This document shows, one piece after another, positions 1 through 64,000 of a stretch of DNA of 64,000 nucleotides. This DNA is from Haematococcus lacustris (Eukaryota; Chlorophyta; Chlorophyceae; Chlamydomonadales; Haematococcaceae): the NCBI GenBank assembly GCA_030144725.1, contig JASKMD010000007.1, positions 9,472,503-9,536,502 on the forward strand. The letters are read 5' to 3'. The position numbers and the translations under genes are program-made. The notes beneath the pieces are model-generated. The model was given only the letters and a program-made list of their open reading frames with translations. It was not told the origin of the DNA and searched no databases. Position 1 is the first letter of the stretch; each line of letters begins with the position of its first letter.

Positions 1-330
1 CAGTGTGTGTGAAGCATTGCTGGGGGACAGGAGCCACCTCTGACACATTATAGGTGGTGTCAACACGATGATGGCGACGCATGGCTGGTTACATGCCAAT
101 GAAGAGTTTGGAGGGGGGAATGCCCACACTGCACACATGAGCCAGTGCATGGACACTGCCCTACTCTAACCCAACAACCATACTCCCAACACATAAGCAT
201 GTGTATCCATGTAGACCATGTCATGCATGTAGACCATGTCATGCATGTTGACCATGCCACACACAGCTGGGTGCGTGGCGAGTTTTGTTATCCATTGCCT
301 CCATGCAGGTCAGCCTCCCAGGAGCCTCAC

Positions 331-1918
331 CTTAGACCCCACCCATCAATCTCCTCCGGGTCAGACCACAGCAGGTCACACATTGCACCGTCATGGGGCA
401 CCTCCTGCTTGCGGTCTATGGTGCGGATCTGCACCGCAGCCGCAGCTACACGCCTGAGGGCAGCCAGTGTGCACTGACATAGCCTGTCCACTGTCATCAT
501 TATCAGCAGCATTAACAGCAGCACATGGTCGTTGCCAGTGTGCATCACAATCACACACTGCTAGCGTCCACTATGGGTGCTGCAGTGCTGTGTAAGAGCT
601 GCGGCAGAGCATGTGGTGGGCAGCTCAGCCTTGCCTTGCCTATCCAGCAGAGCTGCAGCATGCGGGATAGATCGCCTGCCTGTCACTTGCTGTCAAGGCC
701 GCTGCCCACCTGATCTAGGGTTTGGATGGCTGGGGAGAGGCCGCCATGCACACAGAAGATGCGGTTGTCAATCACAGCGGACAAGCTGCAAGACAGTGAC
801 AGGGTCAAGCATGATTGCACTCCATGCAGTGACCTGTACAGGCAGTTGCTGTCACCTTGCTGTAGCCTTGCTGTGGCCTGGCTGTCGCCTTGCTGTGGCC
901 TTGCTGCGGCGTTGCTATTGGTCTGCTATCGCCTTGCTGTGGACTTGTTGAAATCTAGCTGTGCCCTTACTATGGCCTGGCTGTGGCCTTGCTGCTGGTC
1001 TGCTGTGGCCAGGCTGTGGCCAGGCTGTGGCCAGGCTGTGGCCTTACTATGGCCTGGCTGTGGCCTTGCTGCTGGTCTGCTGTGGCCAGGCTGTGGCCCT
1101 GCAGCACCTTAAGTAGTCAAACACATCAGTACAGTAGCGCCATACATTGACAGAGCCATACTTGCGCAGGCACTCATCATAGAATCCATACACCTGCACA
1201 CAATCATACAGACACACACACGCTGCCACAATGAACGGCCACACAGCAGGCTGCCGCTTAAAGGGCTGAGTGACCTGCACTGATCACACCTGGGTAATCT
1301 GCCGACTCTCATGGTTGCCTCGTATGAGTGTCATCCGATCCGGGTACCGCACCTGTGCATGTGTAGGGCACCATCACATGTGCCAGCAGTGGCTGGCTTC
1401 ACACTATTGTCACCAGGCATAGCCACCTCCCAATCCCTGCTCCTCCAATGCATGTTGCTAGCTCACTTTGAGGGCAAGCAGCAGCAGGAAAGTTTCCACT
1501 GAGTAGAAGCCACGGTCGACAAAATCTCCCATAAACAGGTAGTTAGTCTGGGGGCAGTCCCCCCCAACCTGGAACAGCTCCATCACGTCGTAGAACTGGC
1601 CATGGATGTCGCCACCTATGAGCCATGGGGGTCAGAACAGTGTAACACCGCGTGGCTCGGGCCAGCACAAGGCTATCTCCACACTCACAGACAGTAACGG
1701 GAGAGTCCACGCGCTGCACATTTGACTCCTCCACCAGCACCTCCAAAGCCTTTTGGCACAGCTGTTTCACTTCATGTTCCTTCAGCGGCTCGCATTTCTT
1801 TAGCTGCTCGATCCATCTGGCGCACAAACAGGAGCGGCCTTGTCAGGGAAGCCAAGTAGGAAGGCGCATGAATAAGCCCGACGAGCGCAAACCTGTCCAA
1901 TTCGCTCTGCCCCGCCAT
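331..1918 (-). CDS. PPP4C: Protein phosphatase 4 catalytic subunit (PP4c/PPX), 5' seven exons; 3' end off window
   Basis: Ser/Thr phosphatase of the PPP family, a cytosolic and nuclear metallo-phosphatase. Seven exons read on the minus strand with matching phases: 1893-1918, 1689-1816, 1467-1615, 1290-1352, 1108-1193, 710-785 and 331-428. All introns are GT-AG. Exon 1 encodes MAGQSELDR and joins [17 protein letters not shown]. The PPP signatures are intact: GDIHGQF (metal ligands), GDFVDRG, and [19 protein letters not shown]. The stretch [18 protein letters not shown] follows. [18 protein letters not shown] is typical of PP4 rather than PP1 or PP2A. The exons give 208 codons; PP4c is about 305 residues, so roughly the last 97 (from the PRGAGYLFG region) must lie left of the window. 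No matching exon was found in 1-330. The start is the only ATG that gives the conserved N-terminus in phase. The intron at 840-1105 carries imperfect GCTGTGGCC repeats. Confidence 0.93.
841..1105. repeat. Imperfect GCTGTGGCC-type tandem repeats
   Basis: A low-complexity stretch of degenerate GCTGTGGCCTT / GCTGTGGCCAGG units, including two near-identical 60-bp halves. It lies in the intron between PP4c exons 5 and 6. Apparent reading frames through it are composition artefacts. Confidence 0.75.
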
Positions 1919-2478
1919 TGAATGCGCAAAAGCAGGGCCGCAGCAGCTGCGCTAGAGAGCTTCCGTCATTCACGGTCCCTCGTCTAGTTGCGGCGAGCGG
2001 CGCTGAACGAAGCGCGGGACGGGGCAGACACACACATGGATGATAACATACATGGAGGAATACATGAGCTAACCTTAGCGAGGACTGCTTGGTTCACCTC
2101 ATCAACATCAGCCTCACCGGGTTGCACAGTTCAGCAGCCCCATAGGGGGCGGCCGGGTCAGCTTCCTGGCCTTGATAATGTCCTGAACCCAACCCACACA
2201 TGACTTATGTTGATGCCAGGCGCGTCCTGGCACAGTAGTGCGCAGACATGTCTTAATCCACAGCTCTGCTTTTGATTTGTTGCTGTTCCCTTGCCGCGTC
2301 CCTGTCCAGCATTATGTTTGCTCTTATGTATGCTTCACAGGTTTGGGATTCATCTTTCCTACCAAACCTCAACACACTGTCTACTGCACTAAAGGGATGC
2401 ATGCTGGTACTTGGTGGTAATTGCTGTACGCTCGGGGCTCATTGGCAGGCGTCATGGCGTTGCATGAACTGAGGCATG
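1919..2478. other. Intergenic: presumed PP4c promoter side, no gene recognised
   Basis: This 560-bp stretch upstream of the PP4c start has short reading frames on both strands but none with recognisable homology or supporting splice sites. A core promoter cannot be fixed from sequence alone. Its right edge carries two copies of ACTGAGGCATGCAGG (near 2468 and 2492), the second inside the large duplicated block. Confidence 0.4.
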
Positions 2479-3451
2479 CAGGTCATGATGTACTGAGGCA
2501 TGCAGGACCCTCTGGTGCAGTGGCGCACCACCGCCATGGAGGAGGTGGTTGACTTCAGGTTCTTAGTTTTTGTAGGCGTGCGTGCTGCTGAACAACAAGG
2601 TCACTTCCGAGCATACAGTCTCTCGAGCTAGGTCCATCATGTTTGCTGTCATGGGTAATGTGTACGAACCAGCCAGTGAGCTTGGTGATTAAGACTGCCT
2701 TTTCGCCATGCATGCTTCACAGGTGAGGTTAATCTTTTGCTACTAAACCTCGACACATTGCATATCGCATGACAGAGTTGCAAGCTGGTACATGGGATTC
2801 GTTAGCTCATCCGGCGTCACGGTGCAGCATGCACTTCAGCAGCATGTGACATTAGTTAGGCTCAGGTCCATGTGGCGCTCCAACAGTGGCCTCAAGGCTG
2901 CTGCCAGTGGCATGTTGACAGTGGCAAAATGTGTATACTGTAGCCTCACATACTACACCAACTATATGTGTTGGTATGCAGAGCTTCGCAAGATGCTGTG
3001 CTGCTTCATTGCTCTGGTCGTGAGTAGAGACGTTTGCAGCAGCAGCAGGTTGACAGATGTTGGCTAGACGGTATCTTGGCTGAGCACAGCGGCCTTACAC
3101 GAGCATCTGGCCTGCCGACCACATCAGCACCCATAGCTATGACGTAATGAAGGCCACAACGGCCCTGGCCACCTCCTTGTCAAGGCTGAAGGTGATGACA
3201 CAGACTAAGCTGACATGTCCCTGAAGCTCATGGAGACAATACCTGCATGGACATACTCTGGCACTTCCATGTGTACACTCAGGTACATCCGACTGAGCTC
3301 AGGTACATCTGACACTTGCCAAAACAGGCCATGCCAGCCATAGCTCCTCCGCTGCTCCTGCTGCCTAACCCTGTGTGGCGCTGGACCGTCCCCTTGGCTG
3401 CTGCTTCATCGCACTCCATCAAAGCTGAAGCTGCTCATGCTGCTTGAGGTG

Positions 3452-4173
3452 TCATGCTGTTGCCTGTGCCTGCGTCTTCTTTGCTTGCAGCTTGAGGTAG
3501 CGGCCATAGTCTGGGTGGTCTGGAGCAGGGACAAACATGCCAGCTGACATGAGCACCACACGCTTCCATCGTGCTACTCGTGCCTTCTTGCGTGCCCCTG
3601 TGTTGTCATGGTACACGCCCCGCTGCACTGCCTTGTCGACCTCCTTGTAGGCTTCTGAAATCAATGTTTCCAGTGCTGTGACATCCGACTCAGATACGCT
3701 GGGGGCTGCCAGAAGAGTAGCAGCAGCCTTCAACACCTGTGGGGGATGGGGAGCCGCACGGTTGCAATCGAACACATGTGTTGCAGCTGATTTCCCTGCA
3801 GTGCATGGTTTCTATACTTGCTGACAAGGTGGTCGCTGCTGGAGCCCACCTTCTTCACGCGTGTGCCGCAAGCTGACCTTCGTGACCTGTTGTACAAGCG
3901 GCGCTCTGCAGCTAGCAAGTCGCGCTTCACCGCTGCATCCATTGGCTTCTTCACGGCTTTCTTCTTGTCGTCTGTGCCAGCACTCCTGGCGTGCACAACG
4001 ACCGCAAGGCTGCGACTGGGGGCTGCGGGTAGCAATGCAGCAAGGCCACGGCTTGTCAAGGACACTGCAAACAGCGGGACGCAAGCCTGCTACGTACCAA
4101 TTGCAGGCCTGAAAGGGGTCGCCACAGGCCTGGTGCAGCTCAGCATTGACGATCGCATCATGCTCAGCGCCAT
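3452..4173 (-). CDS. PRPS20: Plastid ribosomal protein bS20 precursor, copy 1
   Basis: Small-subunit protein of the chloroplast ribosome, nucleus-encoded. Three exons: 4098-4173, 3850-4064 and 3452-3736, 191 codons before the stop. Exon 1 begins with a real ATG ([13 protein letters not shown]) and joins the frame reading [20 protein letters not shown]; together these form an Arg/Ser/Ala-rich, acid-poor transit peptide. The mature part has the bS20 pattern: basic helix [19 protein letters not shown], then RVKK, a long amphipathic helix from VLKAAATLL, and [21 protein letters not shown] start inside exon 2 would need a GTG codon, so the upstream exon is preferred. A TGTAA element, the usual algal polyadenylation signal, lies on this strand at 3095-3099, rather far downstream. 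The second copy at 7920-8641 encodes the same protein. Confidence 0.9.
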
Positions 4174-4362
4174 AGCACACGCCTGCCGTCTAGCAACACA
4201 AAAGCCTTACCTGTTTGCCTCAGCACTTCACTTTAGTTTGTGTGTGGCGTTCAACGGGGCGATGAACACACAAGCAGCTGTACCTTGCAGCAATCTCATT
4301 GGCGCCTGCAGCCCCCGACGGCTTCAATCAAAGCGACTCCAACACTTGCACCATACCTGCTG

Positions 4363-4537
4363 ATGTGTTCAATGTCACAGTAAGAAGCTAGCATTTCGTG
4401 GGTGGAGCCTGGTAGTGAATCCAAGATGTGCAGCCCTGCATCTACACCCTCACGCGAGAACTGATATCTTCCAGGCACGGTTGCACTGTAGATGAGTAGG
4501 CCTCCGCCATGGTTGTGCCACCTGTTCATCAGATCCA
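4363..4537 (-). pseudogene. Conserved exon of unknown gene, copy 1 (5' end lost)
   Basis: An open stretch encoding RWHNHGGGLLIYSATVPG, then RYQFSREGVDAGL, then LASYCDIEHISR, followed by a good GT donor (AG|GTATGG). Composition looks coding and both duplicate copies keep it, but I do not recognise the family. In this copy the block breaks exactly at 4537, so the codons that precede it in copy 2 (LRVV) are missing. The exon therefore cannot be spliced as in copy 2. It could be a fragment or a lineage-specific exon. The nearest minus-strand gene downstream is PRPS20, whose start is under 200 bp away. Confidence 0.4.
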
Positions 4538-5427
4538 TCTCCCTTACTCACCATCCCTGCCCCAGCCAGACATGGCCAAGCAAACCTTGCTGGGATACGC
4601 CTTCATGCTCTGCTCATGTCACTCTAGACATTTACCCTTACGCAGGCCCATGCCCTGTTAGAACAGGCAGCGGTCTCACACGGCACATACTGCAATCCCA
4701 TAGTAAGGTTGCGAAAGCAGGCAGCTGCCACCTCTCTGCCTACCGATGCGGCCCAGCCTTCATGTCCTCCATCAGGGAGTAGTCAGAAACTAGCAGCCCC
4801 ATACATTCTGGAGTTGCAACCAAGCAATCAAAGTGGCAACCCTGTCAACGCAAGCCATCAGAGGGCGCCAGCCATTCATGCTCGGGCTACAGGAGCAGGA
4901 TCAGACTCCCTCACTAGTCTTGCCAATTTGCTGGCTACTGGGTTCCTGACCATGTTGCAAGCCCAGAGCGTTTGGTGGCCAAAGGTAGGCCCTCTTTTTA
5001 AAGATCACACTTAGTAGGCTCCTCCAGCAGCAGCATTGCCCCAGCAGCAGCAGTAGTAGCTCAACAGCAGCAGCAGCAGTGCCACACCAGCAGCAGTTTG
5101 TGTTCGACTCTACCACACAGCTTGTGGTGGGCATCGGCCACTGCGCCATGCCCCAGTGGACTCCCCTCCCCCGCATCAGCAAGGGCCTACTTTGTATTGT
5201 AGATGAGTGAGATTACCCACAGGCAACATCTTGTATCATGTCAAATAGGGAATGTTGGGCTAGAAGGCGGGATTGTGAATGTGCAAAATGTAGGCTTGAC
5301 CCAGCCACGATCCAGCCACGCAAAATGGGGTGGGGCTTGACCCCCTCGCCATCTAAGCAGTCAGTGCAGCCTCATGGGTGTGGGATGATGGGACAGACCA
5401 GCTGGTGACTGACCTAGCCTAGCCAGG
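4538..5427. other. Spacer between duplicated blocks, no gene recognised
   Basis: No supported coding region. Near 4724 the sequence AGCTGCCACCTCTCTGCC resembles the flank of copy 2 (AGCTGCCACCTTTCTGCC near 9012), suggesting the blocks share older homology beyond their present edge. A CAG-rich stretch lies at 5020-5100. Confidence 0.4.
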
Positions 5428-6522
5428 TGGAAGCTAACCAAGGGTCAGGTGCGGCAGGCCAGCGACCTGAAGAATGCCCGCCACAACGCCCAGCTGTAGC
5501 TGGAACCCATCAAGATCCACCTCCAGCACCTGGCAGCGGCCAGTACAGCTGGCACGTCCCTGGAGGCCAACCTGAAGCACATCATCCTCACCCTGGCCAC
5601 CTGGGATGCGGTGTGGGAGGTGTACCTGGACTCCAAGTGGGCATGGCAGCGGCTCGGGCTGCACGGAGCCCAGGGAGTGTGCGCTGGAGAAACAGTCCAA
5701 GAAGGTGAGCGTGGGCAATGTAGTGGGAGGCATGAAGTGAAGGTAGTTGACCGTGACCCTGTTGTGCCATGTCTAACCTAGTGCCACCATGTCAGCCACC
5801 CTGTGTGCCTTGCGTGCATGACTGCAGCTGGAGGAGGAAATGGCTGAGGTGTCGTGGGGTCGCCACAAGTGTGTCAAGCAGCTGGTGGTCTGTTTGCCGC
5901 AGATGGTATTGGCACGGGGCATTGGCATTGGCTGGTGTGCTGATGCAGTGCTGCGGGCCTGCTGCAAGGTGGTGTGCAGGCCCAAGGGTACAGACCAGCA
6001 GAGGGGTCAGGGGGTGCTGATGAATGAGTACCACATCAGCTGCGTCAGCTCAGCAGTGAATGGCCAGCAGCCTTGTGAGACCACGACCACAAGCAGCCCA
6101 CCACGAGCAGCCCACCAGGCCTGCAGGCTGGAAGCCCCCCCCAAGGCAGGTGGACAACTGCCTCCTTCACCCAGCATGGAAACATCAGCGTGACCAGCCA
6201 GTTTGGGGCCCGATGTGGTGCCTGGCAGTGACCCCACGCCAGCCCCCACACAGCCAGCCAGCCTCACAGCCAACAGTCTCCAAGCCTGGGCCCAGCGTTC
6301 CCCTGCCAGCCAGTTACACCTGGCGCACTTCAGCTGTGCAGGATGCAAAGCCCACCGAGGGCACAGGCCAGGCCAGGGGTAAGGCTGGCAAACCCACTGC
6401 CAGGCAAGTGGGCTGACTGGGACTGCAACTTAGCGCTGAACTTGCAGCACATTTAGAAGAGTAAGTGGCACCCACATGAACTGTGGTCGTGGCTTGACCT
6501 GCCTGAGCTGCCAGCTGACGGC
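5428..6522 (+). pseudogene. Decayed Fanzor/TnpB-like RNA-guided nuclease gene
   Basis: A degraded reading frame of a eukaryotic TnpB-like (Fanzor) protein. Recognisable pieces in order: WKLTKGQVRQASDLKNARHN then an in-frame TAG; a helical stretch with TWDAVWEVYLDSKWAWQRL; an apparent intron from about 5704 (GTGAGC) to 5826 (CTGCAG); LEEEMAEVSWGRHKCVKQL; CCKVVCRPKGT; NEYHISCVSSAVNG, matching the RuvC-II DEyrTS region; a shifted frame with PTRPAGWKPPPRQVD; and WDCNLALNLQHI at 6418-6453, a degenerate form of the RuvC-III motif RDxNAAlNi followed by a stop. The lost Arg-Asp pair, several stops and frame changes mean it is inactive. The family call rests on order and shape of the RuvC-like motifs and is moderately certain. 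Confidence 0.65.
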
Positions 6523-6630
6523 CAGGAGTACCCTTACCCTGACCTGGGCTATGAGTGACTGTTGAACCGGCCAAGGCACAGCAGCAGTAGCCTGCTGTGG
6601 CACACTAGAGTGTGCCGTGTTTAAGCTGTG

Positions 6631-6730
6631 TCACCGATGGTGGGAGCAGGCCGCGCCCCAGGCGGTAGCTCCTCCCTTAATGCACGCCGTTGAATGCCGG
6701 CATAGTCTTCTTCTTCTCCTTCTTCTTCAG
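6631..6730 (+). mobile_element. 5'-truncated LINE 3'-end relic (Dualen tail family)
   Basis: GGTGGGAGCAGG, GCGCCCCAGGCGGTAGCTCC, CTCCCTTAATGCACGCC and GGCATAGTCTTCTTCTTC occur in the same order as in the 3' end of the large LINE near 32900-32999 (CGCCCCGAGGCTACTCTCC, CTTAATGCACGCCC, GGGCGTAGTCTTTC). The tail here is a TTC microsatellite. Only the 3' end was inserted, as is usual for LINEs. Confidence 0.65.
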
Positions 6731-6946
6731 CTGTGTCAGCTTACATGGCAGTTTTTCAACATTTTGCATCTTACATTGTAGTGCATATATATGTCATGCC
6801 AAACTGGCTAGTCGCCCCTGGTGGGGTAAGGGTGTAGTGCAGGGGGTTGGCTCCCACAGGCTCAGAGACACTGTGATCGACGTTGTGATCTTTGGGCTGC
6901 AGCAGATGGTGCCAAGGATTACCTCACCGTGCTTGTGGGCAAGTCT

Positions 6947-9005
6947 CAGGTCATGATGTACTGAGGCATGCAGGACCCTCTGGTGCAGTGGCGCACCACC
7001 GCCATGGAGGAGGTGGTTGACTTCAGGTTCTTAGTTTTTGTAGGCGTGCGTGCTGCTGAACAACAAGGTCACTTCCGAGCATACAGTCTCTCGAGCTAGG
7101 TCCATCATGTTTGCTGTCATGGGTAATGTGTACGAACCAGCCAGTGAGCTTGGTGATTAAGACTGCCTTTTCGCCATGCATGCTTCACAGGTGAGGTTAA
7201 TCTTTTGCTACTAAACCTCGACACATTGCATATCGCATGACAGAGTTGCAAGCTGGTACATGGGATTCGTTAGCTCATCCGGCGTCACGGTGCAGCATGC
7301 ACTTCAGCAGCATGTGACATTAGTTAGGCTCAGGTCCATGTGGCGCTCCAACAGTGGCCTCAAGGCTGCTGCCAGTGGCATGTTGACAGTGGCAAAATGT
7401 GTATACTGTAGCCTCACATACTACACCAACTATATGTGTTGGTATGCAGAGCTTCGCAAGATGCTGTGCTGCTTCATTGCTCTGGTCGTGAGTAGAGACG
7501 TTTGCAGCAGCAGCAGGTTGACAGATGTTGGCTAGACGGTATCTTGGCTGAGCACAGCGGCCTTACACGAGCATCTGGCCTGCCGACCACATCAGCACCC
7601 ATAGCTATGACGTAATGAAGGCCACAACGGCCCTGGCCACCTCCTTGTCAAGGCTGAAGGTGATGACACAGACTAAGCTGACATGTCCCTGAAGCTCATG
7701 GAGACAATACCTGCATGGACATACTCTGGCACTTCCATGTGTACACTCAGGTACATCCGACTGAGCTCAGGTACATCTGACACTTGCCAAAACAGGCCAT
7801 GCCAGCCATAGCTCCTCCGCTGCTCCTGCTGCCTAACCCTGTGTGGCGCTGGACCGTCCCCTTGGCTGCTGCTTCATCGCACTCCATCAAAGCTGAAGCT
7901 GCTCATGCTGCTTGAGGTGTCATGCTGTTGCCTGTGCCTGCGTCTTCTTTGCTTGCAGCTTGAGGTAGCGGCCATAGTCTGGGTGGTCTGGAGCAGGGAC
8001 AAACATGCCAGCTGACATGAGCACCACACGCTTCCATCGTGCTACTCGTGCCTTCTTGCGTGCCCCTGTGTTGTCATGGTACACGCCCCGCTGCACTGCC
8101 TTGTCGACCTCCTTGTAGGCTTCTGAAATCAATGTTTCCAGTGCTGTGACATCCGACTCAGATACGCTGGGGGCTGCCAGAAGAGTAGCAGCAGCCTTCA
8201 ACACCTGTGGGGGATGGGGAGCCGCACGGTTGCAATCGAACACATGTGTTGCAGCTGATTTCCCTGCAGTGCATGGTTTCTATACTTGCTGACAAGGTGG
8301 TCGCTGCTGGAGCCCACCTTCTTCACGCGTGTGCCGCAAGCTGACCTTCGTGACCTGTTGTACAAGCGGCGCTCTGCAGCTAGCAAGTCGCGCTTCACCG
8401 CTGCATCCATTGGCTTCTTCACGGCTTTCTTCTTGTCGTCTGTGCCAGCACTCCTGGCGTGCACAACGACCGCAAGGCTGCGACTGGGGGCTGCGGGTAG
8501 CAATGCAGCAAGGCCACGGCTTGTCAAGGACACTGCAAACAGCGGGACGCAAGCCTGCTACGTACCAATTGCAGGCCTGAAAGGGGTCGCCACAGGCCTG
8601 GTGCAGCTCAGCATTGACGATCGCATCATGCTCAGCGCCATAGCACACGCCTGCCGTCTAGCAACACAAAAGCCTTACCTGTTTGCCTCAGCACTTCACT
8701 TTAGTTTGTGTGTGGCGTTCAACGGGGCGATGAACACACAAGCAGCTGTACCTTGCAGCAATCTCATTGGCGCCTGCAGCCCCCGACGGCTTCAATCAAA
8801 GCGACTCCAACACTTGCACCATACCTGCTGATGTGTTCAATGTCACAGTAAGAAGCTAGCATTTCGTGGGTGGAGCCTGGTAGTGAATCCAAGATTTGCA
8901 GCCCTGCATCTACACCCTCACGCGAGAACTGATATCTTCCAGGCACGGTTGCACTGTAGATGAGTAGGCCTCCGCCATGGTTGTGCCACCTGTTCATCAG
9001 ATCCA
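6947..9005. repeat. 2,059-bp direct duplication, copy 2 (carries PRPS20)
   Basis: Second copy of the block at 2479-4537, one substitution noticed. In this copy the right flank continues the conserved exon to its probable acceptor and then runs on towards HSCB, so it looks like the original context. 6947-7919 holds no recognised gene. Confidence 0.95.
7920..8641 (-). CDS. PRPS20: Plastid ribosomal protein bS20 precursor, copy 2
   Basis: Exons 8566-8641, 8318-8532 and 7920-8204, the same 191-codon product as copy 1 with identical splice sites, transit-peptide exon and bS20 core. Both genes are intact, so both could be expressed. Flanking DNA is identical for about 360 bp upstream of the ATG, so the copies probably share proximal promoter elements. 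Lies about 560 bp downstream of the HSCB stop, same strand. Confidence 0.9.
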
Positions 9006-9020
9006 CCACCCTCAGCTGCC
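8831..9020 (-). CDS. Conserved exon of unknown gene, copy 2
   Basis: As in copy 1 but with an intact 5' side: a plausible acceptor (GGTGGCAG near 9021) followed by codons LRVVDLMNRWHNHGGGL and ending DIEHISR before GT. The only difference inside the coding part is Gln for His in AGLQILDSLPG. No family recognised. No clear preceding exon lies between here and the HSCB stop at 9200, so this could be part of an alternative HSCB or PRPS20 transcript, or a gene remnant. Confidence 0.4.
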
Positions 9021-9199
9021 ACCTTTCTGCCTACCAATGCGCCAAACCAACCTCACTGGGATATTGATTTGTGTTCCTCTCTTGTCCCTTCAAGCTCATC
9101 CTCTGTCGCTCAACAGGCACAACGCACAACACAACACATTACGTGGGCACGTCACAGCCCCGGCCTACATATTAGAGTGAGCTTCGATGTCTCTCCTGT

Positions 9200-11000
9200 T
9201 CACCCACAGTCAGGCAGTTTGGCCACAATGTCCTCCTCTAGCCGCACAAGGTATGTCAGCTGCGTGGTAAGGGAGGCTGCCTCCTTCAGGGCAGCGGCTT
9301 TAAAGGCAGCAGACAGCTGAGCCACAACACGGGCCTGCTTGTCGCGGTTCCCAGCAAGCAGTGCACGCAGCTGGGAGCTGTCTTCAGTGCTGTCCACTTC
9401 CTCTCGTGCCTCCAACACCTGCGGCCATGTGCCCACCCTCATCTCAGCTCACTTGCCACGTGAGCTCTCACCAAACCTTGCATGGCATTGGCTGATATGC
9501 GGTCTAATAGAAGCCCGCCGACGTTGATGCAGCACACTAAGCTGGAGACTCCTTCAGTCCAGGCTCTCTTGATGCTCTCAAAAGTGACGATGGTGGTGAG
9601 ATGGATGACAAGTACAGTGACCGACGCCTCCGTACCCAAGCTGTCAGCAGATGCTTGGCATCCTCGCTCTACACATGGAGTTCTTAGTTACAACATCTTA
9701 CAACCATGCACCCTTGGGTGTTGAGCAAGGTCGGTGGCAGCAGGCAGGTCATGAGTCACTGAGGTGCATGGTGTTCACATGCATGCTGCCATGATGTGTG
9801 TCATGTGCGTCCAAGCCCAGGTAAGTGATGAGGTAGGTGGAGCCGCCACACCAGGCCACACCAAACCATCCCTACACTGCACCCACCTCCATGAGTAGCT
9901 CTTGATCATCAATCGTGCCCTCCGCTTGTTTGCCGACCATGATGCCATGTTGTGCAAGCTGCAGTCACCACATGTGTCGCATGCAGTCAGCCACAAGGAG
10001 AACAGGCTGAGGGTATGGATTTGCTGCCCAAGAGGGGCCATTACCTAGACAATCACACCACACCACAACCACTAACATGGCGTCTGCATGGCCCTGCCTG
10101 TGGTGTGGCCATGCGGGGCAGGCGGCAGATGCTCAGGCACAAGAACGGGTAGGGACCCCAGGTGCAGCAAGTGGCATGGCATGGCAACTGATACATGGTA
10201 GCAGCCCATGCACAGCAGAAGCCCCAACTCTTTTTGCACATGCACACTCCAGGGCTGTGGTCCCTCCATGAGTCCTGAGCACAACGCACCAAGTAGTTGG
10301 CCCTGTACAGCGGCTTCTTCAGCACTGTGTACGCATGGTTGACTAGGGCAGCCTGCTCCGCAGCGATGACTTGCTCATCGGGCTTGCGGCTGACCACCTT
10401 GTCTGGGTGTAGGCTCCACTGCAGCAGCTTGTACTGCTGATCCAGCTTGGCAAGGCTGACATCAAACGTCATGTTTGGCCTGCATTACTAAAACTGGGAA
10501 CGCAGTGCGTACACTATGGCAGGAGAAGGTGGTGGCACGCTAACTGGCCATTACCTAAAGACCACGGCTGGCATGTGTACGCCATCTTGAATGGTGCGCC
10601 AAACTCACATGCCCAGCAGCTCAAAGTAGTTCAGTGAGTCATCCACGGGCTGGAGCTTGTCACATCCCTGGCAAGCAAATGAGCCCCGCATTACGCCATG
10701 GTGACAACTCTGGCAGGTACGAGCCACGCTCTTGGCTGCAGTGCTCTGCGATGAAGTACTTAGAAGCCTTTGGGACTGGTTGACAGCATGGCTATAGCTT
10801 GTGACAGCATGAGCCAACAGTGGGTAAAGGATGTGCTGCTGCGTGTTCACGCCTGGCAAGGTGTCTGAACCGATGGCTGCGGCGTAAAGCTGACGGGCTG
10901 TGAGGTGCCGCAGAACGCTGCCAGGGGTAACAAGGCCTGCGGATGACTGTAGGAAGGCAAACGAATCGGCAAGAGCAACCAGCACTCGCGGCATCAGCAT
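9200..11000 (-). CDS. HSCB: HscB/Hsc20 J-type co-chaperone of Fe-S cluster assembly
   Basis: Mitochondrial co-chaperone that brings ISCU to Hsp70 for Fe-S cluster transfer. Four exons: 10609-11000, 10290-10479, 9887-9958 and 9200-9418, in phase, 290 residues. Start MLMPRVLVALADSF is a likely mitochondrial presequence. A four-cysteine zinc module (CQSCHHGVMRGSFACQGC, about residues 100-117) precedes LQPVDDSLNYFELLGM. This layout is that of eukaryotic HSCB. The J domain follows with the essential HPD in SLHPDK and the helix EQAALVNHAYTVLKKPLYRA. The C-terminal three-helix domain carries DQELLMEVLEAREEVD, the ISCU-binding region, and ends EEDIVAKLPDCG. All introns are GT-AG. Nothing is missing relative to the family. 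Confidence 0.93.
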
Positions 11001-12576
11001 GCGCACTATCGATTGAACCAAAACCAGGCATTTCACCACGTGCACATGCAGTTGCAAATGTGCAAGGTTGGTCCTCAAATCACAGTGCCAACAGCCAGGA
11101 CCTCACCTTTTCCGCTTGCTCAAGCTATCCAAACAGCTGCACTGCAGATCCAACACTTTTCAACATCTTCTGAAGGGTGTTGGTCTGTGGCTAGGGCGCG
11201 ACCGATCATATGACTTGCTGAGGAATTGGTCATATGACTGAATATGATGGCTTAAAGATGGGATATGACCGGGTCTGTAGTCAAGAGGATAATGTGGCAG
11301 ATTACCACACTAATCCACCTGGGAACCCCGAGTGTGAAGAGGGTTTGACGCCCTCCAGTATCGCCCTCAGTTGCAGCTAGCCCGCCGCAACACTCCTCTA
11401 CTCTCCGCGAAGTTAACCATTGAGGTTGAGACCACGGCAATGAGGCTCTCTGTATCCTCTTGTAATCGATCTCTGCAGCCTTGGTCATGCGCAAAATGAT
11501 ATTGGCTACGCGGGTTCCATGCTCCTATCTCAAAGATGTCAAGCTCCTCAGCTGCAGCGGCCGGAGCCACCTATGTGCAATGTACAAGCCTTGTAACATG
11601 CGATGCTAAGGTTGCATGCTATTGCTTTAGCAAAAGGGGTCAGCAAATTCGAAATGCTCGGCGGTTGGGTCCGACGGTCAGGATGTCCCAACATGGGGTT
11701 GGTAATCTTCATGCAAGTACTCGCTACAAAGTGCACCGATTGCGATAGCGTTTGTTGCATTTGCACCTGCGAATAACTCCGCATCTACTGGCAAGCGGCG
11801 CATTAATCCTTGCGTCAGAGTCCATGCCGGCGCAAGCGTGCGCGGACACACCTCAGCTGCTCACTATCGATTGTTCTAGTGGTGAGTAGCGGCACCAATG
11901 AGCGAACTGCGCTTGGCATCGAGCCTGAAGTACAATCAATGTTCAGCCCGCCAGGCTTGCTCCGCGAGCCTTTCATTGGTGCAGGCGGTGTTGGAGGGCC
12001 ATCGTGGGGCTAGTAATGACTCGACATTGCAGCGAGGTGCGAATGGATAGCGGTTTCTCTAGCCAGCCACACAGAAAAAGGGACCCCCTTGCACAAATCG
12101 GCATGTTGTGAGCTGACCATTCTGAGTTATTAGAATTTCGAGTGATTACTCTGTTCGTAACTCTACGACGCAGCTGCTGGAATAGAAAGCACGGCAATCC
12201 ATCAACCAGGCCCGCCACCTCACCCTTTGGCGTGACCCGACTCTGCCTTGCAGAATTGACTAGCCTACTCCGCCCGCACCCCCTTGCAGCCCCACCACCT
12301 CCCAGCCCCCGCAGAAGCCTCCCACCCCCTCCCACCCCCTCACTGCCCCCTCACTGCCCCGCCAACCCTTCCCACCCCCTCCCACCCCTTCCCACCCCTT
12401 CCCAGCCCCTACCACCCCCGCCACCCCATCCCACCCCATCCCACCCCTTCCCACCCCTTCCCACCCCCTCCCAGCCTACTCCTACCGCCTGGACCCTGCC
12501 CCCTCGCACCCCCTCGCACCGCCCAGATCACAGACGTGTTGGCCATCGTCCCCCTCCCTTGTGCCACAGCTGACCC
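11001..12576. other. Intergenic, no gene recognised
   Basis: 11200-11800 has short open stretches on the minus strand (for example EELDIFEIGAWNP near 11520) but no convincing exon chain or family match. 12280-12500 is C-rich low-complexity DNA. The HSCB promoter should lie near 11000-11300. Confidence 0.4.
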
Positions 12577-13040
12577 CTGACCTGCCCCCCCCTCCTGCTG
12601 CACCCCCCTGGCAGCAGCAGGCAGCTGGTGCTGGTGCTGCCCCTGACCTGCCCCCCCCTCCTGCTGCACCCCCTTGGCAGCAGCAGGCAGCTGGTGCTGG
12701 TGCCGCCCCTGACCTGCCCCCCCCTCCTGCTGCACCCCCTTGGCAGCAGCAGGCAGCTGGTGCTGGTGCCGCCCCTGACCTGCCCCCCCCTCCTGCTGCA
12801 CCCCCCTGGCAGCAGCAGGCAGCTGGTGCTGGTGCTGCCCCTGACCTGCCCCCCCCTCCTGCTGCACCCCCTTGGCAGCAGCAGGCAGCTGGTGCTGGTG
12901 CCGCCCCTGACCTGCCCCCCCCTCCTGCTGCACCCCCCTGGCAGCAGCAGGCAGCTGGTGCTTGTGCCGCCCCTGACCTGCCCCCCCCTCCTGCTGCACC
13001 CCCCTGGCAGCAGCAGGCAGCTGGTGCTGGTGCTGCCCCT
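12577..13040. repeat. 66-bp minisatellite, seven units
   Basis: Seven direct units of 66 bp beginning CTGACCTGCCCCCCCC and containing GGCAGCAGCAGGCAGCTGG. The period is a multiple of three, so several frames stay open (plus-strand frame PDLPPPPAAPPWQQQAAGAG). No flanking exon or homology supports translation. Confidence 0.9.
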
Positions 13041-14132
13041 GGGCTGCCCACCCCTCCAGCTGAGCAGCAGGGGGTCAGGGCGGAGCTGGACACAAACTCG
13101 ACACGCAAGCGGAGGGCGGGCGGGAGGGATCGGACCCAACATGTCGAGCAAGGTAACGTAGCAATGGCCTACACACCTTGAGTGGCCTTACCGAGTGGCC
13201 AGGTAGTAGGTACTACTCACGAAGCGGTCAAGCAATGCAGCAGCCTATTGGAGGTAATTCAGCTTGTATACTTCCGAGCATGGGTGGAGGGGCGTCGTTA
13301 CATCGGTTTGACGTGCCATGTGCATTGTTTTGACTGCGGCGACTGTCCCTGACTGTTTGCAGAGGCTACTGGGCCACGTCGGTCGCGGCGGTCGGTCGCG
13401 GCGAGGCCCGCATGAGCAAAACTGGCATGGATTTGAATGTCAAGATTTGAGCCGCCATAGCACTCAGCCCAGTGCACAGTATTTAATGTTACAAGCTGCA
13501 CCGCTTAGCTGACAGAGTCCTCTATCCAGGGATGAGCGAAACATAATAAGAAACCATGTGGCTGAGACGCGGCGTCGTTTTGATTACCAGGGGTCGGTTT
13601 CCTATCATTTCCTGTCATTTTTTGTTAGTTGGGGTCGCCTGACCGACGGTTGGGTCGCCACGGGTCGTCCATTTGCGCTGCTGAGACGCTCGCCAAGCAG
13701 CTGCAGGTATGCAGGAGAACCGTGTGGGGTCAGACCGCGCATCGCGCCAGCCACTTTTGCACACGGCCGAAAAGTGCAGTGGTGCAAGCAAATGGGATTC
13801 TTGAAACATGGGAACAGGGCCCATAGCTTGTTGTTGATGCGCAATTGACTTTGGTTCGGTTTGGGCTTGATCATATTTCATCATATTCTCTGGCTTGATC
13901 ATATTGGGTCATATCTTAAAGATTTTTCCGGGCGCGCCTTATCTGTGGCTGTGTGCTGCAAACCCCAGCTCGGTGGCACGTTACCTCCTAATGACCACAT
14001 ACCTCCAGTATCTTAGATTCAGCAGCCACATAAGACAGTGCAAGCGGGCGGTGTGGTCAGATCCCTGGCCCGCCCAATGGCTTGCAGCCAACCCACACAA
14101 GCCGCAGGCTGAGGCCAGGCCAGGCCACAGTA
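13041..14132. other. Intergenic, no gene recognised
   Basis: No supported gene or RNA. ATCATATT-like short repeats occur around 13868-13915, similar to short motifs near 11210-11250. Confidence 0.4.
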
Positions 14133-15506
14133 AGGGTCAGGGTCAAGGTCAGGGTCAGGGTCAGGGTCAGGGTCAGGGTCAGGGTCAAGGTCAGGGTCAG
14201 GGTCAGGGTCAGGGTCAGGGTCAGGGTCAGGGTCAGGGTCAGGGTCAGGGTCAGGGTCAGGGTCAGGGTCAGGGTCAGGGTCAGGGTCAGGGTCAGGGTC
14301 AGGGTCAGGGTCAGGGTCAGGGTCAGGGTCAGGGTCAGGGTCAGGGTCAGGGTCAGGGTCAGGGTCAGGGTCAGGGTCAGGGTCAGGGTCAGGGTCAGGG
14401 TCAGGGTCAGGGTCAGGGTCAGGGTCAGGGTCAGGGTCAGGGTCAGGGTCAGGGTCAGGGTCAGGGTCAGGGTCAGGGTCAGGGTCAGGGTCAGGGTCAG
14501 GGTCAGGGTCAGGGTCAGGGTCAGGGTCAGGGTCAGGGTCAGGGTCAGGGTCAGGGTCAGGGTCAGGGTCAGGGTCAGGGTCAGGGTCAGGGTCAGGGTC
14601 AGGGTCAGGGTCAGGGTCAGGGTCAGGGTCAGGGTCAGGGTCAGGGTCAGGGTCAGGGTCAGGGTCAGGGTCAGGGTCAGGGTCAGGGTCAGGGTCAGGG
14701 TCAGGGTCAGGGTCAGGGTCAGGGTCAGGGTCAGGGTCAGGGTCAGGGTCAGGGTCAGGGTCAGGGTCAGGGTCAGGGTCAGGGTCAGGGTCAGGGTCAG
14801 GGTCAGGGTCAGGGTCAGGGTCAGGGTCAGGGTCAGGGTCAGGGTCAGGGTCAGGGTCAGGGTCAGGGTCAGGGTCAGGGTCAGGGTCAGGGTCAGGGTC
14901 AGGGTCAGGGTCAGGGTCAGGGTCAGGGTCAGGGTCAGGGTCAGGGTCAGGGTCAGGGTCAGGGTCAGGGTCAGGGTCAGGGTCAGGGTCAGGGTCAGGG
15001 TCAGGGTCAGGGTCAGGGTCAGGGTCAGGGTCAGGGTCAGGGTCAGGGTCAGGGTCAGGGTCAGGGTCAGGGTCAGGGTCAGGGTCAGGGTCAGGGTCAG
15101 GGTCAGGGTCAGGGTCAGGGTCAGGGTCAGGGTCAGGGTCAGGGTCAGGGTCAGGGTCAGGGTCAGGGTCAGGGTCAGGGTCAGGGTCAGGGTCAGGGTC
15201 AGGGTCAGGGTCAGGGTCAGGGTCAGGGTCAGGGTCAGGGTCAGGGTCAGGGTCAGGGTCAGGGTCAGGGTCAGGGTCAGGGTCAGGGTCAGGGTCAGGG
15301 TCAGGGTCAGGGTCAGGGTCAGGGTCAGGGTCAGGGTCAGGGTCAGGGTCAGGGTCAGGGTCAGGGTCAGGGTCAGGGTCAGGGTCAGGGTCAGGGTCAG
15401 GGTCAGGGTCAGGGTCAGGGTCAGGGTCAGGGTCAGGGTCAGGGTCAGGGTCAGGGTCAGGGTCAGGGTCAGGGTCAGGGTCAGGGTCAGGGTCAGGGTC
15501 AGGGTC
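14133..15506. repeat. AGGGTC hexamer array, about 229 units
   Basis: 1,374 bp of nearly perfect (AGGGTC)n with only two AAGGTC variants noticed near its left end. Because the unit is six bases all frames are open and encode Gly-Gln, Arg-Val or Leu-Thr dipeptides; these are artefacts. The G-rich strand has GGG every six bases and can form G-quadruplexes. It is not the Chlamydomonas telomere repeat (TTTTAGGG). The same unit recurs near 36300, 48400, 52800 and 54100. Confidence 0.97.
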
Positions 15507-15678
15507 TCACAAGCAGTGAACACCACTAACAGGCACATCCCAACCAGCCTGCCACCAACCACCAACAAGCCAGCAACTTGACATCTATAACTGACTGAGC
15601 GGCTGCAATCAGTTCAATGTGGGTCACATATGACAGGGAGGCAGTATTCAGGTAGTTGCCAGCTCAGGGGCTTCTAAC
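15507..15678. other. Short spacer between hexamer array and LINE
   Basis: 172 bp between the end of the AGGGTC array and the left target-site duplication of the large LINE. No feature seen. Confidence 0.5.
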
Positions 15679-15692
15679 TGCAGCTGCAATCA
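15679..15692. repeat. Left target-site duplication of the large LINE
   Basis: TGCAGCTGCAATCA here is repeated exactly at 32999-33012, right after the TTTC tail of the LINE. A 14-bp direct repeat in the expected place supports insertion by target-primed reverse transcription and fixes the element ends at 15693 and 32998. Confidence 0.8.
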
Positions 15693-16579
15693 TAACTGCA
15701 CCAACAAATTTTACTTTGTTTCCTCTGACCGCAGACGCATCAACGAGGTCGTTTGGCCACAGCGCGTGAAGTTGCACGCTGAGACGAGCCGAACGAGTAC
15801 CGCATCGTGGACCCTGGACCTTGGACCTGGACGCCGAAGACAATGGCGCGCCTGCTTACCTGCCTGTGCCTGTGCTATTTTCTGATGGGGACCTCTGCTC
15901 CCCCACTGGTCCAATGCGGCTATGCTAACGGGATTGCGGGCCTTCGGCTGCAATCGTCTGAGTATACAAACGCGGCGGGTCCAACCAGTGGGTCCTGGAG
16001 TATGTTCACCTTTGACTCACTGGCCACAAAACGGGAAAGAGATGGGTTCCAAATGCTTCACAGATGCGATGTCTGCAACAGGTGCAACGACGTGGAACAG
16101 ACGGTGCTAAAACTCTCTCGGACGACAGAAGAGATGAACAGGTGGAGTGGTGCCGACATCCAGATAGCCAGTTCGGTCGCAATCGACAGCCCAAGTAGCA
16201 AACGGCAGCCGAGACCAGCCCTTGTCACAGATCAATCTACAGGCAACAGAAGGACTAGCCAAGCCAACAATGGTGAGCAATCTGACACCCCCTGGCAAGT
16301 TTTACCAAGAACCCAAACCTGCGACGCCGTTGCTGACATGATAACGCGCTGCAGCAGGCACTCTGCAAAACAGGCTATAGCCCATTGTGGAGAACCACCT
16401 GACATCCTCTTGCAGGTCCAGCCAAGATCCCAAACCTGGAAGGCTGCTACACATGCTATGATGTGCCACGGTAGAAGTAGCAAATGCTCCATGCACAAGA
16501 TACCCACCGGGCATGACCAGTCGCTTGACACGGATGCGCAGGCTGACATGAAGCACGCCGTCCAGCATTGCCACCACCT

Positions 16580-17560
16580 ACCAGCCATGTCCGATGCACA
16601 CCGGCATAACCAGACACTAAACACAAAATCGCATACCGCACATGCTGATGCGCAGGCAGCCAGTAGACATGCACCTCAGCATTGCCACCACCTGCCAGCC
16701 ATGAATGCTGCACACCGCCATAAGAAGACATCTGGCACAACTATGCAAACTGCGGATGCTGATGCGCAGGCCGCACAGAGACATGCTACTCAGCTGCACC
16801 ACCACCTGCCAGCCTTAGCTGCGGCAGCCTGGCACGACTAGCCTTATGACACAGCCAAGCTAGCTACACATGCTGATGCGCAGGCAGCCAATAGACATGC
16901 TCCTCAGCACTGCCACCACCTGCCAGCCATGATTGTTGCACACTGGCATAACCTGACATCTCACACAACTATGCAAACTGCGGATGCTGATGCGCAGGCC
17001 GCACAGAGACATGCTACTCAGCTGCACCACCACCTGCCAGCCTTAGCTGCGACAGCCTGGCACGACCAGCCTTATGACACAGCCAAGCTAGCTACACATG
17101 CTGATGCGCAGGCAGCCAATAGACATGCACCTCAGCACTGCCACCACCTGCCAGCCATGATTGTTGCACACTGGCATAACCTGACATCTCACACAACTAT
17201 GCAAACTGCGGATGCTGATGCGCAGGCCGCACAGAGACATGCTACTCAGCTGCACCACCACCTGCCAGCCTTAGCTGCGACAGCCTGGCACGACCAGCCT
17301 TATGACACAGCCAAGCTAGCTACACATGCTGATGCGCAGGCAGCCAATAGACATGCACCTCAGCACTGCCACCACCTGCCAGCCATGATTGTTGCACACT
17401 GGCATAACCTGACATCTCACACAACTATGCAAACTGCGGATGCTGATGCGCAGGCCGCACAGAGACATGCTACTCAGCTGCACCACCACCTGTCAGTCTT
17501 AGCTGCTGCTACCTGGCATGAACAGCCTTATGACACAGCCATGCTAGCTACACATGCTGA
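16580..17560 (+). repeat. 228-bp tandem repeats in LINE coding region
   Basis: ATGATTGTTGCACACTGG recurs at 16929, 17157 and 17385, a period of 228 bp (76 codons). Each unit encodes two related halves built on DADAQAAQRHATQLHHHLPA and HADAQAANRHAPQHCHHLPA. Copies are nearly identical, and the unit length is a multiple of three, so expansion keeps the frame. Confidence 0.9.
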
Positions 17561-18251
17561 TGCGCAAAAGCCTTACAACCACTTGCAAAGCCTTACCACC
17601 AACACCTGCAAAGCCTTACCACCACCACCGGCAAAGCCTTACCACCACCTGCCAGCTCTGACTGTCATACCCAATACCCTTTGTTCACCAACAACCACAA
17701 CCCACATCACCAACAACCACAACCCACATCACCACAACCACAACCCACACCACCAAGAACCACAACCCTCTGTTCACCAGCAACCACAACTTACACACAT
17801 TGGGACAACCATTAACCAACATAACAGGCTAATGAACATGCTCATGCTCTTTGTTACATGCACGCACCTGTTGAACACACTCTACCAACGCATAAGCCAC
17901 CCCTTGCAGCCCACAATCAAGGATTCCAAACGTTGCTTTAGGAAACACAAGAAACTAATCGCCCGTATCAGAGCGACGATTAGGACCACTTGTTACAATC
18001 TCATGGCAGGGATAGACGGCACCCAAGCTTCCTCTTGTGCCCTCTGTAAGCTGGCCGACAGGTTTCACCTCTCTACGCATGGAGCCAACAGCAGCCATCC
18101 TTACACAGTCAGCCAGTTCAATAGCACGCTGCATGTCTATTGCACCTACCAGATAGCAGCCAAAAGGAATGGAAGAGACAATACCCCATGCACCATGGAC
18201 CCCTTCTCTGCCGCCCGAGCTGTCTACTTGGCCTGGCTATTGCTAGCCGCT

Positions 18252-18278
18252 GGGGATGTTGAAGCTAACCCCGGCCCT
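18252..18278 (+). other. 2A ribosome-skipping peptide motif (GDVEANPGP)
   Basis: Codons at 18252-18278 read G-D-V-E-A-N-P-G-P, an exact match to the 2A core D-V/I-E-x-N-P-G-P. The hydrophobic AVYLAWLLLAA precedes it, as in known 2A sequences. In other 2A proteins the ribosome fails to link the last Gly and Pro, releasing the upstream product and continuing. Here it would separate the His-rich N-terminal part from the Josephin-like domains, whose product would start PAHCEEHHSG. Confidence 0.85.
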
Positions 18279-18317
18279 GCCCACTGTGAGGAGCATCACT
18301 CAGGAGCCAACCCCAAC

Positions 18318-18720
18318 CCCCTTTATTTCGAAGTTCAAATAGATCGCAACTGTCAAGCCCACTCCCTTAACAATGCAGTTGGCAAGCATTGGGTGAAACC
18401 TAATGACCTTCACACTTTTTGGAAAGCCTGGCAATATAGACTTCACGACGCAGGCGACAGGAAGGCGTGGTTGATTGCACGAGGCGACGGAGGTGCACTT
18501 AGCGACGAGGTCATCCACCTCTACCTTCAAACACACTACGGCCTGACTCTTACAAGCGTCGCCCAACTACACACCGCAGAGGACTGGAGCGACGACAAGC
18601 TTGACGCATTGGCGATGAAGTATGCCACCCTTAACTTCTTATGTAAAACGAACGGCCACAGCATGGCAATTAGAAAACTTGGCGGCCATTGGAAGCTCCT
18701 AGACTCCAACAGCCCCAGTA
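18318..18720 (+). other. Josephin-like cysteine-protease domain 1
   Basis: DRNCQAHSLNNAVG (Cys codon 18351) fits the Josephin active-site signature C-x-x-H-x-L-N-N. NGHSMAIRKLGGHWKLLDS (His codon 18657) fits the later His/Asp region of ataxin-3-type deubiquitinases. It directly follows the 2A site. Role is inferred: cutting the polyprotein or removing ubiquitin from the element's own proteins. Confidence 0.65.
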
Positions 18721-18905
18721 AAGCAGCTATACCAATTCACGAGTTGTCGCCTCTCTACAGAACAACCTTCCACGAGATATTCGTCATTGCACCAGACCCA
18801 GCAGCTACACCGACACAAACCATAGCCCTAAGACGAGAAGGTATATGCCACATCATAAGTCATAAGGAAGACAACATACCCAGGTACACAGTGCCAAACC
18901 CACTC

Positions 18906-19365
18906 CAGCCCCCATACATGGAGTATCAACATGATAACTGCTGCCTCGTACATGCCTTCAACATGGCCATGGGAGTCAAGCTGATAGACCATCAAGCAGT
19001 CATTAGACATTGTAAGAACCTGGCGGACCACATGCAACAACTAGCACAACAAGCTCGAGATATGGGGCTTGCAGTAAGAGCATTGCACACAAGCCATATC
19101 TACGACAAAGAAGGCAAGTTCTCATTAGACACATTGAACCACTACCTCCACCGCACACATCATAATACCTATCTACACCCAGCCACCCAACTCCTCCCCC
19201 GAGGCAGCATCACACCCGGTAAAATCCTGGGTGCAATTACAGACACAGGTGCAACATGCACAAGCGCAATCATCCTCCTCTCTTGTAACAATGGCAAAGA
19301 CATCGGCCATGCGACTGCTATAAGGCACACCTCACAAGGATGGCTCTGGTTGGACTCGCTACGCC
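18906..19365 (+). other. Josephin-like cysteine-protease domain 2
   Basis: HDNCCLVHAFNMAMG (Cys codons 18939 and 18942) repeats the C-x-x-H-x-F-N pattern. IGHATAIRHTSQGWLWLDSL supplies the His and Asp region. The order and spacing match domain 1, so it is a tandem duplicate with considerable divergence. Confidence 0.6.
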
Positions 19366-19513
19366 ACGCACCACAACCGCTCAACACGCCCCTTGACTGG
19401 CATCGCCTACAGGGCAGCCTGCTGACCATCACTGCAGGCAACGTAGAACACACAACATTTGTCCGCAGAGAGATATGAGATGATGTGGCTTACACCGCTT
19501 AAGCCGTCAGCCG

Positions 19514-22500
19514 TTAGGCTGCTAGGCCGCCCTCCCCCTCTAGGGGTTCGGGACTTTCTGTAACGCACTTCAAAGCAAGGTGCACAAACAAAGGTGCACA
19601 TGGGCTCAACATGAAGTCATGCAAATTCTCATTATTGTTTTGTAAGGTCATGGCAAACTCCGGCTGCTCCCTGATGGAACTCGTGGCAGTGCACTCAAAG
19701 ATGAAATGCATGGCGTCATCCACTACCCCCTCTGTGCATCTGGTGCATGTGCGATCAATGAAAGTTACCCCCTCAAACCGAGCCTTCTCCACCCCCAGAC
19801 CACTGTTGCCTAACCTGAACCTAGTCAAGCTCGTGCGAACTTCTGTAGATAGTTGTCTGTTAAGCAGGTGTGGTGCCATGTGATTGATGCCAATGCCGTC
19901 CCCATGCTTGAACCATGCAGCATACGAACATCTCTCCCGATGCACCGTCTCAGGCAATCTAGGGTCTCCCTCAAACCCAACCCAACGCCTCCCCCACCTC
20001 TCGAGCCACTTCACTTCCATAGCCTTGGTGCCTAGGACCATGTCCGGGCTCAAGGTGAACTCACCCCCCATCAGCTCTCTGGCGGCAAGCTGGAACTGAG
20101 CACTCCAGCTGGCCTGGCAACCCCTGCCTAACTCCACATCTGCCTTGATGACCCTCATTAGCAGGTCACTGTGGGATAGTTTGGCAGTGTTCCAGAACTT
20201 GCATGCAGCCCTAAGCCAGTAAAGTTGGAGGGGCAGCTGCCCCAACTCATGCAGCACCATCAGGCCTGACACTGAGCCACGTACCCTGGCAGCAAACCTG
20301 AGAAAGCTGAGCATGCGTGTTTGCACTGGGTTGGAGAGCTGCATACCGTGCCCAAGGAAGGCAGTGCCCCATACCTGGCTGCCATACAGCCCTAAGGGGA
20401 GCACAAACGCTCTAATGAGGTGACACAGGGCATAGGGATCATGCAGGACCCCATACTCTCTAGCACGCTTGCACGCCTGGCGCATGGCGAGGAACATGCC
20501 AGCCCTCATATGAGTGGCAGCAAAAGCAGGGGTGGCGCTGGGGTTGAAGTGCATGCCTAAGTACTTGAACTCTCTCACCACAGGCAGGATCTCATGCTTG
20601 TACCCAATCCTAGGTGCTGCAGTTTGTGAGTTGCCATTGAAGACCATCACCTTTGACTTGCCCACATTGACTGTAAGGTGTTTCCTGTCTGCAAAGCCTT
20701 GAAGCTGGCAGACCAGCCGCTGCAGCCCGTGGGGCGAGGTGCTCACCAGGGTCAAGTCATCAGCATACATGAAGTGGGTGACAGGTGTGCCTTGCACCCT
20801 CACAGCATCAACAGGACCCAGGAACTCCTTACTAATGTCGTGAACATAGAGAGCAAACAGGAGAGGGCTGATGGGGCAGCCTTGCTTGACACCTTGGTCC
20901 GGAATCACTGGGGGGGTGCGGTGGGGGCCATCTATCAGCACATAGCTATCATCCCTATACAGACCCTCCAGGCAGGCAAGCAAGGGCTGTGGCAGCTTGA
21001 CCCCAACCCGTAAGTGCTCCCACAATTGTTGTCGAGGTATGTGGTCATAGGCCTGTTTGAAGTCAATGAAGGCAGTGTAAAGCTTGCGGTGCTTGGCATC
21101 TGCGCTAGCCTTTTGAGCGTGGACAAGATGGCGCAGAATGAACATGGGTTGCATGGTGCTGCGTCCCGGGATGAACCCAAACTGCTCAGCTGGCAGCACT
21201 TTGTGTGTCATGCACCAGGCAGTCAGCACGTGCCGCAAGACGTTAGCATACAGGCGGTACAACACACTACTCACAGCAAGCATTCTGTACTTGTTGGGGT
21301 CTGTGGGGTCTGTGTCCTTGAAGAGGGGGCTGATCCTAGCTACCTTCCAAGCCGCTGGGATACACCCAGTGCGCATCATGCTGTGAAACCATGTGGCAAG
21401 CAGAGGGAGCAACAAGTATGTGGTAACACCCTCCTCAACTGTGCGGGCGTGCTTGATGAAGGGGGCTGGGACCCCATCCAGGCCAGGTGCTGTGTCATTG
21501 TTGAGTTCACGAAGTTGTGCTTGAACAATGGATGTGATGTTGTCAAGATGGGGCAGCTCATAGGTAGGTGCATGTGTTGTGACAGGGGCAGGGGCAGGGA
21601 CAGAGTGAGGTCTGCCTCTCCCAAGAGGGACGGCTTGCAAATGGGCAGGCACAGCTTGCCTGGTCCAGGCTGGCTCAGGGATCACATCAGGTGCTTCATG
21701 TGCCGCAATGGTGGTTGTGAAGTAGGCCTGCAGATGCTGATGCCACTTGTCAATGGGAACCATGGACTGCTGGCGTGCGTGCTTGACTCGGAGCATCTTG
21801 AGTGCATCCCCAGGGTTGTGCTTGAGCATGTCTAGAAGCTTGGCAGCTCTGTGCTTGGACCACGCAGACTTAGCTCTCGCAACCAGCCTCCTATAGGCCT
21901 GCTTTCTAGCCCTGTAAAGGTGCAAAGCCTCCCCGCTACGCAGAGCCTGCCAGAGTGCGGCTTTAGCCTCCTTGCATGACCGGTCAAACCAGGCAGGCTT
22001 AACTGTGGTGTGCTTGTCAACGCGTGCCAGCGGGCAGAGCCTTGGCTTGAGCATCCCCGCACTGCCCGCAGCCCGTGATATGATGTCATGCACAAAGCGG
22101 TTGATGGAGTCAGGGTGTGTGCCTTGCTCAACAGCCTGCTGGACAGCCATGACCTCCTCTTCCAAGGCAATAAGGGCACCCACATACCGTGCAGCCTGAT
22201 CTGGCTTCCATTGCAACTGTGGGCCAGTGTGGCAGTCAGCATTGCAGGTGTGAATGTGCGTAGTGGCTTGTGCTGGTGCCTTGAAAGACAGGGTGATGGG
22301 GGAGTGGTCAAACTCATGACAAGCGTCGGGAAAGGAAGATGTGTGGCTCAAAGAGTAAACCGACTCAGACATGATGATGTGCTCCGTGCGGGTGCTAGCT
22401 CTACAGGTGCGCTGCCCCATGTCCCCATGTCCCCTGCCGGTAGTGGCAACAAGGCCTGTAGCTGACAGCACGTCAATCAACTCCCTGCCCGCTTGGTTAG

Positions 22501-23026
22501 ACTTGGCCGGGCCAATCCTAGGCACGCAAAGCTCCGGATGCTGCATGGACCAGCCATGGAGGTCACTTATCTCGCTTAGCTTGCCTAAATGAGAGTTCAG
22601 GTCACCCATCAGGAGGACATGTGGTGTGTGTGATGTAGCCTCCTGGAGCTCTAGCAGCAAGTGGTTGAAGTGCTCAGAGACATTGTGAGCGGGGGGTATG
22701 TAGCCCACACCCAGCAACACATCGCCCTCAAGTCCACACACACACCCTGCCAGCCTGACCCAAAGCAGCTGCATGGCACTACTGGTGCGCCATAGCCTGG
22801 CGTGCCTGGCTAGCTCCTTGCGCAGCAGAAGGGCCACCCCCTGACCCGGCACCCCCTGACGTGAAACAGTAGTGTGAAAGGCACTATGGGTAGGGGCATG
22901 CTGCATGAACTCCGCTATCCTATTGCTGCGTGTCTCGCACAGAGCGATGACATCATGCTCGGCCACCAGCCTCCTAATAGCTGTGAACTTGACTGAGGTG
23001 GTGTCATGCTTGAGGCCATTGACTCA
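19514..23026 (-). CDS. LINE ORF2: APE endonuclease and reverse transcriptase
   Basis: An open frame of about 1,150 codons. The N-terminal part is an exonuclease III-like (APE) endonuclease: VNGLKHDTTSVKF near 23020, AEHDVIALCETRSN (catalytic Glu), LLMGDLNSHLG, and FDHSPITLSF (final Asp-His). The reverse transcriptase follows with FIPGRSTMQP, AFIDFKQAYDHIP, DQGVKQGCPISPLLFALYV and the catalytic FMYADDLTLV (YADD at 20756-20767). The C-terminus has CTRCTEGVVDDAMHFIFEC, a CCHC-like zinc motif common in LINEs. No RNase H was seen. An in-frame TGA just upstream of VNGL (near 23027), beside a short GTCAATGA duplication, leaves the true start uncertain. The frame is otherwise intact, so this copy may be young. 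Confidence 0.88.
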
Positions 23027-23061
23027 TTGACCGCTAACCTGAGCTCTCGAGGGGTGAGTCC

Positions 23062-23707
23062 CTAGCCCCGACCCTCTCCCACGCCCTGAGCCCCCACCGC
23101 CCTGAGCTTACCCGTAGGAGTCTCCCCAGACGCACCTAACCCCGCTTGATGCCTTGTGCGGTGGTTCCCCAAAGGGGGAGAGAGTGGGCGGCTCTTGGTT
23201 GGGGAGCCTGGGGCCGAGTGGCCGCCACCCCCCAGGGGGAAGGGCGGGGGGGGGGGCAGATGGCTGAGGACTGCTGCTGTTGCTGCTGCGTTGCGCTGTG
23301 TCTGGTTGGGCAGGGTGGGGCGACCTGGTGCCACAGTCTTGGCTGTTGTCTGGCTGGGACCCGCTGCTGCTGCTGCTGCACTGCGCTGCACCTGGTTAGG
23401 CGAGGCGGGGCGGCTGCCCGGCGCAGCTGTCTTCCCCGGAGCCTTGCCGGCTGGTGCCTGGTTAGGCCCCCCTGCTGCTGCTGCTGCTGCTGCTGCTGCA
23501 CTGCGCTGCACCTGGTTAGGCGAGGCGGGGCGGCTGCCCGGCGCAGCTGTCTTCCCCGGAGCCTTGCCGGCTGGTGCCTGGTTAGGCCCCCCTGCTGCTG
23601 CTGCTGCTGCTGCTGCACTGCGCTGCACCTGGTTAGGCGAGGCGGGGCGGCTGCCCGGCGCAGCTGTCTTCCCCGGAGCCTTGCCGGCTGGTGCCTGGTT
23701 AGGCCCC

Positions 23708-23739
<32 letters not shown>

Positions 23740-24220
23740 ACTGCGCTGCGCCCGGTTAGGATCTGCAGGCTGGTTGTCCTCTTCCATTGCTGCGGCAGCT
23801 GCTGCCGCACCCTGCTGCTGCTGTTGATGCTGCTGCTGCTGTTGACGGGTGGCGAGGGACCTTGGTAGGAGAAAAGCTGCAGGCTGGTCCGCAGCCGCAT
23901 ACTCACATGCTGCCTCAATGCTGCACTCATCCATGCTCTTCAGGTCTGGCTTGCTGAGGTTGCTGAGGTGGACAAACAGGGGGTAGGTAATCTGCTTCCC
24001 CTTCCAGGTGGTGATGATGGCTGTGCGTGACTTGTTGCATTCAAAACGCATGCCATGCACAGGGGACCGCACACTGCTCTTATCCACAACTGCCTGCAGC
24101 TGCCGGCGAGCTGGCCACACGACCCGCTGTAGCGGACCCTTCCCCAGGTCTGCTGGGAGTGCGGCCTGCTGGGCAGCAGCCAGAACGCTGAGGGCTGAGG
24201 CATGGGAGCCGACACTGACC
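23062..24220 (-). CDS. LINE ORF1-like protein
   Basis: Frame upstream of the reverse-transcriptase ORF on the same strand. It contains a compact N-terminal part (SSVRSPVHGMRFECNKSR, then ITYPLFVHLSNLSKPDLKSM) that could be a nucleic-acid-binding fold, then poly-Gln and poly-Ala runs, then three tandem units with PNQAPAGKAPGKTAAPGSRP. The repeat units are 114-120 bp on DNA at about 23380-23750. The first codons of the open frame belong to the outer LINE's flank, so the true start lies within about 24050-24220. No family recognised. Confidence 0.6.
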
Positions 24221-24226
24221 TTAGCG

Positions 24227-24314
24227 AGAGATATGGCTAGCAGACCCCCAGGCAGGCTACACACCTCAAGAGAGATATGGCTAGCAGACCCCCAGGCAGG
24301 CTACACACCTCAAG
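24227..24314 (+). repeat. 44-bp tandem duplication at the nested-LINE junction
   Basis: AGAGATATGGCTAGCAGACC and the following bases up to ACACCTCAAG occur twice in a row, at 24227 and 24271. The left side of the nested LINE has only AGAGATATG. Either the outer LINE already had the duplication, or 5'-end joining of the inner LINE copied target sequence twice. Confidence 0.85.
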
Positions 24315-24899
24315 ACCTAGCCGCACACCTTGCCGATCACACGACCCCTATAGACCTCACAGAAGCACATCAGACCAGAGCAATGCCTGCTCCTAATATC
24401 GCCCTGAACCATAGATCCAAGAGAACCAACCCCGCGAACCCTACAACTAAACATACCAAACGCAGACAGGTACCCCCACCCCCAGCTCCAGCCCCAGCCC
24501 CAGCCCCAGCCCCAGCCCCAGCCCCAGCCCCAGCCCCAGCCCCAGCCCCAGCCCCAGCCCCAGCCTCAGCCCCAACCCCAACCCCAACCCCAACCCCAGC
24601 CCCACCCCTTTGCCCCACCCCATCCCCGCCCCTGGCAGCAGAGCCACCCCCCCCCAGCAGGCCCATGCAACAAGTGCCCCCCATGACAAAGAAGCGCCGC
24701 CCAACCAGAGTTACCACCCACGACCACAGCACCAAGCGCCAGATTCGCATCACCAACTTCCTCTCCCTGAAGACTCCCTCCGAACCAGATCCCACGCCCA
24801 GCACCAAACCCCACAACAACGCCCGTATAGGCCAGCCTGCCATCACAACAGAACCAACAACCACACTTGACCCCAAACCCATACCCATTCTCAGCAACC

Positions 24900-25636
24900 T
24901 CACAATCAGCACACTCAACACACAAGGGCTCTACACAAAAGGACAAGACGTCATAGAGCTGATTCTGGACGACAACCCAGACATCTTAGTACTCACAGAG
25001 ACCAAGATAGGCAGAAAGAGCAAGATGGCCCCAAGATGGCTGCAAACAATGTTACGTGACTACACCTGGTGGCACAGCCACCACCACACCGCAGGAACCA
25101 TCCTAGCTGTCAAGCGCTCTATAGCTGTGGCAACCACAGCCAAAGCAAACACCGCTGACACTGCTGGGAGACTGGTCACAGCCACCCTGCAGCCCACAAA
25201 CTCCACGCCAGTCATCCTGATAGGTACCTACTGGCCATCAGGACACAGCGCAGCAGCGTCCTCATCCCGCCTCGCCATGCAAGACACCATAACAACACTC
25301 CTAAATGCACACAGATCACACCTCCCCCTAATGATAGGAGACATGAATGCCACCTGGCGGCCCAATGACAGGAGCAGCAACACCACCTACCCGCAGGACA
25401 TGGAGTACAGGGCCTTCTTGCACTCCCAGAACCTGCAGCCAGTGCAACAAGAAGATAGAAAAGCCACACACAGGCAATGGAAGGAGGCAGACGAAGCAGG
25501 CCAGCCACAAAGTACTGACAGTCGCATTGATGACATCCTCACACGCAACAGCCCCGCAAAATTACGGTAGCTTACGGTACTGCTAGCCTGCGCAAGCAAA
25601 TGGGGAGGCGGGCTCAGCGACCACCTACCCCTTACT
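24900..25636 (+). other. APE endonuclease domain of the large LINE
   Basis: ISTLNTQGL (Asn), ILVLTETKIG (catalytic Glu), MIGDMNATWRPND (Asp and Asn), DSRIDDIL (Asp) and LSDHLPL (Asp-His) appear in the order of apurinic-type LINE endonucleases, which nick the target DNA. The TAG at 25568 falls between the last two motifs. Confidence 0.88.
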
Positions 25637-26000
25637 ATGACCCTAGATATCACGTCCACTGGCCTCAACATACCTGCCATACCCACATTGCCGACCTTAA
25701 GACAGACCTCCAAAAAAGCGCTCACAACTCCAGTCAGCAAAGAAGACCAGGAGAAGTTCAAGCACGCCTGCCAAGACACGAACAACAACATTCCACAACT
25801 CCTAGCACGCCTGCAATTGACCCTGAGCCCTGCTAAAACAGCGGCACAAGCACACTATGCAGCCATCACCAACAGTTGCGCCAAATCTATCCACCAACTA
25901 ACCCACATCGATGGAATCAGTGCACCAATAGTTGTGAATGAGCTGGCCACCCATATGCACAAACTCCTGGACAAATGCCTCAAGGTGGCAATAGAAAACT

Positions 26001-26500
26001 NNNNNNNNNNNNNNNNNNNNNNNNNNNNNNNNNNNNNNNNNNNNNNNNNNNNNNNNNNNNNNNNNNNNNNNNNNNNNNNNNNNNNNNNNNNNNNNNNNNN
26101 NNNNNNNNNNNNNNNNNNNNNNNNNNNNNNNNNNNNNNNNNNNNNNNNNNNNNNNNNNNNNNNNNNNNNNNNNNNNNNNNNNNNNNNNNNNNNNNNNNNN
26201 NNNNNNNNNNNNNNNNNNNNNNNNNNNNNNNNNNNNNNNNNNNNNNNNNNNNNNNNNNNNNNNNNNNNNNNNNNNNNNNNNNNNNNNNNNNNNNNNNNNN
26301 NNNNNNNNNNNNNNNNNNNNNNNNNNNNNNNNNNNNNNNNNNNNNNNNNNNNNNNNNNNNNNNNNNNNNNNNNNNNNNNNNNNNNNNNNNNNNNNNNNNN
26401 NNNNNNNNNNNNNNNNNNNNNNNNNNNNNNNNNNNNNNNNNNNNNNNNNNNNNNNNNNNNNNNNNNNNNNNNNNNNNNNNNNNNNNNNNNNNNNNNNNNN
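26001..26500. other. Assembly gap (500 N)
   Basis: Exactly 500 N, probably a placeholder of unknown true length, inside the large LINE between the endonuclease and the RT palm. Reading frame is shared on both sides only if the true length leaves the same phase. Confidence 0.99.
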
Positions 26501-29500
26501 TGCCAAACCAAAACCCATGATACCACAGGTCAACACTACCGGCTGCGAGGCTGCAACAAACTCAGAAGCCACAAGCGGCACACCCACCTATGGATCAAGC
26601 ATGCACAGCACCACCCGAGTGACTACAAGGGAAGCACCATCACCGACGCACTAACACATGTGCCTCCCCTCCCCTCCTGCAAAGTACCTACAGCGGCCAA
26701 GCAGACAGCACTAGACATCATACAGATGTACTACAAAGACGGTACCCCCTTCCACACTGCCCTAAAACTAGCCTACAAACACACAAAAACAGACCTACAA
26801 TCCTACGACAAAGAGCAGTCAGCTATCCATGCTGACAGACACCGAGCAGCTGCCCAGAAGCTCATTCACACCAAACCAAGGCTAGCAAACAAGGCCATCT
26901 TCCAACCATCGAGCAAACGCCACACCATCACAGCCCTACACGATGACAGAACTGGTGCGCTGGCAACAGACCCCACACAACTTGTCCAGGTAGCTGACCG
27001 CTACTTTACGCGAACTTGGGCCGCCACAGGCAGCAAAACAGGGACATACCTACCAGAACACTGCCCTAGAAAGGCACCTTGGGAGCAGCCCAATGCCATT
27101 GACCGCTTCACACTCAAGACGGGCGCCACCCAGCGAGAAGAGCCAGACCTGGAAGGCAACAGAGCAAAGAGGGCGTGGCTTAACTCCACGATCCAGGACA
27201 CCGCAACCTTCCACACTTGCCTAAAACAGCTGAGCAGCGGCAAAGCACCAGGACCAGATGACATACCTAACGAACTACTGAAAATGCTACCAAACGAAAT
27301 CACGACTGCCATACACGACATGTTCACAGTCCTATGGGCGACAGGCCTCACCCCCACCGGATGGAAGACTAGCAACACTGTGCTCATTTACAAAAACAAG
27401 GGGTCCGAGACTGACCTAGCCAACTACAGACCCATCGGCCTTGCCAACACCCTCTACAAACTATGGACACGTATGATCACAGTGGCACTATACGAGTATG
27501 CTGAACAACACAACGTCCTTAGTAGCTGCCAGGCAGGCTTCCGCCGGCACCAAGACACTATGACCCAACTGCAAAGCCTAGTCATGGCCCTCGAAGACGC
27601 CAAGATAGGCCAACAAGACATCTACGCACTCATCGTAGACTTTACCTCTGCCTTTAACACCACCGATCAGGATAAGACACTCTGGATCATGTATGACCTG
27701 GGCTTTCCCACAGATGCCATCGAGGCAGTAAAAGATCTATACACCGGAGCGAGCAGCACAGTACAGCTCACACCACAACTGAAAGGCCAACCTGTTCCTA
27801 TCACACGAGGCACTATCCAAGGAGACTCTCTCTCTCCTCTACTATTCCTAATCTACATGGAGCCGCTCTTGCGATGGCTGCACGTCGGAGGCAGAGGGTA
27901 TGAGCACAGCTGCCTCGATGCAACACAGCACCAGGACAACACTCTACGACACCAAAACAAACTGAGCAGCCTAGCCTTTGCAGACGACCTCATCATTCTC
28001 ACCTCGTGCCTCTCCGACCTTAAGATCCAGGCGCATAAGCTCACAGAGTTCTCCACTTGGGGCAGCCTGCAAGTGTCAGGCAGCAAAACCAAAGTAACAG
28101 GCATACTACACCAAAAGGCCAAGACAAAAGTCTATGGCACAAATGATCCCACAGCCCAGGTGGCAGCCCAGCTCCATGGCCAGATTGAGGTGCAAGGACA
28201 GGCCACTCAGTACCTCCCCCCCACCCAGCCCTTCCTGTACCTAGGTGTCAACATCACCATGACCCTGGACTGGAAGCACCAGCATAGACGCATGACTGAC
28301 ACCCTCCGCTCCAGGCTTGAATGCCTCCGCACATCATACGCCTCACCTCGTCAGACCCTCCACATCGTGAAGACGGCTGTGGCCACCTGCTTGGCCTATG
28401 CCTTTCCAGTGACACCCTGCTCACCCACTGACCTAGAAGCATGGGACAGCATGATAACCACAATGATGAAGCGCAGGTTTGGCCTGTGGGTCAGCGCACC
28501 TAGCGCCATGATCCGTGAAGATACAGACACCTTTGGCCTAGGATGCACCTCACTGGCAGTGGAATACAACAGCCGCTGCGTGAAGGCACTATTGGAAGGA
28601 CTCCAAGCGGAGGGCCGCTACGGCAAGGTCACCAGGTCCATGCTTGCCATGCAGATCACGTACCTCTCGCAGCTGCTAGCCCAAAAGCCATCCAGACATC
28701 AGACTCAGAAGGAGCTGCAGAAATGCTCTCGCACTCGCCAGCTGCTCTGCGCCCACAACAGCTCCCTGCAAGTGGCACTCCAAGGCACCACCATTGACCC
28801 CCCCCTGTTGGCACAGCTACAAGCTATACACACAGCATCGGTGGCCCAACCCCTAGACAAACACCACACTAGAGTGATGCGTGCCATAGTGGGCCCCCTG
28901 ATTGCACTTGGCTTCTCTGGCCCCCACCAGCTCTTAGAAATGAAAGGCACCAACATCATATCAGGCAGAGAGTTGAGGGTCCTCGCCAAACAAAGGGGCA
29001 GGAGGGCAACACACAAACACATTGGAGCCCTAAACCGCCTGCGCCTGCTGCTTCAGCTAGGGGAGGAACCCACCTCAGACCAACTGCAAGCCATCATGAA
29101 CCACCGGGACATCAACCTTGACCTGGACCTCAAGCACAGGCAGACGCACCACAGCATGGGAGGCCTCACAGCCTGCCAGTGGACTGACAAAAGCACATAC
29201 GCACTACCAGGGTGGAACTGGCAGGTCTCAATTGCCGCCAACCAAGTCATTCGCATCACCGACCTCTTCAAAAAGCCCCCCGAACAACCCACTGCTGCCC
29301 CACCACCCCACACAAACACACAACACAACAGTGCAACCACAACCGACCCACAGAACATCAACAACAAGAGGCCTGCGCCGAAACCCCCCACCGGCAACAA
29401 GAGCATGGGCAGAGTAGCCCTACCTGATGCCACTGACCTCCCTCTGCCACACCTGAACCCGACCCAGCTATACACCTGGAAGGAGGACCAAGCCACAAGT

Positions 29501-29806
29501 GGCACAGTTAGCCACAGCCAAATGATGTTGAACCAGATGTTCAGGCACAGGGAGAAGATCAAGAAGGTCTTTGGCTGGCAGATTACTAACACCACATTTG
29601 GCCTAGACCTACGCCCCAAAGCAGCAAGAAGGACACACCAAAAGCAACAATCTAAAGAGGAGGTTGATGGCACCATGCAACAGCAATACTGGGTAACATG
29701 GCACCCGTCAAGAGTTGAGAAATGGGCCCTCCCCCTCTACGCCAAGAATGGCTACCACCCGCAGAGCGTAAAGCCCTACCCACGCAGCCAACTCAGGGAC
29801 GACGAC

Positions 29807-29995
29807 TGCGACTGTGAGCTATGCTGGTCACCCAACAGCAGGGAGAATGATGCAGATGCTGCAGACATGTATGTCTGTGACACATGCCAGCGCACGTACC
29901 ACTGGCAGTGCCTTCTTGACTGCAAATGCGCCAAGCCAAGTGAAAGACCTGGCTCTGATGACAACACAGAATGGGAATGCCCCTTGTGCGCACCG
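29807..29995 (+). other. PHD-type zinc finger of the large LINE
   Basis: Cys/His spacing CDCELC, then MYVCDTCQRTYHWQCL, then CKCAKPSE and WECPLC fits the C4-H-C3 order of a PHD finger, including the aromatic before the last Cys pair. PHD fingers often bind histone H3 tails, so it might guide chromatin targeting of the element (inference). Confidence 0.75.
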
Positions 29996-31182
29996 CTAGC
30001 TCCACACGAGAAGGAGGCACGCAGAGCCGCTGCTGACGAGGAGATAGTAGAGGTCCACTGGGAACCCAGCGCGGAGGCATTCACCATGCTAAATCACCAT
30101 ACAGACTTCTGCGAGCTTATGGAGGAGTACAAAACAGAGACGGAGGCTAGGCAACACGCACTCACAAGCACGCGCAAGGACGGCGACATTAACGACGATC
30201 TGATGCGACAAAGCATGAGCGACACTGCACGTGGACAATGGCAGTCCACCCACGGCGACCCGCTACGCTCCAAAATTAGATTCGACATCCTCCCCACTAA
30301 CCCGCAGCTTGACATATGCCCAACTGGAAGGTGCGAAGTGTGGCTTCGACATGCAGACTTCTACCCCTGCCAACAAAACCCAGCCCTCACACAAGCCTTA
30401 CCCCAACCAATCACACAGCAGGTCGTAGCCGTCTACAACACAGATGGTAAATGCATGGGAGTCATCACACCCGCCCGAGCAGCAAACCTGCTATCTAGAT
30501 ACAACGCAACTCAGAAGGACGCCCCGACACCTCTAAACACTAGCTTTGCCGCAGAGCTTGTCAGCCTCTTGGCAAGGCATGGCCAAGCCACCGCTGATGC
30601 CACACACACAACCCCCACACCAATCGTCCACATCCTGAGACAACACCTGGAGATCACCAAGGAACGCTACACCACCCCTCTCCACTGCAGCCCACTCTTT
30701 GAAGAGTACTACAGCCCATGCGAAAAAGACAAACTGTTTGGCTCACTGGGCCCCCCCTTACTCTGCCAGCACCAAGGCATGTCATGGGCCCAACCCACCA
30801 AAGCAGACATCACTATGGCTGTCCGACACGCCCTACACGCAGCACAAGCCCCAACACACACACCAACCCTCACTGCCATGCTCCTGCCCAACAAAGGACG
30901 CACAAACTCTGCAACATACATGCGGTGGATTTCTGAGCACCCCCACCTGTGCACCAAAGTTGGCACCTTCGCACCCCATGCGCTGCAGCCAGACCCGCCG
31001 CAAGCGTGGACTGGGGGCATACCGTACACCTGCAGCAACAAACACCACTCACTGCTCGTACTTATTCACAACTCGAGTGCAATACATCATCTGCAAGCAC
31101 GGAACCCACTATGGCTCGACAGCCTGCGCGGCGCCTTGAGTCAGCTCGCTGGTAGGAAGTTCCTACCCCCCTTAAACACACG

Positions 31183-31195
31183 CCCCCCCCCCCCC
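31183..31195 (+). other. 13-C run where the LINE frame changes
   Basis: A homopolymer of 13 C. Upstream the polyprotein is in one frame (to 31303) and downstream the RNase H/nuclease part is in another (open from 31215). A one- or two-base length error, slippage mutation or programmed frameshift at this run would explain it. Confidence 0.7.
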
Positions 31196-31214
31196 ACCGC
31201 CGGCCCACACAAGC

Positions 31215-32810
31215 TTGACAGGGGCCGGCACCTACAGGAAACTACCCCAAGATACACCAACACCCCCCACAGCCCTCCCCCCCACCTCTCACACCCTCGC
31301 TAACTACTGGAGTGGCACCCACCTCCAACCAAAGGTTGGGGACTGGAAATCATGGACATACACCGATGGCAGCTGCACCACAGCACCAGGAGCACCCCAA
31401 CGCATTGGAGCAGGCATCTACCACCCCCAAGGCACACAACAACACCAAACCATCAACCCCAGTGGAGAGGGGGCTACCAACACGATCACAAGAGCCGAAC
31501 TCGCAGCCATCAAGGCAGCACTAGATCAAGGGCACACACACATCGCCACCGACAGCCTCACCGCCATGTTTCAAATAAGGATGGCTGTCCTCCAACCCAT
31601 GCGTCTCCACCTGCACAAGCACAAGGATATCCTTACCACCATAGTACAAACAATCAAAGCTAGCCCTACCACGATACACCTCTTCAAGGTGAGAGCACAC
31701 AATGGCATCATTGGCAACGAATACGCCGACCACACAGCCAAACTGGCAGCACAACATGATAACCATGATATCACCATCCCAGGTTGCAAGGATCCCTACC
31801 ATGACACCCATTGGCTGCAAACTCCTGGGAAGGAGGACCACCCCCCCCGGCCACTAGGAGACCTGATGGGCAGCCTGAAAACACACATGCACATCAGACA
31901 TAGACTAGGACTGGCCAATCAAGACTCTATCTACTATGAGGCCTGGCAGTCTATCACCCTCATAGCGCACAAGATGAGCAACTTCCTTTGGCGCGATGGG
32001 GCCATCACCACGCCACAACAACGGTGCATAATGCGCTATAGAACTGGAACTCTCTACAATCAGAAGCACGCAGTCCGTTTTGGGCTCAGCGACAGCACAA
32101 ACTGCCCACTATGCGGCCAGCCGGACAGCGCTCTACACATCCTGTCAGGTTGCACTGCTACGAACAAGCTAGTCACGCACCGCCACAATGCGGCCGGCCG
32201 CGCCATCCTCCGAGCCGTGCAGGACGGAGCCCTCGGCGCCGGCCTGGTCTTCACCGATGTCGGCGACCTGTACGAGGACAGCGACACAGCTTCTCCGATC
32301 AAAAGCAAGCTCAAACGCAGAAACCTGAGACGCGCGCTCGATATAGACCCCACCACTACAGGACGAATCACCTACCCGGACGCCGTGATTATCTCCCCAA
32401 ACGGGCCCTACGAAGGACCGGCGACGAAGATCCCGCTGAGGCATAGACATGTGACTCTGATAGAAATAAAATACTGCATGGACACCGACCCAACGGAACA
32501 ACTACACAAAGCGACTGCGCAGCACGCCAACTTGCTCCAAGCACTTCAACCAGGCATCAACTGTGCCTCCGCGAAACAAATCAACATCATGCTAGGAGTG
32601 GGTGGCACAATATACAAGGACCACACCCACAAGCGACTTCTAGAGCTAGGAGTCCAGGACACAAACGACAACCTGCTGAAGTGGCTACACCGACATGCGA
32701 TACAAACTGCACATGCACTCGTTGTAGCGAGACGGCAAGCTGAACCGCCGAAACAGCAAAGAAAGCAAAATAAACAATGGACACGAACGGCAAGGGCACC
32801 GGCTGGATGA
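31215..32810 (+). CDS. LINE polyprotein, C-terminal part (RNase H and restriction-like endonuclease)
   Basis: RNase H: WTYTDGSCTT (Asp codon 31365), TRAELAAIKAAL (Glu 31497), IATDSLTAM (Asp 31551), GNEYADHTAKLA (Asp 31728), all catalytic carboxylates present. Then a CCHC motif CPLCGQPDSALHILSGC (32103-32153) and THRHNAAGRAI, followed by a PD-(D/E)XK-type core: TYPDAVII (32373) and LIEIKYCMDTDP (Glu 32463, Lys 32469). This CCHC, R-H-N, PD...K order is that of the restriction-like endonuclease of R2-type LINEs. It is separated from the preceding frame by the 13-C run. Confidence 0.85.
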   Translation: MTGAGTYRKLPQDTPTPPTALPPTSHTLANYWSGTHLQPKVGDWKSWTYTDGSCTTAPGAPQRIGAGIYHPQGTQQHQTINPSGEGATNTITRAELAAIKAALDQGHTHIATDSLTAMFQIRMAVLQPMRLHLHKHKDILTTIVQTIKASPTTIHLFKVRAHNGIIGNEYADHTAKLAAQHDNHDITIPGCKDPYHDTHWLQTPGKEDHPPRPLGDLMGSLKTHMHIRHRLGLANQDSIYYEAWQSITLIAHKMSNFLWRDGAITTPQQRCIMRYRTGTLYNQKHAVRFGLSDSTNCPLCGQPDSALHILSGCTATNKLVTHRHNAAGRAILRAVQDGALGAGLVFTDVGDLYEDSDTASPIKSKLKRRNLRRALDIDPTTTGRITYPDAVIISPNGPYEGPATKIPLRHRHVTLIEIKYCMDTDPTEQLHKATAQHANLLQALQPGINCASAKQINIMLGVGGTIYKDHTHKRLLELGVQDTNDNLLKWLHRHAIQTAHALVVARRQAEPPKQQRKQNKQWTRTARAPAG

Positions 32811-32998
32811 GCTATGCGGGGGAGGGAGGATGTTGACATGGCCCCTGGGTGCGCCCGGTAGCCTGGCAACCCTCCCTCCCCCCCCCCCCCCCACCTGTCT
32901 CCGGTGGGAGGGTAGCAAGGGCACGCCCCGAGGCTACTCTCCCCCCTTAATGCACGCCCGACGGCGAGGGCGTAGTCTTTCTTTCTTTCTTTCTTTCT
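32811..32998 (+). other. 3' UTR and TTTC tail of the large LINE
   Basis: From the stop to CGTAGTC(TTTC)n. Contains a GGTAGCCTGGCAACC / GGTGGGAGGGTAGC region that could pair, a long C run, and the block CCTTAATGCACGCC...GGCGAGGGCGTAGTC that recurs in the relics at 6631 and 61660 and in the SINE at 50528. Likely the region recognised by the element's reverse transcriptase. Confidence 0.75.
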
Positions 32999-33012
32999 TG
33001 CAGCTGCAATCA
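32999..33012. repeat. Right target-site duplication of the large LINE
   Basis: TGCAGCTGCAATCA, identical to 15679-15692, immediately after the TTTC tail. Confidence 0.8.
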
Positions 33013-33202
33013 AGTCTTGCCTCGACTTAACACCCGGACACCACGCGCTACAAACCACCAGAGAGCTGGAACCAGCATTGGACCAGCATGGCTCTGAAAG
33101 CTCCGCCCACAGCCCCTGACCGCGACTCACCATGATTCCAAATGATGACATGAATGGTACCCATGCCATAAGAAACACAAACGGGTTGTAGTCAGTCGCG
33201 TC

Positions 33203-36200
33203 ATGGATATGCAAGAGCCTATTCCTAGCCAGGAGGCAGCGAATGAGTCCGAAATTGAAGGAGCGACCGGCGACGATAGCAGCGACGAAGAAGATAGCTT
33301 AAGCACCTGCAGCTATGGCTCAAGCCAGACAGATGAAAGCCCTGGCAAAAAGAAGAAGGTGCCCACTTCAGACACCCATTGCCCATTCTCGGGTGCCAGC
33401 GAACCAGAGCATTCCTTCCAGCGCAAATGCAGAAGAAGAAGAACAAATCGAGGCGGAAAAAGCCAAATGCCGCGGATCAGCAACCCACGCCCAGCTCTCC
33501 AGGTCCTAGCAAGGAAGAGAAGCAGGATGCGGATAAGAAGTACGTTGTTGCTTATGCAGCGGCGGCCGCAGCACGAGGCTGACTTGCTCCTATAATAATT
33601 TCAGGTTCAATGCTGCGCTAGCTGCGTTGCGAGGCAGTGAAGAGATGTGGATTGATCTGAGCCGTAGCCTGCTACAAGACGCTAAAGCCAAAAAGGTACG
33701 CTGCACTGTCCACCTGCTGCTCCTCCCCCTCCAGTGGCATGTATCCCTGACCCCTGTCTCCTTCATGTCTGTAGCTTATGGAGCAGCTGAAAGCTAACAA
33801 GTCTGTCACAAGCCTGAACCTGTCTCAGAATCAGCTAACAGATGAGGCTGCACAGGTAAGGCCTACTGAAGCCTCAGCTGATGATCGTGAGAGAAAACCA
33901 GAGCTGACCCAAGGCCTCTGCTGCAGGGCATTGCGGCGACACTGGGCATGAGCAGCAGCGCTCCAGACCTCATAGAGCTTGACCTGAGAGAAAACAATTT
34001 TACCGACCAGGGGCTCACCATCCTAGTGAGTAGCCCTACAGCAGCCCTAAACACATGTTGATGCTCCCAGGCTCTCATCGCACCGCAGTCATCTCCTTCC
34101 CTCCCTCCCTCCTCTCTTCCTCCCTCCCTCCCTCATTCCTTTGCAGGCAGGCTTGCAAAAATTGCGGAAGCAGTTGAAGATCCAGACTGGGCTGATACAA
34201 GTAGTTGAGCCCCCCGTTGCCGCAAGCGGCTCAGCCAAGGTCAAGGCAGTCGAGGCAGACAGCAACGGCAGCACAGGCAGCGCGCGGGATCTAACTAAGG
34301 GCCCACTGTTCCGCAAGTTCTTCCAAGGGCCGCGGGGCGAGCAGGAGGACGAGAAGGAGGTGGTACAGCTGGGGCAGGAGCCAGTGGAACCCAGCATTGC
34401 CCCAGGCGAACTGTGGTGCACGGTGGGTCAGCTTCATCTGTCTTCGCACTGGGCTGAGAGACCTCCCTGCTTGCCTGCCCTGCTGTCTGCTCACCGGCCT
34501 GCCCGCCCACCCCTCCCCTCAACTGCCGGCCTGCCTGCCCGCCTACCTCCTGCCATAAGGCATTTTTGCTGACCAACCCACGGTCTGCCTTCCCTGCCCT
34601 GCCTTGCTGGCGCTGTCTTGGTCACTTGGCCCCACCCTGCTCTGCTCTGCTCTGCTCTGCTCCGCAGCTGGTGAACCTGAGTGATGCTCTGGGCGCTGAC
34701 AGCGAGCCTGGCAGCCTGGCAGCGCTGCAGGGCCCCCTGCGCCAGCTCTGCTCCCAGCTTAAGCAGGAGGTGGGCAGCCTCAGCAGCAGCGCAAATGCCC
34801 TGGACGGCAGCAGGCCACATGTGAAGGCAGCAGTGGAGCACTTGCATGTCATGACCAGGCTTGTGGCGCATGAGCCGCGCAAGGTGGAGGTGCAGTACCA
34901 CCCACAACCACAGGTGGGGGCTTCCAGGATTAGAACCCAGTACCTGGAGTTTGATTTTAAAAGGCCTGTAACAACAGAGACAGCCTGTACACCTGTAACA
35001 CTTGTAGTAATACCATTCTGTGTGAGAACAGCAACAGTTGTTTTGACAACACCTCGACAGCACTCGGCACCGTTTCTTGTGCTGTCATGGCCAGACCGGC
35101 ACTGTTAGCAAACCATGCAAAGTAGCATGTGCCAGTCGCAACCCAGTCTATGCTAGCCTGGGTTGACCATGGTTGAGCTGTCCGCCTACCAATCAACCCA
35201 CCCACTACATGTACAGGTAACCTTAGCATGTGTCAGTTGATGTTCAACCACCTACCTACCTACCAACCTACCTGTCTACCTGGCAACCAAGCCCAGCCCA
35301 CCTGGCCTGCCTACCACACCCTTGCCCCCTGTGGCCCGTGCCCTCCCCTCTGCAGCCAGCCGTAGGCAGCCACCGAGTCTGGGTGGCGGAGGCCGTAGCG
35401 CTGCTGCTGGAGTCCCACAACACTACGCTGGACAGCAGCCTAGCCGCCACTGAGCTGGTGCCCCGCCTGCTGCACCTGGCCCTCCACCGGCCCCTGGGCA
35501 GCGCCCTGCACTGCCGGGCCCTGCGCCTGCTGCGTGCCAGCCTGGCCAGCCAACACCTCCCGCTGCTGCAGCCCCTGTTCCAGCCAGGGCTGGGCTGTCA
35601 GCTGAGAATGGGCAAAGTCACTGAACAGCAAGAGAAGGGGGAGGGTGAGCGGGAGGAGGAGGGGGAAGGGGAGGAGGCAGAGGGGGACAAGGCAGCTGCG
35701 GAGCAGGTGCTGTGCCCTCCCTTACCCGAGCTACTGGCAGCCAGAGGTGCGAATGAGAAGGCCTGGTCCGTACTTGACCACAGCCAGCCTTGAAAGGGCA
35801 GGGAAGGGAGGGGTGAGGAATATTGGGCAGGGCAGGGCAGCTCATTGGCACTTCATAAATGTGGGTAGCTTCAGAGGGGCAGAGCTGTAGAGCCCAGGGT
35901 AAGCCACAGGGCAGCGGTTAGGGTTGGGTTAGGGTAAGAGGTGGGTTAGGGTGAGGGTTGAAGGTGAGTTAGGGTGAGGGTAAGGGTTAGAGGTGGGTTA
36001 GGGTGAGGGTTGGGGTCAGGATTAGCTAGCCTCAATGCTAGGGCAGAGCTGTGGAGTCCAGGGCACTTGTCAGGGCAGCTGCAGGTGCCCCACCACAGTG
36101 GCAGTGGCGACTGAGGCAGTGGCAGGAGCAGCAGTCAGAGGCAGCTGCAGTACAGTATGCAGTTGCTCACTTAGCTTGCAGCGCTGTCGCCCACTAGGCA

Positions 36201-36865
36201 CACTGGCCATGTGACAGTGGCTGCTGGCACATCATGCAACCTCCTGCGCGTCATGCCTGTCTGCTGGCCCACTTGATGTTCTCTGTGCTGAACCTGTGGA
36301 GCACCCTGACCCTGACCCTGACCCTGACCCTGACCCTGCAGCCTTGACAGCCATGGGCGTTGTGAGCGGACAGCGCAGCCAGGACATCGGCTTTGTGATT
36401 GACGCCTGCAAAGCCCTTGCCAGCTGCCTTGACGACGACGACGACGATCCTGACAACCCAGACAGCGACGACGAAGCCGCTGTCGCCGCCGCCTCTGCTG
36501 CTGGCGGGTTCAGTTACACCGTAGAGCCTGCGGCCACAAACGGCAGGGCCAACAGTCCGGCAACGCAGCAGCCGGCCGGCCAGCCGGGGGCAAAGGGTCA
36601 GGCGGGTGCGCCTGGTTGCCGCAGCTTGGCAGTGCGCTACCTGCTGAGCAGCAGCACCTGGTCAGAGTTTGCGGCTGCAGAGGAGAAAGGAGCCTTGCGC
36701 TGCCTGTGCCATGAGCAGGAGGGCGACCTGGGCGGCCCACGCATCCTACGCCCTTACTTGGGTGGCCTCATGCACGGTGGCAGCAGTGAGCTGGCTGACC
36801 TGGCGGGAGGAGGACTGATGACGGGGCAGGAGATTCTCACCCTGCTGCAGAACATGGGGTCCTGA
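33203..36865 (+). CDS. Leucine-rich-repeat protein with SAPS-like C-terminal region
   Basis: Nine exons with matching phases: 33203-33358, 33433-33539, 33605-33695, 33775-33855, 33927-34025, 34147-34422, 34668-34913, 35356-35746 and 36342-36865; 656 residues. The N-terminus is acidic then Lys-rich (SPGKKKK joined to KKKNKSRRKK), a possible nuclear signal. Two leucine-rich repeats follow (VTSLNLSQNQLTDEAAQGIA; LIELDLRENNFTDQGLTIL). The region from VGSHRVWVAEAVALLLES through RPLGSALHCRALRLLRASL, and the later ACKALASCLDDDDDD, resemble SAPS-type helical repeats of PP6/PP4-like phosphatase regulatory subunits. That second assignment is weaker. Start MDMQEPIPS is the first ATG, 190 bp after the LINE insertion. 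Introns hold AGGGTC-like and telomere-like repeats. Confidence 0.75.
35912..36032 (+). repeat. Degenerate TTAGGG-like repeats in an intron
   Basis: Loose tandem GGGTTAGGGTGAGGG / GGTTAGGGTAAGAGG units within the last intron of the LRR/SAPS-like gene. They resemble degenerate telomeric DNA but not a clean TTTTAGGG array. Confidence 0.6.
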
Positions 36866-38285
36866 TCTGGCAGCAGTGTGACCGCAGTGGGACAGCAGTG
36901 TGGCAAGGCAGGTGTGGGGCCTGTGGCAGGCGGGGGCTTGTGGTGCTTCACCTGGGCGGTACTTGACCACTGCGGCCAGTAGCTGGACTACACTGCTGCT
37001 CCCAGGTGGCTCCTGCCAGATGGACAGGGCAGGGTCAGATAGAGCAGGCTGTATTTGGTCGAGGCAAGCAGAGCAGGAGGTAAGACAGCTGACTGAGGGC
37101 GCAGCACTCCAGCTTGGCACCTGGCCCCCACTGTCCACTGCCCTACCCCGGCCTGCCTGACGGCAGTGCCAGGTCGCAGCTGTGGCAGCCTGGCGGAGGG
37201 CTGGTGAGCGGCCCACCTGCCTGCCTGCTTGGCATCAGCTGCAGCTGCCCAGCCTCCACCACTGACTCTGACGCGGCGGCCACTGGCAGTACTGTCACTG
37301 ACACCACAGTCACTGTCAGAGCACCCAGACCGTCAAAAGAGCACCCTCGTGCCCACTTCTGCCATCCTTGGCTGCATTGGCTGCACAGCTGCACCTCTGT
37401 GCACTCTCCCCATGCCCGCATGCTGCATCGCAGTCAGGGTGGTGAGGGTGACTTTGTGGGAGGCGGGGAAGGGAAAAGGGCGATGGGGAAACCACAGGAC
37501 CTGTGACTGAACTTTGTTACAGAAGTCTCCTCAATGACAGCGGTCAGCTGTAGCAGGGCAGAATTGTTTGAATTGTCTGCCAGTCCGCAAGCAGTTTTGA
37601 TGATCGCCGCACATGATTTGGGTGCACTACTGAGCTGCCTAGCGCACAATGGTGGGGTTGCGCCGGGTGACGGCCAACCTGGACTACTTGCCTGGCCCTC
37701 CTTGGCTTTGTGCGCTGGCAAGGCCATCTTGGCCGGAGCTTGGCTGGAAGTTTGAAGCCTTGGCAGGAGGGGCTGCTCTACTCCCTGCCTACTCGCTGCC
37801 CAGCCATTGCCTGGTCCCCTAGTCGCCCTGCCTAGCCACTTCCTAACCACTCCCTAACCACATCCTAACCACCCCCTGATAAACTTAGCGATGGCGAGCA
37901 GCACTGGGCCCCCCCCAAAACACCCATCACCACATGCACTTGTCAACTCTTGGTCACGTTTGGTAAGGCACGTTTGGTTTGGTAGGACAACTATGAGTAA
38001 TGTAGCTCTCACAATGGGTGGACTGGTTGAACCCGCTGCTCCATTTTACTCATGCCAGGATGGTTTTGCCTTAGTATCAGCTGTGCCGCTTCTTCTGAGC
38101 TTGCCTGCGTCGTCCAGGCCTACGTTTGCCTGCACGTAATGGCCGACATTGGTGATGAATGACTGCTTCATAAAGGTCGTCAGTGGTGAGGTTGCTTGAC
38201 CTGCCTTTTGTAGTCCGGGAATGTCTGCAACGCACGGTGGACTGAAGAGCAGCCTGGCATGCAGCCACCTGATGATCCGATAACC
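36866..38285. other. Intergenic between convergent genes, no gene recognised
   Basis: Separates the 3' ends of the plus-strand LRR/SAPS-like gene and the minus-strand RecQ gene. Short frames only, none supported. Confidence 0.45.
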
Positions 38286-38400
38286 ATAATGGCTTTCATC
38301 CATCGTCAGTCGTCAAGCTGCTTGGACGGCCCCCCCATCAACGGGTTCGAGACTTCATGCAACGCGGTTTCAGGCTAGGTGCACAATCAAAGGGCTACAA
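38286..38400 (-). mobile_element. Truncated 3'-end relic of the APE-type LINE
   Basis: GTCAGTCGTCAAGCTGCTTGG, GGGTTCGAGACTTCATGCAACGC and GGTGCACAATCAAAGG occur in the same order and orientation as 19495-19600 of the nested LINE (GTCAGCCGTTAGGCTGCTAGG, GGGTTCGGGACTTTCTGTAACGC, GGTGCACAAACAAAGG). A 5'-truncated old copy. Confidence 0.6.
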
Positions 38401-38600
38401 CGTTTCAGACAATTGCTATCTCGTTTGTTGCAACATGGCACCAAGTCCCATGCTGGTGTATGCGTGTTTAGAGAGCAGAATCTGCCCAAAGCTCAACCAC
38501 TCGCGTTAGCTCTTACGATGACTAGAACATGTACAATATCTGCGGGGGAGCATGTATGAGCAGGCTAACCACGAAAGCGTTCGGCAGCGCAGCTACCGTC

Positions 38601-54530
<15,930 letters not shown>

Positions 54531-56475
54531 GGCCGTAGTGCTGGCGCAAGCTACTGTTGGCCCATGCGGTTCAGGCCAGGGGCTGTGTATGGACCTGATC
54601 CTGCATCCAGATCAAGAACAAATTCAAACAGCCAGGCGGCACTGCGGTGTCATTGACAAAGTGTAGGAGGCTGGGCAGATAAAGCGCCTGATGCATGTGC
54701 CTTAGCAAGACATGGCAGCACGACTCCAAATGGGTTGACCCTGCATGGATGGAGTAGCGGGCTGGTGATGGTCAACTCACTGTCTCCAACTGTACGCCAG
54801 CAACGATCGCCGCGTCCAAGCGGCTTGGTGCGCCACGCGTTGAACTACTGCTGCAGCCGCCGAGTGCAACCGAGGAAAACTGCGGTGCATGACTGGCCGG
54901 TACTCCATGCACGTAGGTCGCAACGAAGTGCCGCAGCCGATGGCCTGCCGGCGATGCCTTCAACTCTCCTTGTACGAATTTCAAGCTATCGTAGGCTTGT
55001 GTGTGTCCAGGTTTCGCTTAGTTGATGGGCCGGGGGCATGCCGCATAGCGAATGATAAGTGCCAGGTTCAGTGGCAGGCTGGCAGCTCACTAGCAGCCAG
55101 TACCCAACAGTGTTCGTGTCTTTGTTTTGCCCTGCTTCCCTCGTTCTTCCTGCTGTAGCCGAGATAGATGTTGTCCATGAGCATCACTTCCTGCCAACTG
55201 CAGGTGAAGCAGGACAGTCAGGACATTGGGTACATCAATCGTTCTCCAGGAAAACCTGCATCCCTATCCTGGGGACTCCCACACTTAGAGAAGTGATACT
55301 GTGCTCTCCAGGTCTGCCAGCGCTGCAGCGAGCTTGCGCTGGTAGATGTGTTGGGGGCCACCGCGTCGATCGCCAGCAACGTCGGCACACGGCTTGTGCA
55401 TGGCACAGCATCTTCTTCTTACCCGGTGCGACGAACAGGCTGGCGGGGCCTGTAACCTGTGAGATACACAGTCACGTGCCTGAAGTACAGTACGAAGTCA
55501 CAGCGTCACGGCGTCACAGCAGCCAGCCCCCTTGACCCTCACTAGGGCCTCCATTTGAGCCGGACCACTAATGGCCACTAGCGGGAACACTAGGGACCAC
55601 AAGTGGGCAATATTGGCCCGACTCAAATGGTGTTACACATGCCACACATGCATGGTAAGTACCTTCAGTGCATGGCGACCAGGGAGTGATTGGTCAGGGC
55701 GGTGTTTTACCCACCCAGCCTGTGCGGTGAAGCCTGAGTAGGTCTCAGTGAGGGTGGGAGTCTCATGCACTACGTCCAACATGCCTAGCACCCAGTGCAC
55801 TGGCTGCAGCCTACTGCCCCTGACACATCACGTTCGCTTGCAAAGCACTCTCAGGCTCACACCTTCTCACACCATGAAATCACGACCCCAAAGGGTGCCG
55901 GGCTGCATGCAGGGATGCTTGGCCATCTGGCATGAACGGTTTTGTGCAACATGCAATACAGGAACAGCTGCATGTGTCTGCTGCTGGGAGGTACATGCCT
56001 GGACGCTTCTGGTCTGTAGAGAGGCAGTGAGGCATGCAGCCCGCCTTGTCTGCAGCTCAGTACAGGCTGCGCTGCTGCCCTGCCCTGCCCTGCCAGCACC
56101 AGCCTACCCAATCCTGACCACCCTCTCTGATTCATATGTGGTGGCCTTGAGAAGCTTTAGTCTTAACCAACAACTCTGACGCAGAAGCCCAGGCTGCTGC
56201 AAGGGTACCTAACCTGGCTGGATGGGGGCCCTTAGGCCAGGTGTTTTGGCTTGCACTGTCAACACAGCCTCAACACGGCCTCAATGCGGCAGAGCCTGCC
56301 CCCTCCACTCCTCTGCCCACCTGGAACCTTAGTCCAGCTTGCTCCACAAGCCCCCAGCAAGGTTTAGACTTGACCGTGCCTGGCATCCAGCCTAACCCCC
56401 GGGTAACACTTGGCCCACCGAGTGCTCCCTGCAGTCCGGGTCTGGCCTTGTCCAGCCCATGTGCAGCCTGGCCCC
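54531..56475. other. Intergenic between RecQ start and EF-hand gene end
   Basis: Presumed RecQ promoter side. Short frames on both strands (54772-54984, 55059-55535, 55748-56179) show no recognised family or splice chain. Contains repeat copy A at 55536-55760. Confidence 0.4.
55536..55760. repeat. Dispersed repeat, copy A
   Basis: Shares long stretches with 59851-60044 in the same orientation: CCCTCACTAGGGCCT, CCGGACCACTA, GCCACACATGCA, CTTCAGTGCAT, GGGAGTGATTGGTCAGGGCG and GTGAAGCCTGAGTAGGTCTC. It has a 40-bp insertion (near 55597-55640) relative to copy B. Confidence 0.85.
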
Positions 56476-59356
56476 TCACCCCTTCCACCACAGCAGGAAC
56501 TCGCCAAAGGCGATTGTCCCGCTCTGCTCCATGTCCAGCTGCTGCAGCGCCTGGGACAGCTGGGTGGGATTGAGGGGCACGCCCAGGTCCTGCATCAGCT
56601 CTGCAGCCCACAGCAGCACACGGCAGCGCAGGCAGCAGCATGTCAGCTGCCTGCCACAGCGCCGGTAAACAGGCCTCAGAGCCTGCAAGCTGGCCTACAG
56701 CGCACACAAGTGGCAGGGTCTGCACACCCCTGTGTGCTCCCGGCATTGGGCCCAGGCATTGTGCAGGGCACATGGTACGACCTTCAGGCTGTGCACAAGC
56801 TCTCATGGCATGCGGCTGTAAGGCTCCAATGCGCAGCTGCTAGTACTGTCCATGCATCTGCCTGCCTATGCCCCTACCTCCATAAGCCCCTGCTTGCATG
56901 GGCTCTCTGCCTGCACCCGTGCCTGCCTGCGTGCCTGCTTGTGCCCCTGCCTGCCTACCTGCCTGCCTACCTGCCTACCCGTGCCCCTGCCTGCCTGCTT
57001 ACCTAGCTGCATACCTGCCTGCCTGTGGCTCTGCCTGCCTACCGACCTGCCTGTGCCCCTGCCTGCCTGCCTACCTGCCTGTGCCCCTGCCTACCTAGCT
57101 GCCTGCCTGTGCCCCTGCCTGCCTGCCTACGTAGCTGCCTACCTGCCTGTGCCCCTGCCTGCCTAGCTGCCTACCTGCCTGTGCCCCTGCCTACCTAGCT
57201 GCCTGCCTGTGCCCCTGCCTGCCTGCCTACGTAGCTGCCTACCTGCCTGTGCCCCTGCCTGCCTAGCTGCCTGCCTGCCTGTGCCCCTGCCTACCTAGCT
57301 GCCTGTCTGCCTGCGCCCCCTGGCCTGGCAGTACCAGCTACCTCCAAGGCATGCTGCGGGGATCTCTCCAATGGCCTCCTCATCATACATGGAGAATGCA
57401 CGGGCCACATCCTCCTCAGAGGGCTCCCCAGCGGGTGCACTCGGGGCTGTGGCTTCATCTGTGAGGCTGCCTCCCCCACCATTGAAGGGTGAGGCTGACT
57501 GGCTCAAGGCCGGGCTGTGGGGCTTGGACGGAGTCCGTGACGAGCTGGGGCTGCAGGCCAGCGGGAGGGAGGTGCAGGTGGTGCGTCAGTGTGTTTGTCA
57601 GTAGCCCTGACGGCTGGAGGTGGGGCCAGGCAGGTGGTGAGGAGTGAGAGGTGTGAGGCGTCTTTGCGCGTGTGGCAGGGGAAGGATGTGGCTATGGTGG
57701 TGAAGTGATATGCGTCCATGATGCTCCAGCGAGCTCTGTCCTGCCCGGCTGCTTCGCCTAGCTGCAATGAGAGGTGCGATGATGGGAGCACGTTGTTTAT
57801 GGGTCTGCTCAAGAAACTCTGTGTGAGTTTCATTCAGATGCTGAGACCTGACGCACCCAGTCCACAGGCTGACACAAGGACTGGTGCTGCCTGGCCTACT
57901 GGGTGACTAGGCTACGCTGCACCCACTTGCCACCCAAGGAGAGGACAGCCTCCAGCTGCTGGTAAGCGCGCCGCTGCTCAGTCTGCTTGTGCTTGAGCCT
58001 CCCAATCAGCTGGGCCTCGATTTCTGCCTGCAAGGACAGGGATGCCGGCAAGCGTGCTCGGATGCAGCAGCGGCGACTACCAGGCTGCCATGGTCTCATC
58101 ACAATCACTTACTAAGCGCTCAATCTCAGCCTCCTTGGCTGACTTTGCTTCCATTTCCTCCCGCAAACGGCGCTCGTACTCGCCTTGAGCCTGCATGTAT
58201 GACCAGGCACGCACGCATGATGGAATACCCAGGTGCTGCCACCTGCACATCCCAGGGTAGCAGGAGCACTCACCTGTTGTAGACGACCCATCTTCAGCAT
58301 CTCCATCTTGCGCCGTGCCTCCTCCTGTTGCTTGCGTATTGCATCCTTCTGCTCCAACGCCTCTTTACGTGACAAGAGCTTGCTCTCTGCCAGCAGCCTC
58401 TCAAACTCAGCGCGTTCTTCTTTAGCTTGTTGTGCTAAGGTGACCTTGTCTGCCCAGATTTTGTTTTCTTGTTCTGTCTTGTTACGCACAATGTCCTCCT
58501 TGAGACGCAAGTTCTCCTGCTTCTGCCTCTCAACCTAAGGCACCACGGCGTTGCAGGACGAGCCATGCATGTAGAGGGGATGCATGTGTCAGCCCATGGT
58601 GCATACCTCAATACCTCAGTAGAGCCCCTCCCAACTGTCCTGTTGGGGAGCGTGATGCGTGCAATGCATGACGGCTTTAGAGCAGCACAGGACCATGGTG
58701 TTTGGGACCCTTAATCCAAAAACCTGTCAAACTCCTTTACTCTTGCACCATGACGTGGTGGCCTTCTCGGCTGCTGTGATGGCAGGCAAGAAGCGCAAGC
58801 ACAATGTGTCTGAAGCTAGCACCTGTGGTGTGTGTTGTGGATGTCTGTGGGTTGCCTGCAGCAGAAGCCGAGGCTGGGCAACTGGCAGCATGGCAGCTAG
58901 CAAGAACCCTGATGGGCCAGCTGCAGGGGGGGCGGCAGGGTCAGGCTGGGTACAGGTGGCAGACTAAGAAGTGTGGATGTAGGGGGCCTGCTATGTGGCA
59001 TGGAAGAGCAGAAGGACGCTGTGGTGGGGAGGTGCATCTCCAGGGGCAGGTAGCAGGCCTCCGGGTCAGGTACCTGCTTGGAGCCCACACCCTAACAATG
59101 TGCTCACCTCAAGTTGCAGCTCTCGCATGCGCAGCTCCTTCTCCTGACGAACAAGCTCATTGCGCTCTCGCAACTTAATGATCTCCTTGGCTTTTCGCTT
59201 GGTATCCTGAATGCGCTTGTGGGCCTTGTCTTCCTCCTTTTGCAATGCCCGAACGCGGTTATATAGTTTGAGCGCATCGTCCTCGGCTACTTTACGAGCA
59301 CGCTTCTCCTGAAGAATGTTGGTGGCATACGCGTCTAACTCGGAGTCGCCCGACAT
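56476..59356 (-). CDS. Coiled-coil protein with C-terminal EF-hand
   Basis: Six exons in phase: 59108-59356, 58274-58534, 58113-58190, 57927-58027, 57342-57550 and 56476-56600; 340 residues. Start MSGDSELDAYATNIL at a true ATG. Residues 20-230 are charged heptad-like helix (for example KRIQDTKRKAKEIIKLRERN, KEERAEFERLLAESKLLSRK), a long coiled coil. A Ser/Pro/Gly linker follows (SSSRTPSKPHSP). The C-terminus carries EF-hand-like helices: EEDVARAFSMYDEEAIGEIP, whose loop is degenerate, then ELMQDLGVPLNPTQLSQAL and LDMEQSGTIAFGEFLLWWKG, whose loop has Asp, Glu, Ser, Gly and Glu at calcium positions. Such proteins are common in algal cilia and centriolar structures, but I do not recognise a named orthologue. 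Confidence 0.82.
56925..57325. repeat. CTGCCTAC/CTGTGCCCCTGC minisatellite
   Basis: Imperfect CCTGCCTACCTGCCTGTGCCC units in the last intron of the coiled-coil/EF-hand gene. No coding value. Confidence 0.88.
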
Positions 59357-60522
59357 GTGGCCTTTCGCTAAGAGCCTCTAAGACTAGCTGGCACTGTGAG
59401 TCCTTCACATATGCATGTTTTCACCTATTCCAACATCGGGGCAACTTGGTTGGTCACAAAGTTTTATGCAAGCCGGGGCATGTGAGCAAGCTGGCACATC
59501 AATAAACATTGTCTTCATGCTAACGCAGCTCGACAACAATAATCGACAAGTGAACGCTCTGTACGGCATGTGTGTGTTCAAGCGCTGCAGCTCTGTTTGC
59601 GTGCCCAACACGTATCCTGGCGGCTGAGCGGGTGCTACTATAGCCCAGGACCTTCAATTCGCTGGTCCCAGAACTAAACCTAGTGTCATCACAGCCATGG
59701 TGGCCAGCTGTATCACAACAGCCTTTGAACATTTCAATGGTGTCCTGTCTGCTCGCCCCGCCACCCTCAGCTGGGCCACCCCTGTGTTGCTGGGCAACAA
59801 TGCATATCGGCAGAGCCTTCATCCTATTACAGCTCGACCAGCCCCTTTGGCCCTCACTAGGGCCTGCAGCCGGACCACTAGTGGCCACTAGTGGGAACAT
59901 TAGGGACACGTCATCACACTGCCACACATGCACGGTAAACCCCTTCAGTGCATCGCCACCGGGGAGTGATTGGTCAGGGCGCCTGAACCCCACAATTCTG
60001 CCAGCCTGTGCAGTGAAGCCTGAGTAGGTCTCAATCAGGGTGACAGCTTGACCAGCCTTGTGTATCACAAAGTGGTACCATACAATTGCAGACCATCCTC
60101 AGGGTCAACTGCTACCAAGTCAGCCAGCACAATGTCACGGATGCTTCTTAGCCAGGATCGCACTGCACACACAGCCTTGCACGGTCTGATCTGCTCTGAC
60201 ATGTCAATACGAATGATATGATGATGATGATGATGATGATGATGTTCATGGAGTGATGATCATCCCACCATCATCAGTGATGATCATGTGTTCATAAGTG
60301 GTTGCCCAGGCCCACCCTTGCATGCCATGTAATGAATCGAACGCCCATGCATTGCCGGGGGGATCTCACCCCACAGAGCTGTGCCCATCATGCAGTGATG
60401 ATCACCGCTTATCTGTCTCTCGCTGGTGAAGGGGGGCCAAAAACAGCACATGCCATACCCATCTCACACACTTCATTTCACATCTCACTCATCATGCCCC
60501 CTTATTCATCAGCCACCCAACC
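59357..60522. other. Intergenic, no gene recognised
   Basis: Between the start of the coiled-coil/EF-hand gene and the stop of the helicase gene, both minus strand. Contains repeat copy B (59851-60044) and a short GAT repeat (60217-60245). A minus-strand frame across copy B (TLIETYSGFTAQAGRIVGF) has no recognised family. Confidence 0.4.
59851..60044. repeat. Dispersed repeat, copy B, with 20-bp palindrome
   Basis: Homologous to 55536-55760. Contains CCACTAGTGGCCACTAGTGG near 59874-59893, a perfect palindrome that is partly mutated in copy A (CCACTAATGGCCACTAGCGG). Confidence 0.85.
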
Positions 60523-63500
60523 TTAGCGTGCCATGCTGGCCAGGGCTGGGGGTGGGACTGGCATCACGGCTAAGGGTGGGGCTGGCATTACAGCCACGGG
60601 TGGGGCTGGGGCTGGCATAAGGGCTGGCAGACGAGCCAGGGGTGGGGTTGGCATTCCAGCTGAAGCTGTGGCTGGCACCCGTCTTCCCCTTCTGTTGCGG
60701 GTCGTCAGGGGCAGCTGCTGGTAGTCAGACACCCTCTGCGCCAGCCGCTTGTCTTCATCCAGCGTGCACTGCGAGGGAGGTCACACCGCATCAGCCTTAC
60801 CCATCCGTGTGATGGCACCCCTAGCCGCCCCTGCCTTTGCTTCTGTTTGCATCGGCAGGTGCTGCAGCCAAGTGCCCAGCAGTGCGCTCTGTACAGGATG
60901 CTCAGGGACATGTGCATGGTGCTACATGGTTGCCAAGACGCTCAGGTCTACAGATCAGGAGCTGAAACATCCAATGTCATGAGGAGGGTGGAAGGGAATG
61001 ACGTGAGTTGTGCAACAGCACCACCCCATTGCACACCTCATGCCTGCAGGCAGCTGAGGTCATCATCCCTTTGCACTCACCAGGCACATGGGCAGCGTGA
61101 TGTGTGACTTGAGCTTGTCCTGCACCAGGTCTTTGTCCACAAAGCCGCCCTTCTCCTTGATGTGATCAATGAAGCTGCAGGCATACATGCACCAGGGCCT
61201 ATTCAGGCATGTGGACTCCGTTGCACGAGGCTCCCTAAGCCTGTCAACGCCTGTCAGCGCTCGCCCCCAGCCAGACCCCACCACACTTAGCCAGACGCCC
61301 TCACCCACCCACTAGCCAGTCACTCACCGTGGCCAGTAGTTCACAGTGCGGTAGCTTTGCTGTCCTAAGTATACCTCGCCCTCGGAGCTCAGTGCAGCCG
61401 CACAGCCCACGATGAGCAGGCCCCGCCTAGCCCGGGTGATGGCCACGTTCAGGCGGCGGGGGTCAGCCACATGGCCCAGGGACCCAGCGGTGTGCACTGT
61501 GGTGAGGATGACCACATCAGCCTGCAGCCACAGCCCAGGCAGTGCGTGATGTAAGGCAAGCCAAGAGGCCCCTGCTCAGCCCCTTTGATGCACTGGCTGC
61601 TGCTTGGCACCTTGCCGTACCTCAACAAATCAGTATGAGGAAGGGAGAGGAAGGATGGAAGCAAAGAATAATGGAAGAAGAAGTAGAAGACTATGCTGGT
61701 ATTCATCGGCGTGCATGAAGGGAGGAGCTACCGCCAGGGGCGCAACCTGCTCCCACCCCTCCGATGTCGTGGCTGCTGCTCTTCATTCCCTACCTGGCCA
61801 TCTCAGCCTGACCTCGCCTTACTGGCTCAACACACGTGCGCCACCTCTATAGCCTGGCTTCCACAATGCCGCCACCCTGCCCCCGTCACCCTGCCCCCGT
61901 AACCCCTGTCCACCATGCCGCCACCCTGCCCCCGTCACCCTGCCCCCGCCACCCTGCCCGCCTTGCAGCCCGCGCCGCACCTGGACTTTGACACTGCTAT
62001 ATTGACATTGCCCTCCACCTACCGCACGATCAGCATAGCTTGACATCCGGCCTTACTGGCTCAGCCGCCTGACCAGGCACCCACACAGCCCTGTTGACCC
62101 TGAGAAGCAGCCCCTAGCCCTCACCTCCTGGCCCTGGTAGCCGTCCACGGTGTATGCGCGGCAGGCTGAGGCGTAGAAGATGCCCCGGGCCCGGTGCTGA
62201 GCAAACAGCGTCTGGGCCTCCTCCCCTTCCAGCAGGCTGTTGATGGTGGAGCACTGCGACCAGGACAACAGCTGACAAATCTTACCATGACCCTAGGCTT
62301 ATCTACAAAAGGGCATGTGAAGCAGGGATGCACCTCCTCCACAACATGAGGTGGCAGCTCATGTGGTAGAGGTGGTGTGATGGGCCAGGGCCATGTGTGG
62401 TGGTAGGACTCAGAAGCACGGTGTGAGGGCTAGGTCAGCATGGTCAGCCGGTGCTGAGTCTGAGGGCTGTCCTGCCCCACCTGGGCCGTGTAGGGTGTGA
62501 GGATGGCGATGCTGGCCACTGCTGGGTCGCTGCCCACCAGGAGCATGAGGCGCAGCGCCACACTGGCCTCCTCCTCATTGCGCCAGGACTGAGGTACCCT
62601 GGCATCCAGGCTGCCCCGCTCCTGCCTCCCGGCCAAGTCAAAGAATGCCACCGGGTAGCCGGGCCGGGGCCACACCATGCCCCTGCGCATGCATACCCCA
62701 CATGGCAGCAATGGTGGAGGCCGGACCCAGCAGCAAGGCAGGGCAGGGTGGTCAGCGTGTCAGAGGTAGTGTGCCTTCACGTCCATGGTGCACTGAATTG
62801 TCTCAACAAATATTTGCATATTGAGCTGCAAAAAGAATGTACCGCTTGTCTCACTTATGTTAAGTGTAGGTGCTCGAGAAACATCTCTTGATGTGACACT
62901 ATTCAATGTAGAAGAAGACGAACACCACCAGCATCTCTTTGCCATCAATCAGCCATGATGGCCTTTTGGAGCAATGCTCAGGGGCAGCCTATGCAGCAAC
63001 AACATGCCAAGCATGCACAGCACTAGCAGCCACAGCTAGCCTCCTGCACTCACCCCAGCTTGGGCAGGTCCATGGCGGGCATGTGCTGTGGGTCCTCCAC
63101 CAGGCGTCCCCCGTAGAAAGTGTTGCTGGGGAACTCTCGGAGGACGGGGTGCATGCGGTACTGCATCACCAGCGAGCGCTCCATCACCCCAGCCGCCTGC
63201 AGCCTGCAGCCAGGAACAGCTCACGGTCTCATACAGGTATGAACCGTTCACTGAGTCAGAGACGAAAGTGGAACGCTGTTAGTGGCACTGTAAGGGTCAC
63301 TGAACCACAGCACTGCACGGGTGCCCCATGTCCCCAACCACCCAACCACCCCCTGTTGGCCTCACCTGCCGTAGAGAGAGCCGCCGGAGCTGTAGAGCCT
63401 GAGGGCGCTGCGTGCTATGGTGCTCTTCAGTACCGGGCACGACTGCTTGGTGTCGCCCGCCATGAGCACCCACTCCGCGCCCAGTGTGAGGGGCACCATT

Positions 63501-63619
63501 GAAACGCACTCGCTGGACTGGGCCGCCTCGTCACACAACACGATGGGGCAGGTCAGGGTCAGGTCTCGATCACGGGAGTTGCGCAGCTCACCCAAGGCCA
63601 CGCACGTGCCCACCACCAC
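60523..63619 (-). CDS. UPF1/Sen1-like superfamily 1 helicase, C-terminal exons; 5' end off window
   Basis: ATP-dependent RNA/DNA helicase. Seven exons in phase: 63366-63619, 63054-63203, 62481-62682, 62125-62253, 61328-61521, 61081-61174 and 60523-60768. Motif II is CPIVLCDEAAQSSE (DEAAQ, as in Sen1-type enzymes). Then VLMAGDTKQSCPVL (motif III), VMQYRMHPVLREFPSNTFY (motif IV), AILTPYTAQ, YTVDGYQGQE (motif V) and DPRRLNVAITRARRGLLIVG (motif VI). After the core come FIDHIKEKGGFVDKDLVQDK and a Pro/Met/Ala tail from degenerate GGTGGGGCTGGCAT repeats. Motif I and the N-terminus are not in the window, so it runs off the right edge. UPF1 normally has DEATQ and IGHMBP2 DEAGQ, so the subgroup stays open. 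Confidence 0.88.
61660..61785 (-). mobile_element. LINE 3'-end relic (Dualen tail family), minus strand
   Basis: Read on the minus strand: GGTGGGAGCAGG, GCGCCCCTGGCGGTAGCTCC, CTCCCTTCATGCACGCC, then CAGCATAGTCTTCTACTTC. Same order as 6631-6730, with about 85-90 percent identity by eye. It lies in a helicase intron. Confidence 0.65.
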
Positions 63620-64000
63620 CTGCGAAGCCAGGCAGCCACCAGCAGGGCTCAGCTTCCTTCCGGCAACCTTCTCACTCCTTCTGCTCACTCCACTACTCAC
63701 AATTTGCTCTCTGGTGCCAGTACTGTGTCACAGGACGGGATGAACAGCAGTGTGGACATAAGCTACCCGGAGCCCCCTCCTTCCGATGCTTTCGCTTTTC
63801 GCTTTGCTTGTGTGATCGAAAAGAGCACAGTAGGAGTGGGAGGTGCAGCACACAAGACTCGTGCATGAGAGAAAGGCCAAGTAAACATACCAAAGACAGA
63901 GCATGAGAAGGCAGTGCAGTCTCTGCGCTAAGATGCGTGCCACCAAGGTCATGAGGCAGGCAACAAGAGTGATCAGGGTGATGAGGGCGGGCAATGGGTA
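63620..64000. other. Helicase upstream intron or edge, no exon recognised
   Basis: Between the DEAAQ exon and the window edge. No helicase motif I exon was found on the minus strand; presumably it lies to the right. Confidence 0.4.

What the first reader, a model, noticed from the sequence alone, without database searches (positions are those of the whole stretch)
15693..32998. Giant LINE polyprotein joins 2A, two Josephin-like proteases, APE, RT, PHD, RNase H and a restriction-like endonuclease
Seen: all motifs lie in one orientation and, apart from two stops, one nested insertion and one homopolymer frame change, in one frame of roughly 4,050 codons. Known: Dualen/RandI LINEs carry both APE and restriction-like endonucleases. 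Inference: this copy shows the full ancestral layout of a virus-like polyprotein, with self-separation (2A) and possible deubiquitinase-type proteases, which is unusual for a non-LTR element.
Basis: partly seen in the sequence, partly recalled or inferred. Interest (0 to 1): 0.86.

Follow-up and report, generated by a model that had tools for sequence, protein, structure and literature searches.

The report
Giant algal LINE with deubiquitinase-like domains
A jumping gene of a green alga carries one very long protein-coding frame that joins two ubiquitin-protease-like domains, two DNA-cutting enzymes and a copying enzyme, and comparison of its copies suggests that selection keeps these parts working.

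Summary
Window 15693-32999 is a non-LTR retrotransposon (13-bp target-site duplication, (CTTT)n tail) in a Haematococcus lacustris assembly. This copy is broken by two TAG stops, a nested LINE, a 44-bp duplication and a frame change, and holds a 500-N run. Sister copies are open: 8 of 91 matches of the PHD-PCIF1 region lie in frames of 3884-4438 codons; a family about 31% identical there has one of 4077. Order: His-rich repeats, membrane-like basic segment, 2A (GDVEANPGP), two Josephin domains, PCNA-box-like motif, APE, RT, PHD, PCIF1-like domain, RNase H, restriction-like endonuclease. All 30 loci examined keep both Josephin triads; dN/dS-like ratios are 0.06-0.34 in the enzyme domains. APE plus restriction-like endonuclease makes it Dualen/RandI-type; no named Dualen sequence was available for a tree. 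PHD, PCIF1 and RLE are widespread among relatives and Josephin is scattered; 2A was found only in Haematococcus(-like) proteins, so "full ancestral layout" is only partly supported. Proposed mechanism: 2A frees an ORF1-like protein; the Josephins act as cis deubiquitinases, perhaps on PCNA.

The parts
15680..15692 (.). left target-site duplication GCAGCTGCAATCA
   Evidence: exact match to 33000-33012
15693..32999 (+). whole LINE copy, including its nested insertion
   Evidence: bounded by exact 13-bp repeats; tail (CTTT)n
15783..16841 (+). N-terminal reading frame, first part, ends at a TAG of this copy
16563..17566 (+). His-rich 114/228-bp coding repeats; weakly constrained (ratio 0.63 over 16842-17640), 9 of 26 copies with indels
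17802..18233 (+). conserved N-terminal product: hydrophobic segment (17829-17885), basic stretch, hydrophobic run into 2A
   Evidence: ratio 0.24, no stops and 2 with indels in 29 copies
18252..18278 (+). 2A / StopGo motif GDVEANPGP
   Evidence: kept in 29 of 29 loci that cover it, the window's own copy among them; position
18315..18794 (+). Josephin-like domain 1 (Cys 18351, His 18657, Asp 18702)
   Evidence: one of two Pfam stretches; triad in 30 of 30 loci; limits approximate
18915..19439 (+). Josephin-like domain 2 (Cys 18942, His 19308, Asp 19353)
   Evidence: PF02099 best stretch 18927-19385; triad in 30 of 30 loci
19478..24225 (-). nested LINE with APE and RT (ORF 19514-23023), 10-bp repeat GAGAGATATG at 19468-19477 and 24226-24235
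24226..24313 (+). 44-bp tandem duplication beside the nested LINE (a lesion)
24740..24763 (+). PCNA-box-like (PIP) motif QIRITNFL, with KKRRPTR at 24689-24709
   Evidence: 25 of 26 distinct copies identical, one QVRITNFL; relatives; positions
24896..25648 (+). APE (Exo_endo_phos); TAG at 25568-25570 of this copy inside
26001..26500 (.). run of 500 N between APE and RT
27404..28255 (+). reverse transcriptase (FADD within 27974-27991)
   Evidence: best solved matches of L042's RT are R2
29807..29995 (+). PHD finger
30341..31069 (+). PCIF1-like methyltransferase-fold domain; the NPPF position reads AQPT (30788-30811)
   Evidence: Pfam PF12237 7e-5, below its cut-off; profile to PCIF1 structures 3.7e-12
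31353..31751 (+). RNase H
32103..32768 (+). CCHC knuckle and restriction-like endonuclease (RHN 32181, PD 32373, EIK 32460)
32977..32999 (+). 3' tail (CTTT)n
33000..33012 (.). right target-site duplication

Best explanation
It is a recently active, Dualen/RandI-type LINE family of Haematococcus lacustris that encodes about 4,000 codons in one frame. Shown: the order of domains, open frames in sister copies, purifying selection on the enzyme domains, intact Josephin triads, a 2A motif in the copies that cover it, an R2-type endonuclease fold (predicted) and homology to PCIF1. Inferred: ribosomes skip at 2A, releasing a His-rich, membrane-like, basic N-terminal (ORF1-like) protein from a polymerase polyprotein. 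The polymerase reaches chromatin with the help of its PHD finger and PCNA-box-like motif, nicks DNA with APE and/or RLE, and copies its RNA by target-primed reverse transcription. The two Josephin domains, next to the PCNA-box-like motif, most likely act as deubiquitinases in cis, sparing the element's own proteins or nearby PCNA from ubiquitin. The PCIF1-like domain is probably a non-catalytic RNA/cap-recognition module in this family.
Against: No activity was measured. 9 of 30 loci have an insertion or gap against the window in 17964-19469, some of which would shift the frame, and my counts skip these. 2A and PCNA-box-like motifs are short. Josephin sequences found no solved Josephin chain by sequence; the assignment rests on Pfam and the catalytic pattern. 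By counting distinct variants the Josephin ratios are higher (0.34 and 0.26), and singletons give 0.37. The PCIF1-like ratio rests on 9 and 9 changes. In one search unrelated helical chains (protein A fusions, 5h7b) also scored 6.4e-6, with no stretch passing by itself. Josephins could equally cleave the polyprotein. No named Dualen/RandI sequence was held, so the clade name rests on architecture. The strict motif was absent in 18 of 29 upstream regions, some of them short.
Confidence: 0.8

Rival explanations
1. The two Josephin domains are virus-like processing proteases that cut the polyprotein into APE, RT and RLE pieces, and deubiquitination is incidental.
For: A polyprotein of about 4,000 codons with fast-evolving low-complexity linkers (0.39 and 0.46); a Ulp1-like cysteine protease sits N-terminally in some other RLE LINEs (Utopia-1_TSP and NeSL; PMC4640811, passages).
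Against: Josephin is recalled as a ubiquitin-specific fold. P0077, P0081 and P0091 have about 150-230 residues before APE with no Pfam protease match, yet keep the polymerase parts fused. I did not look for cleavage sites.
Confidence: 0.3
2. The Josephin/2A part is a host gene fused by accident or by assembly to a LINE.
For: Most of the annotated host proteins stop before RT (10 of 11 have no RT label).
Against: P0006 joins Josephin, APE and RT; the same junction is seen in several families at 39-54% identity and in the copies examined, with uninterrupted frames, and Josephin-like stretches lie upstream of APE in other algal or environmental sequences.
Confidence: 0.02
3. The PCIF1-like domain still methylates RNA or DNA adenine.
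For: Homologous to PCIF1 over the catalytic region; 1 of 19 aligned sequences reads SPPF and 6 read NPEY.
Against: The window family reads AQPT and the second Haematococcus family WNVP there; 12 of 19 have neither SPPF nor NPEY.
Confidence: 0.12
4. The family is a decayed relic whose domains no longer work.
For: This copy has several lesions; of six other copies fetched, L039 and L044 are broken and L040 has one frame break.
Against: Low ratios in the enzyme domains, near-identical copies with different 3' flanks, open frames in other copies.
Confidence: 0.03

Closest known systems
Dualen/RandI LINEs of green algae (Kojima and Fujiwara 2005, recalled; paper not held)
   Same: APE and RLE in one element (stated for Dualen in PMC4640811, passages), RNase H, a cysteine protease (recalled), green-algal host, non-A 3' repeat ((CTTT)n is listed for a RandI-linked SINE; RandI LINEs are listed with (ATT)n and (CTATTT)n; PMC3747384, tables)
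   Different: 2A, tandem Josephin, PCIF1-like domain, PHD and PCNA-box-like motif; I could not check whether the described Dualen protease is Josephin-type or whether PHD or PCIF1 were noted before
2A-bearing non-LTR retrotransposons (L1Tc; APE-type families of Odon et al. 2013: neither paper seen, cited in passages of PMC12846837 and PMC4981915)
   Same: motif D(V/I)ExNPGP in frame in a non-LTR element
   Different: here in an element with both endonucleases, between a His-rich membrane-like protein and a Josephin-headed polyprotein
Utopia/NeSL LINEs (PMC4640811, passages)
   Same: RLE LINE, some with an N-terminal cysteine protease
   Different: Ulp1-like protease there, Josephin here; listed there among RLE clades, without APE
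PCIF1/CAPAM (6irv, 6irx)
   Same: methyltransferase-domain homology across about 200 residues
   Different: catalytic NPPF replaced in this family
Human LINE-1 ORF2p PIP box (PMC10830420, passages)
   Same: a PCNA-box in a LINE polymerase
   Different: in ORF2p between endonuclease and RT; here N-terminal to APE, after the Josephins; R2 is stated to have none

Membership tests
Dualen/RandI LINE | APE and RLE encoded in the same element | tested here: met
   APE Pfam; RLE motif and R2-like fold; APE in the same open frame of L042 and L043 that ends with RLE
Dualen/RandI LINE | RT groups with named Dualen/RandI RTs | tested here: inconclusive
   RT falls in a clade of 23 of 29 rows (99/100) apart from three R2 rows; in it the organisms I can name are Haematococcus and Parachlorella; no Dualen/RandI or L1 row, midpoint root
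Dualen/RandI LINE | RNase H and a cysteine protease (recalled) | tested here: met
   PF00075 7e-16, PF02099 5e-12
2A / StopGo peptide | motif D(V/I)ExNPGP in frame | tested here: met
   29 of 29 loci that cover it
2A / StopGo peptide | co-translational separation | not testable with these tools
   needs cell-free translation
Josephin protease | Pfam PF02099 above curated cut-off | tested here: met
   46.3 bits against 26; 40.5 and 38.6 in L042, L043
Josephin protease | Cys, His, Asn/Asp triad in both domains | tested here: met
   30 of 30 loci at six positions; triad assigned by eye from the recalled ataxin-3 pattern
Josephin protease | sequence match to solved Josephin chains | tested here: inconclusive
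   none at E up to 1 for single pieces or 0.01 for a long profile
PCIF1 adenine methyltransferase | domain homology | tested here: met
   6irv 3.7e-12, 6irx 1.6e-10
PCIF1 adenine methyltransferase | NPPF-type catalytic motif | tested here: not met
   AQPT here; SPPF in 1 and NPEY in 6 of 19 aligned sequences
R2-type restriction-like endonuclease | CCHC, RHN, PD..(E/D)xK and fold | tested here: met
PIP box | Qxx[ILM]xx-aromatic pattern at a fixed place | tested here: met
   the last position is L, not aromatic, in this family
PIP box | binds PCNA | not tested
   needs a binding assay

The most novel reading that the evidence does not exclude
The element carries its own counter-measure to ubiquitin-based restriction: paired Josephin deubiquitinases, tethered by a PCNA-box to the clamp at the insertion site, strip ubiquitin from PCNA or from the element's proteins and so counter a Rad18-like ligase. 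In this clade a PCIF1-derived pseudo-methyltransferase reads the capped 5' end of the element RNA and favours full-length copies.
Probability: 0.2. Interest if true: 0.9.

Novelty: new variant of a known kind. Interest (0 to 1): 0.68.

Why it matters
It is one of the longest single-frame LINE polyproteins I know of (recalled comparison), with a signal of selection in each enzyme domain tested. It makes a testable link between retrotransposon-encoded deubiquitinases, PCNA and host ubiquitin ligases that restrict LINEs, and it shows a PCIF1-derived domain as a recurrent part of a retrotransposon clade. The clade holds both endonuclease types and so bears on how LINEs moved from RLE to APE.

Tried and rejected
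Chance assembly of motifs: rejected by open sister copies. Josephin as a separate host gene: rejected. Single Josephin pieces and a long Josephin profile against solved chains found no Josephin, kept as a weakness. Searching proteins of 1050-3342 aa with the PHD-PCIF1 region of the window alone found nothing; the RT-to-PCIF1 alignment found 233, of which 120 were listed. L001-L008 were meant as LINE outgroups, but their frames did not look like LINEs to me, and they were dropped. P0118 and P0127 were dropped from the tree for short RT matches. In the tree NESTED and P0128 have long branches, so their place is unsure. A Ulp1-like signature in P0122 is by eye only; Pfam and solved-chain searches found none. 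3' hairpins fold, but no better than many shuffles (z -0.8 and -1.2). The motif tests were made after seeing the motif, and the Haematococcus rows are related, so the counts are not independent. My first count of that motif (30 of 31) held five copies twice; recounted as 25 of 26. The 5'-end copy search did not complete. The PCIF1-like model was not compared with structures, as the fold search took no new Foldseek jobs.
Full report
Host and limits. Of the 11 proteins matching the 2A-Josephin region, 10 are named Haematococcus lacustris and one (P0003) Bosea; one of the contigs behind them has the same length (16549500) as contig C373 of the window's own 308-Mb assembly. A paper on another H. 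lacustris assembly argues that the larger published assembly may hold two genome copies (PMC7617258, passages), so copy numbers may include alleles; the 3' flanks of the seven copies I compared (five of this family, two of another) all differ by eye. The element is 15693-32999, bounded by an exact 13-bp duplication.

Anatomy. The frame begins with His-rich repeats under weak constraint (ratio 0.63, 9 of 26 copies with indels), then a hydrophobic and basic segment under selection (0.24, 29 copies, 2 with indels) that runs into 2A. This N-terminal segment is 78% identical to that of another subfamily (P0004) whose Josephin part is only 52% identical, which suggests exchange of parts between subfamilies. 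After 2A come two Josephin domains; both triads are kept in 30 of 30 loci, the window's copy among them. A low-complexity linker holds a basic stretch and QIRITNFL (25 of 26 distinct copies identical), followed by APE, RT, PHD, the PCIF1-like domain, RNase H, a CCHC knuckle and the restriction-like endonuclease.

Is it one frame? In this copy no: two TAG codons, a nested LINE, a 44-bp duplication and a frame change interrupt it. In some other copies yes. Of the six 10-kb stretches fetched, L042 and L043 are open from just after 2A through RLE (3063 and 3069 codons), L040 has one break, L041 is open over 2906 codons with a run of N at the end, and L039 and L044 are broken. Of 91 matches of the PHD-PCIF1 region, 14 close relatives and one distant one lie in frames of at least 3400 codons, the longest 4438 (stop to stop, so they may include untranslated sequence). 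A diverged family (L045, L046; 31% identical in the PHD-PCIF1 region) has the same order from APE to RLE; in L046 the end of the Josephin part precedes it in the same frame.

Selection. Against L042, five copies give ratios of 0.06 (RT), 0.07 (PHD), 0.07 (RLE), 0.15 (Josephin), 0.18 (RNase H), 0.28 (APE) and 0.31 (PCIF1-like, 9 and 9 changes), with 0.39 and 0.46 in the two low-complexity linkers and 0.06-0.25 in other stretches between domains. By distinct variants among 30 loci the two Josephins give 0.34 and 0.26; shared variants over 17964-19469 give 0.21 and singletons 0.37. These are simple counts of single-base codon changes, the copies are related, and copies with indels were laid on the reference frame; 9 of 30 loci have an insertion or gap in that stretch and 2 of 30 a stop.

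PCIF1. Pfam finds PCIF1_WW at 7e-5 in the window, below its cut-off, but above it in relatives (P0042 2.2e-13, P0037 5.6e-9), and 28 of the 120 proteins listed carry that Pfam label. A profile of 11 LINE sequences finds solved PCIF1 chains at 3.7e-12 and 1.6e-10 over about 200 residues that include NPPF; helical protein A fusions follow at 6.4e-6 and weaker with no stretch passing by itself, which I take as chance. The motif is NPEY in 6, SPPF in 1 and something else in 12 of 19 aligned sequences, AQPT in the window family. A model of the window's own domain has mean pLDDT 76; it was not searched against structures.

Relatives. Of 130 proteins, 104 matched at least one of my four domain profiles. 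Of 73 not labelled Haematococcus, 55 have the PHD-PCIF1 region, 35 RLE, 31 APE and 4 Josephin: P0003 (Haematococcus-like), P0073, P0100 and P0114. Pfam gives P0073 and P0065 sub-threshold Josephin matches (22.5 and 21.9 bits against 26) and P0100 and P0114 none; in P0065 I see two Josephin-like stretches by eye. Of 31 labelled Haematococcus, 22 have Josephin. Many metagenomic proteins are truncated, so absence is weak evidence. 2A was found in 12 of 130: 11 Haematococcus and P0003. In the RT tree the Josephin carriers are scattered within one clade of 23. So the PHD-PCIF1-RNase H-RLE half is widespread, Josephin is old or repeatedly gained, and 2A looks recent.

PCNA-box-like motif. In 29 stretches upstream of APE, thinned for similarity, 11 have the strict pattern where shuffles give 0.10; the same proteins from the APE start onward have 3 hits in 38973 residues against 12 in 3883 upstream. 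Parachlorella (P0077) has two, QKSITAYF and QTTISSYF. Human ORF2p has a PIP box required for retrotransposition, and R2 is stated to have none (PMC10830420, passages).

How it may work, and what is known. I infer 2A-driven release of an ORF1-like protein and a chromatin-bound polymerase polyprotein. For the Josephins, deubiquitination in cis is my first choice because the fold is recalled as ubiquitin-specific and because the host ubiquitin ligase Rad18 limits human L1 and ubiquitinates its ORF1p (PMC6203705, abstract and passages); polyprotein processing is the main rival. Searches for print on this: PCIF1 with retrotransposon and Chlamydomonas, 0 papers; Josephin domain with transposon, 6 papers, none on Josephin domains encoded by retroelements by title; Josephin with retrotransposon, 64 papers of which 20 were listed, the one opened matching only the name Josephine; Dualen with retrotransposon, 8 papers, three opened for passages. 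The founding Dualen paper and Repbase reports are not held, so I cannot exclude that some of these domains were noted there.

Noticed in passing
19478-24225 (-): Nested LINE with APE and RT on the opposite strand, 10-bp target repeat; the adjoining 44-bp tandem duplication of the target flank is unexplained.
   Followed up: partly
14133-15506: (AGGGTC)229 array just upstream of the element, 99% regular; other long hexamer arrays recur in the window (e.g. 45540-45789, 47665-47938, 52729-53234).
   Followed up: no
26001-26500; L041: A run of 500 N in the window between APE and RT; L041 also holds 500 N.
   Followed up: no
32940-32999; L045, L046 3' ends: Two families share a 3' end of the form TTAATRCACGCC...TAGT followed by (CTTT)n or (CTT)n.
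   Followed up: partly
33013-34200: Downstream of the element lies a stretch with intron-like and leucine-rich-repeat-like coding pieces (by eye), so the LINE may sit in a host gene.
   Followed up: no
P0003, P0021: Proteins labelled Bosea and Agrobacterium carry Haematococcus-like LINE parts and may be algal contamination of bacterial assemblies.
   Followed up: no
P0122: A related LINE protein has a Ulp1-like QCDSWSCG signature before APE, by eye only.
   Followed up: partly
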